A stretch of DNA of 64,000 bases, from assembly GCF_005938105.1 (NCBI RefSeq), contig NZ_VCPE01000001.1, positions 434,001 through 498,000 on the forward strand, given 5' to 3'. Under the pieces are notes generated by a model, which worked only from the letters and a program-made list of their open reading frames with translations, did no database searches and was not told the DNA's origin. Source of the DNA: Brucella haematophila. GTDB taxonomy: Bacteria; Pseudomonadota; Alphaproteobacteria; Rhizobiales; Rhizobiaceae. Shown piece by piece: positions 1 to 64,000 of the stretch; within the stretch, counting starts at the first letter, position 1; each line of letters starts with the position of its first letter. The position numbers were made by a program, and so were the translations under genes.

Positions 1-784
1 CGCCGTTCTGATAGACATGGAGTGAGGCGCGATTGTCATGCGCCGTATAATCGGCATAGCGATAGCTGGTCGATTTCATGCCCAGCGGCTGGAGAAGTTG
101 TTCGTCCGCCAGCTTGTCCCATGGTTCACCCGCTGCCGCTGCAACCGCCTCAGCACCGATGGTCGTGCTGAAATTCGCATAGTGATAGGAGGTGCGGAAC
201 GGATCGAGCGGCAATTGTTGCAAGCGGGCGATGACGTCATTGCGCTTGAAACCGAGGTCTTCGAGATCATCGCCTGCCGTGCCGGGCAAACCGCTGCGAT
301 GCGCGAAGAAATCCCCGATGGTTCCGTATTGCGACACATAGTCGTTGTTCAGTTTGAAACCGGACAGATGTTTTGCTACCGGATCGTCCCACGCAACCGC
401 GCCCTTCGTCACCTCGATGGATGCAACGGTCGCGGATATGGATTTCGAAATTGAAGCGATCTGGAACACGGTATCGGCATTTACGGCGGCATCCTTGCCC
501 ATTTCCCGTTTGCCATAGCCTTTCGCAAACACGGTCTTGCCGCCGCTGACCACAGCAACCGCCATGCCGGGCACATGGCTGCGTTTCATAATATCGGCAA
601 TAATCTGCGGCAGAGCCTTGAGCGCCTTTTCGGTGCTTCCTTTCGGAATCTGTACAACATCGGCAGCCGGATTGGGCTGGCTTTGAATGGACACCGACTG
701 TGACAGGGCCGCTGTCGAGCAGCCGAGCGCGAACAGACAGGCAAGGACGATGGACGACGTTCTGGTTCTCATGCTGGTCTTCAT
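1..784 (-). CDS. Serine beta-lactamase-fold hydrolase (partial, C-terminus outside window)
   Basis: The frame opens at the ATG at 784 and runs off the left edge, giving 261 residues. The N-terminus is a lipoprotein-like or Sec signal (LACLFALGCS). The class C beta-lactamase/penicillin-binding fold shows as SISK at residues 111-114 (the SxxK nucleophile and base) and YAN near residue 202 (the YxN motif). The KTG-type motif would lie outside the window. The family includes D-Ala-D-Ala peptidases, esterases and AmpC-like enzymes, so the substrate cannot be read from sequence. It begins 7 bp after the barrel gene stops, as the third gene of a minus-strand operon behind an AmpH-like gene. A periplasmic or envelope site and a cell-wall role are inferred. 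Confidence 0.8.
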   Translation of the reverse strand, partial: MKTSMRTRTSSIVLACLFALGCSTAALSQSVSIQSQPNPAADVVQIPKGSTEKALKALPQIIADIMKRSHVPGMAVAVVSGGKTVFAKGYGKREMGKDAAVNADTVFQIASISKSISATVASIEVTKGAVAWDDPVAKHLSGFKLNNDYVSQYGTIGDFFAHRSGLPGTAGDDLEDLGFKRNDVIARLQQLPLDPFRTSYHYANFSTTIGAEAVAAAAGEPWDKLADEQLLQPLGMKSTSYRYADYTAHDNRASLHVYQNG

Positions 785-791
785 GTTTGCC

Positions 792-2027
792 TTAAAACCC
801 CGTTTGATAAGCGATGCGGAAAACACCCTGATTGATGTTCAGGGTCTGGTCACGTTGATGGACAAGTCCTGTTTGCAGAATGACGCCGATGGGCGTGACA
901 TAGGTGACAGTGCCCGCCACGCCCCAGTCCCAGTCGGACTGAAGCCCGTATTGCGCCAGTTTTTGATCTCTGCCAGATAATTTGCGCATCGCGGTTGTCG
1001 CCGTGAACTGCCAACGATCATAAGACAGTGATAGAGATGTCACTCCGTTACCGTTGGAAACCGGTGTGCCGCGAAAGGCGCTGGAAAAGGTGGCTTCGTT
1101 GAACCAGCTCAGGTTCCATTTGTCAGTCAGGGCCGTATCGTAACGTAGTCGGGCGGAGATCGTGTTGGCACTTTCGCCATAACCAGGTTCCGCTTCCAGC
1201 CGTCCGACATCCACGCCGCCGGATATGTTTTTCAAGCCGGGCACATTGCGGAAATCATAGGACAGGATGAACGAATTCAGATCGTTGCTGAAGGCAGGCG
1301 GCTGACCTTCGGTGGGAGAGATGAAACCGTCGTCGAGGCTGAGGCGGCGGCTTAGAACTGTATCGTCGCGCTTAAACACCAGACCGGCGAATGAATGCGC
1401 GCCTATACTCTCGGTGTTGAATGTATAGCGTCCGCCAAGTCCGATTGAACCAATATACTGAAAATCGTCGGTGAAGCCGTTATAAAGACCGTCAATGGCG
1501 TGCCAGCCATCGCCGAAACCGATATCCATCTTGCCGCCATAGAGCGCAAAATTGTCATGGGTGTAAGAGGCAAACAGGTTTTTCAGATTGAAGCCGAGAT
1601 CGGAAAAGGCGTTGTCTTCCGTCGCCTCGACGGACGAGTCGAAGGTGATTTTCGATAGGATGGAGAATTGCTGTGACAATTGCCAGACGAGCGCAGCTTC
1701 CGCTGTCGGCTGTACGCTGTTCCAGTGTGAACGCGGAATCTGGCCGTTGCTGTCCTTGATTCCGAAATAGCCGGTATAGCCGGTCATGAACAGCAACTGG
1801 CCGTTCAGTTTCGGGTAATCGCCCGCAGCATCTCCATCGCCGAGCTTGCTATAGGGTGTCAGGAATATTTCGGTTTTGAAAATGTCGCGCTTTTCTTGCG
1901 CAAATGCGTCGGGCATGCCGGACGCAAGCAATGCTGTGGCACCGAGCAGGGTTCTGTATAGCAGGCGACGGGAGAAGATTACTTTCCGTCGCCGGCCGAA
2001 TTGCCGAAGCAGTGCGAAACTCTGCAT
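792..2027 (-). CDS. Outer-membrane beta-barrel (porin-like) protein
   Basis: The 411-residue product has an arginine-rich leader, a hydrophobic stretch (LLGATALLASG) and an AFA-Q signal-peptidase-like site near residues 42-44. The mature part alternates polar and aromatic residues in strand-like runs and ends in YQTGF. A terminal Phe is the usual barrel-assembly signal of outer-membrane proteins. I do not recognise the exact family. It starts 2 bp after the AmpH-like gene and stops 7 bp before the second hydrolase gene, so the three are probably co-transcribed. Transport or adhesion of an envelope-related ligand is possible, but nothing here fixes a substrate. Confidence 0.7.
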   Translation of the reverse strand: MQSFALLRQFGRRRKVIFSRRLLYRTLLGATALLASGMPDAFAQEKRDIFKTEIFLTPYSKLGDGDAAGDYPKLNGQLLFMTGYTGYFGIKDSNGQIPRSHWNSVQPTAEAALVWQLSQQFSILSKITFDSSVEATEDNAFSDLGFNLKNLFASYTHDNFALYGGKMDIGFGDGWHAIDGLYNGFTDDFQYIGSIGLGGRYTFNTESIGAHSFAGLVFKRDDTVLSRRLSLDDGFISPTEGQPPAFSNDLNSFILSYDFRNVPGLKNISGGVDVGRLEAEPGYGESANTISARLRYDTALTDKWNLSWFNEATFSSAFRGTPVSNGNGVTSLSLSYDRWQFTATTAMRKLSGRDQKLAQYGLQSDWDWGVAGTVTYVTPIGVILQTGLVHQRDQTLNINQGVFRIAYQTGF

Positions 2028-2029
2028 GA

Positions 2030-3178
2030 TTAGCGGGCCAGTTCAGCCGCCAGTTCGCGTACCTGCGAATGGATATTCTCGAACATGCCAAAATTGACCC
2101 GGCTGGCGACGACAAATATGCCAAGCTTGCGGGTGGGCGACAGAACCGCATAGCTCATGAAGCCGCCAAGGCCACCACTTTTGCCGAGCAGAAACGGCGT
2201 TTCATCACGAGGCAGGGTGGCGACCCAGCCAAGCCCCATGCCGTCGCCTGCCGTCACTTCGGTTCCGACCACATGTTTCAGTCCGTCATATGGCAGCCAA
2301 AGCGTATGATCGAGCAGCGCATCTTCCCGGGACTGGGCCGCGCCGTCGAGATGCCAGCGCATCCAGCGCACCATGTCGTCCGCTGTGGTGTAGATCCCGG
2401 CGCTGGCATACATGATGTCGGGAACGGGGCTGTTCGCATCCGGCTTGTTAAGGGGGTCGAGCCCGGTCATCAGCCGCTTCTTCTGCTCGTCGCTCAACAC
2501 ATTGGTCGTGTCGGTGAGCCCGGCCGGTTTCAGCACTTCGTTGGCGAGGACGGTGGAATAATCCGCACCACCAGCTTTGGCGAGCGCATCGCCCAGAAGA
2601 CCGTAGCCAAGATTTGAATAAATCGTGGTGGTGCCGGGCACATAAGCCGGCTTGTTGCTTCCGATCCACTTCCAGTAATAATCACGGTCGAAAGCGGCAA
2701 AGGGGTTATCCGTGATTTTCGTATCGGGATTGGGCAATTCGCGCGGCAGACCGGCAGAATGTGTGGCCAGATCGAGCAGGGTGATCGGACGTCCGTTGAC
2801 TTCGACTTTGGCACCTTCAGGTGCATATTTTTCCAGCGGATCGGTCAGCTTGAGTTTGCCTTTCGCGGCGAGCGCTGCCAGCAAATCACCGGCAAAAACC
2901 TTGGAAACGGAGGCGATACGGAAAACCGAATGCGCGTCCGGCTCGACATTGCTGCCGGGGGCAGTCTCACCATAGGCCTGAATGATGCTGTTATCGCCCT
3001 GCACCACGGCGATGATCAGCCCCGGTGCACCGGAATTGAGGAAAAGCTGCATCCCCGCCATGGAGACGGCATCCTTCAAGGCAAGGTCTTCGGCTTTTGT
3101 CTGACCGTTATTGGCAAGGAGAATGCTGGTGGTGACCAGCGAGAGGGCGGTAAAATGCGCTAGCATCCGAGACGACAT
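2030..3178 (-). CDS. ampH: AmpH-like D-Ala-D-Ala carboxypeptidase/endopeptidase
   Basis: With the internal ATG at 3178 the protein has 382 residues; an upstream start at 3226 would add 16 non-signal-like residues. A signal peptide precedes the catalytic domain. SVSK at about residues 90-93 gives SxxK, YSN near 190 gives YxN, and KSGG near 334 replaces KTG. The phrases YGETAPGSNV and EKYAPEGAKV closely resemble E. coli AmpH as I remember it. AmpH is a periplasmic class C penicillin-binding protein with weak beta-lactamase and DD-peptidase activity in peptidoglycan recycling. It is the first gene of the tight minus-strand operon with the barrel protein and the second hydrolase. Confidence 0.8.
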   Translation of the reverse strand: MSSRMLAHFTALSLVTTSILLANNGQTKAEDLALKDAVSMAGMQLFLNSGAPGLIIAVVQGDNSIIQAYGETAPGSNVEPDAHSVFRIASVSKVFAGDLLAALAAKGKLKLTDPLEKYAPEGAKVEVNGRPITLLDLATHSAGLPRELPNPDTKITDNPFAAFDRDYYWKWIGSNKPAYVPGTTTIYSNLGYGLLGDALAKAGGADYSTVLANEVLKPAGLTDTTNVLSDEQKKRLMTGLDPLNKPDANSPVPDIMYASAGIYTTADDMVRWMRWHLDGAAQSREDALLDHTLWLPYDGLKHVVGTEVTAGDGMGLGWVATLPRDETPFLLGKSGGLGGFMSYAVLSPTRKLGIFVVASRVNFGMFENIHSQVRELAAELAR

Positions 3179-3328
3179 GTGGAGACCCTTAAAGAACCGT
3201 GGAGAACGTTCTGATGCAAGCACCATCCAAGAAATTGCGGGAATGACAATATTTCAAGGACGAAACGACGTGCCGGTCTGACGAATGACATGATGCTAAA
3301 AGTGTAACGGTCACAATGGACTAGGCGG

Positions 3329-4264
3329 CTATATTCCCATGCGTTCGCGTAGTTGCTTCCGGTAGGAGCGCGACACTGGCCATGCGTGGTCGATGGAGCG
3401 CATCTTGATCTGCCATTTGTCGATTTTTCTGCGGTCGACATCGATGACATGCAGCGTATTCACGAAGGCGGTTCTGTGTATCCGGAGAAAGACCTTCGAC
3501 GGCAGCAGGCTGGACCACATGCCGAGCGAGCGCGAATCGAGCAACATCGATCCATCTTCGAGCCAGATTTCGCTGTAATTGCCAGCCGAGCGCACCCCGA
3601 CGATGATTTCGGGATGAACGCCGCGCACCACGCCGCGATTTCTCAGATAGACGAGGGGGGCCGCGTTTTCCGGTGCGATTGTCTTCTCAAGGGCGTGACC
3701 GGTCGAATATTTTGCCTGTCCGATGAGATTGGCGCACTGGAACAGGGCTTTGACTTCGCTGGCCGACCATATCTTGTTTGCGACGGTCGTATCGAAGCCG
3801 ATGATGCCGCGCAGTTTATTGTCATAGAATATGGGCACGCTCAGGACACTTTTATTGCTCTGTCGGAGAAACTCCACCTGAATCGCCCGCGCTGTCCGGG
3901 GCAGGTCTGTCACGTCGTGGACCGCCACCGCATGGCCCAGAACCAGATATTTGTGCAGCCAGGCGATGAGCGTGGTCGGCGTTTCCTGAAGCTCTGAGAT
4001 ATAGGCTTTGGTTTGCCCCCGGCACCATTCATGGGTGTTACAAAACCGAAGCAGGTCTGGCCGGTACTCGATCATCCATGCCCGGTCGGCGTTCGATGCC
4101 GTGCCCATCAGGGCGAGTTGTTCGGAGATAGCTTCATCGACAGCATATTTGAGCAGGCTCATGCCGCAGAGATAGGGCCAGTCCAGCGATGCGCTGCGCT
4201 CAAGATCCGCCTTGGCATGAATCCTGTAAGAGCCTAGGTCTTCTGACACGTCGGTCTGGAGCAT
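3329..4264 (-). CDS. GAF-LytTR transcriptional regulator
   Basis: I chose the ATG at 4264, which has a purine-rich site (GGGCGGGGGA) just upstream; the frame could extend to 4357. The 311-residue product has an N-terminal sensory region with GAF-like sequence (SVPIFYDNKLRGIIGFD) at about residues 145-165. A C-terminal LytTR DNA-binding domain covers about 215-305 (FLRIHRTAFVNTLHVIDVD, then SRSYRKQLRERM). LytTR domains bind direct repeats at promoters; GAF domains bind small ligands. No kinase gene is nearby, so it may be a one-component regulator. The prophage left end lies about 220 bp upstream of its start, so its promoter could be affected by the insertion. Confidence 0.75.
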   Translation of the reverse strand: MLQTDVSEDLGSYRIHAKADLERSASLDWPYLCGMSLLKYAVDEAISEQLALMGTASNADRAWMIEYRPDLLRFCNTHEWCRGQTKAYISELQETPTTLIAWLHKYLVLGHAVAVHDVTDLPRTARAIQVEFLRQSNKSVLSVPIFYDNKLRGIIGFDTTVANKIWSASEVKALFQCANLIGQAKYSTGHALEKTIAPENAAPLVYLRNRGVVRGVHPEIIVGVRSAGNYSEIWLEDGSMLLDSRSLGMWSSLLPSKVFLRIHRTAFVNTLHVIDVDRRKIDKWQIKMRSIDHAWPVSRSYRKQLRERMGI

Positions 4265-4488
4265 GGCCTGTCCCCCGCCCAGCCCGGAAATCGAGTGAAA
4301 TGGCGTGGGGTGTTTCCCTATCCGATTGGATGCCCCCGCATCATTTGCACCAACCAAAAGGGGTGAGCCTACTGCTGATGAATTAGCAACATCAGTTTTG
4401 CTCCAACGAAGGGCTTAGTCAAACCTTAGATGTGAATTGAATAGGTTGTTAAAATCACGCCGAGAAGAGTTGAAGGTTTTTGTTGGCG

Positions 4489-4666
4489 CAATGAGATAAA
4501 ATGATGGAGCGGATCGTGTAACCCGCAATATCATATGGCAGTGACCGGGATTATCCGGGAACAAATGGGATTTCGCGATTTAGAACGGAAAAACCCCGGA
4601 AAAGCGGGGCTTTCAAGAAATCAGCAGTGCGCCAATCACAAAAAGGCGGCGCAAGATCAAATGGCA
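4489..4666 (+). repeat. Left-end transposase-binding-like sites (L1-L3)
   Basis: Two strong 17-base matches, CGCAATATCATATGGCA at 4524-4540 and CGCAAGATCAAATGGCA at 4650-4666, share CGCAAnATCnnnTGGCA. A weaker third site, near AATGAGATAAAATGATG at 4490-4506, sits beside the inferred terminus. The same motif occurs inverted at the right end. Mu binds MuA to three sites at each end, so these are the expected attL-type sites. The role is inferred from position and repetition. Confidence 0.65.
4590..4612 (-). terminator. Terminator of the repressor gene
   Basis: On the minus strand GCCCCGC and CGGGGTTTTT form a 5-bp GC stem (4594-4598 with 4605-4609) followed by a T-run. It lies about 80 bp past the repressor stop, which fits an intrinsic terminator for leftward repressor transcription. 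Confidence 0.65.
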
Positions 4667-4688
4667 GGGCGAGCCTTTGACATCAAAT

Positions 4689-5369
4689 TTAAATTGAACG
4701 CCCGAACCACATTACTCGCCCTGCGACGTGCAGCTGTTCTGTTTCGCCTGCCGAGATTTCTTCGGCCGGATAACGCGGATTGTCACTAATCAGCTGTAAA
4801 GAGCCATTTAAACGCCCATGAACGCGCTTTACGAGCACCATGTCGCCATAGACGATCACGTAGATGGTATTGTCCCTAATGCGATTAACCGAAGTGTCAA
4901 CCAACAAGACATCTCCGTCGCGAATCGTCTCCTCCATACTGTCCCCACGTGCCGTCAAAATCCGGGCAAATGCTGGATTGATGTTCCGGCTACGCAACCA
5001 TGTAGACTGAAAAGCGAGGTACTCCAACGGGTCCTCGCCTATAGAAACGCGACCAGCGCCAGCTGAAGCCTGGACATCAAGGCGTGGGACCAGCGTAAAC
5101 TCGGAATTCGCTTCTAAATCAGCAGCTTGTGTTCTCTGAGGAAGGCGCGGAGGCTCGTGCAAATTCATGCCGCCTTCGCCATTAATTAGCCAATCAAGTG
5201 CAACGCCCTTGGTTTTGGCAATTTGCGCCACCTTATCAATACCAGGCGTCGCACCAGCAAGATACTTGCGCATCAGGCTTTCGCCAATATCGACCTCGCG
5301 AGCGAACGCGTTGGCCGATTGATTCCCAATAAGCACTTTAAGGCGATCTGCAAAGGTGTCATTCACCAA
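4689..5369 (-). CDS. S24/LexA-type phage repressor (c-like)
   Basis: This 226-residue protein has an N-terminal helix-turn-helix (about residues 5-62, FAREVDIGESLMRKYLAG) and a C-terminal S24 peptidase domain. The catalytic pair is visible: Ser144 in RGDSM and Lys181 in VLVKRV. An Ala-Gly dipeptide in ASAGAG (103-106) is the expected self-cleavage site. It should hold lysogeny by binding operators in the divergent region just upstream and be inactivated by RecA-stimulated self-cleavage after DNA damage. Mu itself uses a ClpX-controlled repressor without S24, so this element has a lambda-like switch on a Mu-like body. It is the only minus-strand control gene at the left end. Confidence 0.9.
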   Translation of the reverse strand: MVNDTFADRLKVLIGNQSANAFAREVDIGESLMRKYLAGATPGIDKVAQIAKTKGVALDWLINGEGGMNLHEPPRLPQRTQAADLEANSEFTLVPRLDVQASAGAGRVSIGEDPLEYLAFQSTWLRSRNINPAFARILTARGDSMEETIRDGDVLLVDTSVNRIRDNTIYVIVYGDMVLVKRVHGRLNGSLQLISDNPRYPAEEISAGETEQLHVAGRVMWFGRSI

Positions 5370-5625
5370 AGTACGAACTCCGAAATTGGTTCGGACTTAG
5401 ACTGCCAACGCCATTCTCCTGATAAGTCACTGTTTTTACACAATAATGCAACTTCAGGCACTAAAGTAATCGGCACATCAACTCCGAACTGGAATTGCGC
5501 CGTATAGGGCTTGACTATTGAGCACTATATTGCGAATATCCGTTACGACAACGTTTTAACACTGTTTGAACACCTACCCCCACGCCAACCGACCTCTTGC
5601 ACAGGTCAGAAAACAGGGAGCAATC
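5370..5625. promoter_or_regulatory. Operator/early-promoter region between repressor and Ner-like gene
   Basis: This divergent gap carries a perfect inverted repeat TCCGAA-ATTGG-TTCGGA at 5379-5395, next to the repressor start. The half-site AACTCCGAA occurs at 5376-5384 and again at 5480-5488. A rightward promoter candidate is TTGACT at 5511-5516, 17 bases, then GAATAT at 5534-5539. I infer that the repressor and the Ner-like protein compete here. The sites are read by eye. Confidence 0.5.
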
Positions 5626-5931
5626 ATGACCAACCCCAAAAAGTGGGACCGTGCAGCGATCAAAGAAGAGCTACTGCGTCAGAATAAAACCCTGACCGGT
5701 ATAGCCCGCGATGCTGGCATGTATCCCGCCGCTTGCCGTCAAGGAATTATCGGAGCCAGTCGCCCTGGAGCAGAAGCGATAGCAACTGCACTTGGCGTCC
5801 CGTTCCGCGAGATGTTCCCAGACATGTTCACGCGCGGTCGTCATGACGGCTCGGATACTAGCAGCAAGAAGAATGGCAGCGGAAGGGCAAAACGTCCGCC
5901 GCTCGCTGACGATGCACAGACAGCCGCATAG
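5626..5931 (+). CDS. Ner-like helix-turn-helix regulator
   Basis: The ATG at 5626 follows GGGAG at a good distance and gives 101 residues; an in-frame start at 5566 lacks a site. The domain (about residues 5-65) starts PKKWDRAAIKEELLRQNKTL and continues with a helix-turn-helix around GIARDAGMYPAACRQG, then a C-terminal basic tail. This resembles the Ner/SfsB (Nlp) family. In Mu, Ner represses both the repressor promoter and the early promoter to time the switch to lytic growth. The position, first in the rightward early operon, supports this. The basic tail SSKKNGSGRAKRP is longer than in small Ner proteins. Confidence 0.8.
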   Translation: MTNPKKWDRAAIKEELLRQNKTLTGIARDAGMYPAACRQGIIGASRPGAEAIATALGVPFREMFPDMFTRGRHDGSDTSSKKNGSGRAKRPPLADDAQTAA

Positions 5932-5981
5932 GCGTTCCGTCAGCCATTCCGTTTCTTCCTGACAACTTACCGAGACTGAAA

Positions 5982-6833
5982 ATGAAGACAGATATCATTT
6001 CCACCACGTTGATCGACATTCCGTCCGACTTCAAAAAGGTATCAGATGATGCTGCTCGTGCGATTGCCGACAGCTTCTTGCAGATCGGCCAACGGCAACC
6101 AATCGAAGTCATTTCCACCACCACTGACCGTTTTCAGCTTGTGTTCGGCGCGAAGCGCCTGGCAGCGGCCAAGCTCATCGAACGCGATGTGATGGTGATC
6201 ATTCGTCAGCCAGACGAGTTCAAACACGAAGCTGAAACGCGGTTAGTCGGCATAGCAGAAAATTTCTACCGTCACAGTCTAACCGCGCTGGAACGCAGCG
6301 TAGATGTTGCCGATTGGTGCACGATCTGGCGCACCGCACATCCGGTAAAGCGTGGTCCCAAGGCCAAAGCCGAATTAAGTACCAACTTGGAACTTAATTC
6401 GAATGACACCGAATTGCTTGAAGTCAGCAGCGAGTTTTCGCTTAGCTTTTCTGAGGCAGCGCAGCGGTTCCTGACGATCAGCCGTAATGAAGTTTTCCGC
6501 TCATTCAAGATCGCTGGCATTCCCGCCGATCTTCGTGAGCGCATCTCGATCTTCCAGCCTCTCGCCAACAATCAGCAGGCATTGCTTCTCATTGCCGCTG
6601 AACCCTATGAGCGCGCGTCACGCATCGTCGAGTTGATCCTCGACGGAAAAGCCCAAACCGTCGCGGACGCTGTAACGATCATTGACGAATTGCCACCCAT
6701 TAACGAACAGGCCGCTTGGGAGAAAATCGCCGATCGGTTTGCTCGCCTGAAGCCAGCAGAACAGATTTCGTTTTTCGTACTGCACGAAGCCGCGATCCTG
6801 CGTTGGGTGGCTGACCGGAAGGTCAAGCACTAA
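5982..6833 (+). CDS. ParB-like nuclease-domain protein in the transposition operon
   Basis: The 283-residue protein starts with a ParB/Spo0J N-terminal domain (about residues 8-110). The arginine-box region is GAKRLAAAKLIERDV, and AENFYRHSLTALER matches the conserved ENxxRxxLxxxE element. A middle helical region and a C-terminal part follow without a recognised family. The stop overlaps the next ATG (TAATG), implying translational coupling. Such ParB-like proteins occur in the early block of some Mu-like phages of Alphaproteobacteria. A role in DNA binding, plasmid-like maintenance or transposition target control is inference. No parA or parS was seen. Confidence 0.75.
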   Translation: MKTDIISTTLIDIPSDFKKVSDDAARAIADSFLQIGQRQPIEVISTTTDRFQLVFGAKRLAAAKLIERDVMVIIRQPDEFKHEAETRLVGIAENFYRHSLTALERSVDVADWCTIWRTAHPVKRGPKAKAELSTNLELNSNDTELLEVSSEFSLSFSEAAQRFLTISRNEVFRSFKIAGIPADLRERISIFQPLANNQQALLLIAAEPYERASRIVELILDGKAQTVADAVTIIDELPPINEQAAWEKIADRFARLKPAEQISFFVLHEAAILRWVADRKVKH

Positions 6834-7300
6834 TGAGCCGACGCCGCGACCCTCTCACCAAAGACCTTTTCGAGTGGAAGCCGCCGCAGGTGGCAATCCG
6901 CTACGAAGAAGGCGTGACCGGTCGCGGGTCACTCGACAGCCAGATTGCGCGTCTTATTGGCCGTGCTCTTCGTGATGCGAAGGACGAAGGCAAGGCTCGG
7001 ACCGAAATAGCGGCAAAGATGTCTCACTATCTGGGCAGGCCGATCTCTGCGGCAATGCTCGATAAGTGGGCTTCTGAAGCCAGCGACGAACATCGCATAC
7101 CACTCGATGCATTTATCGCTTTGGTTGATGCGACTGGCGCGCGCGAACTGCTCGGCTTTATTCCCAACATGTTCAACCTGACCGTCATTGAGGACGAATA
7201 CGCCGACCTCATCGAAGACAGGCTTCTTGAAGATCACATCGAAGAATTACAAGCGCGACGGCAGATGCTGTCCGCGCAGCGAAAAAAGGCACGTCGATGA
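6833..7300 (+). CDS. Conserved early phage protein of unknown function
   Basis: A 155-residue, charged, mostly helical protein lies between the ParB-like gene and the transposase, overlapping both (TAATG and ATGA). It contains a possible helix-turn-helix (EIAAKMSHYLGRPISAAML) near residues 58-78 and ends in a basic coiled segment (EELQARRQMLSAQRKKARR). The tight coupling to the transposase suggests an accessory role in transposition or its control. I do not recognise a named family. Confidence 0.7.
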   Translation: MSRRRDPLTKDLFEWKPPQVAIRYEEGVTGRGSLDSQIARLIGRALRDAKDEGKARTEIAAKMSHYLGRPISAAMLDKWASEASDEHRIPLDAFIALVDATGARELLGFIPNMFNLTVIEDEYADLIEDRLLEDHIEELQARRQMLSAQRKKARR

Positions 7301-9564
7301 ACGAGCTAACACGCGTTGCACCATTTGAAATTACCCGCCCGAAGGAATGGCTGACCGCTCGCGAGATCGCGGACGAAGCGCTTCCCGATTTGCCGGATAG
7401 TGAGCGCGGCATGCAAATCTATGCAGAACGGGAAGGTTGGACCAATAATCCTGGCTGCGTTCGCCGCCGTAAGGGCCGTGGTGGCGGCCTTGAGTACAAT
7501 TACCGGCTTCTGCCTACTCTCGCTCAGGTGACCTACGTGCAGCGCTACATGGTTACTGGCCGTGTAGAGCCACTTGCACTTATACCCACGGCAAATAGCA
7601 TTGTCCCGGTTTCCCTGACCGATCGTGCACAGCGTGAGCGCGATGCTCGCCTCGCGGTTATCGCGGCGTTTGAACTGTTCTTGAAGGGCCTTAATCTAAG
7701 CGTTCAAGGCGCATTGTTTATTTTCTGTGATCGCTACAATACCGGAATGATCCAGGTTGATCGGTGGGTCAAAGAAACCTTACCTAGCATTTCTCAGCGG
7801 TCAGTTTTCCGTTGGCGGTCCACCAAGGCCAAGGGTGCAAAAGATTCTCTCGGCGTTGATCGCTCGGAAGCTCGCAAGGGCAAGGGATTGTTGGAAACGG
7901 CCAACGGTGGCGAAGTCCGCGCCTTCATACTGGCTTGGATTGCTTCCAACCCGCACCTGTCTGCCGACATCATTCGCGGATATTGCGAGGATCATTTCGG
8001 TTCGTTTCTCGTTGATCGCCACGGTGTGATGACACCGTTGCCGCCGCTACGCACTTTTCAGCATTTCATTTCGGCACTTAAGGCCGACGAGAAGCTCGTA
8101 CTCACCAAGATTACGGACCCGGACAAGTTCCGCTCGACCATGAAGCTGTCTGGCACCGGCACCTATCGCCATGTTGATGAACCGAACGCGCTCTGGATGA
8201 TCGACGCTTCGCCGGTTGACGCCCTTTGCGTTGACGGTCGTCATTCGATGTATGCCTGCATCGACATCGCCACCCGTCGCCTTGTCATCACATTGTCGAA
8301 AACGCCTCGCGCATCTGCGGTGGCTCTTCTGATCCGCAAATCCACCCTAAAGTGGGGCGTAGCAACGATTATCAAAACGGATAACGGCTCCGATTTCGTT
8401 GCTATTGCCACCAAGCGGCTGTTTGACAATCTGGATATCACACCGGACATCTCCGACGCCTATACACCGGAACAAAAAGGCCATGTTGAGCGCGTCATCA
8501 AGACATTTCAGCACGAGGTATGCCCGCAGTTGCCGGGATATATCGGCCACTCAGTTGCTGATCGTAAGGCAATCGAAGGTCGGAAGAGCTTCGCGCAACG
8601 TCTCGGTGCCGACGAAAAGGAATTGTTTGAGGTCGATCTTACAGCGGCGCAACTTCAGCAGCACATTGATGACTGGTTAGAGTATCGATACCACGAGCGC
8701 GAACACGGTGGCCTTAAAAAGCGCACACCGAATGCGGTCGCGCAAGCATCGAACGCCGTCATTCGCCGCGTTGATGAACGCGCGCTCGACACGTTGCTCA
8801 TGCCGGTTGCCGGGAAGAACGGCCTCCGCAAGATGACCAAGCAAGGCATCAAGGACAACGGCCTACACTATGTCGCCGGTTCCATCATGGTCGGCACGGA
8901 AGTGTTCTGCCGACGCGATCCGCTCGATATGGGCAAGATGTATGTTTTTGCAGCCGATGGCGGAATGTTCCTCGATGTTGCCCTATGCCCCGAGTTGGCG
9001 GGCGTCAATCCGCAGGATTACGTCAAGGCTCAGAAGGACATCGCCGCCGATATCGTTCGCCAGCGTGAACGCGAGATCAAGGCTGATATCCGCGAGCTGA
9101 AGAAAGGCCCATCCGGCATCGAGCGCACCATACGTCTCGCCAAGCGCAAGGTCGCTGAAAAGGCCGGGCAGACCGCCAATGTCATCCAGTTGCCAAAGCG
9201 GGAAGAGCAGCACACCACGCCTGCCATTGCAGCTGCACTTGATGCCGCCACCCTTCCGCAGATGGGTGTTCCAGTAAAGCCGCTGAACGAAAAGGCGGCG
9301 GAGCTGCACGAAGCCATCATACGTGAGGCCGAGGACCGCAAGGCATCCAAGGTTGTTCATCTCGACCCGGACGCGGGCCTGAGTGCCAACGCGCGCCGCT
9401 TCAAATGGGCCATGGACCTCGAAACCAAGATTGCCGCTGGCGTCCAACTGGATGACGACACTGCCGCGCAGCTCGTCCGTTTTCAGGCCACGGCCGCATA
9501 CCGAACCATCAAAGACACAGCAAAGGATTTTGGACTGGAGCAAGCGCTGAAGATAGCTCGCTGA
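7297..9564 (+). CDS. MuA-type DDE transposase
   Basis: At 755 residues this is a little longer than MuA (663). An N-terminal winged-helix DNA-binding region is followed by further DNA-binding segments (RSVFRWRSTKAKG near 170). The catalytic core shows Asp303 (WMIDAS), Asp362 (KTDNGSD) and Glu398 (GHVERV). The last two are 35 residues apart, the classic DD35E triad. The C-terminal part (500-755) is lysine-rich and helical, where MuA contacts MuB and ClpX. It should bind the end sites described above, cut and join phage DNA during integration and replicative transposition. It starts by ATGA overlap with the preceding gene. Confidence 0.95.
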   Translation: MNELTRVAPFEITRPKEWLTAREIADEALPDLPDSERGMQIYAEREGWTNNPGCVRRRKGRGGGLEYNYRLLPTLAQVTYVQRYMVTGRVEPLALIPTANSIVPVSLTDRAQRERDARLAVIAAFELFLKGLNLSVQGALFIFCDRYNTGMIQVDRWVKETLPSISQRSVFRWRSTKAKGAKDSLGVDRSEARKGKGLLETANGGEVRAFILAWIASNPHLSADIIRGYCEDHFGSFLVDRHGVMTPLPPLRTFQHFISALKADEKLVLTKITDPDKFRSTMKLSGTGTYRHVDEPNALWMIDASPVDALCVDGRHSMYACIDIATRRLVITLSKTPRASAVALLIRKSTLKWGVATIIKTDNGSDFVAIATKRLFDNLDITPDISDAYTPEQKGHVERVIKTFQHEVCPQLPGYIGHSVADRKAIEGRKSFAQRLGADEKELFEVDLTAAQLQQHIDDWLEYRYHEREHGGLKKRTPNAVAQASNAVIRRVDERALDTLLMPVAGKNGLRKMTKQGIKDNGLHYVAGSIMVGTEVFCRRDPLDMGKMYVFAADGGMFLDVALCPELAGVNPQDYVKAQKDIAADIVRQREREIKADIRELKKGPSGIERTIRLAKRKVAEKAGQTANVIQLPKREEQHTTPAIAAALDAATLPQMGVPVKPLNEKAAELHEAIIREAEDRKASKVVHLDPDAGLSANARRFKWAMDLETKIAAGVQLDDDTAAQLVRFQATAAYRTIKDTAKDFGLEQALKIAR

Positions 9565-9572
9565 AAATAAAA

Positions 9573-9593
9573 AACCCCGTTGGAGCGGGGTTT
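9573..9593 (+). terminator. Hairpin between transposase A and B genes
   Basis: AACCCCG-TTGGAG-CGGGGTTT forms a GC stem with a short T-run directly after the transposase stop. It could partly terminate or attenuate transcription, lowering B relative to A. It covers the TTG at 9580, so that codon is not a credible start for the B gene. Confidence 0.55.
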
Positions 9594-9624
9594 CAAATTC
9601 AATTTCCAAGTCAATGAGGAAAAA

Positions 9625-10386
9625 ATGACTGGTAAAGAACCGATTGTCAATGGCGGGGACACCGCACCGATCAAGAATGTGGCCGCATGCCTCAATCTGG
9701 TCAGGTCGCTTCAGAACCGCCATCCGCTTCAGCCAAACCTCGGCGTATTCGCCGGGTTTTCGGGCTACGGCAAGTCTGTCGCGGCGCTCTATGCCATGAA
9801 CAAGACGGCTGCGGCCTATGTCGAGGTCTCCGACACCTGGACGAAAAAGAAGCTGCTCACTTCCATCCTGTCCGAACTTGGTCACCCGGACGCGAGAGGC
9901 ACGTTGTCCGATCTGGAAGATGAGATCATCGGCATTCTGGCGCGCGATCCTAAGCGCCCGCTCATCATTGATGAATCCGACAAGCTTGTCGATCGCAACA
10001 TGATTGAGCTGGTCCGCATGATAGCGAAGAAGAGCAACGTTCCGGTGTTGCTGATTGGCGAAGAGCTGTTTCCGAAGAAACTGGAGCGTGTCGATCGGTT
10101 CCGCGACCTCGTGCTGGAATGGGGATATGCGCAGCCATGCGATCTGGACGATACACGCACACTGGCTAAGACTTTCTGCCGCGCCGTTGCCATTGATGAC
10201 GCGCTGCTGGATCAGGCACGTATGGAAGGCGATGGTCGTGTCCGCCGCATTTGCAACACTCTCCATTCCATCGCCAATGCCGCCGACGAACTCGGCCTGA
10301 CGAAAATCAGCCTGGACGAGTATCAGAAGGGTGCAGGCTATTTTTGCACCGGCGCTGTTCCTTCGCGCAATCGGAGGGCCGCATGA
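9625..10386 (+). CDS. MuB-type AAA+ ATPase, transposition target protein
   Basis: The start at 9625 follows GAGGA and gives 253 residues. Walker A is GFSGYGKS (residues 44-51), Walker B is RPLIIDESDK near 112, and an arginine-rich C-terminal DNA-binding part follows. MuB is the ATP-dependent DNA-binding protein that delivers target DNA to the MuA transpososome and gives target immunity. Its position straight after the transposase matches Mu. Unlike MuB (312 residues) it lacks an obvious N-terminal helix-turn-helix extension. It overlaps the next gene by ATGA. Confidence 0.9.
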   Translation: MTGKEPIVNGGDTAPIKNVAACLNLVRSLQNRHPLQPNLGVFAGFSGYGKSVAALYAMNKTAAAYVEVSDTWTKKKLLTSILSELGHPDARGTLSDLEDEIIGILARDPKRPLIIDESDKLVDRNMIELVRMIAKKSNVPVLLIGEELFPKKLERVDRFRDLVLEWGYAQPCDLDDTRTLAKTFCRAVAIDDALLDQARMEGDGRVRRICNTLHSIANAADELGLTKISLDEYQKGAGYFCTGAVPSRNRRAA

Positions 10387-11012
10387 TGTCGATCGCACTC
10401 AAGCTCACCGTTGATAAGAACAAGTCGGCTATGCGCGGCATCGATCATTATTGGTCGGTGATGATGGACCACGAAATGCGCGGCATGACCTTCTCCGCGC
10501 CCGACATTATGGCATTTTCCAAGAATGCCCACCGTGACGACGTTTCAGACTTTCTTCGGCGATTGTTGAAGGCAGGCATCATCGAGCGTGTCGGCCAGAA
10601 GGAAACGCGGGCGATCATTTATCGCATCGTTGCCCGTCAGACGGCCACGCCAAAAGTCCGCCGTGATGGCACCGTCATCGAAAGTGTCTCAAAGCAGCGG
10701 GCCATGTGGAACTACATGCGCACCAATGCCGGTGCTCAGAGCTTCACCGCCCAAGACATCGTTGCGTGGTCATCGACCGACGATGTGCGCATCAACGTCG
10801 AGACAGCCAAATCATACATCGCAGTTCTGGCAAAGGCTGGCTACCTGATCGAGATGGTCAAAGGTACTCCAGGCAAGCTTGGCATATGGCGCTTGGCTCC
10901 GCACATGAACTCCGGCCCGTTGCCGCCGATGATCTTGCGCACGAAAGCTGTCTTTGATCAGAACCGGCATGAGATCGTCGGCCCCGTCGAGACGGAAGAG
11001 GTGCAACCATGA
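10383..11012 (+). CDS. Protein with two tandem winged-helix-like repeats
   Basis: The 209-residue protein contains two similar units. The first has MTFSAPDIMAFSKN then SDFLRRLLKAGIIERVG and YRIV. The second has QSFTAQDIVAWSSTD then KSYIAVLAKAGYLIEMVKG and WRLA. Each reads as helix-turn-helix plus wing (about residues 20-85 and 95-170). It should bind DNA, perhaps with one unit per half-site. The family name is not recognised. It sits between the B gene and another small helix-turn-helix gene, with ATGA overlaps on both sides. A regulatory or replication-accessory role is inferred. A second ATG at 10386 is also possible. Confidence 0.75.
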   Translation: MMSIALKLTVDKNKSAMRGIDHYWSVMMDHEMRGMTFSAPDIMAFSKNAHRDDVSDFLRRLLKAGIIERVGQKETRAIIYRIVARQTATPKVRRDGTVIESVSKQRAMWNYMRTNAGAQSFTAQDIVAWSSTDDVRINVETAKSYIAVLAKAGYLIEMVKGTPGKLGIWRLAPHMNSGPLPPMILRTKAVFDQNRHEIVGPVETEEVQP

Positions 11013-11392
11013 TGGCTGCAAAGCTCTCCAACATCGACAAGGCGCGTGCAGCCTGGGGCGAAGCCATCCCGGAATGGATCGTGATCCTCGCCGAAGCCTG
11101 CGACCGTGACAGTCAATCCGCCATTGCCCGCAAAGTTGGCTATTCGGCTTCTGCCATTAGCCAGGTGCTATCGAACAGCTACCAGAATGGCGACATCAGC
11201 CGCGTAGAGGGTGCCGTACGCGGCGCTCTTCTCGCCGAAACCGTCAGTTGCCCGATCATGGGCGACATCCCCCACAACACATGCCTCCTGTGGCAGCGCA
11301 AGCCTTTTGCCGCCACCAACTCCAACCGCGTCCGCATGTATCAGGCTTGCCGGTCAGGATGCCGGTTCAGCCGCTTGAAGGAAGGATCGTAA
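11009..11392 (+). CDS. Small helix-turn-helix protein with cysteine-rich tail
   Basis: The 127-residue protein has an N-terminal Cro/antitoxin-like helix-turn-helix at about residues 35-60 (SAIARKVGYSASAISQVLSN). Four cysteines lie in the C-terminal half (CPIM, NTCLLW, QACRSGC), which could bind zinc. The pairing of a DNA-binding head with a cysteine tail suggests a phage regulator, but I know no exact family. It starts by ATGA overlap with the preceding gene. Confidence 0.7.
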   Translation: MMAAKLSNIDKARAAWGEAIPEWIVILAEACDRDSQSAIARKVGYSASAISQVLSNSYQNGDISRVEGAVRGALLAETVSCPIMGDIPHNTCLLWQRKPFAATNSNRVRMYQACRSGCRFSRLKEGS

Positions 11393-11394
11393 TC

Positions 11395-11673
11395 ATGCTT
11401 TCCGAAAGTATCCGTGAAATGCGCAAACTGTTCCAGGAAGCCCTGCTGGAAGCTGGCGATTGCGTTCAGATTTCCAACCTCACGATGCAGAGCATCGTTG
11501 TTTCCCTGGTCGCCTACGAAGATGCGGCCAGCGGCATGGAACAGCAGCTCGGGCTGCAACCCATGTCGGTCCGACAGCGAAATTCAGGCAGCAGCATTCT
11601 GTCATTCCCACCTCAGCCAACCAAGCGCCCGAAGCTCGTCGTCATCCAGGGCGATGGCGGTGATGTGGCCTGA
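11395..11673 (+). CDS. Small early phage protein, unknown
   Basis: The ATG at 11395 lies 2 bases after the previous stop and gives 92 residues. The first half is helical and acidic (REMRKLFQEALLEAGDC). The end is rich in Pro and Lys (FPPQPTKRPKLVVIQG). No motif was recognised. Co-direction and spacing make it part of the early operon. Confidence 0.6.
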   Translation: MLSESIREMRKLFQEALLEAGDCVQISNLTMQSIVVSLVAYEDAASGMEQQLGLQPMSVRQRNSGSSILSFPPQPTKRPKLVVIQGDGGDVA

Positions 11674-11702
11674 TCATTCAATCCATCTTTAAGGAAGCTA
11701 AA

Positions 11703-12368
11703 ATGACCGAAGTAATGACCACCGCTGCATTCGCAGGAAATTCAGATCAGGGCGTCACCATGGTTGGAGACAAGCCCTACATGGCCAACGCCAAGGGCGC
11801 ACTGGTACCGCTCGAACTGGTGAAGCCCGCCGACAAGCTTCGTGACGAGACCGTCCGCAAGGTGATGGGTTACGCGAAGGACATCTCGGCGCAAATCAGC
11901 CGGTTCCGCAAGCACAGCATGACCGACCTCGACAGCCTGGATGAAGTTCTGGAGCAGGAATACAACGCCCGTCCAGGCGGCGTGAAGGGAAACCGGACCT
12001 ATCAGACCATAGACGGTCTGATGATGGTCAAGGTCAGCATCAATGATTTCGAGGTCGCAGGCCCGGAATTGCAGGTTGCGAAAAGCCTCATTGATGAGTG
12101 CCTGAACGAATGGACGGACGGCGCACGCGCTGAAATCCGCGCCATCATCACTCGCGCATTCGATACGGACAAGGAAGGTAAAATCAACCTGAAGGAAATC
12201 AAGAAGCTGACCAAGCTCGATATTTCCGATCAGCGTTGGAAGGACGCCATGCGCGCCATCGAGGACGCCATCGACGTTCAGTATTCCAAACAGTACGTGC
12301 GCTTTTACAAACGCGCTTCGGTTCAGGATGACTGGATCGCTGTCACTGTCGATATCGCGAAGGCGTGA
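11703..12368 (+). CDS. DUF3164-family phage protein
   Basis: A 221-residue protein of the size and layout of DUF3164 proteins found in the early block of Mu-like phages. Typical parts are PADKLRDETVRKVMGYAKD near residue 40, NRTYQTIDGLMMVKVSIND near 100 and a C-terminal RFYKRASVQDDWIAVTVDI. The biochemical function is unknown. It starts after a clear gap with AAGGAAGC upstream. In Mu the corresponding region holds gam and other early genes; this protein is not Gam. Confidence 0.75.
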   Translation: MTEVMTTAAFAGNSDQGVTMVGDKPYMANAKGALVPLELVKPADKLRDETVRKVMGYAKDISAQISRFRKHSMTDLDSLDEVLEQEYNARPGGVKGNRTYQTIDGLMMVKVSINDFEVAGPELQVAKSLIDECLNEWTDGARAEIRAIITRAFDTDKEGKINLKEIKKLTKLDISDQRWKDAMRAIEDAIDVQYSKQYVRFYKRASVQDDWIAVTVDIAKA

Positions 12369-12377
12369 GGTAACGTG

Positions 12378-12803
12378 ATGGAAAACTCAGCCCAATCCTA
12401 TAATGCCGCTCTTCAAGCTGTAACGAAGGCTATCCGTAACGCCGGTTCCTCTTACACGGCGATGGCCGAAGCCGCGATTGCAGTTGCTGTACCGCTTCTG
12501 CAAACTCCGACCATTCAGCTGCCAGTTCATAGCTGGCAGCTATTTCAGAGTGCACCGAAGGATGGGACATGGTTTCTCGCCTATCGGCCTCAGTCGAATG
12601 GCGGCACATGGGATCGCATATGCATCGTTCGTTGGTCAGACGAGGAAACCGATTTCGTTTGGCCAGAAGGTATTTTCGATATCTATCTGGATGATCTCTC
12701 AGACAGGGATCAGCTTGGTTATTTGAAGCATGACACTTACTCAGCTGGCGGTAGTTTCACCCACTGGTGTCGACTTCCTGCTGCACCGGAGGTGTCGGCA
12801 TGA
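12378..12803 (+). CDS. Hypothetical early phage protein with Trp-rich domain
   Basis: I prefer the ATG at 12378, seven bases after GAGG; a GTG at 12375 is also in frame. The 141-residue product has an N-terminal helix (AALQAVTKAIRNAG). A Trp/Asp-rich region follows (SWQLFQSAPKDGTWFLAYRP, then WDRICIVRWSD and FTHWCRLPAAP). The APKDGTWFLAY-type pattern occurs in small phage proteins of the DUF551 type, which end in the same HW..LP motif, so that family is a tentative match. It is coupled by ATGA to the next gene. Confidence 0.65.
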   Translation: MENSAQSYNAALQAVTKAIRNAGSSYTAMAEAAIAVAVPLLQTPTIQLPVHSWQLFQSAPKDGTWFLAYRPQSNGGTWDRICIVRWSDEETDFVWPEGIFDIYLDDLSDRDQLGYLKHDTYSAGGSFTHWCRLPAAPEVSA

Positions 12804-13078
12804 ACAAGCGCACCGGCCGTGCAGGTGAAGTGTCCGGCGTTCTGCTGTCGAACGTATGCGTCGTTTATAGCCCTGCGGGCACGGAGTTTCTGTCCGTGCC
12901 TGAAGGAGTAGACGGCCCAACTTTCTGCAAGTTGATGGTAGATCGCCGCGCCCACCCGTTCATTCCAATTCCGCCAGCTGAAAAACGCAGCCGCTCAAGC
13001 CGATGGCAGCACGCGATCCATTCTGGGCTTCGCGCTGTTGCTTCCGTTCTCTTCAGCCGAAAGGTCATATCCAAATGA
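12800..13078 (+). CDS. Small phage protein, paralogue of the 13593 gene
   Basis: The ATG at 12800 follows GGAGG and gives 92 residues. The N-terminal half (VSGVLLSNVCVVYSPAG, then EFLSVPEGVD) aligns with the start of the gene at 13593 (VFGVCLQKDCVIYTPDG, then EWHSIPSGAD). The C-terminal half is basic and differs. The pair flanks the GcrA-like gene, suggesting an old local duplication. Function unknown. Confidence 0.65.
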   Translation: MNKRTGRAGEVSGVLLSNVCVVYSPAGTEFLSVPEGVDGPTFCKLMVDRRAHPFIPIPPAEKRSRSSRWQHAIHSGLRAVASVLFSRKVISK

Positions 13079-13593
13079 GCAACCATCCCAACAGACTGTG
13101 GACCGATGAGCGCAAGCTCTCTGTTGCCACTTTGCTTCACGAAGGTCTCTCGGCCGGACAGATCGGTACTCGCCTAGGTGTGAGCCGCAATGCTGTTATC
13201 GGCATTATCCACCGCGACACGATGCTGAGCGAGATCGGCCTTGGTGGTGCCCGCCAGCCGAAGAAGGAGTCATCGCCCTATAAGCCCGGCCGCATGAAAA
13301 CCGCTGCGCGTCGGTCTTCAGCTCGGCAGTCACAACCCGCGCCAGTAGTCGTTCCGGCAGTCGAGCCGGAGCCGGTTTTCGTTTGTGAGGAATTGCCCGC
13401 ATTCGATCCGGCCATCGAGCCGCTTGGCTTACCATTGGCCGATATCTCGCTGCGCCAATGCCGGTTTGCTGTCAACAACGCAGCCAAAGGCGAACAGCAT
13501 CTGTTTTGCGGCCACCCCGTGAAAACTGGTTCCAGCTTCTGCGAGCATCATCATCGCCGCGTCTTTGTGCGTACTTCGAAGGCAGGTGTGTAA
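13075..13593 (+). CDS. GcrA-like transcriptional regulator
   Basis: The 172-residue protein matches the GcrA family at both ends. The N-terminal helix-turn-helix includes LWTDERKLSVATLLHEGLSA, then GTRLGVSRNAVIGIIHR at about 20-45. The C-terminal block has CRFAV, LFCGHPV and FCEHHHRRVF, the cysteine/histidine layout that in GcrA binds RNA polymerase region 2 of sigma70. In Alphaproteobacteria GcrA activates cell-cycle genes at GANTC sites methylated by CcrM. A phage copy could steer host transcription or use methylation state. It overlaps both neighbours (ATGA and TAATG). Confidence 0.85.
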   Translation: MSNHPNRLWTDERKLSVATLLHEGLSAGQIGTRLGVSRNAVIGIIHRDTMLSEIGLGGARQPKKESSPYKPGRMKTAARRSSARQSQPAPVVVPAVEPEPVFVCEELPAFDPAIEPLGLPLADISLRQCRFAVNNAAKGEQHLFCGHPVKTGSSFCEHHHRRVFVRTSKAGV

Positions 13594-14027
13594 TGAAGCG
13601 CCCGATCACCAACTTCCCTGATGTTTTTGGTGTCTGCTTGCAGAAAGACTGTGTGATTTACACGCCTGATGGCCTCGAGTGGCATTCCATTCCGTCAGGT
13701 GCCGATAGAAAGGCCTTTCTCAAAGAACTGATCGACAATCGCGAGCGCCTTCTCAACGAGAAGAAGTTCAGTTTCAGGATCAAGCGATTCATTAGAGTGA
13801 GTATTTTTCAGGTCGTTTCTTATCTGATCAATCAAATCCGAAACGTCCTCCGGCGATGGTTTGGTGGCAAGCCAGCGCTCAAGAATGCCGCGATTGATTG
13901 CCAGATAAGCAAGAGTTGTGACGAGCAAACCTCGATCGATTTCGTGCACGATGAATTCCCCCTGACCGTTTCAGATCAGCAATTTCCATCTGAGTCGAAG
14001 AGGCGTGGCAAGGCAGGTGTAGCATGA
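13593..14027 (+). CDS. Small phage protein, paralogue of the 12800 gene
   Basis: The frame starts by TAATG overlap with the GcrA-like gene and gives 144 residues. Residues 8-45 resemble the 12800 product. After about residue 50 the sequence is less convincing, with RIKRFIRVSIFQVVSYLINQ and a low-similarity tail. That stretch is antisense to a good minus-strand frame at 13695-13949. The stop overlaps the GemA start (ATGA), so the whole frame is probably translated for coupling. Function unknown. Confidence 0.5.
   Translation: MKRPITNFPDVFGVCLQKDCVIYTPDGLEWHSIPSGADRKAFLKELIDNRERLLNEKKFSFRIKRFIRVSIFQVVSYLINQIRNVLRRWFGGKPALKNAAIDCQISKSCDEQTSIDFVHDEFPLTVSDQQFPSESKRRGKAGVA
13695..13949 (-). CDS. 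Antisense small protein (possible moron)
   Basis: The GTG at 13949 is preceded by a strong site (AGGGGGA) at about seven bases. The 84-residue product looks protein-like: MHEIDRGLLVTTLAYLAINR, LATKPSPEDVSDLIDQIRND, then helical LLLVEKALAIVDQFFEKG. It lies wholly opposite the plus-strand 13593 gene. No signal peptide or family was recognised. If expressed from its own promoter it would run against the early phage transcript, like the secreted-protein gene at 14734-15057. Confidence 0.5.
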   Translation of the reverse strand: MHEIDRGLLVTTLAYLAINRGILERWLATKPSPEDVSDLIDQIRNDLKNTHSNESLDPETELLLVEKALAIVDQFFEKGLSIGT

Positions 14028-14668
14028 GGACCACCGCCGCCATACACGTCGCGAAAAAGCAGCTCGGTCTAGATGATGACACCTATCGCGCCATCTGCAT
14101 CCGCGTCACCGGCAAGCATTCGTCTGCGGCAATGACCGAAGGCGAACGCCTGAAGCTGATCGATGAATTTCGCCGTCAGGGTTTTAAGTCAGCTTCAAAG
14201 GGCGTTCGAAAGCGCCTTGAAGGCAAGTTCGCAGGCAAGCTTCAGGCGCTCTGGATTGCTGGATGGAACCTGGGCGTTTTTGAGAACCGATCCGACGAAG
14301 CACTGATTGCTTTCGTCCAACGACAGACTGGCGTCGATGATGTTCGTTTTGTGCACCACGCGGGTGATGCCCGCTCTGCCATTGAAGGGCTGAAAAAGTG
14401 GATCGAGCGCAAGGTGGGGCCGGTCTGGATGGAAACGGCTGATATGGAACCTTGGCGGCGCTCGGATGCTGCCAAGGTGGCGGCAGCTCAATGGAGCGTT
14501 CTATCTCAGCTTGGCAGATTGCCAGAGCCAGGTGGGCTTGAACGCTACGTCCGCAATCTGTGCGGCTTCGGGAATGAGGCGTTCCGTCTGACCGAAATGA
14601 CGAGCCAAGACTGGCAGTCTGTCATGAATGAGCTTGGCAACGAGATCAGAAAGGCTGTGCAGTCGTAA
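14024..14668 (+). CDS. gemA: GemA-like regulatory protein (Mu gp16)
   Basis: The 214-residue protein matches the phage Mu GemA family (DUF1018). The N-terminus has HVAKKQLGLDDDTYRAI and RVTGKHSSAAMTEGER. The middle has KLQALWIAGWNLGVF and DEALIAFVQRQTGVDDVRF, and a C-terminal helical part follows. In Mu, GemA lies just before mor and changes host gene expression and DNA supercoiling. Here too it precedes the Mor-like gene, with cargo in between. Start coupled by ATGA. Confidence 0.85.
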   Translation: MRTTAAIHVAKKQLGLDDDTYRAICIRVTGKHSSAAMTEGERLKLIDEFRRQGFKSASKGVRKRLEGKFAGKLQALWIAGWNLGVFENRSDEALIAFVQRQTGVDDVRFVHHAGDARSAIEGLKKWIERKVGPVWMETADMEPWRRSDAAKVAAAQWSVLSQLGRLPEPGGLERYVRNLCGFGNEAFRLTEMTSQDWQSVMNELGNEIRKAVQS

Positions 14669-14706
14669 TGATCTCCAGCTGCCCTACTATAGGATTTAAA
14701 GCCATG

Positions 14707-14725
14707 CGTCAGCTATTGGCTGACG
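14707..14725. terminator. Hairpin between GemA and the minus-strand cargo gene
   Basis: CGTCAGC-TATTG-GCTGACG is a perfect 7-bp stem placed between convergent genes, just after the stop of the minus-strand gene. No strong T-run follows on either strand, so it is a possible weak bidirectional terminator. The plus frame that opens at 14668 is not supported beyond this. Confidence 0.45.
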
Positions 14726-14733
14726 TGTTGGTG

Positions 14734-15057
14734 TCACTGTTTGACAAATCCAAGCTTGGCAGCTGTTTGGCGAGCGGTGGCGCAGTAGGCTACCTTTTCG
14801 GACGGCGTCATATCACCGACCCTACTTTTCTGCATTCGCGTCCATCGTGTGAGGGTTGCAGGAAAGCCTACATCCTCTGCAGGAACATTATCCGCGACAT
14901 ATTTTTCGATGGCCGCCGGTTCATAGGACATTCCACACGGCTCCTCAGCAGCGAGAATAGTACCGAAATTAATCGCCGTCAGCTCTGCATTGAACTCTTC
15001 GGCGTGAACGGTCGCGCTAAGTGCGATGAGTGCCAGTCCAGCGAGTACCAGTTTCAT
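14734..15057 (-). CDS. Secreted small protein carried by the prophage (moron)
   Basis: The ATG at 15057 follows GGGGG and gives 107 residues. The first 20 are a clean Sec signal peptide (MKLVLAGLALIALSATVHA) with an AHA-E-like cleavage site. The mature part has two cysteines (EEPCGMSY and AYCATA), able to form one disulfide, and ends QTAAKLGFVKQ. It lies on the opposite strand to all surrounding early genes, a typical moron arrangement. A periplasmic or secreted site is inferred and the function is unknown. Lysogenic conversion or superinfection exclusion are possible roles. Confidence 0.8.
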   Translation of the reverse strand: MKLVLAGLALIALSATVHAEEFNAELTAINFGTILAAEEPCGMSYEPAAIEKYVADNVPAEDVGFPATLTRWTRMQKSRVGDMTPSEKVAYCATARQTAAKLGFVKQ

Positions 15058-15120
15058 ATCAACCCCCTGCGAATTTCCCCTAATAAAGCGCGGCTCCCGC
15101 ACTTTGGCAATGGTGAGGGC

Positions 15121-15342
15121 ATGATTATGGTTCAGCATTCAGCATCACTGGTTAACCTGCCTCTTTTTATCGCGCCGGAACAAGCCGAGATCAATCGCCT
15201 TCAGTCCGAGCGCGAAACCCTTCAACGCCGTATCAATCTGATGCGGCCGCATTCCCATAAACGTGTCGAGCTGGAAGCCCGTCTGCGGACTGTCACCGCG
15301 CGCCAGCTGGCTATATCGGCACAGATCGAGAGGCCGCAGTGA
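15121..15342 (+). CDS. Short coiled-coil phage protein upstream of Mor
   Basis: Starting at the ATG at 15121 (a second ATG at 15127 suits the GAGGG site better) the product has about 73 residues. It is mostly a charged coiled coil (EQAEINRLQSERETLQRRIN, then RVELEARLRTVTARQLAIS). The stop overlaps the GTG start of the Mor-like gene. The longer frame opening at 14668 overlaps the secreted-protein gene and is not supported. Function unknown. Confidence 0.6.
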   Translation: MIMVQHSASLVNLPLFIAPEQAEINRLQSERETLQRRINLMRPHSHKRVELEARLRTVTARQLAISAQIERPQ

Positions 15343-15725
15343 AGGAGGAAAACAACAGCCTCATTGCAGAACTGATCGACCTTCTTGGAGAAGAAGGATT
15401 GATCCGCCTTGCCGATGCACATGCAGGTATCCGACTTTATGTTCCTTCGCCGTCCAACGTTAGTCGGTCGCAGCTGGTTGATAGTCTCGGGTCTGATATT
15501 GTAACCAAGCTTTCCCGGCGTTATGGCGGTGACGGCTTCACGGTACCATTGATCCGCGATATGCGTGCGAGGCGGGATCGTGACCAGGGCTTGTCGAACG
15601 CGCAGATTGCACGTAGGTTGGGCATCCGTGAGGATGCCGTCGAAAAGATTTTCAACCGCTCTCCGGTCAAGTATCGTCCCAAGAAAAAGGACGATCGCCA
15701 GATAGAAATGTTCCCCTCCGAATAG
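15339..15725 (+). CDS. Mor-family middle transcription activator
   Basis: A GTG start at 15339 overlaps the previous stop and gives 128 residues. The C-terminal part has the Mor/C pattern: FTVPLIRDMRARRDRDQGL followed by a helix-turn-helix (NAQIARRLGIREDAVEKIFN) and the basic end KYRPKKKD. In Mu, Mor activates middle transcription and the related C activates late genes; both bind DNA as dimers. Only one member is seen here, so it may serve both steps. It directly precedes a hairpin and the lysis/late block. Confidence 0.85.
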   Translation: MKEENNSLIAELIDLLGEEGLIRLADAHAGIRLYVPSPSNVSRSQLVDSLGSDIVTKLSRRYGGDGFTVPLIRDMRARRDRDQGLSNAQIARRLGIREDAVEKIFNRSPVKYRPKKKDDRQIEMFPSE

Positions 15726-15736
15726 TCCAGAAGTGC

Positions 15737-15753
15737 CGCCCGCCAGAGCGGGC
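15737..15753 (+). terminator. GC hairpin after the Mor-like gene
   Basis: GCCCGC-CAGA-GCGGGC forms a compact hairpin between the Mor-like gene and the endolysin gene. A T-run is lacking. A second partial stem, GTTCA...TGAAC with an inner GCCC...GGGC, spans 15788-15820. This gap is the likely site of the activator-dependent late promoter, but no clear -10/-35 pair was found. Confidence 0.5.
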
Positions 15754-15843
15754 GTGAACCCCATTATAGCCGCCGTGTAAAACTTTGTTCATGCCCATCA
15801 TAGCGGGCCTGTTTCTTGAACACTGTTTCGCGGAGGGCGTGAT

Positions 15844-16680
15844 GTGACCGATCTAGCATCTCAAATCAATCACACGGTTCTTGCCGCGCTTGCGCCCCGT
15901 GTCGCTGTTAGCAAGATTAAAAACCAGCAGTCGATTATTGCCTCTTTCGGCCCGTTGCTGCCCGACTTCCTGAAGCGCTTTCAGCTTACGACCGGACTGC
16001 GCATCGTTCATTTCCTCGCGCAGCTCGCTCACGAGAGCGACGGCTTTTGTGCGATCGAGGAATATGCCAGTGGTGCCGCCTACGAGGGCCGCGCCGATCT
16101 AGGCAATACACAGCCTGGAGACGGCAAGCGCTATAAGGGCCGCAGCCCGATCCAGTTGACCGGCCGCGCCAATTATCGAACCTTCACCAAATGGGTACGT
16201 GGGTACGTTCCCGACGCGCCGGATTTCGAAGCAAAGCCTGAATTAGTGGCCACTTGGCCGTGGGCTGCGTGGGCTGTCTTTTATTTCTGGTCAACTCGGA
16301 ACCTCAACGATCTTGCCGATAAGGATGATTTGGTTGGAGTTACGAAGCGCATAAACGGCGGCACCAACGGCCTAGCAGATCGCGCAGCGTACCTTGCCAA
16401 GGCAAAGGATATTGTTGCCGAGCTTCAGGCCGACAACCTTTCCTCAAATCCGGGTGATATCGTTCTGCGGCGGGGAATGCGCGGCCTTGCTGTCGCGGAC
16501 CTTCAGCGCGCGCTACGTAGTGCCGGTTTTTATCATCTATCGATCGACAGTATTTTCGGCCCTGGCACCGAGCAGGCGGTGATTGCATTCCAGCGCGATT
16601 ATCGACTGGTGGCTGACGGGCTTGTCGGTGCAAAGACCTTCGCACAGCTGAAGCGTTTCATGCCGGAGGTTGCGGCATGA
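15844..16680 (+). CDS. Endolysin: GH19-type lysozyme with peptidoglycan-binding domain
   Basis: The GTG at 15844 follows GGAGGG at six bases and gives 278 residues. The first about 195 residues are a glycoside hydrolase family 19 (chitinase-like) domain. It has FLAQLAHESDGF, where the Glu is the likely general acid, and YKGRSPIQLTGRANY. The C-terminal about 70 residues form a peptidoglycan-binding domain (LRRGMRGLAVADLQRALRSA, then FGPGTEQAVIAFQRD). It should cleave host peptidoglycan at lysis. There is no signal peptide, so export depends on the phage membrane protein encoded next (coupled by ATGA). Confidence 0.9.
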   Translation: MTDLASQINHTVLAALAPRVAVSKIKNQQSIIASFGPLLPDFLKRFQLTTGLRIVHFLAQLAHESDGFCAIEEYASGAAYEGRADLGNTQPGDGKRYKGRSPIQLTGRANYRTFTKWVRGYVPDAPDFEAKPELVATWPWAAWAVFYFWSTRNLNDLADKDDLVGVTKRINGGTNGLADRAAYLAKAKDIVAELQADNLSSNPGDIVLRRGMRGLAVADLQRALRSAGFYHLSIDSIFGPGTEQAVIAFQRDYRLVADGLVGAKTFAQLKRFMPEVAA

Positions 16681-16943
16681 GCGAGCCGATCAAAGAACCG
16701 GGCTACCGCTCGACCCGCCGCTATCTCTGGGGCAGTTTCTATCTCGCCTGGGCGGTCATACTGATCCTCGTCGGCGCTGCCTCGATTGGCTCTGAACAGG
16801 CCGTGGCGATCGCGCCCATCGTCGTGCCATCGATGGTGGCATTGATCGTGGGCGTACTCGGCGTCCATCGCGGATTTGGTTCGGTCGATTTCCGGTCCCA
16901 GACGCTGGCGCAAAATCCTGATCCGCGCGGGGGCCGACCATGA
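16677..16943 (+). CDS. Small two-helix membrane protein, holin candidate
   Basis: The 88-residue protein has two membrane segments (about residues 20-40, LAWAVILILVGAA, and 45-65, APIVVPSMVALIVGVLG) and charged ends. Size, topology and position between the endolysin and Rz fit a holin. I do not recognise a named family, so a pore role is inference. Confidence 0.6.
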   Translation: MSEPIKEPGYRSTRRYLWGSFYLAWAVILILVGAASIGSEQAVAIAPIVVPSMVALIVGVLGVHRGFGSVDFRSQTLAQNPDPRGGRP

Positions 16944-17347
16944 TCGCAGCTCTTACTGCATGGTTCGCCAAGTGGACATCGCAGATCATGATCGCCGCCG
17001 TTGTTCTTCTGGCGGCTTCGGTTTTGGCTTTCGGTGCTGTCCGCACCTTGCGCGATACGATCGGCGATGCGGTCGCCATCGCCGAGAAAGCACGCGATGC
17101 CCATTGGTCCGCGCAAATTGCCACGGCCAATGAAACGGCTGCAAAGAACATCATCGAGCAGATGAAAGCTGCGAACGCCTTGAACGAAAAGGCGCAAGCG
17201 GAAATCTCCCGCCTCAAGAACCAAGTTTCTCAATTGGAGGATGCCAATGCGGCACTTTCTGACACTCCTGGTAGTGGCATCGATGTCGATCGCTCACGGC
17301 TGCTCAACAACCAGTTCCTTGGAGGAAAAGCCAATCCTCCGTACTGA
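16940..17347 (+). CDS. Rz-like inner-membrane spanin
   Basis: The 135-residue protein has one N-terminal membrane segment (IMIAAVVLLAASVLAFG, about 16-33) followed by a periplasmic coiled coil (NALNEKAQAEISRLKNQVSQ). This is the layout of Rz i-spanins, which join the outer-membrane partner to fuse the two membranes at the last step of lysis. The partner Rz1 starts inside this gene in another frame. Confidence 0.75.
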   Translation: MIAALTAWFAKWTSQIMIAAVVLLAASVLAFGAVRTLRDTIGDAVAIAEKARDAHWSAQIATANETAAKNIIEQMKAANALNEKAQAEISRLKNQVSQLEDANAALSDTPGSGIDVDRSRLLNNQFLGGKANPPY

Positions 17348-17549
17348 ATTCATCAGGGGTCAAGTGCCGTCTGAAGCGCGCAAGCCATGCGACCCACCTG
17401 TCACCCTGCCTGATCGCGCGCTGTCAGCGAAAGAGCTAACGCCACTTTGGGGCAAGGATCGCGCCGCACTTGCCGTCTGCGAACAACGGCGCGGTGCAGC
17501 CATTGCTGCCATCGACGCGGTGCCCGTGCCAGCGGAGCGGCCGAAGTGA
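17247..17549 (+). CDS. Rz1-like outer-membrane lipoprotein spanin
   Basis: The ATG at 17247 follows GGAGG and gives 100 residues. A signal sequence with a lipobox (SIAHGC, Cys at about 19) marks a lipoprotein. The mature part includes a Pro-containing stretch (KPCDPPVTLPDRA). It overlaps the last 100 bases of the Rz-like gene in another frame, the typical Rz/Rz1 nested arrangement. Together they should bridge the periplasm at lysis. Confidence 0.8.
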   Translation: MRHFLTLLVVASMSIAHGCSTTSSLEEKPILRTEFIRGQVPSEARKPCDPPVTLPDRALSAKELTPLWGKDRAALAVCEQRRGAAIAAIDAVPVPAERPK

Positions 17550-17776
17550 TGGAAGCCGGCAACAGGGCACATGAGCTTGCCGATCTGCGCGCCGAGCAAG
17601 AGCGGGACGCGGGAATCGCTGCCGCGTCAGCTGCATTGATTGGAGACGGATCAGACATTTGCGTCCGCTGCGGCGAAGAGATCGAACCGGAGCGGCTTGC
17701 AGCTCTGCCATCGGCGCGTCGGTGTGTGGATTGTCAGAGCAAACTTGAACGCGAGCAGTCCAGGGGGCGTCGTTAA
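17549..17776 (+). CDS. TraR/DksA-type zinc-finger protein
   Basis: The ATG at 17549 overlaps the Rz1 stop (TGATG) and gives 75 residues. A four-cysteine zinc finger (CVRCGEEI then RCVDCQ) follows a helical N-terminus (HELADLRAEQERDAGI). Small TraR-like proteins bind the RNA polymerase secondary channel and mimic DksA with ppGpp. Such genes are common between lysis and head genes of Mu- and P2-like phages. Coupled to the next gene by TAATG. Confidence 0.8.
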   Translation: MEAGNRAHELADLRAEQERDAGIAAASAALIGDGSDICVRCGEEIEPERLAALPSARRCVDCQSKLEREQSRGRR

Positions 17777-18093
17777 TGCTGGAGAATATCTCACTCGCCC
17801 AGATCGGGCAGCTCATCAATTTCTTGCTGGCGGCTGCGGCCTTCCTTGGAGTGGTCAGCGGTTACATCGGCAAGGGCGCGAAGGAGATATCCGCCAGGGT
17901 TTCGGATCACGAGCATCGCCTGTCAAAGGTCGAGAATGATCTGTCGCACATGCCGAATACCGAAACCGTCCATCAGCTCCAGCTCGCGATCACGGAGATC
18001 AAAGGCCAGATGGGAATTATGGCGAAGTCATCGGAGGCAACCGAACGGACGACGCGCCGTGTTGAAGAATTTTTGATGCAGAAAGGACGTTAG
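17776..18093 (+). CDS. DUF2730-like membrane/coiled-coil protein (Mu gp25)
   Basis: The 105-residue protein has one membrane segment (about 11-30, LINFLLAAAAFLGVVSG) and a long coiled coil (SDHEHRLSKVENDLSHM onward). This matches DUF2730 of Mu-like phages by size, layout and position ahead of the terminase genes. Function unknown. Confidence 0.7.
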   Translation: MLENISLAQIGQLINFLLAAAAFLGVVSGYIGKGAKEISARVSDHEHRLSKVENDLSHMPNTETVHQLQLAITEIKGQMGIMAKSSEATERTTRRVEEFLMQKGR

Positions 18094-18095
18094 GA

Positions 18096-18401
18096 ATGAC
18101 GGCGGGTTACAAGGATTTTGTCGATCAGAATGTACGCCTCATCATCCTGAAGGCGCTCGCGATGGAGACGAATGCCAGTCTGAACGACAGCCTGCTTGAA
18201 CGCGAGCTGGAGGTGTTCGGCTACAAACGCACCCGCGAATATCTGCGCAATCAGATGCGCTGGCTCGAATCCGAAGCTGGCGCTGTTCGTATCAGTGCCG
18301 CAGGCACAGCCCTCATCGCCACGTTGACCAGGACCGGCCGCGATCATGTTGAGCGCCGTCTCGTCCTCGAAGGCATCCAGCGACCGGGCGATGTGGAGTA
18401 A
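18096..18401 (+). CDS. Mu gp26-like protein with winged-helix character
   Basis: The 101-residue protein contains LIILKALAMETNASLNDSLL, then REYLRNQMRWLE and ISAAGTALIATLTRTGRDHV. This winged-helix-like pattern belongs to a conserved Mu-like phage protein found before the terminase genes (Mu gp26 position). Its role is unknown, possibly packaging-related DNA binding. Confidence 0.7.
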   Translation: MTAGYKDFVDQNVRLIILKALAMETNASLNDSLLERELEVFGYKRTREYLRNQMRWLESEAGAVRISAAGTALIATLTRTGRDHVERRLVLEGIQRPGDVE

Positions 18402-18407
18402 CATACC

Positions 18408-18983
18408 ATGGCAAACGACAGGCGCGGCCGTTCCCGGCTCGACAGCATGGAATTGTTGCCTGAAGAAGCCCAGGACGATGTTGTCTGGGCAATCAGTCAG
18501 CTCAACGAACGCCGCCGCAGTCAGGCGGATATTCTTTTTGAGCTGAATGATCGTCTGGAGGTCAAGGGCATTGGCCCGATATCGAAGTCGGCTTTTAATC
18601 GTAAATCCACTCGTCTTCGTCGTCGAACCGATCAACTGGAAGAGCGCCGTTACATCTATGCTGGTATCGCCGAGAAGCTAACGCCTGAAGAAATCGGTCG
18701 GTCCGATATAGTTCTCGGTGAGTTCCTCAAAACGCTCATCGATGAGCTGCTCGACGGCGATGGTCTTAATTCTAAAAACGCCATGGAACTGGCGCGCGCG
18801 TATAAGGAAACCGTGGTTGCGCAACGCCATTCTGCTGAGCATCGCCGCAAGGCCGAACAGGAAGCCAGTGCCAAACTGGCGAAGGCGGTCGGTGACGCGA
18901 CGGACGCTGTCGAGAAAGCAGGTCGCAAGGTGGATGGCGAAGAAATCCTGCGCATGATCCGTGAAGCTTATGGGACATCCTGA
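18408..18983 (+). CDS. DUF3486-family small terminase-like protein (Mu gp27)
   Basis: The 191-residue protein begins RRGRSRLDSMELLPEEAQDD, typical of the Mu gp27 family (DUF3486), and continues with a long helical region ending EEILRMIREAYG. By position it is the small terminase or DNA-recognition partner of the large terminase encoded next. It overlaps neither neighbour strongly but is tightly spaced. Confidence 0.8.
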   Translation: MANDRRGRSRLDSMELLPEEAQDDVVWAISQLNERRRSQADILFELNDRLEVKGIGPISKSAFNRKSTRLRRRTDQLEERRYIYAGIAEKLTPEEIGRSDIVLGEFLKTLIDELLDGDGLNSKNAMELARAYKETVVAQRHSAEHRRKAEQEASAKLAKAVGDATDAVEKAGRKVDGEEILRMIREAYGTS

Positions 18984-20323
18984 TGACACAACCTTTGCTT
19001 TACGGTTATCAGCGCCGCTGGCTCACAGATAAAAGCCGTTTCAAAATTGGCAAATTTGCCCGCCAAACCGGCAAGACGTTCACCACAACACTTGAATGCG
19101 TTGATGACAGTTTTGAGCATGCGATCAAGAGCCAGCGTACACGGTGGGTGATATTGAGCCGTGGTGAACGTCAAGCCCGTGAAGCCATGTTGGAAGGAAT
19201 ATACCCTCACGCCAAGGCTTACGGCATGGCGTTCGACGCCAACGAGTTTGATTGGCAGGGTGATACCGGCAGCTACAAGGCGCTGGAAGTGACATTGCCG
19301 CATGGCACCCGCATCACGGCTCTTCCAGCAAATCCCGACACGGCGCGCGGCTTCTCTGCCAACGTATTCTTGGATGAGTTCGCTTTTCACAAAGACAGTA
19401 ACGCGATCTGGAAAGCGCTCTTTCCGGTAATCTCGGCCAACTGGAAGCTGCGCGTCACATCGACACCGAATGGCAAGAGCGGGAAATTCTTCGAACTGGA
19501 CACTGCCAACGACGATACCTGGTCACGTCATGTTGTCGATATCTATCAGGCGGTCAAAGACGGTTTGCCACGCAACATTGAGGAACTGCGTGCCGGTATT
19601 GCCGACGAAGATGCCTGGGCACAGGAATATGAGCTGCAATATCTCGATGAGGCAAGCGCCTGGCTGTCCTACGAACTGATCTCATCGGTCGAAGACGATG
19701 ATGCAGGAAGCCCCCAAGGCTATCAGGGCAACGCTTGCTATGTCGGGCGCGATATCGGCCGACGCAACGACCTTCATGTGATCTGGGTATGGGAAGAGAT
19801 CGGCGATGTCTTGTGGTGTCGCGAGATCATCGAGCAAAAGCGCGCCACCTTTGCCGACATGGATGCCGCTTTTGATGATGTGATGATGCGCTACCGTGTG
19901 GCGCGGGCCTGCATCGACCAGACCGGCATGGGCGAAAAGGTGGTCGAGGACGCACAGCGCCGCTACGGTCGTCGTGTCGAGGGCGTCCTGTTTAGTACCG
20001 GCAGCAAGCTGATCATGGCAAACGGCGGCAAAGAGCGTTTCGAAGACCGGACCGTCCGCATACCGATGGGCGATGTTCCGCTTCGCTCCGATCTGCACAA
20101 ACTGCGCAAGGTCACATCGCCAACCGGCGCGCCGCGATTTGTTGCCGAGAGAGACGACGATCACGCCGACAGGACCTGGGCTGCTTTCCTTGGCATCCAT
20201 GCCGCCAGTACACCGCATATGGAATACGGCTACGAAACACGCCGCAATGTGCCGTCCGATGGCCGCAGCCGATCAGATGATCGTGAGCGTTCGATTAATC
20301 CACAATTGAGAGGTTCGCTCTGA
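18983..20323 (+). CDS. Large terminase (Mu gp28-like)
   Basis: The 446-residue protein has a Walker A-like element (ARQTGKT, about 29-35), Walker B (VFLDEFAF, about 128-135) and a C-terminal RNase H-like nuclease part (CYVGRDIGRRNDLHVIWVWE near 250; ACIDQTGMGEKVVE near 312). It packages phage DNA into proheads by the headful mechanism. It couples to the portal gene by TGATG. Confidence 0.9.
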   Translation: MTQPLLYGYQRRWLTDKSRFKIGKFARQTGKTFTTTLECVDDSFEHAIKSQRTRWVILSRGERQAREAMLEGIYPHAKAYGMAFDANEFDWQGDTGSYKALEVTLPHGTRITALPANPDTARGFSANVFLDEFAFHKDSNAIWKALFPVISANWKLRVTSTPNGKSGKFFELDTANDDTWSRHVVDIYQAVKDGLPRNIEELRAGIADEDAWAQEYELQYLDEASAWLSYELISSVEDDDAGSPQGYQGNACYVGRDIGRRNDLHVIWVWEEIGDVLWCREIIEQKRATFADMDAAFDDVMMRYRVARACIDQTGMGEKVVEDAQRRYGRRVEGVLFSTGSKLIMANGGKERFEDRTVRIPMGDVPLRSDLHKLRKVTSPTGAPRFVAERDDDHADRTWAAFLGIHAASTPHMEYGYETRRNVPSDGRSRSDDRERSINPQLRGSL

Positions 20324-21903
20324 TGGCACAGTTGGTCGATCAGTATGGCAATCCGCTGAAGCGGCAGGAAGTCACCAGACCCTATGCGGGGCCGACAACC
20401 GGCGGCGTTCGTCCCGTCATATCCGGTCATCCGGCCGAGGGGCTTAACCCGCGTCGTCTTTCCGCCATTCATCGCGCAGCTGCTGAAGGTGATCCGCTCT
20501 CCTATCTGGAGCTTGCCGAGGACATCGAGGAGCGCGACCTTCATTATTTCGGGGTGATGTCCACACGCAAGCGATCCGTGGCGCAGCTCCCGATTACCGT
20601 GAAGTCTGCCAGTGACGCGGCCGATCACAAGAAACACGCCGAGTTCGTCCAGTCGTGGATCAATGATGATGTGCTGCGGGCATGCCTTTTCGATATGCTC
20701 GACGCGATCGGCAAAGGATTCTCCGTCATGGAGATCGATTGGCAAACCCGGCTTAGCCGGTGGGAGCCGCGCGAGATTACATATCGGCCGCAGCGGTGGT
20801 TTACCTTTGCCCGTGCCGATGGTGAAACAGTCGTGCTTCGCGATGATCCGACTGAAGAACCGTTGCCAGCAAACAAATTTATCATTCATCGCCACCCATC
20901 AAAGTCGGGCCTGACGATCCGTTCGGGTATCGCCCGTGTGGCATCGTGGGCATGGATGTACAAGAGTTTCACGCTCAAGGACTGGGCGATCTTTGTGCAG
21001 AACTTCGGCATGCCGATCCGTATCGGCCGTTACGAAGGTGATGCCAAGGAAGAGGACAAGGACGTCCTCTGGCGCGCGGTGACACAGATCGCGGGCGATA
21101 TGGCCGCGATCATGCCCGACAGCATGAAGATCGAGTTTCAGGAAGTGGCCGCAAAGGGCACTTCAATCGACCTTTACGAACGTCGCGCCGACTGGATGGA
21201 CCGGCAGATATCAAAGGCTGTCCTTGGCCAGACCACAACGACCGACGCTGTTTCCGGTGGTCATGCCGTCGCCCAGGAACATCGCCTCGTCCAGGAGGAT
21301 ATCGAACGTTCCGACGCCATGATGATCACGGCCACCATCATTCGCCAGCTTATTCCGAATCTGGTTGCGATGAACTTCGGGCCGCAGGATCATTATCCGA
21401 TCGTGCGGGTTGGTCGTCCTGATGAGGTGATGCTGAAGGAGTTCTCGGAAGCCTTCGACAAATTTGCCAAGCACGGGCTGACGGCCGGAGCGTCATACAT
21501 TCGCGAACGTCTTGGTGTCCCGGCACCGCAGGAGGGTGAAGAACTGATCGGTGGTCGCCAGCCATCGGCAACGGATCGTCTTTTTGATGCCGAGGGCCGC
21601 GCACCGGAACTCAATTCAATTCGCAAGATGCTCAACGCTCGCGAACAGCAATCCCCAACCGAAGGCATCATTGGCAAGCTGACCGACCGACTCCAGGATG
21701 ATGCTGCCGGAGCACTAGGTGGCCTTGCTGAAGAAATCCGTAAGGTACTCATGTCAGCGGAAACAATAGCCGATGCGGCTGACCAGCTCGCCCGGATGAA
21801 GCTCTCACCAGATGAGTTGTCACAGGCCATGGCGCGCGGAATGGCCCTGTCACATCTCGCCGGACAGGCCGCTTTGATCGATGACATTGTCGGTCGAAAA
21901 TAA
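20323..21903 (+). CDS. Portal protein, DUF935 (Mu gp29-like)
   Basis: The 526-residue protein fits the DUF935 portal family. Evidence is the start LVDQYGNPLKRQEVTRPYAG, the middle TYRPQRWFTFARADG and QNFGMPIRIGRYEGDAKEED, then KAVLGQTTTTDAVSGG. It should form the dodecameric portal vertex through which DNA enters and to which the tail joins. The C-terminal region is acidic and helical. Confidence 0.9.
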   Translation: MAQLVDQYGNPLKRQEVTRPYAGPTTGGVRPVISGHPAEGLNPRRLSAIHRAAAEGDPLSYLELAEDIEERDLHYFGVMSTRKRSVAQLPITVKSASDAADHKKHAEFVQSWINDDVLRACLFDMLDAIGKGFSVMEIDWQTRLSRWEPREITYRPQRWFTFARADGETVVLRDDPTEEPLPANKFIIHRHPSKSGLTIRSGIARVASWAWMYKSFTLKDWAIFVQNFGMPIRIGRYEGDAKEEDKDVLWRAVTQIAGDMAAIMPDSMKIEFQEVAAKGTSIDLYERRADWMDRQISKAVLGQTTTTDAVSGGHAVAQEHRLVQEDIERSDAMMITATIIRQLIPNLVAMNFGPQDHYPIVRVGRPDEVMLKEFSEAFDKFAKHGLTAGASYIRERLGVPAPQEGEELIGGRQPSATDRLFDAEGRAPELNSIRKMLNAREQQSPTEGIIGKLTDRLQDDAAGALGGLAEEIRKVLMSAETIADAADQLARMKLSPDELSQAMARGMALSHLAGQAALIDDIVGRK

Positions 21904-22016
21904 CGCCCCACAGGCGCGCGTTCGCTTCCAATGTGAAGTGTGCCCGCAAAAATTAGAAAACGCGCGCCAGTGGCCTTCAATTCGCCTTCAATTTTGATGC
22001 TTCCGGAGCCTCGGAC
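21904..22016 (+). repeat. Gap with long inverted repeat and direct repeat
   Basis: GGCGCGCGTT (21913-21922) pairs perfectly with AACGCGCGCC (21959-21968) across a 36-base loop. Beside it, GCCTTCAATT occurs twice (21973-21982 and 21984-21993). It lies between the portal and F genes. It may set the level of head-gene mRNA. No gene is seen in this gap. Confidence 0.55.
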
Positions 22017-22709
22017 ATGACGGATACGATTTCAGCACTCGATCTGCCCTTTGATGAGGCCATCCGCTTTTTCCGTGGCAAGGCCAACGTCAAGACGCAA
22101 GTCTGGACCGATGTTTATGCAGCGGCCCATTCACGGGCTTTTATGGTCGCCGGAGCCGCCACGGATGCGCTGCTCCATGACTTCCGTCGCGAGATCCAAA
22201 GGGCGCTTGAAGAAGGCACAACAATCGAAGAGTTCCGCCAGGCGTTTGATGGCATCGTTGAAAAGCACGGCTGGGACTATCGCGGCAAGCGGAACTGGCG
22301 CACTCGCATAATCTTCGACACCAATCTGCGGACCGCCTATGCTGCCGGTCGCTATGCCAAACTCACCGAGCCAGAAACGCTCGAAGCCTTTCCCTACTGG
22401 CAATATAACCATTCCGGTTCGCTTCATCCGCGCAAGGAACATTTGTCCTGGGACGGTATGGTGCTTCGTGCCGACGACACTTTCTGGCGCACGAACTATC
22501 CGCCGAACGGCTGGCGCTGCGGTTGTTTCGTGACGCCGGTTTCTGATGGTGGCCTGCGCCGTCAGGGAAAATCCGCTCCCGACCATTCCCCCGATCTGGT
22601 GTTTCGCGCCGAGGAAGTGGGCGGGCGCACCGTCCGTGTTCCCCAGGGCGTCGATCCGGGCTTTGAATATAATCCCGGCATGAGCTGGCTTGATGGAGAG
22701 GCGCAATGA
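22017..22709 (+). CDS. Minor head protein F (Mu gp30-like)
   Basis: The 230-residue protein has the phage Mu F/SPP1 gp7 head-morphogenesis domain. Visible parts are RTAYAAGRYAKL, then HPRKEHLSWDGMVLRADD and NYPPNGWRCGCFV. Mu F is about twice as long (over 400 residues), so this is a short member that may lack the C-terminal part. It is a minor capsid protein needed for head assembly. It couples to the next gene by ATGA. Confidence 0.85.
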   Translation: MTDTISALDLPFDEAIRFFRGKANVKTQVWTDVYAAAHSRAFMVAGAATDALLHDFRREIQRALEEGTTIEEFRQAFDGIVEKHGWDYRGKRNWRTRIIFDTNLRTAYAAGRYAKLTEPETLEAFPYWQYNHSGSLHPRKEHLSWDGMVLRADDTFWRTNYPPNGWRCGCFVTPVSDGGLRRQGKSAPDHSPDLVFRAEEVGGRTVRVPQGVDPGFEYNPGMSWLDGEAQ

Positions 22710-23203
22710 GCGGTGTTTCCATCAATGTCCAGATCGAGGACAAGGCCGTCCATCAAGCCTTCACCCGGCTGATTACCGCAATGGGCGACACAACCCCGAT
22801 CATGAGCGCAATTGGCACCGGCCTGGTCGGGTCGACACATCGTAGGTTCGTTTCGCAGAAATCACCGGATGGCGTGGCCTGGAAGGCTCTGAACTCCGAA
22901 TACAAGAAAACCAAGCGCAATAGCCGTATCCTGACGGAAAGCGGGCGTCTGCGCGATAGCATCAATCATCGCGCAGGCCGTGACCAGGTGACGGTTGGAA
23001 CCAACACGATTTATGCCGCCGTTCACCAGCTCGGCGCGACCATCAAGCCGAAAAGTGCTTCACATCTTGTTTTTCGTCTGGCATCTGGCATTCTGCTGGC
23101 AAAGTCGGTTACGATAGAAGCCCGTCCATTCCTCGGCATTTCCGACGATGACCAGGTCATGATCTCCGAGACGGTTTTCAGCGCACTTCAACGCCGTATT
23201 TAA
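22706..23203 (+). CDS. Virion morphogenesis protein G (Mu gp31-like)
   Basis: The 165-residue protein matches the phage virion morphogenesis family: RRFVSQKSPDGVAWKALNSE, ILTESGRLRDSINHRAG and HQLGATIKPKSA, ending RPFLGISDDD. In Mu, G acts in head-tail joining or tail completion. A C-terminal stop is followed by a hairpin-rich gap. Confidence 0.85.
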   Translation: MSGVSINVQIEDKAVHQAFTRLITAMGDTTPIMSAIGTGLVGSTHRRFVSQKSPDGVAWKALNSEYKKTKRNSRILTESGRLRDSINHRAGRDQVTVGTNTIYAAVHQLGATIKPKSASHLVFRLASGILLAKSVTIEARPFLGISDDDQVMISETVFSALQRRI

Positions 23204-23217
23204 AGCCCTTTCATGGG

Positions 23218-23271
23218 TGCCCGCCGTCGCGGGCATGATAAGCTTTTGCCGAACGTGGTTTTCTCACGTTC
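23218..23271 (+). terminator. Two hairpins between G and protease genes
   Basis: TGCCCGC-CGTC-GCGGGCA (23218-23235) is one of the recurring GC hairpins of this prophage. A second, GAACGTG-GTTTTCT-CACGTTC (23251-23271), ends directly before the ATG at 23272. It could hide the start region and lower translation of the protease. Roles are inferred. Confidence 0.55.
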
Positions 23272-24306
23272 ATGAAAAAGCGTCTGACCTCCCTTATGAT
23301 GAACCTTCCGACCGTCGATGACGTGTCGGTAACCGCTGTGCCGGAATGGGTGCACCTGATGCCTGCTGGCACCTTCAGCGGCGCAGACGGTCGCGGCCCG
23401 TACATTGCCGGTGATCTCCAGCAGATCGTCGCACAGTTCCGCAATTCCGGCCGCAAGCTACCACTCGATATCAATCATTCCACAGACAAGCTCGGCACGC
23501 AGGGATTTGAAAGCCCTGCGGTTGGCTGGATCGTGGACATGGAAGCTCGCGAGGACGGCATCTGGGGCAAGGTCGAATGGAACGCTCGCGGCAAGAGCGC
23601 CATCGGCGACCGCGAATATGGCTACCTGTCGCCAGCGCTCTTCGTGACCGAAGGCAAGCCGCACCGCGTCATTGAGATCGGCCGGGCTTCGCTCACCAAC
23701 GATCCGAACCTCAAGCTCAACTCCCTTCATACAGCCAACCTAACCGGAGAACCGGACATGGAAGAAGAACTGCGGAAGGCGCTTGGCCTTCCAGAAGACG
23801 CCGACGCGGCTGCGATCCTCGCCGCCGTTGCGGAGAAAACCTTGCATTCGGCAACGCTTGCCAAGGTCGTAGAAACAGCTGGCGTCAACATTGATGCCTC
23901 TGGCGAACAGATCGTCACCTCGTTGCAGTCCCGCCAGTCGGGCGACGATGCCGAGAAGGTCGAGCTGCGTAAGACCGTCACCGAGCTTCAGTCGAAGGTT
24001 ACCATCCTGACCAACGACACTGCGCGCAAGACGGCAGAAGCCGTCATTAATCGCGCTGTTGAAGAGGGCAAGGTGGTCCCTACGCTCCGCGAGCATTTCA
24101 TCAGCCGCCATATGAAGAATGCCCAGGAAGTCGAGGACGAGATCAAGCTTCTCCCTTCGCTGCATTCGACCACGCTTCGCGGCTACACCCCAAAGGAAGG
24201 CGGCGATCCAGCGCTTACTCCAGAAGATCGCCACCTTTGCGAACTGATGGGGCTTGATCAGGCCGAGTTCGCCAAAACCAAGAAGTCCCAGAAGGAGATG
24301 TTCTGA
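23272..24306 (+). CDS. Head maturation protease I (Mu gp32-like)
   Basis: The 344-residue protein has an N-terminal protease part with LPLDINHSTD (about 64-73), GWIVDMEAREDGIWGKVEW and a conserved YLSPAL. The C-terminal half is an acidic, helical scaffold-like region. It cleaves the scaffold during prohead maturation. A strong internal start at 23758 probably makes the scaffold Z from the same frame. An unusual hairpin sits immediately before the start codon. Confidence 0.85.
   Translation: MKKRLTSLMMNLPTVDDVSVTAVPEWVHLMPAGTFSGADGRGPYIAGDLQQIVAQFRNSGRKLPLDINHSTDKLGTQGFESPAVGWIVDMEAREDGIWGKVEWNARGKSAIGDREYGYLSPALFVTEGKPHRVIEIGRASLTNDPNLKLNSLHTANLTGEPDMEEELRKALGLPEDADAAAILAAVAEKTLHSATLAKVVETAGVNIDASGEQIVTSLQSRQSGDDAEKVELRKTVTELQSKVTILTNDTARKTAEAVINRAVEEGKVVPTLREHFISRHMKNAQEVEDEIKLLPSLHSTTLRGYTPKEGGDPALTPEDRHLCELMGLDQAEFAKTKKSQKEMF
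23758..24306 (+). CDS. Nested scaffold protein Z (in-frame internal start)
   Basis: The ATG at 23758 has CGGAGA seven to eight bases upstream and begins at MEEELRKALGLPEDADA, giving 182 residues identical to the end of the protease. The sequence is acidic and helical, as in scaffolds. In Mu, Z is made from an internal start of gene I; this copies that arrangement. Expression is inferred, not shown. Confidence 0.6.
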   Translation: MEEELRKALGLPEDADAAAILAAVAEKTLHSATLAKVVETAGVNIDASGEQIVTSLQSRQSGDDAEKVELRKTVTELQSKVTILTNDTARKTAEAVINRAVEEGKVVPTLREHFISRHMKNAQEVEDEIKLLPSLHSTTLRGYTPKEGGDPALTPEDRHLCELMGLDQAEFAKTKKSQKEMF

Positions 24307-24698
24307 TGGTTGCTACTCGCGATCTCGAAATCCCGAGCCGCGACGGTACCCGGTTCGGCTATCCGGTTAAGGCGGGTATCCGCTTTTTCGGTCGGGCGAT
24401 CGTCGCCGTCACCGCCGCCGGTCTGGCGGTTCCGGCAGCCCATGCCGACGCGGTTGCGATCGTCGGGCTGGCGGAATTCCATGTCGACAACCGCGATGGT
24501 GTTGATGGCGATCAGACCGTTACCGCCATCCGCGACACACGCGGTTTCGAATTTGTGGCCGCTTTCGCCGACATCGGCAAGCCGGTCTACGCCACCGATG
24601 ATGCAACTCTCACGCTCGACGCTACGGGCGGCAAGCTGAAGGTCGGCACCATTGCCGGTCTCGGCGATGACCGCACGTGGGTTTCTGTCGGCGCATAA
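24306..24698 (+). CDS. Head decoration-like protein
   Basis: The 130-residue protein starts by TGATG overlap after the protease and lies before the major head gene. It is Gly/Ala/Asp-rich with beta character (VAIVGLAEFHVDNRDGVDG, then LTLDATGGKLKVGTIAGLG). The position and composition fit capsid-stabilising proteins such as DUF2190, but the family match is tentative. Confidence 0.65.
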   Translation: MVATRDLEIPSRDGTRFGYPVKAGIRFFGRAIVAVTAAGLAVPAAHADAVAIVGLAEFHVDNRDGVDGDQTVTAIRDTRGFEFVAAFADIGKPVYATDDATLTLDATGGKLKVGTIAGLGDDRTWVSVGA

Positions 24699-24711
24699 GG
24701 AAAAACTACCC

Positions 24712-25602
24712 ATGGATATCACTCCATCCACAATGCGCGGCCTCTACACGGCCCTTTCGACAGCGTTCAATACCCAGCTTGGTTCCACGACGACGCATTA
24801 TCAGACCGTCGCCATGACCGTTCCATCGACCACAGCGGCCAATGAATATCCGCGCATGGACGATCTGCCGGGTATTCGTGAGTGGGTCGGCGACCGTGTC
24901 GTGCACGATTTGTCGATGCAGACCTACACGATCCGCAACAAGGAATTTGAAGGCACGATCGGCGTTCGCATCAGTCAGGTCGAGGACGATCAGCTGGGTT
25001 TCCTGTCCTCGACAGCGTCACAGCTCGGCCAGAACGCCGCACAGTTCCCCGACCAGCTGGTGTTCCCGCTTCTGAAAAAGGGCGAAACCACCAAGTGCTA
25101 TGACGGTCAGAACTTCTTCGACACCGACCATCCCGGTTACGATGAGGACGGCAAGGAAACGTCGGTCTCCAACTTCGCTGCCGGTTCGTCTCCGGCCTGG
25201 TATCTGGTCGATGACAGTCAGGTCATCAAGCCGATCATCTATCAGAGCCGCAAGAGCTTCCAGCTTATCCGCAAGGATCAGGCGACCGACGATACCGTCT
25301 TCTTCGGTGGCAAGGCGGTCTATGGCGTCGATGGTCGTTGCAATGCCGGTTATGGCCTCTGGCAGCTGATCTACAAGTCCAAGCTGCCGCTTAACGGAGA
25401 GAACTACGCTGCCGCCCGCGCCGCGATGACCTCCATCCGCAAACGCAACGGCGAAGTGATCTCCATCAATCCGCGCAAGTTGCTCGTGCCGTCCACGCTG
25501 GAGGGTGCCGCCCGCAAGCTGCTGCTCAACGAGCTGATCAATGGCGAGAGCAACGAATGGAAGGGCACAGCCGAGCCGGTTGTTATCCCGCTGCTGGCCT
25601 GA
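24712..25602 (+). CDS. Major head protein T (Mu gp34-like)
   Basis: I chose the ATG at 24712, after AAGGA, giving 296 residues. It carries typical T-family phrases: TMRGLYTALSTAFNTQLGST, EYPRMDDLPGIREWVGDR and YTIRNKEFEGTIGV. It should be the main capsid subunit (HK97-like fold). It is followed by a strong GC hairpin, which may end a head-gene transcript. Confidence 0.9.
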   Translation: MDITPSTMRGLYTALSTAFNTQLGSTTTHYQTVAMTVPSTTAANEYPRMDDLPGIREWVGDRVVHDLSMQTYTIRNKEFEGTIGVRISQVEDDQLGFLSSTASQLGQNAAQFPDQLVFPLLKKGETTKCYDGQNFFDTDHPGYDEDGKETSVSNFAAGSSPAWYLVDDSQVIKPIIYQSRKSFQLIRKDQATDDTVFFGGKAVYGVDGRCNAGYGLWQLIYKSKLPLNGENYAAARAAMTSIRKRNGEVISINPRKLLVPSTLEGAARKLLLNELINGESNEWKGTAEPVVIPLLA

Positions 25603-25622
25603 TGTAGCGCGCTTCAAGAGTT

Positions 25623-25645
25623 CCGCCCGCACCGACTGCGGGCGG
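25623..25645 (+). terminator. GC hairpin after the major head gene
   Basis: CCGCCCGCA-CCGAC-TGCGGGCGG is a perfect 9-bp stem. No T-run follows, so it may protect the 3' end of the head mRNA or partly terminate. Confidence 0.55.
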
Positions 25646-25692
25646 TGCATACCGGACTACCCTGTCACTGCACTTGAACCCGGAGTTTTACC

Positions 25693-26019
25693 ATGAGGAA
25701 AGTGGGTATTCTTTTCAGCAGCATGTTTGCGATGATGGCCATCCTGGCCTTCACGTCGATTGCCCCGGCATCGGCTGTTGATATTCCCGCCTATGAGAAA
25801 ATCCTCTCCAATCCTGTCGATTTCTATCTTGGCAACCACGAAGCGCTTGTGCCCGTCACGGCACTGGTGGCGACCGTCAGTCAGGACATGCGCCTTGAAC
25901 CTGCATCAGGTCTGGCCATGGTCGCGATGTTACGACCGGCAGATGTTTCCATCCTTTCCAAGTCGAAAACCATGGATATGCGCCTGCCGCTTCCAGTTCC
26001 CCGAACGCTCATCGAATAG
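25693..26019 (+). CDS. Exported small protein inside the structural block (moron candidate)
   Basis: The 108-residue protein has a clean signal peptide (about residues 1-28, GILFSSMFAMMAILAF then SIAPASA). The mature part is soluble-looking (YEKILSNPVDFYLGNHEALV). It is flanked by strong hairpins at 25623 and 26044, so it may be a separately controlled unit. Mu has no exported gene here. Function unknown; a lysogen-expressed envelope protein is one possibility. Confidence 0.7.
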   Translation: MRKVGILFSSMFAMMAILAFTSIAPASAVDIPAYEKILSNPVDFYLGNHEALVPVTALVATVSQDMRLEPASGLAMVAMLRPADVSILSKSKTMDMRLPLPVPRTLIE

Positions 26020-26043
26020 CCGATCGAGAAGAACTGAAAAGCA

Positions 26044-26096
26044 CTCCCGCCATAACGGGCGGGAGGGTTTCTCAAAAGGGTCTCAAGACCCCTTTG
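26044..26096 (+). terminator. Double hairpin after the exported-protein gene
   Basis: CTCCCGCC-ATAACG-GGCGGGAG (26044-26065) is followed by GGTTTCTC. A second imperfect stem, AAAGGGTCT...AGACCCCTTT, follows at about 26075-26095. The first looks like a rho-independent terminator with a short T-run. Confidence 0.6.
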
Positions 26097-26124
26097 AAAA
26101 GCCCTGAAACAACGGAGCAAGAAC

Positions 26125-26619
26125 ATGGCAAAAGCTGCAAAGCCAACCGACGACACCAAGAAAGTGCCTGCCGCCGAGCCGGTTGGTGGCCCACTGCCGA
26201 ACAACCCGGACAGCACCGGCCAGAACAGCGGTGCCGTCCAGCGCGATGCCTCGACCACCAATACCCGCCCGGCGACTGCGACCAATGACGGGACCGGCAA
26301 TCCGGTCGGTCCCGTCAACGATACGACGGCGGCGGGTTCCGAGATCGAAATCGATGCGATTGTCGCAGCATCCGTCCAGGCCGCGAAAGAAGCGGGCTTT
26401 GATTTCATCGCAGCTGCTGTCGAAGCCTATGTCGCCAAGCACGGCAAGTTTGGATGCAACGGCATACGCATCACAGCAAAGGTCGAAGGCATCCGCCGTG
26501 GCGGTCGTCGCCACAATGGCACGAGTGAATATCCGACCGACATGTTTGAGCCGATCCAGCTCAACCAGATTTTGGGCGATCCCGATCTGGTCACTGAACT
26601 GATCGAACTCGAAGACTAA
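26125..26619 (+). CDS. HI1506-like/Mu gp35-type protein
   Basis: The 164-residue protein has a disordered N-terminus rich in Pro, Thr, Asn and Asp (residues 1-70), a helical middle (VAASVQAAKEAGFDFIAAAV) and a C-terminal IRRGGRRHNGTSEYPTDMFE then LNQILGDPDLVTELIE. The end resembles small FluMu HI1506-type proteins found after the major head gene of Mu-like phages. A decoration or head-tail role is inferred. Confidence 0.6.
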   Translation: MAKAAKPTDDTKKVPAAEPVGGPLPNNPDSTGQNSGAVQRDASTTNTRPATATNDGTGNPVGPVNDTTAAGSEIEIDAIVAASVQAAKEAGFDFIAAAVEAYVAKHGKFGCNGIRITAKVEGIRRGGRRHNGTSEYPTDMFEPIQLNQILGDPDLVTELIELED

Positions 26620-26651
26620 TAACGGGCCGCCGCTGAAACAGGCCATGACCC

Positions 26652-26677
26652 GGAAGCCGTCGCGGCAGGCGGCTTCC
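26652..26677 (+). repeat. Inverted repeat before the gp36-like gene
   Basis: GGAAGCCG and CGGCTTCC form a perfect 8-bp stem with a GC-rich loop, ending about 20 bases before the TTG start at 26700. It fits the prophage's pattern of a hairpin at module borders. Confidence 0.5.
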
Positions 26678-26699
26678 ACCTTAAACCGGAGAACGGCAC

Positions 26700-27128
26700 T
26701 TGTACGCCACAGTCGCAAATATGGTCGAGCGTTTCGGCAACACGGAAATGGTTCGGCTTTCCATGCCGGAAGACCGTGAAGCCGAAACTCTTGATCCGGC
26801 CAAGATCGAAGTTGCCCTGGCAGACGCCACGGCGCTGATCGACGGCTATCTGCGCGGCCGTTACAAGGTGCCACTCGCAGAGGTGCCGAAGGATATCGTG
26901 CGCGCTGCATGTGTGCTCGCCCGTTACGATCTGGCAAAAGGCGAGCGTACCGAGCCGACCGAACAGATGCGCCTTGAACGCAAGGAAGTCATTACCTGGC
27001 TGGAAAACATCGCCAAGGGCCTGATCTCCATCGAAGCGGCATCCGCTGGTAATTTTGGGAAGTCGAACGGCCCACGCTTTTCCGGCCGTCCCGCCATATT
27101 CACCGATGAATCCATGAAGGGCTGGTGA
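26700..27128 (+). CDS. DUF1320 head-tail protein (Mu gp36-like), TTG start
   Basis: The 142-residue protein begins MYATVANMVERFGNTEMVRL, the usual beginning of DUF1320 proteins, so the TTG at 26700 (after GGAG at nine bases) is the best start. Later ATGs would cut the conserved beginning. YDLAKGERTEP and the helical middle also fit. It probably forms part of the head-tail connector. Confidence 0.85.
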   Translation: MYATVANMVERFGNTEMVRLSMPEDREAETLDPAKIEVALADATALIDGYLRGRYKVPLAEVPKDIVRAACVLARYDLAKGERTEPTEQMRLERKEVITWLENIAKGLISIEAASAGNFGKSNGPRFSGRPAIFTDESMKGW

Positions 27129-27129
27129 G

Positions 27130-27723
27130 ATGGCTGAACCTGAACTCACCAAAGCGCCGATCCGGGTCATGGAAGCCGCCATTCTCGCACGGTTGCGCCT
27201 CGCATTCCCGGAAAAGAAATTCCAGATCGCCCGCGTTCCAGCCGTTCTGACCGTCAAGGAATTTGAGCGCATCGTTCGTCTGAAGCCATTCATCGGTCTC
27301 GCATGGATGGGCCTTCAGCCCGATCGCGACCATGGGCGCTTGCTGTCGGGCGTAGCCAACTGGCGGCTTGTCCTGGTCGTGAAGGCGTCGAGCAATCTTG
27401 ATGCCCGGTTCAAGGGCGACAAGTTCGATATCGGCCTTGATGCCATGATCGACGTATCGAGCGTCCTTTTGAGCGGCTGCACACTGCCGGACATTGGCAC
27501 CTGCACGGTTACACGCGCCGAAGCCATCTATGCCGATGGCTGGGCCGATGATGCCACTGTTCTTGCGCAGGTCGATTTCGACGTGCGTTTCACGTCACCG
27601 CTTTCCGCCTTCCAGATCAAGACGCTCGATGACCTCAAGTCGCTCGGCATCACCTGGATCACGAACGGCGAAGAAGAACCTGTCATTTCCGACACCATCA
27701 ACACCGAGGAAAGCCATGCTTGA
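27130..27723 (+). CDS. DUF1834 tail terminator-like protein (Mu gp37)
   Basis: The 197-residue protein has features of the Mu gp37 family (DUF1834): RVMEAAILARLRLAFPEKKF, then GRLLSGVANWRLVLVVKASS and GLDAMIDVSSVLLSG. It should cap or complete the tail tube. The last eight bases overlap the next gene. Confidence 0.8.
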   Translation: MAEPELTKAPIRVMEAAILARLRLAFPEKKFQIARVPAVLTVKEFERIVRLKPFIGLAWMGLQPDRDHGRLLSGVANWRLVLVVKASSNLDARFKGDKFDIGLDAMIDVSSVLLSGCTLPDIGTCTVTRAEAIYADGWADDATVLAQVDFDVRFTSPLSAFQIKTLDDLKSLGITWITNGEEEPVISDTINTEESHA

Positions 27724-27949
27724 GAAAAAGCTGAAGCTCGCGCCCGGCCGCAACGTGCCCATGGAAGATGGCCGTGACTGGCCAAAGGACGGCGCGATGG
27801 TTCCTGTCACTCACTATATCCGCCGCCGCCTGAAGGATGGCGATCTGATCGAGATCGGAGCGAAGGCCGTAGCTTCCGCGCCTGCCGTGACGGAACCGGA
27901 AACCAACACTGAAGAGACGGCCAGCAAGGCCAAAACCGGAGGTAAATAA
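27716..27949 (+). CDS. DUF2635 small tail protein (Mu gp38-like)
   Basis: The ATG at 27716 follows GAGGAA and overlaps the previous stop, giving 77 residues. The core (PGRNVPMEDGRDWPKDGAMV, then YIRRRLKDGDLI) is the DUF2635 signature. A C-terminal Thr/Lys tail follows. It sits directly before the sheath gene, as in Mu. Confidence 0.8.
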   Translation: MLEKKLKLAPGRNVPMEDGRDWPKDGAMVPVTHYIRRRLKDGDLIEIGAKAVASAPAVTEPETNTEETASKAKTGGK

Positions 27950-27951
27950 GA

Positions 27952-29445
27952 ATGGCCGACTTCACCTTTGACGAAATCCCTTCCGATTGGCGTTCTCCTG
28001 GTACGTTCCTTGAGATCAAGCCGAACTACCGCAATCTGGGCATCTTCGATTATCCGGTGCAAAACCTGATCATCGGCCTGAAGCTCGCCACCGGCACTTT
28101 GCAGCCTGGAACCATCACCGAAGTGGTGCGTGGCACCGAAGGTCAGGCGCTGTTCGGTCTTGGCTCGATCGGTGCCGAACAGGTTGCTGCCTTCCGCAAG
28201 GCCAACACCACGCAGGCATTGTTCGTGATGGCGGTTGCCGACGACGCGGATGCGGTCAAGGCAACAGGCTCCTTTACCTTTGCCGGTGCTGTTTCGGCCT
28301 CGGTTGTGCTGCGCTTCAAGGTTGCCGGTCAGCAGGTCCGATTCACTGCCAAGTCTACGGACACTATCGCGCAACTTGCAGCAGCTCTTGCCGCAGCCGT
28401 CAATGACAATGCCAGTCTGCCAGTCACGGCCGCAGCTGCGGCGGGTGTTGTCACCGTCACCAGTCGTCACGGCGGCGAAGTCGGAAACGATATCGATCTG
28501 CGCGTTGATGTCGAAGCGCAGCCACTGCCGTCCGGCCTGACGGTCGCAATCGCGCCAATGTCTGGCGGTTCGGGCAATCCCGATTTGACCGACGCGCTCG
28601 ATGTGATTGCCAACACCTGGTACACGGCTATCCAGCATCCCTTCAGCGACCCGACCAATATGGGCATCTTCGCTGACTTCCTGACAGGTCGTTTCACCGC
28701 CATGTCCAAGCTCGATGCGCATGGCTATGTCGGCAAGAGCGGTACGTTTGCCGAGCTTGGTGCCTGGGGACAGTTGACCAATTGCCCGTTCCTGACGGCC
28801 GTGGGTCTGAATGGGTCGCCAACCAGCTCGTGGGTGCTGTCGGCCGCAGTGATGGGCCTTGCAAGCTTCCATCTGGCAAACGATCCTGCCCGCCAGCTCC
28901 GGTCGCTCACGGTTCCAGGTGCAGACGCACCGGGTGCCGTCGATCAGTTCATCGATACCGAACGCGACCTGTTGCTCCGCCGTGGCGTTTCGACCTTCGA
29001 ATGCCTGTCGGATGGCTCGGTCACGATCTCGCGCCTAATCACCACCTATCGGAAATCCAATCTCAATGTGGATGATGAAGCGTGGCTCGACATCATGGTA
29101 CCCGCCACGCTCTCGCGCATTCGTTACGACTGGCAGTCCTATGTTTCGCTGCTCTATCCGCGCGCCAAGCTGGCTGACGACGAGGAAGGCGCAGCGTTTG
29201 CCACCAATATGTCCGACGACGCTACCGGCAATGCGGTGGTCACGCCACGTCGTATGCATGCCTCCTGGGCAGGCCGGTGCCGCGCCTACGCTGATCTCGT
29301 CTGGATCGAGAGCGTCGAGGACACCATCAAACAGAGCGTGTTCCAACGCTCCTCCAGCGACAAGAACCGCCTCGAAAGCCGCCAGCAGATCAGGATGGTG
29401 GGCAATTTGATGGTTCTGGCCGGTTCGCTGGAATTTCAGGTCTAA
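27952..29445 (+). CDS. Contractile tail sheath protein L
   Basis: The 497-residue protein matches Mu L (gp39) in size. It starts FDEIPSDWRSPGTFLEIKPN. The middle has DALDVIANTWYTAIQHPFSD and WVLSAAVMGLASFHLANDPA, and near the end FQRSSSDKNRLESRQQIRMV. The sheath surrounds the tube and contracts to drive it through the envelope, so the phage is a myovirus. Confidence 0.9.
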   Translation: MADFTFDEIPSDWRSPGTFLEIKPNYRNLGIFDYPVQNLIIGLKLATGTLQPGTITEVVRGTEGQALFGLGSIGAEQVAAFRKANTTQALFVMAVADDADAVKATGSFTFAGAVSASVVLRFKVAGQQVRFTAKSTDTIAQLAAALAAAVNDNASLPVTAAAAAGVVTVTSRHGGEVGNDIDLRVDVEAQPLPSGLTVAIAPMSGGSGNPDLTDALDVIANTWYTAIQHPFSDPTNMGIFADFLTGRFTAMSKLDAHGYVGKSGTFAELGAWGQLTNCPFLTAVGLNGSPTSSWVLSAAVMGLASFHLANDPARQLRSLTVPGADAPGAVDQFIDTERDLLLRRGVSTFECLSDGSVTISRLITTYRKSNLNVDDEAWLDIMVPATLSRIRYDWQSYVSLLYPRAKLADDEEGAAFATNMSDDATGNAVVTPRRMHASWAGRCRAYADLVWIESVEDTIKQSVFQRSSSDKNRLESRQQIRMVGNLMVLAGSLEFQV

Positions 29446-29463
29446 GAGCAAGGATAGGATCAC

Positions 29464-29826
29464 ATGGCACAGGTACTTGGCATTGTGGACATCATCTGGC
29501 GGGGACAAAACATCCCCGTCGAAAAGGGCGCGAAAATCCGCCCAGGCGGCATCAAGAACAATGCCGTCACCTATGGTCGTAAGACCGCCCGCGCGCAGGA
29601 GGTCCAGGGATCGGAAGTCACCGCGACCACCAACCTCGAAAAGGATCAGCGATGGGGCAATCTCTGGGATGCTGGCGAAGGCGAATTGCAGGTTGTCTGT
29701 GACACTGGCCAGACCTTCGTCATCGCAGACGCTTTCCTCGTTGACGATATCCCGGAGATCACGGGCGGCGAAGGCGGCAAGATCGAACTGAAATGGGCGG
29801 GCAGCGCCGCTGAAGAGGTGGTTTAA
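29464..29826 (+). CDS. Tail tube protein M
   Basis: The 120-residue protein follows the sheath gene and fits the Mu-type tail tube family (GIVDIIWRGQNIPVEKGAKI, then AQEVQGSEVTATTNLEKDQR). It is stacked in rings inside the sheath. It couples to the next gene (TAATG). Confidence 0.9.
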   Translation: MAQVLGIVDIIWRGQNIPVEKGAKIRPGGIKNNAVTYGRKTARAQEVQGSEVTATTNLEKDQRWGNLWDAGEGELQVVCDTGQTFVIADAFLVDDIPEITGGEGGKIELKWAGSAAEEVV

Positions 29827-30287
29827 TGGCTAAGAATATTGTTGATCTCGACCTTACCGATGAAAACGACACCGTCAGGGATACCGCAGTGGACGAAAAC
29901 GCTCCGGTCACGCTTCCGGGATCGGATGCTGATGTCGTTGAAGGTGTCGATGCGAATAGCGGTCTGCCTGAAAATGCTGTCCAGAACCTTGATGGCAGCG
30001 TTACGCTGACGCTTCTCTATCCGCAGTCTCTGACGATCAAGGGCACGGATAGCACTCGCACTGAAAGCTATACCACGCTCACGTTCCATCGTCTGAATGG
30101 TGCCGATCAGCGAGCCATCGCCTCGGCATCTGATGCGATGCTGAACGTTGTCGCCTTCGCTCGCTCGACGCGGATGCGCGAAGCGATCATGAACAAGCTG
30201 TTCGACAAGCTCGATGCAGCCGACATCAACGCGGCCGCCCAGGTGCTTTCATCTTTTTTGAACAGTGGCCGGAAGACTGGCAAGTAG
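29826..30287 (+). CDS. Tail assembly chaperone gp41-like (0-frame product)
   Basis: The 153-residue product has an acidic N-terminus (about residues 1-55), then VTLTLLYPQSLTIKGTDSTR and the helical GADQRAIASASDAMLNVVAF. This is the Mu gp41 family of tail assembly chaperones. Near its end lies TTTTTTG in the 0-frame phase T TTT TTG at 30254-30260, a canonical -1 slippery heptamer, and the -1 frame stays open to 30415. Confidence 0.85.
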   Translation: MAKNIVDLDLTDENDTVRDTAVDENAPVTLPGSDADVVEGVDANSGLPENAVQNLDGSVTLTLLYPQSLTIKGTDSTRTESYTTLTFHRLNGADQRAIASASDAMLNVVAFARSTRMREAIMNKLFDKLDAADINAAAQVLSSFLNSGRKTGK

Positions 30288-30415
30288 TTCTCGGCGGTCT
30301 CGCCGAGTGCTCCGGGTTCACTGCCGCTGAAATCGAAATGATGGACGCGGCAACCGCCATCTTCTGGTGGAACTGCATCATGGCATTTCGCAAGTCTAAC
30401 CAAGCGGACAGTTGA
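29826..30415 (+). CDS. Frameshifted tail assembly chaperone gp41-42-like fusion
   Basis: A -1 slip at the heptamer T TTT TTG (30254-30260) joins the gp41-like frame to a -1 frame reading FEQWPEDWQVVLGGLAECSG and further to FWWNCIMAFRKSNQADS, about 196 residues in all. The extension has no good start of its own, ends just before the tape measure ATG (30418) and is protein-like. This is the conserved G/GT-type chaperone arrangement of long-tailed phages. Mu is reported to use a -2 shift at this place. Slippage rate unknown. Confidence 0.75.
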
Positions 30416-30417
30416 TC

Positions 30418-33024
30418 ATGGCATCAAAAACTATGGCTCTCGACGTTCTGGTCAGACTGCGCGACCAGCTTTCCAGCCCGATGCGTCGTCTCACGGGCAA
30501 CCTTCAGAAATTGACTGGCTTTGCGCGCCGTATCGGGGTTCTCGGTACGGCGATCGCTGCTATCTCTTTCATGGGACCGGTTCAGGAAGCGGCGGCATTT
30601 CAACAGCAACTGCTCGATATTGCAGGCACGGCGGAATTGTCAGGCAAGGCCGCATTCGACTTCGCGGCAAAGGCAAAGGTCCAGTATGAGGAGCTCGCGC
30701 TTGCGGTTGGTCAGATGTCGGAAACGGTTGCCGCCGGTGCAGGTCAGATGATTGCGGCCGGTGTCGATCGCAGTCTGATCGATGCAACGCTTGGCGATAT
30801 CGGTCGGGCCGCAACAGCCGCCAATGCCGAATTTTCGGACATGGCAGGTGTCACCACGTCTCTTCTCAACAACCTGAAGGTTCCAGCCGACCAGATCAAG
30901 GATAGCCTGGGCGCACTCGTTATGGCCGGTAAAGCCGGGTCTTTCGAGTTGAAGGACATGGCGAAGTATTTCCCGCAGCTGACGTCTCAGGCTGCGAAGT
31001 TTGGTGTCAAGGGGCGCGAGGCCGTAAACTTCCTCGCCTCGTCGCTTCAGATCGCGATGAAAGGTGCCAGCGATCCATCGGTTGCGGCCAACAACTTTAA
31101 CAATTTTCTGTCCAAAGCGCTCGCTCCCATGACGCAAAAGAATTTTGCGAAGATGGGCGTCGATATTCAGGCCGTCATGCAGGATGCTGCTTCGAAGGGC
31201 ATCAACCCGCTGGAAGCCATGCTTCAGAAGGTCGGCAAGCTAACTGGCATCGGCGAAAACGACATCGCCAAATACATGAAGGCCGCAGAAAAGAACGGCC
31301 TCAAGGGTGCTGACGCAGTCGCTGCTGTTCGCCAGCAGCTTGAAGCAATCGGTGCAGCCGGAAAGGTCGGCAAGCTCTTTGGAGATCAGCAAGTCCTAGA
31401 CTTCCTGATTCCGTTCCTCGCCAACGTCGATGAATACAAAGACATCAAGAAGTCTGTCGCGGCAGCTACTGGCGCGGCAATCGATGCCGACTTCGAAACC
31501 CAGATGGCAGGCGATAATCGCCAACTCGCAATCTTCCGCGAGATCGGCACGCAATCCGTTCGCGAGGTTGGTTCCGCTTTTGCGTCGTGGCTTCCGACCA
31601 TCAATCCATTGCTCATGTCCGGCATACGTGCTCTGCGCGAGTTCGACCAGGCGACAGGCGGTTGGGTCAAAACCCTTCTAACGGGCGCAGGCGGCGTGGT
31701 TCTTTTCGTGACCGCACTTGGTGCGCTCGGCCTTGCGCTTCCAATTGTTGGCGCTGGACTTGGAGCCATCGGTGCGTTGATCGGCGTGATCCTGTCACCG
31801 CTTGGTGTTGCCATTGGCCTTCTGGCTGGTGCCGGTGTGCTGATTGCCAAGAATTGGGACAAGGTGAAGCCCACTCTCATGAAGTTCTGGGACGGCCTGA
31901 AGGATCGGGCGTCGAAGGCATGGGAAGGCACCAAGCGCTTGTGGGGACAGGCACAGCCTTATCTTTCCCGCATCTGGTCGCGCGTGTCGGATGGTGCTGT
32001 TCGTGCCTGGGACTGGATTGCTGATGCAGCACCGCGCGCGTGGTCGCGGATTTCCAACGGTGCCAAGTCGATTTTCTCCAACATCAATTTCGATAGCCTG
32101 AAGGTCGGCAGTTTGAAGGTGCTTGAAGGCGTCTTCAATGGCCTTCAAACCGCCTGGACCGCGCTGAAAGATATTGGCAAAGGCATCGAGCCGTCGCTGG
32201 CGCCGATCGGTGAAAGCCTGAAGCGGACCTTCGGCCACATGGGCGACACCTGGAACAACCTCAAGCAACTCGGAAGCGCATTGGGAACGCTGGCGAGCAA
32301 TCTGCTTCAGTTGGTCGGTTTCGATACCGGCAAACTTGGCGGATTTGCACAGACCATGGGTGAATGGATCGGCAAGCTGGAGCTTATCAAATTCACGGGG
32401 CTTGAGAAAATCTGGCAGGGAATCTCTGCGCTCACCAAAGGTCTCGCGGAACTCGCCGAGTGGGCAGCTGGAACTAGTGCGATGCCAGACTGGGCAAAAT
32501 GGTTTCCAGAGAAGGCTGGCCAACTTGTCGGGGCGCTCGCTTCCGGCGTCGAAAAGCTTTGGGGATTTTTGAAGATGCCGATTGAACTGCCCGTGCTTGC
32601 CTGGGACGCGCTCGCGGCTGGCTTCGAACCTGTCTACAACAAGATCAAGGGCTGGCTGGACAGCATCGTTGGAGCTGTTCAGGCCGTAAAGGCTGCAATC
32701 CTTGGCGTGCCGAACGATGTGCAGAACTTCAACGGTCAGATTACGGGCAAAGATGCTCGCGGTGCGTTGAATGGCAACCTCGTGGTTCCGCCAATGCCAG
32801 AGCTGAAACGTCCACCGTCTGCCAATTCGAACGAACCGGAAAAGCGGGCAAGCCTTGAGACGCCGACGCGCATGGCTGCGATTCCCTCATCGCAACAGTC
32901 GGTCAATGTCGGCGGCGATATCCGTATCAAGGTGGATGGTCCGGGCAAGGTTGTCGGCGGTTCATCGGATAACAAGCGGGTGCCGATCACGACAGATCGC
33001 GGCCGATCAGTGGGGCTAGCATGA
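30418..33024 (+). CDS. Tail tape measure protein
   Basis: I chose the ATG at 30418 over the TTG at 30412. The 868-residue protein starts with helices (LVRLRDQLSSPMRRLTGNLQ). A TP901-type tape-measure domain covers about residues 60-310 (AGQMIAAGVDRSLIDATLGD). Two hydrophobic segments lie near residues 415-480 (VVLFVTALGALGLALPIVGA, then VAIGLLAGAGVLIAKNW), then a Trp-rich helical tail. Length sets tail length and the protein helps DNA entry. It overlaps the next gene (ATGA). Confidence 0.9.
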   Translation: MASKTMALDVLVRLRDQLSSPMRRLTGNLQKLTGFARRIGVLGTAIAAISFMGPVQEAAAFQQQLLDIAGTAELSGKAAFDFAAKAKVQYEELALAVGQMSETVAAGAGQMIAAGVDRSLIDATLGDIGRAATAANAEFSDMAGVTTSLLNNLKVPADQIKDSLGALVMAGKAGSFELKDMAKYFPQLTSQAAKFGVKGREAVNFLASSLQIAMKGASDPSVAANNFNNFLSKALAPMTQKNFAKMGVDIQAVMQDAASKGINPLEAMLQKVGKLTGIGENDIAKYMKAAEKNGLKGADAVAAVRQQLEAIGAAGKVGKLFGDQQVLDFLIPFLANVDEYKDIKKSVAAATGAAIDADFETQMAGDNRQLAIFREIGTQSVREVGSAFASWLPTINPLLMSGIRALREFDQATGGWVKTLLTGAGGVVLFVTALGALGLALPIVGAGLGAIGALIGVILSPLGVAIGLLAGAGVLIAKNWDKVKPTLMKFWDGLKDRASKAWEGTKRLWGQAQPYLSRIWSRVSDGAVRAWDWIADAAPRAWSRISNGAKSIFSNINFDSLKVGSLKVLEGVFNGLQTAWTALKDIGKGIEPSLAPIGESLKRTFGHMGDTWNNLKQLGSALGTLASNLLQLVGFDTGKLGGFAQTMGEWIGKLELIKFTGLEKIWQGISALTKGLAELAEWAAGTSAMPDWAKWFPEKAGQLVGALASGVEKLWGFLKMPIELPVLAWDALAAGFEPVYNKIKGWLDSIVGAVQAVKAAILGVPNDVQNFNGQITGKDARGALNGNLVVPPMPELKRPPSANSNEPEKRASLETPTRMAAIPSSQQSVNVGGDIRIKVDGPGKVVGGSSDNKRVPITTDRGRSVGLA

Positions 33025-34271
33025 TTTTCGATAGCGTGAGCGACATGCTGCCGGGGCTTCTCCCGGCCTCCTACCGGGGCATTTCCTTCTTCGTGCCGGA
33101 TACCTCGACACAGGTCGGTCGCCGCGTGGCCGAGCATCTGTTTCCCGGCATCGATGTTGCCGCCTATGATGATCTCGGCCTCGCGCCGCAGACCGTCCAG
33201 ATCGAGGGCCTGATCGTCAGTGATAGCTATATCGCTGAAGCGCAGGCGCTGAAGGCCGCTTTCGAGACAGCCGGACCCGGAACGCTCATTCATCCGTGGT
33301 TCGGGCCGATGCAGGTCATCATGGAAGAACCGGCTGAGATTTCGTTCTCGGCCTTCGAGCTGCGCGTGGTTCGCTTCAACGCCACCTTCAAACGCTATAA
33401 TGGTGCGAGCCTTCTCGGGTCGTTTTCCACCGCCTCGTCCCTGATTAGTGCCGCGTTGTCGCTCGTATCGCTGGCGCTTTCGCTGACCGCGTCACCATCC
33501 AAGCGAACACTCTCGCGTCTTCGTACCGACGCCACGCAGCGGACCTCGCGCCAGATCGTTTCCTATTGGCAGTCAAGCGCAGGTCAGGCATCGAGCATTA
33601 TTGCAGCTGCTTTGCCGCAGACCTTGCCTGCCACACCGGAAAGTCTCAGCCGTGCGGCAAGCACCGTCACTGACACGATCGTCAATATGGTTCCTGATCT
33701 GGCGGGCACTCCAGCCGTCGCGCCTGCCGCCGAGGCCGTTAGCTCATCGACCGGACTGACCGCTAGCCAGGCGCTCAATATTTGCGCTTCTGCCGGCAGT
33801 GAATTTGTCAGCCTTGCAGGCGATACGCCGTCGCGTCCGGACACGGTTCTCCTGACGGGCGTTGCGGGCGATGCCTTGGCGAAAGCCGCACAGCTTGCCG
33901 CTTATGTCGAATTCGGCTCCCGGTCGGAAGCCACGGCATTACGCGATCAGCTGATCGGCCAACTCATTATATATATGGACCTGCTTTCCAGCCTGTCCGA
34001 TTCCGATTTCGCAGCGGAAGTAAGCGCCACCATTCGCGGTGTTCGTGACGTTCGGCTTTGCCTGATCGCCGACATCAATGAGGCGATTGGCCGACTGCCT
34101 GTTACGCGTGTCATCGATACCGAACGCGCCACCGATGCCTTCCAACTCGCCAACCATCTTTATGGCGATGATCCAACATCGATCGAGGATGGCTATCAAT
34201 CGATTATCGAGCGCAACCGGCCACGCCATCCCGCATTGATCCCGGCCGGACGCATTGAGGTGACGGAATAA
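33021..34271 (+). CDS. DNA circularization/baseplate protein N (Mu gp43-like)
   Basis: The 416-residue protein has an N-terminal DNA-circulation domain (PASYRGISFFVPDTSTQVGR, then LFPGIDVAAYDDLG and IHPWFGPMQVI) typical of Mu N. The rest is helical and Ser/Ala-rich. In Mu, N is a baseplate/tail component and the name derives from a protein linked to circularising injected DNA. Coupled to P by TAATG. Confidence 0.85.
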   Translation: MIFDSVSDMLPGLLPASYRGISFFVPDTSTQVGRRVAEHLFPGIDVAAYDDLGLAPQTVQIEGLIVSDSYIAEAQALKAAFETAGPGTLIHPWFGPMQVIMEEPAEISFSAFELRVVRFNATFKRYNGASLLGSFSTASSLISAALSLVSLALSLTASPSKRTLSRLRTDATQRTSRQIVSYWQSSAGQASSIIAAALPQTLPATPESLSRAASTVTDTIVNMVPDLAGTPAVAPAAEAVSSSTGLTASQALNICASAGSEFVSLAGDTPSRPDTVLLTGVAGDALAKAAQLAAYVEFGSRSEATALRDQLIGQLIIYMDLLSSLSDSDFAAEVSATIRGVRDVRLCLIADINEAIGRLPVTRVIDTERATDAFQLANHLYGDDPTSIEDGYQSIIERNRPRHPALIPAGRIEVTE

Positions 34272-35500
34272 TGTCCCGTGCGATCTATCTGAAAGTGGAC
34301 GGGCAGATTTTTGACCAGTGGACGAGCGCCAGCGCCACCCGCGATCTGAAGGACTTGAGCGGTGCTTTCAGCTTCGAGCTGCGGGATTATAACCGGTCGC
34401 TTGCCAGCTTCGAGTTCGCTTCGCCTTCCAATGCCGTCTTCTATCTCCGCCCTGGTATGGCGGCAGAAGTCTACGTCGAAGAACAGCTCGTGCTAAAAGG
34501 CAACATTGAGACGGTTGCGCCCGACATCGATGGCGAACATGCGGCCGTCACCATCACGGGCAAGGACAAGGCGGGCGATCTGGTGGACAGCACGGCCGCG
34601 CCGAATGGTCCATCCGAATTCAACAACATCAAGCTGGAAGACGCCGTGAAGCGGATTGCCGAACCATTCGGCCTGTCCGTTCGATCCGAGATCGACACCG
34701 GTGATGCTTTCCCGCGTTATGGCATCGACCTTTCCGAAACTGGCATCAGCGCAATCGAAAAAGGCGCGCGCCAACGTCATGCTCTGGTGATGTCGGATGG
34801 CGTGGGAGGCATCGTTTTAACCCGCACCGGCGCACACCGCGCTCCGGCTTCGCTGACGCTTCCGGGCAACGTCAAGGCATCCAGTGGGCAATATTCCCAC
34901 AAGGACCGGCATTCGAAGGTGATCGTGCGCGGACAATCTGAAAAGGCCGCGACCGCCCGCGATGGTCGAGCCGCTGCATTGACGGCGGGTGACGCGCCGG
35001 TCAGTCCGGATGATCGGCAAGCAACGGATGGTTCGGCCACCGAACGCGAACGGCGGGGTGTGGTCGCAGCTGGCGAAGCCGTGGATGATGAAATCAACCG
35101 CTATCGCCCGATCGTTCACCTCGCGCGCTCCAAGGCCGACGACAAAGCGTGTGGCGAGGAAGCCGACTGGCGGATGCGCACCAGGCGCGGCGAAAGCGAA
35201 GAGATTGCCTATCGGGTTAAAGGCTTCAGCGCCAACGGCCGTCTTTGGCGCGTCAATGAGATCGTGCCGATTGAGGACAGCTTCCAGGACGTGTTCCGCG
35301 ACATGCTTATATCCCGCGTCACGTTCCTGATGGATGACAACGGATGCGAAACGGAGATCGCTGTAACGTCGCCTGAAGCCTTCGATAACAAGCCTGTAAA
35401 GGGCCGGCGAAAGAACCTTAAAAGCCGCAAGAAGTCGGTCAAGAAGAGCAAATCGGGCAAGTCGAGCGGGCCACTGGACGGCACGGCTAGCGCATTGTGA
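34271..35500 (+). CDS. Baseplate hub protein P (Mu gp44-like)
   Basis: The 409-residue protein has the Mu P/late-control-D-like tail hub pattern: SATRDLKDLSGAFSFELRDY, GMAAEVYVEEQLVLKGNIET, DGEHAAVTITGKDKAGDLVD. The C-terminus is strongly basic (RRKNLKSRKKSVKKSKSGKS). It forms the central hub to which spike and tube attach. Confidence 0.85.
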   Translation: MSRAIYLKVDGQIFDQWTSASATRDLKDLSGAFSFELRDYNRSLASFEFASPSNAVFYLRPGMAAEVYVEEQLVLKGNIETVAPDIDGEHAAVTITGKDKAGDLVDSTAAPNGPSEFNNIKLEDAVKRIAEPFGLSVRSEIDTGDAFPRYGIDLSETGISAIEKGARQRHALVMSDGVGGIVLTRTGAHRAPASLTLPGNVKASSGQYSHKDRHSKVIVRGQSEKAATARDGRAAALTAGDAPVSPDDRQATDGSATERERRGVVAAGEAVDDEINRYRPIVHLARSKADDKACGEEADWRMRTRRGESEEIAYRVKGFSANGRLWRVNEIVPIEDSFQDVFRDMLISRVTFLMDDNGCETEIAVTSPEAFDNKPVKGRRKNLKSRKKSVKKSKSGKSSGPLDGTASAL

Positions 35501-35509
35501 GGTCTCGCC

Positions 35510-36028
35510 ATGGATAAAGATACTGCCGATAAGGTGCGGGGCATGGTGCGCCGCGTTGTCCTGAAGAACATCGTGGACGATGGCGAGACGCAAACGGCCT
35601 CCGTCGAGATCGCACCGGGCATCTGGCGCGATAAGGTCGAAATCCAGCAGCCTTATGGTGTCGCCAGCTCCGTGCCTGAAGATGGTGCCGTTGGCTTGGC
35701 CATCGCCGTTGGCGGCAACGAGGACGATCTTGCCATCGTGTCGATCAGCAATCCTTCGTCGCGCATGGGTAACTTGAAGCCGGGCGAAACTGCTCTTTAT
35801 AATCAGCATGGCGATGGCATTCATGTCGGTGCCGACGGGATAGTCACCATTCAGGCCGGTGCTTCGATCGTCTTCAAGGTGGACGGCGTGACCGTCACGA
35901 TTTCAGCTGGTGGCGTTGCCATCGAGGGCGGTACAATCACGCATGATGGCGTCGTAATCGACAAAACCCATACACATACCAATGTTGTGCCAGGCGGCGG
36001 TCTCAGCGGACCTCCTCCCGGTGGCTGA
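35510..36028 (+). CDS. Baseplate assembly protein V/spike (Mu gp45-like)
   Basis: The 172-residue protein shows an N-terminal OB-like domain and a C-terminal beta-helix (HGDGIHVGADGIVTIQAGAS). It carries a metal-binding-type HTHTN motif near the end and a Gly/Pro tail (PGGGLSGPPPGG). Mu gp45 is the membrane-piercing spike, where His residues bind iron at the tip. Confidence 0.9.
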   Translation: MDKDTADKVRGMVRRVVLKNIVDDGETQTASVEIAPGIWRDKVEIQQPYGVASSVPEDGAVGLAIAVGGNEDDLAIVSISNPSSRMGNLKPGETALYNQHGDGIHVGADGIVTIQAGASIVFKVDGVTVTISAGGVAIEGGTITHDGVVIDKTHTHTNVVPGGGLSGPPPGG

Positions 36029-36044
36029 GAAATAATCTGTTTCG

Positions 36045-36062
36045 TGCCCGCTTCGGCGGGCA
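36045..36062 (+). terminator. UUCG-loop terminator after the spike gene
   Basis: TGCCCGC-TTCG-GCGGGCA is a perfect 7-bp stem with a UUCG tetraloop, then TGATTGTTTTC. It has the strongest terminator look of the prophage hairpins. An alternating CG run follows before the next ATG at 36097. Confidence 0.65.
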
Positions 36063-36096
36063 TGATTGTTTTCGCGCGCGCGCGATAAAACCGGGC

Positions 36097-36552
36097 ATGT
36101 TTTACGATGTGGCACTCATCTATGACCCGGAAACGCGCCGCGCTGATCTCGAAATCGGCGAAGATGGCGATCTTGTTATTGATGAAACGCCCGTAACAGC
36201 CGTTTTGCTTTCGGTCGGTCTAGACCGCCGTGCCAATCCTGACGATCCGTTGCCACTTGGCCGATCTCAATTCCTGACACAAGCTGGCATCGATGAGCGC
36301 CGGGGCGCTGCCGCAGATGCACTCGACCCGTCCGGTGACCGTATCGGTTCGCGCTGCTGGCTCCTCGATCGCGCTAAGGAAACCGAAACCACCCGCCTCC
36401 TTTATCTGAGCTGGCTTGGCGAAAGCCTCGATTGGGTGCGCCGGGACTTCGGTACCGCTGCCGAGATCGAGGCAAGCTGGATTGCTCCGCAGATGCTGGC
36501 ATGGCGCGTCCAGGTCGATGACACAACCATTTCCGGTCGGAGGACTGCATAA
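36097..36552 (+). CDS. Baseplate protein gp46-like (W, GPW/gp25 fold)
   Basis: The 151-residue protein fits the phage GP46 family: DVALIYDPETRRADLEIGED, then AVLLSVGLDRRANPDD and RIGSRCWLLDRAKETETTR. It is a wedge part of the baseplate. It overlaps the next gene by TAATG. Confidence 0.85.
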   Translation: MFYDVALIYDPETRRADLEIGEDGDLVIDETPVTAVLLSVGLDRRANPDDPLPLGRSQFLTQAGIDERRGAAADALDPSGDRIGSRCWLLDRAKETETTRLLYLSWLGESLDWVRRDFGTAAEIEASWIAPQMLAWRVQVDDTTISGRRTA

Positions 36553-37694
36553 TGCCGTGGCCCGTTCCAACCGCGAAAACCATCGCTGAGCGCATTGCAG
36601 CTGCTCTGGAATACAGCATCTCCATCGTGCGGCCTTTGGTCGATCCGCTGGCAATATCCCGCGCCGTGCGTTCTGCGCGTGGCATGCTCGCCATGATCGG
36701 GAGGGCCGTCTCGTTGGAAGTGCGGGAGATTCACGATCATATCGCGTGGTGGGGCCGACAATATTTCGTTGATACCGCCGAAGACGAGTTCGTTTCTCGG
36801 CATTCCAACATTTGGGGTGTCTCGGCACGTCCGGCCACCTTCGCAGTGGGCAAGATCGATATTGAAGGTGCGGCCGGAACCCCAATTCCCGCCGATCTCG
36901 AAATTGCTGGTTCCGATGGCACGATCTTCAAAACCACGGAAACTGCGGTTATTGGCCCGAACGGCGGTGTTTCGGTTTCGATCATCGCTTCTGTTGCTGG
37001 TCCTATCGGCAATCTGGAAGCTGGTATTCGTTTGCGCACAGTTACCGCGTTTCCAGAAATCAACCGCATCGCGGTTGCCGATGGCGGCTTTGCTGGTGGC
37101 GCTGAAGCAGAAACGCCTGCGGAGCTTGGCGCGGCGACCATCGCCCACATTCGCCAGCGTCCGCATGGCGGCGCAGGCTTTGATTATCCGACCTGGTTGC
37201 GTGAGCAATTTGACGTGCGCGCAGTCAAGCCGGAAACCGATTGGGTGGGGCGTGGCTCGGTTGGTGTTATCGTCGCCATGAAAGACGGTACATCTGCCCG
37301 CGCTCCGACTGAATCGGAAATGGCCGAGCAGCTCAGCTATCTGGGCGCGCCTGGATCATCTACCGGCGTTCGACCCGTCACGGCCTATGTTGTGATTGTC
37401 CCGGCAGAGATGCGCGAGCTTCCGATCACGGTTCGGGTTCGTCCCGACACCGTGGCCACCCGTGCTGCTGTCGAAGAGGCTTTCGCAGCCTTCGTTGCGA
37501 CGATCGGCGACGAAAACGACGATCAGAACGAAAGCCCCATCGGAGCCATCATTGAACCGTCGCGCATATCTGAAGCGATCTCGGCCGCGTCCGGTGAATA
37601 TGCGCATGACCTGCTTTCTCCATCGGCGCGCTTCACGCTTAACCGCGACCAATATCCGCTTCCGGGCGAAATCACTTTTGAGGACCCGCTATGA
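36552..37694 (+). CDS. Baseplate wedge protein J (Mu gp47-like)
   Basis: The 380-residue protein matches baseplate J: YFVDTAEDEFVSRHSNIWGV, the sequence AAGTPIPADLEIAGSDGTIF, a GPIGNLEAG segment and HGGAGFDYPTWLREQFDVRA. It joins the baseplate wedge to the tail fibres. It overlaps the next gene by ATGA. Confidence 0.9.
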   Translation: MPWPVPTAKTIAERIAAALEYSISIVRPLVDPLAISRAVRSARGMLAMIGRAVSLEVREIHDHIAWWGRQYFVDTAEDEFVSRHSNIWGVSARPATFAVGKIDIEGAAGTPIPADLEIAGSDGTIFKTTETAVIGPNGGVSVSIIASVAGPIGNLEAGIRLRTVTAFPEINRIAVADGGFAGGAEAETPAELGAATIAHIRQRPHGGAGFDYPTWLREQFDVRAVKPETDWVGRGSVGVIVAMKDGTSARAPTESEMAEQLSYLGAPGSSTGVRPVTAYVVIVPAEMRELPITVRVRPDTVATRAAVEEAFAAFVATIGDENDDQNESPIGAIIEPSRISEAISAASGEYAHDLLSPSARFTLNRDQYPLPGEITFEDPL

Positions 37695-38284
37695 CACGGC
37701 CGCAGTCCTCAATCCTCGCCAGTCTGATCGGAAAACTACCACGCGGCTTCGCTCTCGGCCGACGCGGCGGCGTTCTTGACGCGGTCCTGGACAGCATCGC
37801 CAAGGTGCTCGTTGAAGGCGAAGCCAGCGCCGAGCAGCTCATGAACGAAATCGATCCGCGCACCGCCGTTGCCCTGTTGCCGGACTTTGAGCGCGTTCTT
37901 GGTCCTGATCCTTGCGGCCGTGATCTCGGCAATCAGACGCTGGAGCAGCGCCAGCGCCGGGCGCATCAGCGCTGGATCGCCAAGGGTGGCGCGAGCATTC
38001 CTTACTTCGTTCAGATGGCCGCAAGTCTCGGTCACTCAATCGAGATCGAAGAATTCTGGCCGTCGAATGCCGGTGTCCTTCATGCCGGTCAGCCGCTGAT
38101 CGCTGAAGGCGAGCAGTTCACATGGCGCGTCAAGCTTCAGCTCATTTCAGAATGGGTTTTCCGCGTGGGCGTCAATCAGGCGGGCCAGCCGCTGGGCGGT
38201 TACGAAATCAGCGACATCGAATGCGAGCTTCGCCGCTTGAAGCCTGCGCACACACAACTCGTCTTCTCATACGTGGAGAACTGA
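37691..38284 (+). CDS. Baseplate protein gp48-like (DUF2313/YmfQ)
   Basis: The 197-residue protein has the YmfQ-type pattern: SLIGKLPRGFALGRRGGVLD, RTAVALLPDFERVLGPDPCG and TLEQRQRRAHQRWIAKGGAS, where the Arg/Gln-rich region is conserved. It links the wedge to the fibre. One base separates its stop from the fibre gene. Confidence 0.85.
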   Translation: MTRPQSSILASLIGKLPRGFALGRRGGVLDAVLDSIAKVLVEGEASAEQLMNEIDPRTAVALLPDFERVLGPDPCGRDLGNQTLEQRQRRAHQRWIAKGGASIPYFVQMAASLGHSIEIEEFWPSNAGVLHAGQPLIAEGEQFTWRVKLQLISEWVFRVGVNQAGQPLGGYEISDIECELRRLKPAHTQLVFSYVEN

Positions 38285-38285
38285 C

Positions 38286-39368
38286 ATGGACCGCGTCAAC
38301 GGTAATAATTGGGTTGATATCGGCGACGGCAAGCGTGGCTTTCGTTCGCAAAATGCTGCCGCTGGTATCGCCGGAACCGAGGTGACAGATAAAATTCTCA
38401 ATGACATGCAGGAAGAAATCTGTGCAGTCATCGAGAATTCCGGGTTCGAACTCAACTCGGAAAATCAGCAGCAGCTTTGGGAAGCGCTTCAGACAATTGC
38501 AGCGCCGGGTTTTTCCAACCGCCTACCGTTTTTGCCAATCTTGTCTTCGACAATGGCTAATCCGCCGAACGATGCCACCGTAGGCGATGCCTATATCGTT
38601 CCAGCGGGCGCAACTGGGGCTTGGGATGGAATGTCACAAAAGCTAGCTGAGTGGACTGGCTCTTTCTGGCGGCTGGTCTCAACGAAAGACGGCCACGGCG
38701 TCGGTCTGCCTGATGGTCGCAGCTTGATGCGGGTTGGTGGCGTATATGTCGAAAAGACTGCTTTGGATGTGCAGTCGGGCACGTGGCTTTATGGCGTTGC
38801 AAGCGGTAGTGCAAATGCTTTGACTGCCGTGCTTAATCCAGCGCCTCCTGCGCTCGTTGCGGGAATGTCAGTTCGTCTGTTAGTGGCGACAACCAACACC
38901 GCTGCAGGGGTGACGCTCAATCTTAATGGGCTTGGCGCAAAGTCGATTTTCCGCAAGAACGCCAACAGCCTTATCGCGGGTGACATTAAACCCGGGCTGA
39001 TTGAGCTGATCTATGACGGCGCGTATTGGCGGCTTATGAGCCTGCCGATCTCAGCAGTGAATCTTGGTTCAAACGGCGCGATGGACCTGCAGGGCGGAGT
39101 GACCATGCAGTGGGGAATTGGCCAGTTTGTAGCTGGAGATGGCGGCAAAAAGGTCGTGACATATACACAATCATTTTCCGGCGCTCCCCTTGCAGCCACC
39201 GCTGTTGATTCCGGTGCAGCTAGTTGGTCAACGACCAATGCCACTTTTCTCGGAACCGGCACCAAAACAGCAAGCACGATTCAGGTCGTTGGCGTGAACT
39301 GGAATGGCTCAGGCATGCAAATGTCAGCGAATGCGGCGTTCAATTTTATAGTTATAGGTCCGACTTAA
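38286..39368 (+). CDS. Tail fibre protein with DUF2793-like domain
   Basis: The 360-residue protein starts with a short N-terminal attachment region (MDRVNGNNWVDIGDGKRGFR, typical of Mu-like fibre starts). A DUF2793-like segment follows at about 78-130 (PNDATVGDAYIVPAGATGAW, then EWTGSFWRLVS). The middle has AGVTLNLNGLGAKSIFR. The C-terminus resembles gp53-type tips (MQWGIGQFVAGDGGKKVVTY, end FNFIVIGP). It should bind the host surface. It is short compared with Mu S, so host range may rest on a small tip. Confidence 0.8.
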   Translation: MDRVNGNNWVDIGDGKRGFRSQNAAAGIAGTEVTDKILNDMQEEICAVIENSGFELNSENQQQLWEALQTIAAPGFSNRLPFLPILSSTMANPPNDATVGDAYIVPAGATGAWDGMSQKLAEWTGSFWRLVSTKDGHGVGLPDGRSLMRVGGVYVEKTALDVQSGTWLYGVASGSANALTAVLNPAPPALVAGMSVRLLVATTNTAAGVTLNLNGLGAKSIFRKNANSLIAGDIKPGLIELIYDGAYWRLMSLPISAVNLGSNGAMDLQGGVTMQWGIGQFVAGDGGKKVVTYTQSFSGAPLAATAVDSGAASWSTTNATFLGTGTKTASTIQVVGVNWNGSGMQMSANAAFNFIVIGPT

Positions 39369-39379
39369 AGGTTACTCGA

Positions 39380-39940
39380 ATGAAGTATTCAGCCTCTACA
39401 CGCGGCTTCTATAAAGATACCGCTCTCAATGCTCCAGCCGACGCCGTTTCGGTATCCGATGAGGATTACGCGGCTCTATTTGAAGGCCAGTCGTCAGGTC
39501 TTGAAATAGTTCCAGATGAAAAAGGCTATCCGGTTCTCGCTGATACACCTGATCTGTCACTCATGGAACTTCAGGCCAATCTGAAGCGCGATATTGATAG
39601 TAAGGCCGAAATTGAACGTCTGAAATACATCACACCCGGCGCAGGCCAGGCGATGACCTATCAACAAAAGGTTGCCGAGGCGCGGGCGTTCAAGGCGGAG
39701 ACTGATCCGAATGCGACCGAATATCCTCTGATGTTGTCCGAAGTGGGTATTACCGCACCTACAATCAACGGCGTCGCAGATGTGGTTCTCGCTGCCTATG
39801 CGCAATGGCAACAGATTGGTGGGGCCATCGAAGCCATCCGGCTCGCTGCCAAGCGTGACATCGACACGACTACAGACAAGGCCGCAGCCCGCGCTATCGT
39901 TGATGCCACCGTATGGCCTTCGGAACAGGTGCAGGCATGA
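39380..39940 (+). CDS. Tail fibre assembly-like protein
   Basis: From the ATG at 39380 the protein has 186 residues. It begins MKYSASTRGFYKDTALNAPA with SDEDYAALFEGQSSG, the usual start of Mu U/lambda Tfa-type fibre-assembly proteins, followed by a helical C-terminal part (AKRDIDTTTDKAAARAIVD). It should help fold or trimerise the fibre. Confidence 0.8.
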   Translation: MKYSASTRGFYKDTALNAPADAVSVSDEDYAALFEGQSSGLEIVPDEKGYPVLADTPDLSLMELQANLKRDIDSKAEIERLKYITPGAGQAMTYQQKVAEARAFKAETDPNATEYPLMLSEVGITAPTINGVADVVLAAYAQWQQIGGAIEAIRLAAKRDIDTTTDKAAARAIVDATVWPSEQVQA

Positions 39941-40251
39941 CGGCCGTGGTCGGAGTGCTCCTGGACGAGCTGCGCGGCCTGTTATCGATTGAGCATGACG
40001 GTTCGATCACATGGGACGAGCTTCAGGAACTGAAGAATGAGTATTTTGGTGCCGAAGCCGTGGCGATCGAAGTTTACCCGCCGCACAGCCATGTCGTGAA
40101 CAGCTTGCCCATGCGCCACCTCTGGAAGCTTGGATCGGGCGAATATTGGCCCGACCTGACCGGCCAGAAGCTTGTTGGCGATCTGACCTTGCGCGATCGG
40201 GAAATCCTAACGCGAACCGAACTGGAGTTTCTCAGCCGAAAGCCGAGCTAG
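39937..40251 (+). CDS. Small protein after the fibre assembly gene, unknown
   Basis: From the ATG at 39937 (ATGA overlap) the protein has 104 residues. It includes GSITWDELQELKNEYFGAEA, VAIEVYPPHSHVVNSLPMRH and WKLGSGEYWPDLTG. The HSHVVN..PMRHLW pattern recalls small phage proteins (DUF7694-like), but this is a tentative match. Function unknown. Confidence 0.6.
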   Translation: MTAVVGVLLDELRGLLSIEHDGSITWDELQELKNEYFGAEAVAIEVYPPHSHVVNSLPMRHLWKLGSGEYWPDLTGQKLVGDLTLRDREILTRTELEFLSRKPS

Positions 40252-40383
40252 GGACGGCCACGTCAATTCGTGGCAGCGGGGCAATCAGCCAAGATAAGAC
40301 CCGCCCGACAGCCATCCAAGATAACCGTCGCATCCTTGCCCTTACGGGCAATTGGTTTGTGACCGATTCTCTTAGGAACGTAC
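40252..40383 (+). promoter_or_regulatory. Leader region of the methyltransferase gene
   Basis: Two hairpins lie here: GCCACG-TCAATT-CGTGGC (40257-40274) and TTGCCC-TTAC-GGGCAA (40336-40351). CCAAGATAA occurs twice (40289-40297 and 40316-40324). Mu controls its modification gene mom tightly at this position, so this gap may hold the methyltransferase promoter and control sites. No clear -10/-35 was found. Confidence 0.45.
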
Positions 40384-41187
40384 ATGAGCCAGAAGGCCGA
40401 TTTTGTTGCCGTCGATCCTGTTTCGCCGCCTGCTGCCTATATCGGTGGGAAGCGTCAGCTCGCCAAGCGCATCTGTCAGAAGATCGATAACATGCCGCAT
40501 TCGCTGTATGCAGAGCCGTTTGTGGGCATGGGCGGAGTATTCTTCAGGCGCACTAGCGCACCGCGCGCCGAGTTCATTAATGACCGTTCGAAAGACGTGG
40601 CGAACCTTTTTCGCATTCTCCAGCGTCATTATCCGCAGCTCATGGATACGCTCCGGTTCCAGATCACGAGCCGAGCGGACTTCGAACGCCTGACCGTTAC
40701 TGATCCCGAAACGCTCACTGACCTGGAGCGGGCTGCACGCTTTCTCTATCTCCAGCGCCTGACGTTCGGCGGGAAAGTTGCTGGCCGGACCTTTGGCGTG
40801 GATTACAGCCGCAGTTCACGCTTCAACCTTACGACACTTGCGCCGATGCTCCAGGAAGTTCACGAACGGCTTGCCGGGGTGGTTATCGAGAACCTGGACT
40901 GGAAGGCCTTTATTGAGCGCTATGACCGGCCAGAGACGCTTTTTTATATAGACCCGCCTTACTGGGGATCAGAAGGATATTACGGGAAAGAGCTTTTTGA
41001 CCGTACTCAGTTTCAGGTTCTTGCCGATATGCTGATGGAGATCAAAGGTCGTTTCCTTCTCTCGATCAACGATGTTCCTGAAATACGTACCACCTTCGCC
41101 GCCTTTAAGATCGAAGATGTTGCGCTAACTTATACCGCAGCAGGTGGGGCCGGAAAGTCGGTCCGAGAACTGATCATCTCCAACTAG
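40384..41187 (+). CDS. D12-class adenine-specific DNA methyltransferase (Dam-like)
   Basis: The 267-residue protein has the D12 class order: the AdoMet motif YIGGKRQLAKRI, then EPFVGMGGVFF. The catalytic DPPY (LFYIDPPYWGSEGYY) is near residue 188, and LLSINDVPEIR follows. It should methylate adenine N6 in a short site, often GATC in this class. It takes the place of the Mu mom modification gene at the right end and could protect phage DNA from restriction. No partner endonuclease is next to it. Confidence 0.9.
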   Translation: MSQKADFVAVDPVSPPAAYIGGKRQLAKRICQKIDNMPHSLYAEPFVGMGGVFFRRTSAPRAEFINDRSKDVANLFRILQRHYPQLMDTLRFQITSRADFERLTVTDPETLTDLERAARFLYLQRLTFGGKVAGRTFGVDYSRSSRFNLTTLAPMLQEVHERLAGVVIENLDWKAFIERYDRPETLFYIDPPYWGSEGYYGKELFDRTQFQVLADMLMEIKGRFLLSINDVPEIRTTFAAFKIEDVALTYTAAGGAGKSVRELIISN

Positions 41188-41197
41188 GGGCAAAAAC

Positions 41198-41554
41198 ATG
41201 GAGCCGGTGCTCGAAAGTGTGTGGCAGGACGAAAGACGAGGCACTGAATATCTGGTGGTTCGTATCGCGACGGAGGACATGGCGAGCCGATGCAAGGATG
41301 GCGATCAGGCATACCTCTGGGGTTGGTCGGATACGCGAGACGCGTACAGCCTGATTGCTAACTCGCTGCGGAACCTGAGCAACACTTCTACACTGTTTAT
41401 GAAGATACCCGTTTCGATCCGTTTGGAGGATGACACGGCTCGTTGGGGAACCATCGTTGTGTACCAGGATCGGAAGGACAACCGCCTCTGGGCAGAGTAT
41501 GCCGATGAGTTTCTTGATGGTCGATATAAGAAACTAAGCGCTCCTGATCAATGA
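41198..41554 (+). CDS. Right-end cargo protein, unknown
   Basis: The 118-residue protein follows the methyltransferase by 10 bases. It is acidic and shows RGTEYLVVRIATEDMASRCK, GDQAYLWGWSDTRDAYSLIA and RWGTIVVYQDRKDN. No family recognised. The close spacing suggests co-expression with the methyltransferase. Confidence 0.6.
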   Translation: MEPVLESVWQDERRGTEYLVVRIATEDMASRCKDGDQAYLWGWSDTRDAYSLIANSLRNLSNTSTLFMKIPVSIRLEDDTARWGTIVVYQDRKDNRLWAEYADEFLDGRYKKLSAPDQ

Positions 41555-41622
41555 TGAGTGAAGCTGCGTTGAACTGACCTTCAAGGAGCGTTTCGCTCAG
41601 TTCTTTGACATCGTAAAACTGT

Positions 41623-41707
41623 TGCCACTCGATCTTGCGCGCGCTGCCACGCGATTTTGCGCGCTACAGATCGGGCTTATCAAAAGTGATTGCTATTTGA
41701 TTTCTAG
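41623..41707 (-). repeat. Right-end transposase-binding-like sites (R1-R3)
   Basis: Read on the plus strand, TGCCACTCGATCTTGCG (41623-41639), TGCCACGCGATTTTGCG (41645-41661) and the weaker TGCTATTTGATTTCTAG (41691-41707) are the inverse of the left-end motif. Inward orientation at both ends is expected of MuA-type sites. The outer one ends eight bases before the inferred terminus. Confidence 0.65.
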
Positions 41708-41751
41708 CATCAACAAAGCGAAAATGAAAAACAGCTAAGCTATTGATTTTT

Positions 41752-41827
41752 TGGTGCCGCTTGCGTGACTCGAACACGCGACCCCATCATTACGAATGAT
41801 GTGCTCTACCAACTGAGCTAAAGCGGC
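41752..41827 (-). tRNA. tRNA-Thr (anticodon CGT)
   Basis: On the minus strand the gene has an acceptor stem GCCGCTT/AAGCGGC, D-arm AGCTCAGTTGGTAGAGC, an anticodon stem CATCA/TGATG with loop TTCGTAA (anticodon CGT, codon ACG) and T-arm GTGTTCGAGTCAC. It ends in an encoded CCA. A T-rich run follows at its 3' side, then the inferred phage right end 36 bp away. Confidence 0.95.
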
Positions 41828-42011
41828 CCGGGAACCTGCGTTCCAACTCCTGAAGGAGATTCCATTCGTTTCCGTCCGGACGGTGCGCTGATAACCAAAA
41901 GCAGAACGGAAAGCAAGACCGAAATCGAACAAAGCGTCAGATTGTTCCAACCTTGTGAAAACAGGGCCTTCCATTGGAGAGGCCCTGTTCGAAACTCGCT
42001 GGCACTATGGC

Positions 42012-42980
42012 TTATGCGCCTGCGCAGATCCGGTTACGCGCTTCCTTATATTCGCGCTCCAGACGGTCGATCAGTGCTGCTGCCGGAGCGATTTCATGAA
42101 TTGCGCCAATGCCCTGTCCGCAGCCCCAGATATCCTTCCAGGCCTTCGCGCCTTCCTTCTGTGCCTGATCAAAATCCATTTTCGACGGATCGGCCTCCGG
42201 CAGATTGTCCGGGTCCAGGCCGGACTGGGCGATGGAGGGCTTAAGGTAATTACCGGCGATGCCGGTAAAATAGTTCGAATAAACGATGTCGGCTGCGGTC
42301 GAATCGACGATCATCTGTTTGTAGGCATCAACTGCGCGCGCTTCCGACGTCGCGATGAATGGCGAGCCGATATAGGCGAGGTCTGCGCCCATGGCCTGTG
42401 CCGCGAGAATGGATCGGCCATTCGCGATGGCGCCGGACAAAAGCAGCGGCCCGTCGAACCATGCCCGGATTTCCTGCACGAGTGCGAAGGGCGATAGAGG
42501 CCCGGCATGGCCGCCAGCGCCCGCGGCAACGGCGATAAGCCCGTCTGCGCCTTTGCGAATGGCGGAATTGGCGTGGCGATTGTTGATGACATCATGCAGC
42601 ACGATGCCGCCGTAGGAATGGATCGCGGCATTCACCTCGGGCACTGCACCAAGTGAGGAAATGACAATCGGCACTTTGTATTTGACGCAGAGACCGAGAT
42701 CGTGCTCCAGCCGCTTGTTGGAGCGGTGGACGATCTGATTAACCGCGAAAGGTGCTGCCGGGCGGTCTGGGTTGGCCTTGTCATGTGCGGCGAGGCCCTC
42801 GGTGATTTCGGCCAGCCACTCATCGAGCTGCGCCTCCGGGCGCGCATTGAGGGCGGGAAAGGAACCAACAACGCCAGCCTTACATTGCGCCATCACAAGT
42901 GCCGGATGTGAAATGATGAAAAGGGGCGCGCCGACAACAGGAATGCGCAATCTGTTCTTCAAACTATCCGGCAAGGCCAT
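42012..42980 (-). CDS. Nitronate monooxygenase family flavoenzyme
   Basis: The 322-residue protein shows the 2-nitropropane dioxygenase fold: an N-terminal RIPVVGAPLFIISHPALVMA, GVVGSFPALNARP, the FMN-phosphate loop GAGGHAGPLSPFALV, and later GADLAYIGSPFIATSEARAV. It should oxidise alkyl nitronates (such as propionate 3-nitronate) with FMN. The exact substrate is unknown. It stands alone with no operon partners. Confidence 0.85.
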   Translation of the reverse strand: MALPDSLKNRLRIPVVGAPLFIISHPALVMAQCKAGVVGSFPALNARPEAQLDEWLAEITEGLAAHDKANPDRPAAPFAVNQIVHRSNKRLEHDLGLCVKYKVPIVISSLGAVPEVNAAIHSYGGIVLHDVINNRHANSAIRKGADGLIAVAAGAGGHAGPLSPFALVQEIRAWFDGPLLLSGAIANGRSILAAQAMGADLAYIGSPFIATSEARAVDAYKQMIVDSTAADIVYSNYFTGIAGNYLKPSIAQSGLDPDNLPEADPSKMDFDQAQKEGAKAWKDIWGCGQGIGAIHEIAPAAALIDRLEREYKEARNRICAGA

Positions 42981-43583
42981 ATCATTCTCCTCAAAAATTG
43001 ACGTTTCCGTAAACGTAATATCTGTATCACGCCTGCATAGAACGGCAATACGAAAGATTAGGAGAGATTCGCCCGAAGAACCAAGTGAAAGCGTCTGTCA
43101 GGCCCATGGCAAATGCTCGGATAAAAGGGCTACGGACGGATAAGGTCACTCTTCAAAGCCTCCGCCGATGATTCTGCTGGAACAGACATGATTTTACAGT
43201 GTGATTCCGGCATGGGGCTTTTGATGTTGCGAGGGATGCAGGTGAATGGCGCGTTCAGAAGTCGTCGCTAAGATTATGAAACTGGTCGATATTTTGTTCT
43301 TCGAGGCAGCCCTGGTTGGTCTCTCGGGAGAGATTCCTGCATCAGATTCAATCTGCTAAGGTGAGACTATTCGTCGAAAGGTTCGGGGAAAAGAACGTTG
43401 AAAGTCGATATTTGACGGCAGGGCGTGTCTTATCAGGTAGCCAAATCGGTTATTGAACGGCTAAATGCCTTGATTCAGACGTTAAATTCGCTGAGGCTTG
43501 TGAAAAGCCGCTTCCTGAAAGTCGGTTTTGGTCTTTGGGAATGTGCATAAGGCGGGAAACGTGAACACGGGGACGAGCGGCCT
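42981..43583. other. Intergenic stretch without a supported gene
   Basis: About 600 bases separate the divergent nitronate monooxygenase and the membrane-protein gene. A short frame near 43246 (MARSEVVAKIMKLVDILFFE) is only about 37 codons and has no support. The gap should hold promoters for both neighbours; I could not fix them. Confidence 0.5.
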
Positions 43584-44615
43584 TTGGATAGTATAGAACG
43601 CGCCATCAGAAACGCATTTGCCAAAGCGGATGCCTATAACCCGGCGACCCGTCAGCGTATCTACGAATCCGCATGGGGTGCCCATGAACGCGCGCTTGCG
43701 GCCAATACCGCACTGAGCGATGCTCAAAAAGAACAGCGCCGCCAGAAGCTGAAAGATGCCATCTCCGACATCGAGCAGGAATTCTCTGCGCCGCGCCAAA
43801 GCGAAGAACAGGGAGAGCCGTCGCTGGATGCGCCGCATCGCGATGACCCTGTCCTCGGTGGTGCTGCGGCTGTGGGCGGCGCTCCGGCGCTCGATACCGG
43901 CGATATTCGGTCCCGCGCATCGAAGAAAAAGGGCGGCAGTGCCGATCTTGGCTATGAAGGCGGCGTATCGCGTAAGGAAAAGCGCGGCAAGAAGAAGCGC
44001 CATTCGCCCTTTTATAGCTATGGCATTCCGGCGCTCGTGTTGTTTGTCGCCGTCATGATCGGCTATTCGCTCTATAGCAGTTTCATTGATCTGAGCCGTG
44101 GCCCGTCCAGCAGCCCGTTGCATAGCGATGGGGGCGGAGCACCGTTAAAGGATGGCGAAGAGCCGGGCGGCGCCAAGTGGATTACCATTTTCCAGCCGTC
44201 TGAAGCGACGCGCATGTCGGTGCAGGGCAGCGCCACGGCAGAAATCCTGCGTGATGGTCCGAGCAGCTTTGCCCGCGTGAAATCCTCGGGTGAAGGCGAT
44301 ACCGTCAAATTTGACGTTGGCGAAGGCATTCTGGACCAGCTCGCTGGCAAGACGGCCACGTTCGATATCATCGCCAAGGCCGATGGCGGCAAGATAACGC
44401 AAATGTCCGTCAGCTGCGATTTCGCAGGCTTCGGCGATTGTGGACGCCGACGTTATGATGTGGGTGAATCGCGCAACGATTTTCTGTTCGATCTGGATTT
44501 TGCAGGTGGCAAGAAGGCCGGTCGCGCGGGTGTCATCACGATCAATTCCGACCTGAGCGGATCGGGTAAGCCGGTTGACATCTACGAAATCCGCGTGTCG
44601 ACGAACGCACAATAA
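43584..44615 (+). CDS. Conserved single-pass membrane protein, unknown
   Basis: The frame opens at a TTG at 43584, without a strong ribosome site; no in-frame ATG precedes it. The 343-residue product has a helical N-terminal domain (about 1-70, IRNAFAKADAYNPATRQRIY), a charged linker, a membrane segment (about 148-166, GIPALVLFVAVMIGYSLY) and a soluble C-terminal domain (VSCDFAGFGDCGRRRYDVGE) with two cysteines. The C-terminal part likely faces the periplasm. Function unknown. Confidence 0.75.
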   Translation: MDSIERAIRNAFAKADAYNPATRQRIYESAWGAHERALAANTALSDAQKEQRRQKLKDAISDIEQEFSAPRQSEEQGEPSLDAPHRDDPVLGGAAAVGGAPALDTGDIRSRASKKKGGSADLGYEGGVSRKEKRGKKKRHSPFYSYGIPALVLFVAVMIGYSLYSSFIDLSRGPSSSPLHSDGGGAPLKDGEEPGGAKWITIFQPSEATRMSVQGSATAEILRDGPSSFARVKSSGEGDTVKFDVGEGILDQLAGKTATFDIIAKADGGKITQMSVSCDFAGFGDCGRRRYDVGESRNDFLFDLDFAGGKKAGRAGVITINSDLSGSGKPVDIYEIRVSTNAQ

Positions 44616-44667
44616 TTACGGAGAAACAACGGGCTGGTAGCTTTTCTTCTCGTCTGCTTTAGGAAAG

Positions 44668-46287
44668 TCAGCTCAGCAGTTTTTCCAGTGTTTCAAGCCG
44701 ATCCGCTTCGCGGGGCGGCTTGTCCCAACGCAGTCGGGAAAAGCGCGGGAAGCGCATCGCGACACCGGATTTATGGCGCGTTGACCGGTTTAATCCTTCG
44801 AAGGCCACTTCCACGACGAGCCCGTGATTGGGTTCTGCACGGACTGAACGCACGGGGCCGAAACGCTCGATGGTGTTTTCGCGAACAAATTTATCCAGCA
44901 GTTTCAACTCTTCGTCAGTGAAGCCAAAATAGGCCTTACCGACTGGCACCAAGGCCGGTTCGTCCTCGGGTCCCGTCCAGACTGCAAAAGTGAAGTCGGA
45001 ATAATAGCTCGACCGCTTGCCGTGGCCACGTTGCGCATAGACGACCACCGCATCAACGGTGAAAGGATCGCGCTTCCACTTGAACCACGGCCCCTTGGGG
45101 CGTCCGGGAAGATAGGCGCTATCATGCCGTTTCAGCATCACGCCTTCGATCACCGGGTGCGGAGGGTTGACGCGCAAGGCGGCCAGTTCGCTGAAATCGG
45201 TAAAAGGCAGCACGGGCGATAGATCGAACCGGCGTGGATTGAGTTGGCTGACGAAGGCCTCAAGCCGCCTGCGGCGCTCGGCAAAGGGCAGGGCGCGTAA
45301 ATCCTCACCGGATTGCTGATTGCCGTCTTGCAGAAGATCATAGGCGCGGATGAAAGCCGGATAGTCGCGCAACTGTTTGGCACTGACGGTCTTGCGATTC
45401 AATCGCTGTTGCAGGTCCGAAAAGGTGGCGGTTTCGATGCCTGTTTCACCGTGGTGCCCGACAAGCAGCTCGCCGTCGATGGCGCCTTCAAAGTCCATCG
45501 CCTCAAGTACATCCGGAAAAGCGCCGGAAATGTCATCGCCGGTGCGCGAGTAGAGCTTGCGCGTTCCGTTTTCCGAGACGGCTTGCACGCGGATACCGTC
45601 CCATTTCCATTCCGCGCTGAATGCGGTGGGATCGAGCGAGGGTATCTCCGCTTCATCCAGTGCAGTGGCCAGCATGACCGGGCGGAAGGGCGCATCTGCT
45701 GTCGCTGCGGGTTTTGGGGTGTGCCCCTCAAGCCAGGCGAAAAGAGCCGTGTAGGGCGGCGACTGTCCGTGCCAGAGTTCTTCGATTTCTGTCACATCCA
45801 CACCACCGAAATCGGCGAGCGCCTGTTTGGCAAGGCGTGCTGAAACCCCGATGCGCAAGCCGCCGGTTACGAGCTTCAGCAGGGCGTAGCGTTCCGATAT
45901 GCCGAGAAGGTCTAGCCAGCCTGCAACCAGCAACGGGCCTTCGCGGCGCGAGGCATGTTGCAATTCATGCACCACCACGCCGAGCGAAAGATTGGTGCCG
46001 GGCGAGGTTTCGCTGGGGCCAGGCCAGATCAGTGAAATGGTTTCAGCCAGATCGCCGACATAATCATAAGAATAGGCAAAAAGCGTCGGGTCCGTCCGCT
46101 CGGCGATCAGGGCGCGCAGCATGGCGGGTTTTACGCTTTGCAGTTCCAGATCGCGCGTGATGGCGGCCAGCGCCAGTCCACGGTTGGGGTCTGGCGTGGA
46201 GCGAAAATAATCGGCAAGCAGGCGCAGCTTGCCGTTACGCTGCGGTGTGAGAACCAGACGGTCGAGAAGTTCGGCGAAGGCACGCAT
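44668..46287 (-). CDS. ATP-dependent DNA ligase of the damage-response cluster
   Basis: The ATG at 46287 overlaps the stop of the exonuclease gene, giving 539 residues. An N-terminal DNA-binding region (residues 1-200) precedes the nucleotidyltransferase core. The adenylated lysine is in EWKWDGIRV (Lys about 228), then an OB-fold end (PVGKAYFGFTDEELKLLDKF). It is of the bacterial ligase type that sits with an MBL exonuclease, an Lhr helicase and PdeM. The ligase closes nicks during repair of damage such as crosslinks. Confidence 0.9.
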   Translation of the reverse strand: MRAFAELLDRLVLTPQRNGKLRLLADYFRSTPDPNRGLALAAITRDLELQSVKPAMLRALIAERTDPTLFAYSYDYVGDLAETISLIWPGPSETSPGTNLSLGVVVHELQHASRREGPLLVAGWLDLLGISERYALLKLVTGGLRIGVSARLAKQALADFGGVDVTEIEELWHGQSPPYTALFAWLEGHTPKPAATADAPFRPVMLATALDEAEIPSLDPTAFSAEWKWDGIRVQAVSENGTRKLYSRTGDDISGAFPDVLEAMDFEGAIDGELLVGHHGETGIETATFSDLQQRLNRKTVSAKQLRDYPAFIRAYDLLQDGNQQSGEDLRALPFAERRRRLEAFVSQLNPRRFDLSPVLPFTDFSELAALRVNPPHPVIEGVMLKRHDSAYLPGRPKGPWFKWKRDPFTVDAVVVYAQRGHGKRSSYYSDFTFAVWTGPEDEPALVPVGKAYFGFTDEELKLLDKFVRENTIERFGPVRSVRAEPNHGLVVEVAFEGLNRSTRHKSGVAMRFPRFSRLRWDKPPREADRLETLEKLLS

Positions 46288-47300
46288 CAATCGCCCTCAT
46301 CTTCATAGCCAATAAGATGCAATGGCTTTGCCGGGATGTTCTGCAATTCGCACCAGCGAACCAGAGCCTCCTCCCGCCCATGCGTGACCCAGACTTCTGC
46401 CGGTGCGATCTCTGCAATCGTCTCCGTCAGTTCGTCCCAGTCACAATGATCGGAGATGATCAGCGGCAGTTCGATGCCCTGTTGCTTGGCGCGCTGGCGG
46501 ATGCGCATCCAGCCGGAGGCAAAGGCCGGAACAGGATCGGGAAAGCGCCGCGCCCAGCGATCGGAAAAGGCGGTTGGCGGGCCGACGATAATCTTGCCTG
46601 CAAAATCAGGCTGTTTCTCACCGCGCTCCAATGTTGCGGGTTCAAGCGGACCAAGGTCGATACCGCGCATCTGGTAATAGTCGCACAATGTTTCCAAAGC
46701 GCCGTGAATGTAGATCGGATCGCTATAGCCAGCATTGCGAATGAGCTTGATCACGCGCTGCGCCTTGCCGAGCGAGTAAGCGCCGACGAGATGCGCGCGC
46801 TCTGGAAATAGTGAGAGTGATTTCAAAAGCTTTGCGATTTCATGCGATGCATCGGGGTGGCGAAATACCGGCAGTGCAAATGTCGCTTCGGTGATGAAGA
46901 CATCGCATTTGATAGGCTCGAATGGCGCGCAGGTCGGGTCCGCAGCGCGTTTGTAGTCGCCCGACGCAACGATGCGGGTTGCATCTTTTTCAACGGCTAT
47001 CTGGGCTGAGCCGAGCACATGGCCAGCACCATGGAAACTGATGCGAACGCCGTTGATCGTCAGCGTTTCACCCAGAGCCATCGGCTGCACGGTTTCGGCG
47101 AAGCCTTCGCCATAGCGAAGCCGCATGATGTCGAGCGTTTCCTGCGTGGCCAGAACATGGGTGTGTCCTGCGCGGGCATGATCGGAGTGACCATGAGTGA
47201 TCAGCGCGCGCTCCACCGGACGCACCGGATCGATATAAAAATCGCCGGGCGGACAATAAAGACCTTTCGGAGACGAACATAAGAGCTGGTTGAAGCGCAT
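46287..47300 (-). CDS. Ligase-associated MBL-fold exonuclease
   Basis: I chose the ATG at 47300 (MRFNQLLCSSPKGLYCPPGD), which matches the usual family start; a GTG at 47321 also opens the frame. The 337-residue protein has the metallo-beta-lactamase metal motif HGHSDHARAGH (about 34-44) and DYKRAADPTCAPFEP near 107. The ending VWVTHGREEALVRWC fits the family. It is probably a DNA 3'-5' or end-processing nuclease. Its gene overlaps the ligase start. Confidence 0.85.
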   Translation of the reverse strand: MRFNQLLCSSPKGLYCPPGDFYIDPVRPVERALITHGHSDHARAGHTHVLATQETLDIMRLRYGEGFAETVQPMALGETLTINGVRISFHGAGHVLGSAQIAVEKDATRIVASGDYKRAADPTCAPFEPIKCDVFITEATFALPVFRHPDASHEIAKLLKSLSLFPERAHLVGAYSLGKAQRVIKLIRNAGYSDPIYIHGALETLCDYYQMRGIDLGPLEPATLERGEKQPDFAGKIIVGPPTAFSDRWARRFPDPVPAFASGWMRIRQRAKQQGIELPLIISDHCDWDELTETIAEIAPAEVWVTHGREEALVRWCELQNIPAKPLHLIGYEDEGD

Positions 47301-47422
47301 AAAGCCAAGATAGGTCAGCACCTTCTTGCTGAAAAGAGATGGGCGGCGTCATTGCTGACAAAATGAGAACAAAAGTGAACAAACATCTTGGCGTGGTGCT
47401 GCGCGGCTATTAGATTGGGGGC

Positions 47423-49939
47423 GTGACACTGAATTTGAAACCCGCCGCTGCATCTGCCACTTTTGCCCTGCCGGACCGTTTTATCGAATGGTTCGGTTCC
47501 AAGGGCTGGTCGCCGCGCGCTCATCAGCTTGAATTGCTGGGACGTGCCGAAGAAGGGCAATCGACCTTGCTGATTGCGCCGACCGGCGCGGGCAAGACGC
47601 TGGCCGGGTTTTTGCCAGCGCTGGTGGATTTGGAACGAAATGGCCGTAAAAAGCCGGGCGTGGCGAAGCGCGGCGTCCATACGTTGTATATCTCGCCGTT
47701 AAAGGCGTTGGCCGTTGATATCCATCGCAATCTCACCGTGCCAGTCGAGGAAATGGGGCTTGATATCACCATTGAGACCCGCACCGGCGATACGCCCGCG
47801 CATAAGCGCCAGCGGCAGAAACTGGCACCGCCCGATATTCTGCTGACGACACCCGAACAACTTGCCCTGCTGATTGCGTCCAAAGGGGCGGACCAGTTCT
47901 TCAAGGGGTTGCGCTATGTGGTGCTGGATGAGTTGCATTCGCTGGTGATTTCCAAGCGCGGCCATTTGCTGGCGCTGGGCCTGGCGCGGCTGCGCCGCCT
48001 GCAACCGCAATTGCAAACCATCGGCCTGTCCGCGACCGTGGCAGAACCGGACGAGTTGCGCCGCTGGCTGGTGGAGCAGGACGGTACTGGTCCCAAAGCC
48101 GGTCTGGTGACGGTGGATGGTGGCGCGAAACCGGAAATATCCATTCTCGATTCCGAGGAGCGGGTGCCCTGGGCCGGACATTCCGCGCGCTATGCGATTG
48201 CAGATGTTTATGAGGCGATCCGGACGCATCGGACCACGCTGCTTTTCGTCAATACGCGCAGCCAGGCGGAAATGCTGTTTCAGGAGCTGTGGCGCATCAA
48301 TGATGCTACGCTGCCGATTGCCTTGCATCATGGCTCGCTCGATGCCAGCCAGCGCCGCAAGGTCGAGCAGGCCATGGCCGCCAATACGTTGCGGGCGGTT
48401 GTCGCGACGTCCACGCTCGATCTGGGTATCGACTGGGGAGATGTCGATCTGGTTATCCATGTCGGTGCGCCCAAGGGGGCGAGCCGTCTGGCGCAGCGTA
48501 TCGGTCGCGCCAACCACCGCATGGACGAACCGAGCCGCGCCATTCTGGTGCCCGCTAACCGTTTCGAGGTTATGGAGTGTCGCGCCGCACTCGACGCCAA
48601 TTATCTGGGCGCGCAGGATACGCCACCGCTGATCGACGGCGCGCTTGATGTGCTGGCGCAGCACGTACTGGGCATGGCCTGTGCCGAACCATTCAATGCC
48701 GATCAGCTTTTTGCAGAAGTACGCAGTGCTGCACCCTACATGAACCTTTCGCGCCAAAGCTTTGATCGCATTCTGGATTTTGTCGCAACGGGTGGTTATG
48801 CGCTCAAAACCTATGAACGCTTTGCCAAAATCCGCAAGACGGTGGATGGGACATGGCGGGTGTCCAATCCGCGGATTGCGCAGCAATATCGCCTGAATAT
48901 CGGAACGATTGTCGAAGCACCGGAGCTGAATGTCCGGCTCACACGCGGCGGCAAAAAGGCCAGCGCCTATGGTGGCCGGGTTTTGGGCCGGATCGAAGAG
49001 TATTTTCTGGAAACGATGACACCGGGCGATACTTTCCTGTTTGCTGGAAAGGTGTTGCGCTTTGAAGGCATTCGCGAAAATGAATGCATCACGACCAATG
49101 CCGCCGGACAGGATGCGAAGATACCGGTCTATGCAGGCGGAAAATTTCCGCTTTCGACCTATCTCGCTTCGCAGGTACGGGCCATGCTGGCCGACCGCAC
49201 GCGCTGGCAGTTTTTGCCCGAGCAGGTGCGTGAATGGCTGGAAGTGCAGGAATTCAAATCCGTGCTGCCGCGCACCGATGAATTGCTGATCGAGACTTTT
49301 CCGCGTGGTGGACGGTTCTACATGGTGGCCTATCCATTTGAGGGCAGGCTTGCCCATCAGACGCTTGGCATGTTGCTGACGCGCCGTCTGGAGCGCATGG
49401 GCGCACATCCGCTGGGCTTCGTCGCCACCGATTATTCGCTGGGTCTGTGGGGGCTCAAGGATATGGGCGCGATGATCCGCTCCGGCGCGCTCAATCTCAC
49501 ACGCCTGTTCGATGAGGACATGCTGGGCGACGATCTCGAAGCATGGCTCGATGAAAGCTATCTTTTAAAGCGCACTTTCCGCAATTGCGCCGTCATTTCC
49601 GGCTTGATCGAACGGCGTCATCCGGGACTGGAAAAGACCGGGCGGCAGGTGACCGTTTCCACCGATCTGATCTATGACGTCCTGCGCGGTCATGAACCGG
49701 ACCACATCTTGTTGCAGGCGACGCGGGCGGATGCAGCGACAGGACTTCTCGATATCAAGCGCCTCGGCGATATGCTGGCGCGCGTGAAAGGACATCTTTT
49801 GCACAAACCGCTTGATCGTATTTCGCCACTGGCCCTGCCGGTGATGCTGGAAATCGGGCGCGAGCGTGTGGCGGGTGAGGGCGATGAAATGCTGCTCGAA
49901 GAAACGGCCGACGATCTCATCCGCGAGGCGATGGAATGA
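47423..49939 (+). CDS. Ligase-associated DEXH (Lhr-type) DNA helicase
   Basis: The GTG at 47423 follows GGGGG and gives 838 residues. Helicase motif I is APTGAGKT (about 51-58), motif II is LDELHSL, and the C-terminal Lhr core has RLTRGGKKASAYGGR and later winged-helix-like regions. Lhr-type helicases unwind DNA in repair. The divergent layout to the exonuclease/ligase leaves about 120 bp for promoters. Confidence 0.9.
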   Translation: MTLNLKPAAASATFALPDRFIEWFGSKGWSPRAHQLELLGRAEEGQSTLLIAPTGAGKTLAGFLPALVDLERNGRKKPGVAKRGVHTLYISPLKALAVDIHRNLTVPVEEMGLDITIETRTGDTPAHKRQRQKLAPPDILLTTPEQLALLIASKGADQFFKGLRYVVLDELHSLVISKRGHLLALGLARLRRLQPQLQTIGLSATVAEPDELRRWLVEQDGTGPKAGLVTVDGGAKPEISILDSEERVPWAGHSARYAIADVYEAIRTHRTTLLFVNTRSQAEMLFQELWRINDATLPIALHHGSLDASQRRKVEQAMAANTLRAVVATSTLDLGIDWGDVDLVIHVGAPKGASRLAQRIGRANHRMDEPSRAILVPANRFEVMECRAALDANYLGAQDTPPLIDGALDVLAQHVLGMACAEPFNADQLFAEVRSAAPYMNLSRQSFDRILDFVATGGYALKTYERFAKIRKTVDGTWRVSNPRIAQQYRLNIGTIVEAPELNVRLTRGGKKASAYGGRVLGRIEEYFLETMTPGDTFLFAGKVLRFEGIRENECITTNAAGQDAKIPVYAGGKFPLSTYLASQVRAMLADRTRWQFLPEQVREWLEVQEFKSVLPRTDELLIETFPRGGRFYMVAYPFEGRLAHQTLGMLLTRRLERMGAHPLGFVATDYSLGLWGLKDMGAMIRSGALNLTRLFDEDMLGDDLEAWLDESYLLKRTFRNCAVISGLIERRHPGLEKTGRQVTVSTDLIYDVLRGHEPDHILLQATRADAATGLLDIKRLGDMLARVKGHLLHKPLDRISPLALPVMLEIGRERVAGEGDEMLLEETADDLIREAME

Positions 49940-49963
49940 GGACGGGGGAATGAGGATCGGGAA

Positions 49964-50680
49964 ATGAGAACCGCTGTCTGGAGCAATGGCGAGGCTTATA
50001 GTCTGGCGCATATGGAAGTGCGCGGGACTGCTGCCGTTTGCGATCCTTCAGGCGCGCTTTTCCTGCCGGATTTGAACATGCTGGTCGTGTCCGATCTGCA
50101 TCTTGAAAAGGGCTCGTCCTTTGCGCGGCGTGGGCAACTCATCCCGCCTTATGACACGGCAGCTACGCTCGACATGCTGGCTGCGGCGATTGCCCGTTAC
50201 CAGCCGAAAACGATCATCAGCCTCGGCGACAGTTTTCACGATCCGAAAGCCAGCGAACGTCTGCCGTCGCTTTATGCCATTCGGTTGAAATCGCTGATGG
50301 AACAGCGCGACTGGTTCTGGATCACTGGCAATCATGATCCTGAACGTCCGGTCGATCTGCCGGGCGATTGCGTTGGGGAGTTGGCTGTCGGACCGCTGGT
50401 TTTTCGGCACGAACCTTCGCTCAAGCTTGGACAGGGCGAGATTGCGGGGCACTTGCACCCGGCGGCGCGCATCGTACGGCGCGGGCGCTCGGTGCGCCGC
50501 CCCTGTTTTGTCAGCGATGGCGAAAGGCTGATCATGCCCGCCTTTGGTGCCTATACCGGCGCGCTTAATGTGCTGGATCGCGCTTTTCGCGGCCTTTTCG
50601 TGGATGAAACGCTACGCGCTTATATGTTGGGGCAAGGCAAGGTCTATCCGATTGCCCGTGGCGCACTACATGGCGGGTGA
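49964..50680 (+). CDS. pdeM: PdeM-type metallophosphoesterase
   Basis: The 238-residue protein has the calcineurin-like metal motifs in order: VSDLHLEKGSSFARRGQ, SLGDSFHD, TGNHDPERP and AGHLHPAARI. The phrase LIPPYDTAATLDML is typical of the PdeM family. It is probably a phosphodiesterase/endonuclease acting with the helicase, exonuclease and ligase. It starts 24 bases after the helicase. Confidence 0.9.
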   Translation: MRTAVWSNGEAYSLAHMEVRGTAAVCDPSGALFLPDLNMLVVSDLHLEKGSSFARRGQLIPPYDTAATLDMLAAAIARYQPKTIISLGDSFHDPKASERLPSLYAIRLKSLMEQRDWFWITGNHDPERPVDLPGDCVGELAVGPLVFRHEPSLKLGQGEIAGHLHPAARIVRRGRSVRRPCFVSDGERLIMPAFGAYTGALNVLDRAFRGLFVDETLRAYMLGQGKVYPIARGALHGG

Positions 50681-50747
50681 TTAGTTTGGTTTTACGGATT
50701 CTAATTGCAGTTTTTTCTGTTAATTTAGAGAATAAAGACTACAACTA

Positions 50748-51041
50748 TTAATTCGAAGCGCTTGGGATTATAGCTGGACCTGACACAGCTGCATCCGTTA
50801 TATCTAGGGGTATATAACCGTTTCCTTCTCTGTCTGTATAGATTCCGCTTAGTATTAACATTGAATTCTGCGATATTGCAATTTGCGATAGTTTGATAAC
50901 ATCTTTTTGAAATTCATCGATTTCAGATCTTCTATATATGACATTGAAAAGATAATTACCATCAATTAGAGTTAATTGATAAGAATATCTGTCTGTGTAT
51001 AATTTAAGCATGCCGAATGGATGATTGGATAGATATTTCAT
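50748..51041 (-). CDS. Small AT-rich protein A, paralogue of the 51290 gene
   Basis: The 97-residue protein has SNHPFGMLKLYTDRYSYQL, then EFQKDVIKLSQIAISQNSML, LSGIYTDREGNGYIPLDITD and a C-terminal tail. It is clearly a sister of the gene at 51290. The patch is far more AT-rich than the neighbours, with different codon use. No signal peptide or family recognised. Confidence 0.65.
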   Translation of the reverse strand: MKYLSNHPFGMLKLYTDRYSYQLTLIDGNYLFNVIYRRSEIDEFQKDVIKLSQIAISQNSMLILSGIYTDREGNGYIPLDITDAAVSGPAIIPSASN

Positions 51042-51127
51042 TTTATAATCCTGATAAAATCAATTTGATCATTGAAAACTGTAGATCGTACAAAGGCCTG
51101 GCACATCCGATTCAAGAACGGTTCCTT

Positions 51128-51219
51128 CTAGAACGAAATGTGTCCGAACCAACCGGTGAGGATCGCCAGAACAACTGTGACAGGCAATATAGCAGCATAT
51201 AGTGGTGAGTGATGTTATA
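51128..51219 (-). pseudogene. Decayed copy of the 3' end of the TIGR02186 gene
   Basis: Read on the minus strand, this stretch aligns with the last about 30 codons of the 51677-52501 gene. YNxxHxYxLLY is followed by a one-base deletion, then VTVVLAILTGWFGHISF and a stop, against VFLAVFTGWFGRILFRKD in the intact gene. It lies between the two small paralogues. The likely history is a tandem duplication of gene end plus small gene, then decay. Confidence 0.65.
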
Positions 51220-51289
51220 GGAATATTCAGTATCATATTTGAATATTCAATAATAATACAGGATATTTCCAAAATTGCTTTAGATAAAT

Positions 51290-51562
51290 CTAAGCTTTAG
51301 CTGACAATAGTATGTCAGTTATATTTAAAGATATGTAACCATTTCCATCTATGTAGTTACCACTTAATGTTAGCGTCGATTTTTGCGCTATCGCAGATTG
51401 CGCTGATCGAATGATATCCTTTTGAAATTCGTTCATATGAGATGAATCATATGAATTCAGGAAATAATAATTTGAGTTAACGTCGACAAGTGTCAGCTGA
51501 TAAGAATTTTCCGATATGTATACCTTAATTGTACGGAAAGGATGATTTGAGAAAGAAGTCAT
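51290..51562 (-). CDS. Small AT-rich protein B, paralogue of the 50748 gene
   Basis: The 90-residue protein has SNHPFRTIKVYISENSYQL, EFQKDIIRSAQSAIAQKSTL and LSGNYIDGNGYISLNITD, aligning along its length with the 50748 product. It has no signal peptide. It lies downstream of the TIGR02186 gene on the same strand. Confidence 0.65.
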   Translation of the reverse strand: MTSFSNHPFRTIKVYISENSYQLTLVDVNSNYYFLNSYDSSHMNEFQKDIIRSAQSAIAQKSTLTLSGNYIDGNGYISLNITDILLSAKA

Positions 51563-51676
51563 TTTTATATCCTTTTATAGAGAAATATCTATTTTTACTA
51601 TTCAAGGCTATCAGTTTTGCGGATGGCTGCAACTGTTAGTTGTTACTGCATTTAATGCTCTTTCTGCTTGGAGATT

Positions 51677-52501
51677 TTAGTCTTTCCGGAACAGGATACG
51701 TCCGAACCAGCCGGTGAAGACCGCAAGGAAAACCGCGAACAAACCATAGAGCAGGCTATATTGGTGGGCGGCGTTATAGACGCTTTGTTCCAGACCGGCC
51801 TTGACGATTTCGAGGCTGGCATTGGCTTCACGCAGAAAGACGCCATTACGAAACAGGAGCGCGCGCGCCTTGTGTCGCCCCACCGGAACATTGGCGGGCA
51901 GGTTCAACGTTGCGCGAAACAGGGTGCGAGATACGAATTCCACGCCGCCGATGCGCTGGCTGTAAAGACCCTGCCGGATTTTCATCTCGCGAAGCTCGGT
52001 GCCGAATTTCGGAATATTGCCTGAAAGGCTCGAAGGGTCTTCCGGGTTCAGATAGAAATTGCGAACCCCAACTGAAAGCTGGCGGTAGATTTTCTCATCC
52101 GCGATATCCTGCAGATTGCGCGTCGAGGCGAGCGAATAAGACAGCGGAACGCCGAGAAAGGTTTCGGAGCTGGCGTTGATCCAGACGCCCAGATAACGCT
52201 CCTTCTTGCGCACCACCAGATTGCGCTCAGGTCCCTGCAAAACCACGATGATATCGTAGCGTCCCTGTCGCTGGATCATCGGATCAGCATTGTCCAGTGC
52301 GCCGAAAATCGTCAGGTCCGTGCCGCCGAAATTGGAGGTAATGGCGATGGTTTCGGTCGAAAGGCCGATATCGATGGTTTCTTCCGCAGGGGTCTGCAAT
52401 TGCGGCACCGTGTTGCCGTCACCGCTGGCATTGACCTGTGCAAAAGCCGCGCCCGCGATCAGCGATAGCGCCATTGCCGAAGTGAGAGCAGCGGCCCGCA
52501 T
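51677..52501 (-). CDS. TIGR02186-type membrane-anchored protein linked to TauE
   Basis: The 274-residue protein has a signal peptide (MRAAALTSAMALSLIAGAAFA), a large periplasmic domain (TIDIGLSTETIAITSNFGG, RQGRYDIIVVLQGPERNLVV) and a C-terminal membrane segment (YSLLYGLFAVFLAVFTGWFG). Family members lie next to TauE/SafE transporters, as here (start 1-2 bp after the transporter). A role in sulfur-compound export is inferred. Confidence 0.8.
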   Translation of the reverse strand: MRAAALTSAMALSLIAGAAFAQVNASGDGNTVPQLQTPAEETIDIGLSTETIAITSNFGGTDLTIFGALDNADPMIQRQGRYDIIVVLQGPERNLVVRKKERYLGVWINASSETFLGVPLSYSLASTRNLQDIADEKIYRQLSVGVRNFYLNPEDPSSLSGNIPKFGTELREMKIRQGLYSQRIGGVEFVSRTLFRATLNLPANVPVGRHKARALLFRNGVFLREANASLEIVKAGLEQSVYNAAHQYSLLYGLFAVFLAVFTGWFGRILFRKD

Positions 52502-52502
52502 C

Positions 52503-53444
52503 TCAAAAATCCGCTATTGTGATCGAGAACAGATTGTCCGGTCGTACGAACAGGCCAAAGGCAAGGCGCAGTGCAACGGCTAAAACCAACAGGGCAAGCA
52601 AGAGCCGCAACTGTTCGCCGCGCAGCTTCTGCCCGGCGCGTGCGCCATATTGCGCGCCGATCACGCCGCCCACCATCAGCAGGAAGGCCAGCACGATATC
52701 GATCGACTGGTTGGTCGTTGCCTGCATGACCGTGGTGAAAGCGGTCACGAATGTGATCTGGAAGAGTGAGGTGCCCACGACCACATTGGTCGGCACATGC
52801 AAAAGATAGATCAGCGCTGGCACCATAATGAAGCCGCCGCCGACACCCATCACCGACGACAGAAGGCCGATGAAAAAGCCGATGCCGAGAACGGGGATGA
52901 TGCTGACATAGATGGTCGAGGCTCGGAACCGCATCTTGAACGGCAGCTTGTGGATCCATGTGTGCTGGCCGGGTCGGCGTATCGCACCGCCTTTCTTGAC
53001 CCGCCGCAAAGCGCGCAGGCTTTCCACCAGCATCAGTCCGCCGACGCTGCCGAGGAAAAACACATAGAGGATCGAGACGATCAGATCGAGCTGACCCAGT
53101 TCGCGCAGCCACGAGAAGACGAAAATACCAAGTAGCGATCCGACAATACCGCCAGCCACGAGAAACAGGCCGAGCTTGATATCGAGCGTTCGCCGTTTGA
53201 AGTGGACGAGCGCGCCGGAAACGGACGAAGCGATAACCTGATTGGCGCCGGTCGCAACGGCGATGGCAGGTGGAATATTGTAGAAGATCAGGAGTGGCGT
53301 GATCAGAAAGCCGCCGCCAACACCAAACAATCCGGACAGAAAGCCAACCGCAGCGCCCATGCTGAGCAGAACCAGCATGTTGACCGATAATTCTGCAATG
53401 GGAAGATAAATACCCAATTCCGAACCCGGCTCTGACGGACGCAT
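52503..53444 (-). CDS. TauE/SafE family sulfite or sulfur-compound exporter
   Basis: The ATG at 53444 gives 313 residues; a GTG at 53492 is also possible. It is an integral membrane protein with two TauE halves, each with a GVGGGF motif (SGLFGVGGGFLITPLLIFY early, SSVMGVGGGFIMVPALIYLL later) and about eight membrane segments. The family exports sulfite, sulfoacetate or similar anions. It sits directly before the TIGR02186 gene in the same operon. Confidence 0.85.
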   Translation of the reverse strand: MRPSEPGSELGIYLPIAELSVNMLVLLSMGAAVGFLSGLFGVGGGFLITPLLIFYNIPPAIAVATGANQVIASSVSGALVHFKRRTLDIKLGLFLVAGGIVGSLLGIFVFSWLRELGQLDLIVSILYVFFLGSVGGLMLVESLRALRRVKKGGAIRRPGQHTWIHKLPFKMRFRASTIYVSIIPVLGIGFFIGLLSSVMGVGGGFIMVPALIYLLHVPTNVVVGTSLFQITFVTAFTTVMQATTNQSIDIVLAFLLMVGGVIGAQYGARAGQKLRGEQLRLLLALLVLAVALRLAFGLFVRPDNLFSITIADF

Positions 53445-53625
53445 ACGCTCTACGGCCCGCTGCGGTCGCGCAATTCCGCGAGGCCTGTTCACCTACCGTC
53501 TTGCGCTGCCGGGACCGTTAAGTCAAACGCCGATTGTCATTACGGTTACCTTGCGCCGGACGTGTTACTTTCCTGCAATGGTATGCCGCGTTTAGCGGCA
53601 TTTTCTGAGCTCTCTGCGACAGATC

Positions 53626-56600
53626 TTACGTGTTCTTCTGCAACAGCAGCTGAACCAGCTTCTGATCGACATTACCGGTCGGTTGCAGACCATTGGCCTT
53701 CTGGAACGAGGCAATGGCCGTGCGGGTCTTACCACCCATCACGCCGTCGGCGGTGCCGACATCATAGCCGTTCTTCTGAAGGATGAGCTGGATGTTGCGA
53801 ACCGCCTTCTTCATGTCGACCGAGCCGGTGGTGGTTGGCTTGGCTTCCGTCCATGCGTCCGGCACGTCAATGGAGTTGGTGGCTTCGTTCAGCGGCTTCG
53901 GCTTCCACGACTGGACGGTGGCCTTGGCCTGTTCCAGTTGTTCCGGTTTCAGCACTTCGGCAATCTGATCGCGCTTCTGTGCCGCGTCCTTGTCGCCGGA
54001 ATTGGCGGCCAGCGCAAACCACTTGTAGCTTTCTTCCAGGTTAACCGGAATGCCGAGGCCCTTGGCTGCGAGGATGCCAAGATTGAACTGGCTGTCCTTC
54101 ACGCCAAGATCGGCAGCTTCGGTAAACCAGCGAGCGGCGGAGGCATTGTCCGGAGCGCCATTTGCGCCGGTTGCAAACAGGACGGCGAGATTGTGCATCG
54201 CGCTTGCATTGCCCTGCTGCGCGGAAAGCTGATACCAGGTCTTGGCCTTGTCCAGATCGCGGGGCATGCCGAGGCCTTTTTCATTGAAATTGCCAAGGCG
54301 ATATTGCGCCGGGGCAAAGCCCTGACCGGCGGAAATGTCATACCACTGCGCGGCTTTGTTAAAGTCGGCGGTAACGCCGCGACCTTCCATATAGCGATTG
54401 CCGATTTCGAACAGGGCGCGTGCGTCGCCCATGGCGGCTGCCTCGCGCAGAGCTGCCGGGCCAGCTTCTTCCGGAATGGCCGGGATAGCGACCTGAGCCG
54501 GTGCCGAAGGCGAAGCAGCCTGTTCAGGGGCAGAGACTTCGACCGGAGTGGTCGGCGCGCTGGCAATTACCGTTTCAATGGTGGGCGATTGGTCCGATGC
54601 AGCTGGCGCTTCCGCCTTTTCCTGACGCGGCTCGGTAATTTGTGGTGTCTCGGTCTGGGCCGGTGCTTCAGCCTGTGCAGGAGCCTGCGTTACTGCTGGC
54701 GTTTCGGCGGCAGGTGTTTCCGGCTGCGGAGCTAGATCGACGGTCGCGTCGGTCGGTTCATCGCGGGTGAGGAACGCACTGCCAACTTGCAGACCCGCCA
54801 TGGCGATCATGACGGCGCCAATTGCCATCAGGATCGGCTTGCGCTGGCGCTGCATAATGTCGCCAACGGATTTCTTCTTCTTGCCTGCGCCCTTGGTGGA
54901 ACCCTTCTGGAGCTGTTCGGATTCAGCGGCGGCAAGCTGTGCGGCGCGGCGCGCGGCGGTGATGAAATCAACCTTGCCGTTGGCTGCCAGAGCAGCGTCG
55001 GCGGCATCTTCGCGCTGGCGGCGTTCTTCGCGCACGCGCTTCATGATGGAGTTGAGGTCGGGCATGTGATCGCCGCCGAACCGTGCATCCGGTTCGTTTT
55101 CCACGATTGGCTCGACGGCGGCCATTTCGCTTTCAAAAGCCGGGGCGTCGTTCTTGTCGAAGTTTTCGGCCTTGAGATCGTTGTCGGTATTGACGTCGTT
55201 CTTCTCGGCGCGACGTCCGCGCATTGCCTTGGCAAGGCCACCGAACAGCGACGACTTGGCCGAAGCCTCGCCAGTCGGTGCGGTAACGACAGCGGTTTCG
55301 CCCTGAATGGTTGCGAAGGCAGCCTCGGCAGCAGCGGTCGCAGGCGAGCGGGAGGTGTTCAGGCGTGGCGCATTGGTTTCCGGAGCAGCGAAGCGGGGTG
55401 CTGGTTCCTCAGCCAAAGCCATTGCCGGGCGGGCATCGTCTTCACGCTTGTCGAAGCCACGATTGCCGAAGCTATCAGCATTTACGCTTTGGCTGCCCAT
55501 GTCCTGTTCAAGTCGGGACAGGCGATCCACGATCTTGACCAGCGTGTCGTGCACGGCTTCAAAAGTCTTGCTGTTGCGCTCGTCCGTGTTGCGGGCCAAC
55601 ATTTCCAGCGACTTCATATCGTCGGCCAACTGACGGGCAATGGTCGTGTCGCCCTGATTGCCGTGCTGGAGCACTCGCGCGACGGCACTTTCCGCAGCTT
55701 CGCGGGCTGCATCCAGAACCGTTTCGCGGTTCGTCGCAATCGAGCGCTCGATGGAGTCGAGGCGCGGCTTGATCTGGGCGAGTTCGGCAACCGGCTGGGC
55801 GAGATGGTGAGCAATATTGGCAATCTGGTCTTCCAGATTGCGGATCGCTTCGTTGTCGGCCAGATTTGGCATTTCATATTGCGGCGCTTGCAGCAATCCG
55901 AGCGAAATCTGTTGCGAAATATCGTCAAGGCGCCCTTCGAGCGTATGGATGGCGTCGCTGTCGATGGAGCGGTTGCCGTACTGCGCGTCCAGACGTTCGG
56001 TCAGTTCTGCAAAGCGGCGGTCAATGGTGTCGAGAACGGCAGGGTCTGGCTCCTGGCTGCGGCGTTCGGCATTTTCCAGCTTCTGGCCAATGGCTTCGAG
56101 GCGCGCCTCAACGCTGCGATAATCGGACTGGCTCAGATTTTCCGTAACCTTCGCGACTTGATTGGCCAGAAGGCTGATCTGATGCGCGAGCTGCTCGGCA
56201 ATCCGGTCGGGCAGGGCCTGTCCGCTTGAGAGCACGTCGATGCGCTGCGAAAGCTCGCTGAGCTTCTGGAACAAGACATCGGAGTTCTGGCGGGAAGCCG
56301 AACCGTCGATCTGGTCTGCAAGCTCGGCAAGGCGCTTCTCAATGCGCTCCAGACGGCGCGCATCTTCCTGATCAGGGCGCTGTGCGCGGCTGGTTGCGAT
56401 GATCGCACGGCTGATTTCATCCAGCCGGGTGTCGATCTGGTTCAGCATATCCTGTTCGAAAGGTGCGGCATTCTGCGGGTTCAGCGCATCTTCGATGGAA
56501 TGGGTGAGCCGACCGATCCGCTCTTCAATCGCGCTGAAAGCGTGGGATTGGGGCAGGGTGCCGATAGCCTCACGCATCTGCTCAAGACGCGAGCCAATGG

Positions 56601-57228
56601 CGTTCAAGGCCGGGTTAACGGCATCGTGACGCTTTTCGAAAGCCTGCATCTGCTCGTCAAAGCGGTCCCAGCGGTTGTCGAGACGGCGCAGGGTTTCTTC
56701 ACGGGCGAGTGTGTGAACAGTGCGGTTCAATTCGTCGAACTGACGGCGCAGAGCCTGCGCATTGGCCTCGCTGCTGCGTTCCGCAAGCAGGTGGACGCTT
56801 TCGCTGAGGCGATCGAAATCGTCGCTCATACGTTGCGAGAAACCTTCTTCGCTGGCAGCGCGTTGCATCCGCGACATTTCGCGGCTGGCATCGCTGATCT
56901 CGATGCTCGATGCGAAGCGGGGCTGCGCTTGTTCCTGCTGCTGGCGCTGGCTGTCACGGCGGCGGCGCAGATTGTCGGCGATCTCTGCGAGACCGGCTGC
57001 GGTGTCGTCCGTATAACGCGGGGCGGCGGGTTGGTGAGCAGCAAAGGAGGGAGCGTTCGGATGCGGTGCTTCGGGTGCGTCCTGTTCCAGCTCCATAAGG
57101 CGACGCTCAAGACCGGCAAGGGTACGGTCGAGCTCCTGCATGGCTGCGGAGGTTGGACGGCGCTCGCGATGCGCGTTCAAATCATCAATTCTGGAACGCG
57201 AACCGGAAGCTAGCTCTGGATTTGCCAT
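53626..57228 (-). CDS. PodJ-like polar protein: coiled coil, membrane segment, Sel1 repeats, peptidoglycan-binding domain
   Basis: From the ATG at 57228 the protein has 1200 residues. Long cytoplasmic coiled coils fill the first about 600. A membrane segment lies near 797-817 (LMAIGAVMIAMAGLQVG), then a Pro/Ala/Glu-rich linker. Sel1/TPR repeats cover about 925-1090 (EIGNRYMEGRGVTADFNKAA, then YRLGNFNEKGLGMPRDLDKA and others). A C-terminal peptidoglycan-binding domain (LILQKNGYDVGTADGVMGG) closes it. This order is that of PodJ, which organises the cell pole in Alphaproteobacteria. A polar role here is inferred. Confidence 0.8.
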   Translation of the reverse strand: MANPELASGSRSRIDDLNAHRERRPTSAAMQELDRTLAGLERRLMELEQDAPEAPHPNAPSFAAHQPAAPRYTDDTAAGLAEIADNLRRRRDSQRQQQEQAQPRFASSIEISDASREMSRMQRAASEEGFSQRMSDDFDRLSESVHLLAERSSEANAQALRRQFDELNRTVHTLAREETLRRLDNRWDRFDEQMQAFEKRHDAVNPALNAIGSRLEQMREAIGTLPQSHAFSAIEERIGRLTHSIEDALNPQNAAPFEQDMLNQIDTRLDEISRAIIATSRAQRPDQEDARRLERIEKRLAELADQIDGSASRQNSDVLFQKLSELSQRIDVLSSGQALPDRIAEQLAHQISLLANQVAKVTENLSQSDYRSVEARLEAIGQKLENAERRSQEPDPAVLDTIDRRFAELTERLDAQYGNRSIDSDAIHTLEGRLDDISQQISLGLLQAPQYEMPNLADNEAIRNLEDQIANIAHHLAQPVAELAQIKPRLDSIERSIATNRETVLDAAREAAESAVARVLQHGNQGDTTIARQLADDMKSLEMLARNTDERNSKTFEAVHDTLVKIVDRLSRLEQDMGSQSVNADSFGNRGFDKREDDARPAMALAEEPAPRFAAPETNAPRLNTSRSPATAAAEAAFATIQGETAVVTAPTGEASAKSSLFGGLAKAMRGRRAEKNDVNTDNDLKAENFDKNDAPAFESEMAAVEPIVENEPDARFGGDHMPDLNSIMKRVREERRQREDAADAALAANGKVDFITAARRAAQLAAAESEQLQKGSTKGAGKKKKSVGDIMQRQRKPILMAIGAVMIAMAGLQVGSAFLTRDEPTDATVDLAPQPETPAAETPAVTQAPAQAEAPAQTETPQITEPRQEKAEAPAASDQSPTIETVIASAPTTPVEVSAPEQAASPSAPAQVAIPAIPEEAGPAALREAAAMGDARALFEIGNRYMEGRGVTADFNKAAQWYDISAGQGFAPAQYRLGNFNEKGLGMPRDLDKAKTWYQLSAQQGNASAMHNLAVLFATGANGAPDNASAARWFTEAADLGVKDSQFNLGILAAKGLGIPVNLEESYKWFALAANSGDKDAAQKRDQIAEVLKPEQLEQAKATVQSWKPKPLNEATNSIDVPDAWTEAKPTTTGSVDMKKAVRNIQLILQKNGYDVGTADGVMGGKTRTAIASFQKANGLQPTGNVDQKLVQLLLQKNT

Positions 57229-57582
57229 GAGAAATTCACTTTTCCAAATGATAAGGGTCGCCGGACGCAAATTCAGGAACGCAGAACCGCAGAAACTTGC
57301 TGCACCTACATTTGTACAAACGTAGTAAACAAGTCGTTAATATGCGGGTTTTCAGCTTGTTTTTGAACGCAATTTGTCCGGTCTGATGGCCTGAGCAGGT
57401 GTGGTAGGCACCAAATTGCCCGGGTTCGGAAGTGACCGGGTCTGTCATGACAGTATGGACAACCAGAATCGACGGGCTGGCCCGGTCATTTTGTGACCGA
57501 AGCTTTGTCCTGAGTCGGTTCTCAACGAGGTTCCATCGCGCTCCGGTGCGGTGGACGGGCGTTTCCGGGGGCGGAAACAGGG
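57229..57582. other. Divergent promoter gap between PodJ-like and MerR genes
   Basis: About 350 bases without a supported gene. It should hold promoters for both neighbours. A frame on the minus strand (57445-57708) overlaps the MerR gene and is a shadow. No clear operator was fixed. Confidence 0.5.
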
Positions 57583-58041
57583 ATGAATATGAGTGAAACG
57601 GCCATTGAGCCTGTAACGATAGCGGAGCTCCTGACGGGGAGCAGCTTGAAGGTCAGAGAAGAAAACCAGCAACGCAGCCAATTGTTCAGAATAGGCGATC
57701 TGGCGCACGAATTCGGGCTTTCGTTGCGTGCGTTACGTTTCTACGAGGATAAGGGACTTTTGAGCCCAAGGCGGGCCGGGATCACGCGTCTTTATGACCG
57801 TGAAGACCACACACGCCTGCGTCTCATTTTGTTCGGTCGTCAGATCGGCTTTACGCTCGCAGAGACGAAACAGCTTATCGATCTCTGGAAAGAAGGCGCA
57901 AGCGATCTGAGCCAGCTCGACGACTTGCGTGCGACGCTTTCCGGAAAGCTCGGTGAACTTGAGAAGAAGAAACTCGAAATTGACCGTTCGATAGAAGAGC
58001 TGAAAGCGCTTCTGAGACGGCTGGTTGCGTCATCGACGTAA
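57583..58041 (+). CDS. MerR-family transcriptional regulator
   Basis: The 152-residue protein has a MerR helix-turn-helix at about residues 35-100 (FRIGDLAHEFGLSLRALRFY, then EDKGLLSPRRAG and DREDHTRLRLILFGRQIGF) after a 30-residue extension. A C-terminal dimerising coiled coil follows (LGELEKKKLEIDRSIEELKA). It lacks the cysteines of metal sensors, so the signal is unknown. A terminator follows. Confidence 0.85.
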   Translation: MNMSETAIEPVTIAELLTGSSLKVREENQQRSQLFRIGDLAHEFGLSLRALRFYEDKGLLSPRRAGITRLYDREDHTRLRLILFGRQIGFTLAETKQLIDLWKEGASDLSQLDDLRATLSGKLGELEKKKLEIDRSIEELKALLRRLVASST

Positions 58042-58054
58042 CAATGAATGGCAA

Positions 58055-58084
58055 GCCGCCCTTTCGCGGGGGCGAAAAGGCGGC
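58055..58084 (+). terminator. Bidirectional terminator between MerR and msrB
   Basis: GCCGCC...GGCGGC with an inner TTTCGC...GCGAAA forms a long GC hairpin, with one bulge on each side, followed by CTTTGTCTTTT. It separates the convergent MerR and msrB genes. Confidence 0.65.
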
Positions 58085-58093
58085 CTTTGTCTT

Positions 58094-58540
58094 TTATGCG
58101 ACGTCTTCGACCTGATCGAGATAATCGCCATAGCCTGCGGCTTCCATCTCTGCTTTCGGAACGAAGCGCAGGGAAGCGGAGTTGATGCAGTAACGCAGAC
58201 CACCGCGGTCAACAGGACCGTCCGGGAAGACGTGTCCGAGATGGCTGTCGCCATGGGCTGAACGCACTTCGGTGCGAACCATGCCGTGCGAGATATCATT
58301 CAACTCGCTGACATTGGCGGGTTCAATCGGCTTGGTGAAGCTTGGCCAGCCGCAATGGGATTCGTATTTGTCGCTGGAAGCAAATAACGGCTCGCCGGAA
58401 ACGATATCAACGTAGATGCCGGCTTCCTTATTATAGAGATATTCGCCCGTTCCCGGGCGTTCCGTGCCGCTTTCCTGCGTAACGCGATACTGTTCCGGTG
58501 ACAGCTTGGCGATGGCCTCCGGATTCTTGCTGTAGCTCAT
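58094..58540 (-). CDS. msrB: Peptide methionine (R)-S-oxide reductase
   Basis: The ATG at 58540 has GGGAG at eight bases and gives 148 residues. MsrB signatures are [30 protein letters not shown] and the catalytic Cys in [12 protein letters not shown]. The CxxC zinc pairs of some MsrBs are absent, so this is the non-zinc type. It reduces methionine-R-sulfoxide in oxidised proteins, using thioredoxin. It stands after MarR, which could react to oxidative stress. Confidence 0.95.
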
Positions 58541-58622
58541 GGGTATACTCCCTGTCATTCGGGATAAATCTAGGCCGTCTGTCACGACTATTCCAGAGGG
58601 AGGCACAGGAATTTGAAGTGTT

Positions 58623-59081
58623 TCAGCTGTCCTGCGGGACCAGAGCGAATTCAGCCGTACGCGTGACTTCCTGCAACACGAAAAGCGCATTTTCCAGCGA
58701 CTGCCGGTCGATCTTTTCAAGAAGTTCGGCACGAATGTGATGGGTCACATCCTGAAGTTCGCGAACCTGTTCCTGCCCTTCTGCGGTCAGCTCGATGCGT
58801 TTGGCGCGGCGGTCGCCTTCCACCGGAACACGGCGGATAAGCTCTTGTTTCTCAAGCCCATCCAGCAGGCGGACAACCGACGGATGCTCGATTTCCAGTG
58901 CATCGGCCAGTTCGCGCTGGTTCCAGTCGCGGTCCTGCGCGAGCAACAGCATCACGCGTGCGCGCGACAGCGTCAGGCCTAGCGCGCGAACGCGGGAATC
59001 AAAAAGGTTGCGCATTTTTCGGGCCGCAGTGGATAGGCCCATGGTGAACGCGGCGTGCAGTTCCTGTTTTGGGTCGTACAT
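58623..59081 (-). CDS. MarR-family transcriptional regulator
   Basis: The 152-residue protein has the winged helix [20 protein letters not shown], then [20 protein letters not shown] and [16 protein letters not shown], flanked by dimer helices. It starts 256 bp from the divergent ABC operon. It may regulate itself and a neighbour such as that operon; its ligand is unknown. Confidence 0.85.
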
Positions 59082-59337
59082 TACTTAGCAATCTAAAATA
59101 TGGGTGTGCTATACATATAGCGATCCCTGGCGTGATCGCAAGGGTGCGACCGGTTCATTGCAGGTTTGGGTAAATCTGAAATGACAACGTTTGTACAATT
59201 TTGCTTTACGTACCTCAAAACGAAAGTTAAGCTCCCAATTGTGAGGCTTTGGGAGGAGTTCACGTGCGATCTGATTATCAGGATCAATGGCTGGGATTCT
59301 ATGGCCGCAAGCGTGGCGCATCGAATGGTGCGCGCTT

Positions 59338-60861
59338 ATGATTTCTGCTGCAAAAACCGATAAAGCGGGGCTTCTTGAAGCCCGATCCCTGTCGAAATCT
59401 TTCGGCCCTGTGCAGGTGCTTAAGAATATCAATCTGCAGATTTACGGCGGCGAAGTTCACGCGATCATCGGCGAAAATGGCGCCGGAAAATCGACGCTGA
59501 TGAAGCTTCTTGCGGGCAATGAACGCCCGACGGCGGGCGAAATCCACATTGATGGCAAACCAATCGCGTTTGCCAATCCGGTTGAGGCGGAAGCGCAGGG
59601 CATTGTTCTTGTGCATCAGGAAATATTGCTCGCTCCCGATCTGACGGTTGCGCAGAATATTTACCTCGGCCGAGAGCTGACGAACGGCATTACTGTCAAC
59701 GACCGTGCCATGCGTGAGGGTGCGCGCAAGGCGATCCGGGATCTCGGTGCGGATATCGATCCTGACGCGGTGGTCGGCAGCCTGTCGATAGCACAGCGCC
59801 AGCTGGTGCAGATTGCGCGTGTTCTGCTGGTGCCGCATCGCGTGGTGATCTTCGACGAGCCGACGGCTTCGCTAACGCCGGTTGAAACGGAAGCCTTGTT
59901 GAAGGTTATTCGCGATATCCGGGCCAAGGGCGTTGCTATCCTCTACATTTCGCACCGCCTGCCGGAAGTGAAGGAAATTTCCGACCGCGTGACGGTGTTG
60001 CGTGACGGAACGCTTGTTGCCGCGCATCTGGCATCGGAGCTTCAGCCCGCTGATATGGCGCGGCTGATGGTGGGGCGTGATGTGGCGAAGCTTTATCCCG
60101 ACCGTGCAACGCAGCATGGCGGGGAGGCTGTCCTGGAAGTCAGCGACTTTTCCGTGCCGGGTCATGTCAAGGAAGCGAGCTTCCGCCTCAACAGAAGCGA
60201 GATACTCGGTTTTGCAGGGCTGGTCGGCGCGGGGCGTACTGAGCTGATGGAAGGTGTCGTGGGTTTGCGTCCCGGTAAGGGGGATGTGCGCCACAACGGT
60301 AAGCCCGCGCATTTCCGCGATGCCCATGACAGTCTGACGGCGGGCATCGCCTATCTGAGCGAAGACCGTAAGGGCAAGGGGCTGTTGCTGACCAAGGATC
60401 TGGGCATCAACCTGACGTTGGCCTCACTGAAAAAATTCGTCAGCCGCTTCCAGATTGACCGCAACAAGGAGCGGGTGGCGCTGGACGATGCGATCCGTGA
60501 GTTCGACATTCGCACCGGGAGCAAGGATATTCTGGCCGGGCAATTGTCTGGCGGCAACCAGCAGAAGCTGCTTCTGGCCAAGATGATGATGCTCGATCCC
60601 TCCATCGTCATCATCGACGAGCCGACCCGCGGCATCGATGTCGGGACCAAGGAACAGATTTATCAGTTCATCGCCAATCTGGCGGACGAGGGCCGGTCGA
60701 TCGTTGTTGTGTCATCGGAAATGCCCGAACTGATCGGCATTTGCGACCGTATCGTCGTGATGCGCGAAGGGCGGATCGCCGGGGAGGTCACGGGCGAGCG
60801 GATGACAGAACACAATATCGTCGTTCTGGCGACCGGTGTTGATGCGGCAGAAGCAGCCTGA
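59338..60861 (+). CDS. Sugar ABC transporter ATPase (RbsA-type, two domains)
   Basis: From the ATG at 59338 the protein has 507 residues; an upstream start at 59287 is possible. It is a tandem of two ABC domains. The first has Walker A GENGAGKST, signature LSIAQRQLV and Walker B VVIFDEPTASL. The second has a degenerate Walker A (GLVGAGRTE) but a full signature LSGGNQQK and IIDEPTRGIDVG, as usual in RbsA/MglA. It should energise import of a ribose-type sugar with the permease and binding protein that follow. Confidence 0.9.
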   Translation: MISAAKTDKAGLLEARSLSKSFGPVQVLKNINLQIYGGEVHAIIGENGAGKSTLMKLLAGNERPTAGEIHIDGKPIAFANPVEAEAQGIVLVHQEILLAPDLTVAQNIYLGRELTNGITVNDRAMREGARKAIRDLGADIDPDAVVGSLSIAQRQLVQIARVLLVPHRVVIFDEPTASLTPVETEALLKVIRDIRAKGVAILYISHRLPEVKEISDRVTVLRDGTLVAAHLASELQPADMARLMVGRDVAKLYPDRATQHGGEAVLEVSDFSVPGHVKEASFRLNRSEILGFAGLVGAGRTELMEGVVGLRPGKGDVRHNGKPAHFRDAHDSLTAGIAYLSEDRKGKGLLLTKDLGINLTLASLKKFVSRFQIDRNKERVALDDAIREFDIRTGSKDILAGQLSGGNQQKLLLAKMMMLDPSIVIIDEPTRGIDVGTKEQIYQFIANLADEGRSIVVVSSEMPELIGICDRIVVMREGRIAGEVTGERMTEHNIVVLATGVDAAEAA

Positions 60862-60899
60862 ACGGCAATAAACAGAAAAAGACAATGAGTGGGAATTCA

Positions 60900-61901
60900 A
60901 TGACACAGGTTGCGACTGACAAAAGCCGGGCACCGAAAACGTCCAAGGATTGGGACCTGAGAGCCATCGCGCCGTTCATCGCGCTCGCTCTTTTGCTCGT
61001 TCTGGGAACAGTCGCCAATCCCAATTTCATCAGCATCGATAATCTTATGAATGTCGCCACGCGTAGCGCTTTCATCGCCATCATTGCGCTTGGCGCGACC
61101 TATGTGATCTCGTCTGGCGGTCTTGATCTTTCTGTCGGCGCAATGGTTGCTTTTGTCGCCAGCATCATGATCCTGTTCATGAATAGCGGCGTCATTGCTG
61201 ATCCGGTGCTGATGCTGATCGCAGCCGTCATGCTGGCGGTTGTGGTCGGCGCGGCCTGTGGTCTCCTGAACGGGTTGATTACAACAGTTGGCGGGATTGA
61301 ACCTTTCATCGCAACGCTTGGTACGATGGGCATCTATCGCGGCTTGACGACGTGGCTGTCGCAGGGCGGCGCGATTACGCTCCGAAATCCGGAGATACAG
61401 TCGCTCTATCGCCCGGCCTATTTCGGTACGGTTCTGGGTGTGCCGGTGCCGGTGATCGCCATTTTCGTCACGGCGGCGATTGCTGCCTTCGTCCTCTATC
61501 GCACGCGTTATGGACGCCATGTGATTGCAGTCGGCTCCAGTGAGGATGTGGCCCGTTATTCCGGCATTTCGGTCAAGCGCGTGCGCACGATAGCCTATGT
61601 GGTTCAGGGGCTTTGCGTGGCGGTCGCCGTGCTGCTGTACGTGCCGCGTCTGGGCTCTACCTCGGCCACGACCGGCATCCTTTGGGAATTGCAAGCCATC
61701 ACGGCTGTTGTGGTTGGCGGAACTGCGCTGCGCGGCGGTGTCGCCCGGGTTTGGGGGACGATCTGCGGCGCTTTCATTCTGGAGATCGTCGGCAACATCA
61801 TGTTGCTGTCGAACTTCGTCAGCGAATATCTGATCGGGGCCATTCAGGGCGCGATCATCATCATCGCCATGCTGGTGCAGCGGTCACTGTCACGACGATG
61901 A
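60900..61901 (+). CDS. Sugar ABC transporter permease (RbsC-type)
   Basis: The ATG at 60900 follows GGGA; 60885 also opens the frame. It has about 333 residues, eight to ten membrane segments and the RbsC features SSGGLDLSVGAMVAF and AVGSSEDVARYSGISVKRVR. It forms the membrane channel of the sugar importer. Confidence 0.9.
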   Translation: MTQVATDKSRAPKTSKDWDLRAIAPFIALALLLVLGTVANPNFISIDNLMNVATRSAFIAIIALGATYVISSGGLDLSVGAMVAFVASIMILFMNSGVIADPVLMLIAAVMLAVVVGAACGLLNGLITTVGGIEPFIATLGTMGIYRGLTTWLSQGGAITLRNPEIQSLYRPAYFGTVLGVPVPVIAIFVTAAIAAFVLYRTRYGRHVIAVGSSEDVARYSGISVKRVRTIAYVVQGLCVAVAVLLYVPRLGSTSATTGILWELQAITAVVVGGTALRGGVARVWGTICGAFILEIVGNIMLLSNFVSEYLIGAIQGAIIIIAMLVQRSLSRR

Positions 61902-62031
61902 CATGCAGGAATTGACGGGATTGCAGGGGCGATTCCGGCAAAAGGGGTATGTCTCCCGAAACCAGATACGGTGCTGGGAACAAGGCATGCGTCCATTGAA
62001 AGAGACAAGCCCCGTTTTTTGGGAGGAAAAC

Positions 62032-62994
62032 ATGCGAAGGAAATTTTTGGGCGTTGCTTTCGCCGCTTTGGCTGCAAGCGCCATGGCATTTACCGGTGTC
62101 GCGAGTGCACAGGACAAGAAGGTCACCATCGGCGTTTCAATTCCGGCTGCCGACCACGGCTGGACGGCGGGCGTCGTCTATCACGCCGAGCGCGTGGCAA
62201 AGCTTTTGATGCAGGAGCATCCGGGTCTGAACGTGATCGTCAAGACCTCGCCGGATGCGGCCAATCAGGCCAATGCGTTGCAGGATCTTGCGGTGCAGGG
62301 CCTTGATGCGCTGGTTGTGCTGCCATCTGACCCGGATCCGCTGGTCAATGCGATCAAGGAAATCAAGGACAAGGGCACGTTTGTGGCGCTGGTCGACCGT
62401 GCGCCGAGCAACAATGACAACTCGATCCGCGATCTTTATGTTGCCGGTAACAATCCGGCTCTCGGTCAGGTTGCAGGCGAATATATCAAGAAGACCACGC
62501 CGGATGCACAGGTTGTTGTTATTCGCGGCATGCCGATCCCGATTGACCAGCAGCGTCAGGACGGTTTCGACAAGGGCATTGCAGGCTCCAACGTCAAGGT
62601 TCTTGACCGTCAATACGGCAACTGGAACCGCGACGACGCCTTCCGCGTGATGCAGGACTTCCTGACCAAGTATCCGAAGATCGACGTGGTCTGGTGTCAG
62701 GATGACGACATGGCTGTGGGCGTGCTCGAAGCCATCAAGCAGGCCAACCGCAGCGATATCCAGTACATCGTTGCCGGTGCCGGTTCCAAGGACATGATCA
62801 AGAAGGTCATGGACGGCGACAAGCTTGTGCCGGTCGACGTGCTCTATCCGCCAGCGATGGTAGGCACCGCCATGCAGCTCACGGCCGGTCATTTCTACGA
62901 CCAGACCCCGGTTAGCGGCAATTATATCCTCGATGCAACGCTCGTCACGAAAGACAATGCCGAGCAGTTCTACTTTCCGGATTCGCCATTCTGA
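62032..62994 (+). CDS. Periplasmic sugar-binding protein (RbsB-type)
   Basis: The ATG at 62032 follows GGGAGGA and gives 320 residues. A signal peptide (KFLGVAFAALAASAMAFTG, ending ASA-Q) precedes a type 1 periplasmic binding domain (VTIGVSIPAADHGWTAGVVY, PSDPDPLVNAIKEIKDKG, DGFDKGIAGSNVKVLDRQ). The ligand is a ribose-like sugar or sugar alcohol; the true ligand is unknown. It ends in a terminator hairpin. Confidence 0.9.
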   Translation: MRRKFLGVAFAALAASAMAFTGVASAQDKKVTIGVSIPAADHGWTAGVVYHAERVAKLLMQEHPGLNVIVKTSPDAANQANALQDLAVQGLDALVVLPSDPDPLVNAIKEIKDKGTFVALVDRAPSNNDNSIRDLYVAGNNPALGQVAGEYIKKTTPDAQVVVIRGMPIPIDQQRQDGFDKGIAGSNVKVLDRQYGNWNRDDAFRVMQDFLTKYPKIDVVWCQDDDMAVGVLEAIKQANRSDIQYIVAGAGSKDMIKKVMDGDKLVPVDVLYPPAMVGTAMQLTAGHFYDQTPVSGNYILDATLVTKDNAEQFYFPDSPF

Positions 62995-63002
62995 TCCGTT
63001 GC

Positions 63003-63068
63003 ATGCGCCCGTCCTTTTGGCGGGCGCATACCATTCTGGAGCCCGGTTTGATCTGATTACATCAGATC
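63003..63068 (+). terminator. Terminator and dyad between binding protein and isomerase
   Basis: ATGCGCCCG...CGGGCGCAT (63003-63029) is a perfect 9-bp stem after the binding-protein gene. Beyond it, GATCTGAT-TAC-ATCAGATC (63050-63068) is an 8-bp dyad that could be a regulator operator for the isomerase gene. Confidence 0.6.
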
Positions 63069-63152
63069 GGCACTCTAACTATTTGTTTTGAGGCACATTT
63101 TACTCGACACCACGTCATTCTTTTCGGGATGTGCTTTTCTGGAGGAGTTTCG

Positions 63153-64000
63153 ATGAAGACGATCAAGGGGCCGGGGATTTTCCTCGGGCAGTTCGCCGGC
63201 GATGCAGCACCGTTCAACACATGGGACGGCATAACCAAATGGGCCGCCGAAAAAGGTTATCTCGGCGTGCAGGTGCCCACCTGGGCAAGCCAGCTGATCG
63301 ATCTTAAAAAAGCCTCCGAATCCAAGGATTATTGCGACGAATTCGCCGGTGTGGCGAAGGAAAACGGGGTGGTGGTCACCGAGCTTTCCACCCATCTGCA
63401 AGGCCAGCTTGTTGCTGTTCATCCTGCCTATGACGAAGCCTTTGACGGCTTTGCGGTGCCGGAAGTGCGCGGCAATCCCAAGGCCCGACAGGCTTGGGCT
63501 GTCGAGCAGGTCAAGATGGCAATCAAGGCATCTCGCAATCTCGGCATTGGCGCACACGCGACCTTTTCGGGCGCGCTTGCATGGCCGTTTGTCTATCCAT
63601 GGCCGCAGCGACCTGCCGGTCTTGTCGAAACGGCGTTTGACGAACTCGCACGCCGCTGGACGCCGATCCTCGACCATGCGGAGGAGTATGGCGTCGATAT
63701 CTGCTACGAAATTCATCCCGGCGAAGACCTGCATGACGGCGTGACATTCGAGATGTTTCTGGAGCGTGTGAAGAACCACCCGCGCGCCAATATGCTCTAC
63801 GACCCGTCGCATTATGTGCTGCAATGTCTCGATTATCTTGACAATATCGACATCTACAAAGACCGGATCAGGATGTTCCACGTCAAGGACGCGGAGTTCA
63901 ATCCGACTGGACGACAGGGCGTCTATGGCGGTTATCAGGGCTGGGTCAACCGCGCTGGTCGTTTCCGTTCGCTGGGCGATGGGCAGGTTGATTTCGGCGC
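63153..64000 (+). CDS. Sugar phosphate isomerase/epimerase-like TIM-barrel protein (partial)
   Basis: The ATG at 63153 follows GGAGGAG. The frame is open to the right edge with about 283 residues. TIM-barrel AP-endonuclease/xylose-isomerase features are ELSTHLQGQLVAVHPAYDE, then YEIHPGEDLHDG with metal-binding Glu/His, LYDPSHY and RIRMFHVKDAEF. It probably interconverts a sugar taken up by the ABC importer. The end of the gene is outside the window. Confidence 0.8.
   Translation, partial: MKTIKGPGIFLGQFAGDAAPFNTWDGITKWAAEKGYLGVQVPTWASQLIDLKKASESKDYCDEFAGVAKENGVVVTELSTHLQGQLVAVHPAYDEAFDGFAVPEVRGNPKARQAWAVEQVKMAIKASRNLGIGAHATFSGALAWPFVYPWPQRPAGLVETAFDELARRWTPILDHAEEYGVDICYEIHPGEDLHDGVTFEMFLERVKNHPRANMLYDPSHYVLQCLDYLDNIDIYKDRIRMFHVKDAEFNPTGRQGVYGGYQGWVNRAGRFRSLGDGQVDFG

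What the first reader, a model, noticed from the sequence alone, without database searches (positions are those of the whole stretch)
13075..13593. Phage-borne GcrA-like regulator
GcrA controls cell-cycle genes at methylated GANTC sites in Alphaproteobacteria. Here a GcrA-like gene lies in the early operon. With a phage adenine methyltransferase at the right end, the phage may read or change methylation to time its own or host genes.
Basis: partly seen in the sequence, partly recalled or inferred. Interest (0 to 1): 0.7.

Follow-up and report, generated by a model that had tools for sequence, protein, structure and literature searches.

The report
GcrA-like regulator in Mu-like prophage
A virus sleeping in an Ochrobactrum-type bacterium carries its own altered version of a bacterial cell-cycle regulator, which probably acts on the host's transcription machinery rather than on the virus's own control sites.

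Summary
ORF 13075-13593 (+), 172 aa, is a GcrA-family protein (PF07750 77.6 bits, cut-off 26.9) in the early operon of a 37,152-bp Mu-like prophage (4517-41668). It is not the host's cell-cycle GcrA, a separate gene: 57 bits against a 280-bit equivalog cut-off. Twelve distinct phage loci found with gcrA carry it, under purifying selection (dN/dS 0.13); 25 syntenic Mu-like loci lack it. The recognition-helix core is kept, but 10 of 16 near-invariant positions of the sigma-binding domain differ. The methylation story is mostly unsupported: 24 GANTC sites against 192 expected, none at the presumed early or late control regions; the methyltransferase is Dam/DpnM-type, and a like enzyme lies at fitting distance in 8 of 15 GcrA-less lysogens. 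Best reading: an RNA-polymerase cofactor, or a GcrA competitor, acting in trans on host promoters; function is inferred. Phage-borne GcrA is in print since 2012 (phiCbK); this is a Mu-phage variant with an altered sigma-binding domain.

The parts
13075..13593 (+). GcrA-family protein, 172 aa: N-terminal helix-turn-helix (about residues 8-48), linker (49-115), C-terminal sigma-interacting-type domain (116-166) with a C-C-C-H pattern
13183..13215 (+). recognition-helix segment SRNAVIGIIHR, residues 37-47; R38 N39 I42 H46 R47 as in cellular GcrA, the cellular-invariant Lys is Ile
   Evidence: residues converted to window coordinates from the start at 13075
13459..13551 (+). C-terminal domain core, C129..FC145..C156..H159; cellular WP.GDP replaced by FAVNNA
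   Evidence: residues 129-159 converted to window coordinates
12800..13078 (+). small early ORF overlapping the gcrA start; no Pfam or PHROGs family
13593..14027 (+). small early ORF overlapping the gcrA stop; resembles 12800-13078 by eye; its family lies beside gcrA in some relatives, on either side
14024..14668 (+). GemA (PF06252, 111.3 bits)
11703..12368 (+). DUF3164 protein (PF11363; phrog_846)
7297..9564 (+). Mu-type transposase MuA (Mu-transpos_C, rve, HTH_Tnp_Mu_1)
9580..10386 (+). MuB-type AAA ATPase (AAA_22, TniB)
5982..6833 (+). ParB-like protein (phrog_3264)
6833..7300 (+). phage transcriptional regulator (phrog_2345), in the position of Mu Ner
4689..5369 (-). CI/S24-type repressor (Peptidase_S24, Phage_CI_repr)
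15339..15725 (+). Mor/late-activator type regulator (phrog_836)
20323..21903 (+). Mu portal protein (PF06074)
24652..25602 (+). Mu-like major head subunit gpT (PF10124)
40384..41187 (+). D12-class (Dam/DpnM-type) adenine methyltransferase at the right end; not of the CcrM family
4517..41668 (.). Mu-like prophage, 37,152 bp, TG...CA ends
   Evidence: unoccupied site in L108
4512..4516 (.). left copy of the 5-bp target duplication GATCG
41669..41673 (.). right copy of the 5-bp target duplication GATCG
13267..13271 (.). GANTC site inside gcrA (codons E65-S66), kept in 11 of 12 phage genes; codon inertia can explain it

Best explanation
A Mu-like (transposable) prophage of an Ochrobactrum-type host carries, in its early operon of overlapping genes shortly before gemA, a diverged two-domain GcrA-family protein. 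SHOWN from sequence: the family, both domains, the position, maintenance under purifying selection, and that it is a separate and strongly diverged gene from the host's own gcrA. INFERRED: early in lytic growth the protein is made and acts in trans on host RNA polymerase. Its helix-turn-helix still reads a GcrA-type site (CcrM-methylated GANTC at host promoters). Its C-terminal domain, strongly conserved among the phages but altered where cellular GcrAs are near-invariant, contacts sigma70 domain 2 or the holoenzyme in a changed way. The effect would be to redirect or override the host GcrA regulon (replication and division genes) in favour of transposition-replication. The phage's own early and late control regions are unlikely targets, because they lack GANTC.
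For: Family and domains. Twelve distinct phage loci, found with gcrA as query, carry it upstream of GemA in 12 of 12, although neighbours and even MuA differ (L003 has a very distant MuA but an 83%-identical GcrA). dN/dS 0.132 overall: 0.125 DBD, 0.161 linker, 0.047 C-terminal domain. R, N, I, H, R of the recognition-helix region kept in 12 of 12. The host has its own GcrA and one PF01555 methyltransferase, taken here to be CcrM. GANTC observed/expected 0.12 in the prophage, none at the presumed early or late control regions. The idea has a published precedent in phiCbK-like phages (PMC3556154, passages).
Against: No binding or expression data. The invariant recognition-helix Lys is Ile/Val and a Gly is deleted in 12 of 12; 10 of 16 near-invariant positions of the C-terminal domain differ in the window protein, so sigma70 binding as in C. 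crescentus cannot be assumed. Other Mu-like phages do without the gene (25 distinct loci).
Confidence: 0.45

Rival explanations
1. Competitor (anti-GcrA): it occupies the host's methylated GcrA sites through the kept recognition helix but does not recruit sigma70, because the sigma-facing surface is altered, so it shuts down the GcrA regulon in dominant-negative fashion.
For: The DNA-reading domain is better kept than the C-terminal one: 18 of 26 against 6 of 16 near-invariant positions as in cellular GcrA (window protein).
Against: The C-terminal domain is under the strongest purifying selection of the protein (dN/dS 0.047), so it probably has a partner; a pure DNA competitor would not need it.
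Confidence: 0.2
2. Cis regulator with changed DNA specificity: it recruits sigma70 to phage middle or late promoters at a site other than GANTC.
For: Recognition-helix changes (invariant Lys to Ile/Val, Gly deletion, 12 of 12); overlapping early gene upstream of the Mor-type regulator.
Against: The Mor-type regulator (phrog_836 'late transcriptional activator') already fills a late-activation role, and most syntenic loci without gcrA also have a Mor-type gene; the SRN core is unchanged.
Confidence: 0.2
3. One reading: gcrA and the phage methyltransferase form a methylation read/write pair controlling the phage's own genes through GANTC.
For: Both genes are in the prophage; one GANTC inside gcrA is kept in 11 of 12 phages.
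Against: The methyltransferase is D12/DpnM-type and a D12 enzyme lies at fitting distance from MuA in 8 of 15 lysogens with a GcrA-less locus. GANTC is depleted eightfold and absent from the presumed control regions. The kept GANTC can follow from conserved Glu-Ser codons.
Confidence: 0.05
4. Passenger: a captured GcrA-family gene with no important role.
For: Absent from 25 distinct syntenic Mu-like loci.
Against: Purifying selection and intact frames in the 12 phage genes, with mean dS about 0.9.
Confidence: 0.1

Closest known systems
GcrA of C. crescentus (7ye1; PF07750)
   Same: HTH + linker + C-terminal domain; among others W3, R7, S20, A21, R33, N34, I37, H41, R42 of the HTH and C118, FC133, C143, H146 of the C-terminal domain
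   Different: a Gly deleted before, and the invariant Lys changed in, the recognition helix; WP.GDP to FAVNNA; no equivalog-level score (57 of 280 bits)
phiCbK gp222 / CcrRogue gp228 (Caulobacter giant phages; PMC3556154)
   Same: phage-encoded GcrA-family protein with a similar proposed benefit
   Different: The opposite pattern: phiCbK keeps CRWPYGDP but reads KSAVCGKADR in the recognition helix, whereas the Mu-type keeps SRNAVIG but has FAVNNA; the two are drawn apart in the tree, on a weak backbone
GcrA-like genes of Agrobacterium phage Atu_ph08, brucellaphage Y17, phiLM21-like prophages and Rhizobium phages
   Same: phage-borne GcrA annotation in phages of Hyphomicrobiales
   Different: none was called Mu-like in the passages read; the only annotated phage record that P0001 found at E <= 0.01 is RHph_Y1_10, 24.8% identical
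Rhodobacter phage RC1 / Rhodovulum phage RS1 (Mu-like)
   Same: nearest annotated MuA, 41.6%
   Different: not among the records that the tblastn with P0001 found; their gene tables were not opened

Membership tests
GcrA superfamily (PF07750) | score over Pfam's curated cut-off across nearly the whole model | tested here: met
   77.6 bits against 26.9, model 3-150 of 155
GcrA superfamily (PF07750) | HTH with conserved recognition helix | tested here: met
   18 of 26 near-invariant cellular positions as in the window protein, 12 of 26 in all 12 phages; Lys39 changed in all 12, and one Gly (outside that count) deleted in all 12
GcrA superfamily (PF07750) | sigma-interacting domain invariants | tested here: inconclusive
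   6 of 16 as in the window protein (C, F, C, G, C, H), 5 of 16 in all 12 phages; W, P, G, D, P, F, Y and others replaced in 12 of 12
Cell-cycle GcrA (NCBIfam NF050816 equivalog) | equivalog cut-off | tested here: not met
   57 bits against 280
Cell-cycle GcrA | orthology with the host gcrA | tested here: not met
   the host gcrA is a separate gene, 33% identical; outside the cellular branch in tree 1 (97/97), unresolved in tree 2
Cell-cycle GcrA | binds sigma70 domain 2 and m6A-GANTC promoters | not testable with these tools
   structure prediction switched off, no bench
Mu-like transposable phage | MuA, MuB, GemA, Mor-type regulator, Mu portal and gpT, TG..CA ends, 5-bp duplication | tested here: met
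CcrM, for the phage methyltransferase | member of PF01555 (N6_N4_Mtase) | tested here: not met
   the phage enzyme matches PF02086 and no other Pfam family at E <= 0.01, nearest PDB DpnM; the only PF01555 match of the genome is on another contig
CcrM, for the phage methyltransferase | GANTC specificity | not testable with these tools
   no methylome data

The most novel reading that the evidence does not exclude
Transposable phages of this host group keep an early-operon slot beside gemA for m6A-related control of the host: one sublineage fills it with a GcrA-type reader with a rewired sigma-facing domain (a host-directed competitor or redirector), sister phages with an MT-A70-type adenine methyltransferase (writer), while the phage genome hides from the host CcrM/GcrA system by near-total loss of GANTC.
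Probability: 0.15. Interest if true: 0.65.

Novelty: new variant of a known kind. Interest (0 to 1): 0.4.

Why it matters
Phage-borne GcrA has been noted for over a decade, and the searches made here (listings, with passages of a few papers) showed no functional test of one. This family offers a natural separation of functions: Mu-type proteins keep the DNA-reading helix and change the sigma-facing domain, phiCbK-type proteins do the reverse, and five same-genus loci carry only the sigma-type domain. Comparing them could show whether phages exploit, redirect or block the alphaproteobacterial CcrM/GcrA circuit. The eightfold GANTC depletion makes a clear prediction: host promoters, not phage promoters, are the targets.

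Tried and rejected
Methyltransferase-GcrA pair: rejected as above. GANTC in the phage control regions: looked for, none in 5322-6000 past the repressor-gene site at 5321, none around 15725-15844; promoters themselves were not mapped. Conserved GANTC inside gcrA as an autoregulatory site: kept in 11 of 12 phage genes, but all 8 invariant Ser columns keep their codon family (TCN or AGY), so inertia suffices. Noted against this dismissal: the prophage otherwise avoids Glu-Ser written GARTCN (5 TCN to 15 AGY, against 454 to 190 for other Ser; Fisher p = 4.8e-5). GANTC depletion as a mark of GcrA carriage: not supported; GcrA+ early regions 0.04-0.13 (9 of 12 loci counted, window 5 against 54.5) overlap GcrA-less ones 0.00-0.47 (21 of 25 loci counted). 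Recent capture of the host gene: unlikely from 33% identity and long branches; tree 1 puts all 34 cellular rows on one side of a branch (97/97), but tree 2, with phiCbK-type rows added, leaves the phage group, the host's gcrA and some other cellular rows in one unresolved, weakly supported half (63/86), so an old origin near that part of the family stays open. The cellular GcrAs used (the window genome's own and 29 others) were the best-scoring loci returned from 179 of 289 class genomes with a match, so they lean to typical GcrAs. Rows dropped: L006 (Flavobacterium contig, 37% over residues 117-164 only) was left out of counts and trees. The label 'Gam' in my script was positional: the window gene is DUF3164, while L010 has a true Mu Gam. 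Review PMC10073500, which holds all four terms, was seen only in listings.

Full report
What is there. ORF 13075-13593 encodes 172 aa. It matches PF07750 GcrA at 77.6 bits (cut-off 26.9), residues 9-169 on model 3-150 of 155, phrog_16311 of unknown function, and C. crescentus GcrA 7ye1 by sequence (E 4.6e-12). Against NCBI's equivalog model for the cell-cycle protein it reaches 57 of 280 bits. The whole genome has two PF07750 matches; the other (217 bits) is the chromosomal gcrA, 33% identical. In the genus, 35 of 35 genomes have a high-scoring gcrA and 10 of 35 carry further, lower-scoring matches, some partial or broken; the Mu-phage type is in 3 of 35 (G000, G013 twice, G030).

Setting. The window holds a Mu-like prophage: repressor, ParB-like and Ner-position regulators, MuA, MuB, DUF3164, gcrA, GemA and a Mor-type regulator, then terminase, Mu portal and gpT. 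In a same-genus genome without it, window 1-4515 and 41678-44929 lie next to each other within a few bases; the prophage starts TG at 4517, ends CA at 41668, and is flanked by GATCG on both sides. gcrA overlaps its neighbours at start and stop.

Conservation. Twelve distinct loci carry this gcrA: the window, L003 (same as L007, L051), L004 (L008, L052, L062), L005 (L011, L053, L064), L009, L010, L012, L013 (L077), L014 (L063), L015 (L065), L016 (L080), L017 (L018, L078, L079). L004 and L009 are nearly identical. They were found with gcrA as query, so 12 of 12 is by selection. GemA follows in 12 of 12; the DUF3164 hit precedes in 8 of 12. Of 23 viral loci found with MuA as query, 9 carry gcrA (L012, L062-L065, L077-L080), 10 reach GemA without it (L066, L068-L070, L072, L073, L075, L076, L081, L083), and 4 end before GemA (L067, L071, L074, L082). 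Adding the family's genomes, 25 distinct MuA-bearing loci that reach GemA have no gcrA hit at E <= 1e-3: nine viral contigs and 16 loci from other genera (L084-L095, L097-L100; L066 equals L084; L096 and L101 are too short; other identities between viral and genome loci were not checked). Only 18 of 297 family genomes had a MuA match at E <= 1e-60. gcrA follows the GemA-Mor-lysis side rather than MuA: L013, L016 and L017 have MuA only 54-55% identical, and L003 a very distant MuA, yet their GcrAs are 72-83% identical.

Selection. Nei-Gojobori means over the 12 genes (59-64 usable pairs of 66): dN/dS 0.125 (DBD), 0.161 (linker), 0.047 (C-terminal domain), 0.132 (all). The C-terminal domain is the most constrained part.

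Residues. Against 31 cellular GcrAs (the window genome's own, 29 from the class, and a C. crescentus fragment covering residues 3-150), 26 near-invariant DBD columns hold a window residue: 18 as in the window, 12 kept in all 12 phages. Of 16 in the C-terminal domain, 6 are as in the window and 5 kept in all 12. Kept in all 12 (C. crescentus numbering): W3, T4, R7, G18, S20, A21, R33, N34, I37, H41, R42, G44; C118, F132, C133, C143, H146. Among those lost in 12 of 12: W15, A25, one Gly (29, deleted), K39; W120, P121, G123, D124, P125, F130, Y142. The fragment has no letters for the last two C-terminal columns. Which residues contact sigma70 or the methyl group could not be checked: the structural papers are not held; a review (passages) gives domain limits only (DBD 1-45, SID 108-173).

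Origin. Tree 1 (54 rows): all 34 cellular rows on one side of a branch (97/97), the 12 Mu-type rows on another (95/92), with two same-genus copies of unresolved context (L049, L050) beside them (83/84). Tree 2 (49 rows with phiCbK, CcrRogue, RHph_X2_24 and Ssp-JY42 added): Mu-type 99/97, with L049/L050 100/99 on a long branch; phiCbK and CcrRogue are drawn in the other half, but the split of halves is weak (63/86), and the host's gcrA lies unresolved in the same half as the phage group. The program warns of long branches. I conclude that the gene is not a recent copy of the host's gcrA; its deep origin is open.

Methylation. The prophage has 24 GANTC against 192.5 expected from dinucleotides (0.12), the lowest of 16 gapped palindromes (next 0.46); the host flanks 0.28; GATC 1.31. 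Control regions: one GANTC at 5321 inside the repressor gene, none from there to 6000, none around 15725-15844. GcrA-less Mu-like early regions are depleted too (21 loci, 0.00-0.47), GcrA+ ones 0.04-0.13. Others found no positional asymmetry of GcrA-site predictions in phage genomes (PMC9437464, passages), which agrees. The right-end enzyme is D12-class, TIGR00571 dam at 85.5 of 114.85 bits, nearest structures DpnM and 7m6b. Of the 16 other-genus lysogens searched, 15 have a GcrA-less Mu locus reaching GemA (the contig of G155 ends before it); of these 15, 8 (G050, G055, G112, G183, G245, G249, G281, G303) have a D12 enzyme about 33-43 kb from MuA on the same strand, 5 have none in the genome, 2 only elsewhere. 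Prophage ends were not mapped there. Of two GcrA+ genomes searched by handle, G614 (L003) has one at a fitting distance if its C12 is L003's contig, and G615 (L004, L005) one that appears to be on another contig.

A slot observation. In 7 distinct GcrA-less loci (L066, L068-L070, L072, L073, L076) the gene directly before gemA is an MT-A70 family methyltransferase (PF05063 tested for L072 and L066; the rest by profile search); L074 has one but ends before gemA; in 5 more (L081, L090, L097, L098, L100) it lies between GemA and Mor; 0 of 12 GcrA+ loci have one; the other 13 GcrA-less loci of the 25 have neither. My motif search saw ADPPW in 8 of 14 rows; L066/L084 read ADCPH. This is confounded with phage relatedness and is offered as a lead.

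In print. Phage GcrA homologues: phiCbK-like phages (PMC3556154, passages), Atu_ph08 gp5 (PMC6630229, passages), brucellaphage Y17 ORF4/ORF5 (PMC11836647, passages), a table row giving 5 among phiLM21-like prophages (PMC12429752); 34 phage records match a C. crescentus GcrA query. The search with GcrA, prophage and Mu-like listed one paper holding all three terms, Mu-like only in a reference title. Searches with transposable phage, GcrA-like and GcrA homolog listed no functional study of a phage GcrA (listings). In A. tumefaciens GcrA promotes RepC of the second origin and is not essential in the tested conditions (PMC11514494, passages), relevant since this host group also tends to have two chromosomes (recalled).

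Verdict. Observation confirmed; family placement secure; mechanism inferred. The most likely role is in trans on host transcription (0.45), with competitor (0.2) and changed-specificity cis regulator (0.2) as rivals.

Noticed in passing
L055, L056, L057, L058, L059 (same-genus genomes): Five ORFs of 62-104 aa carry only the C-terminal GcrA-type domain (C[KR]WP[VI]N..FCG..YC..H; PF07750 45.8 and 48.3 bits for the two tested), in four of them beside a conserved ORF of 262-334 aa (the copy tested has no Pfam or PHROGs family): possible sigma-binding proteins without a DNA-binding part. Whether they lie in prophages was not settled.
   Followed up: partly
L066, L068-L070, L072-L074, L076, L081, L090, L097, L098, L100: MT-A70 adenine methyltransferase in the early region of GcrA-less Mu-like phages, directly before gemA in seven.
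   Followed up: partly
window 12800-13078 and 13593-14027: The two small ORFs flanking gcrA look by eye like diverged copies of each other; hits to this family sit on either side of gcrA in relatives.
   Followed up: partly
window 4517-41668 and 21 GcrA-less Mu-like early regions: Strong GANTC depletion in Mu-like phages of this bacterial family, up to no site at all in 13.4 kb (L089).
   Followed up: partly
window 14734-15138 (-): 134-aa ORF on the opposite strand between GemA and the Mor-type gene; no PADLOC hit.
   Followed up: no
window 41752-41827 (-): tRNA-Thr just outside the right end of the prophage; Mu-like insertion, so probably coincidence.
   Followed up: no
L223 (hit H26), H27, H22: GcrA-family matches in phages filed under the cyanobacteria Synechococcus and Microcystis; the true host may be an alphaproteobacterial companion (guess).
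   Followed up: no
L006, match at 8001-8126: A Flavobacterium contig matched residues 117-164 at 37%, a GcrA-type C-terminal domain outside Alphaproteobacteria if real.
   Followed up: no
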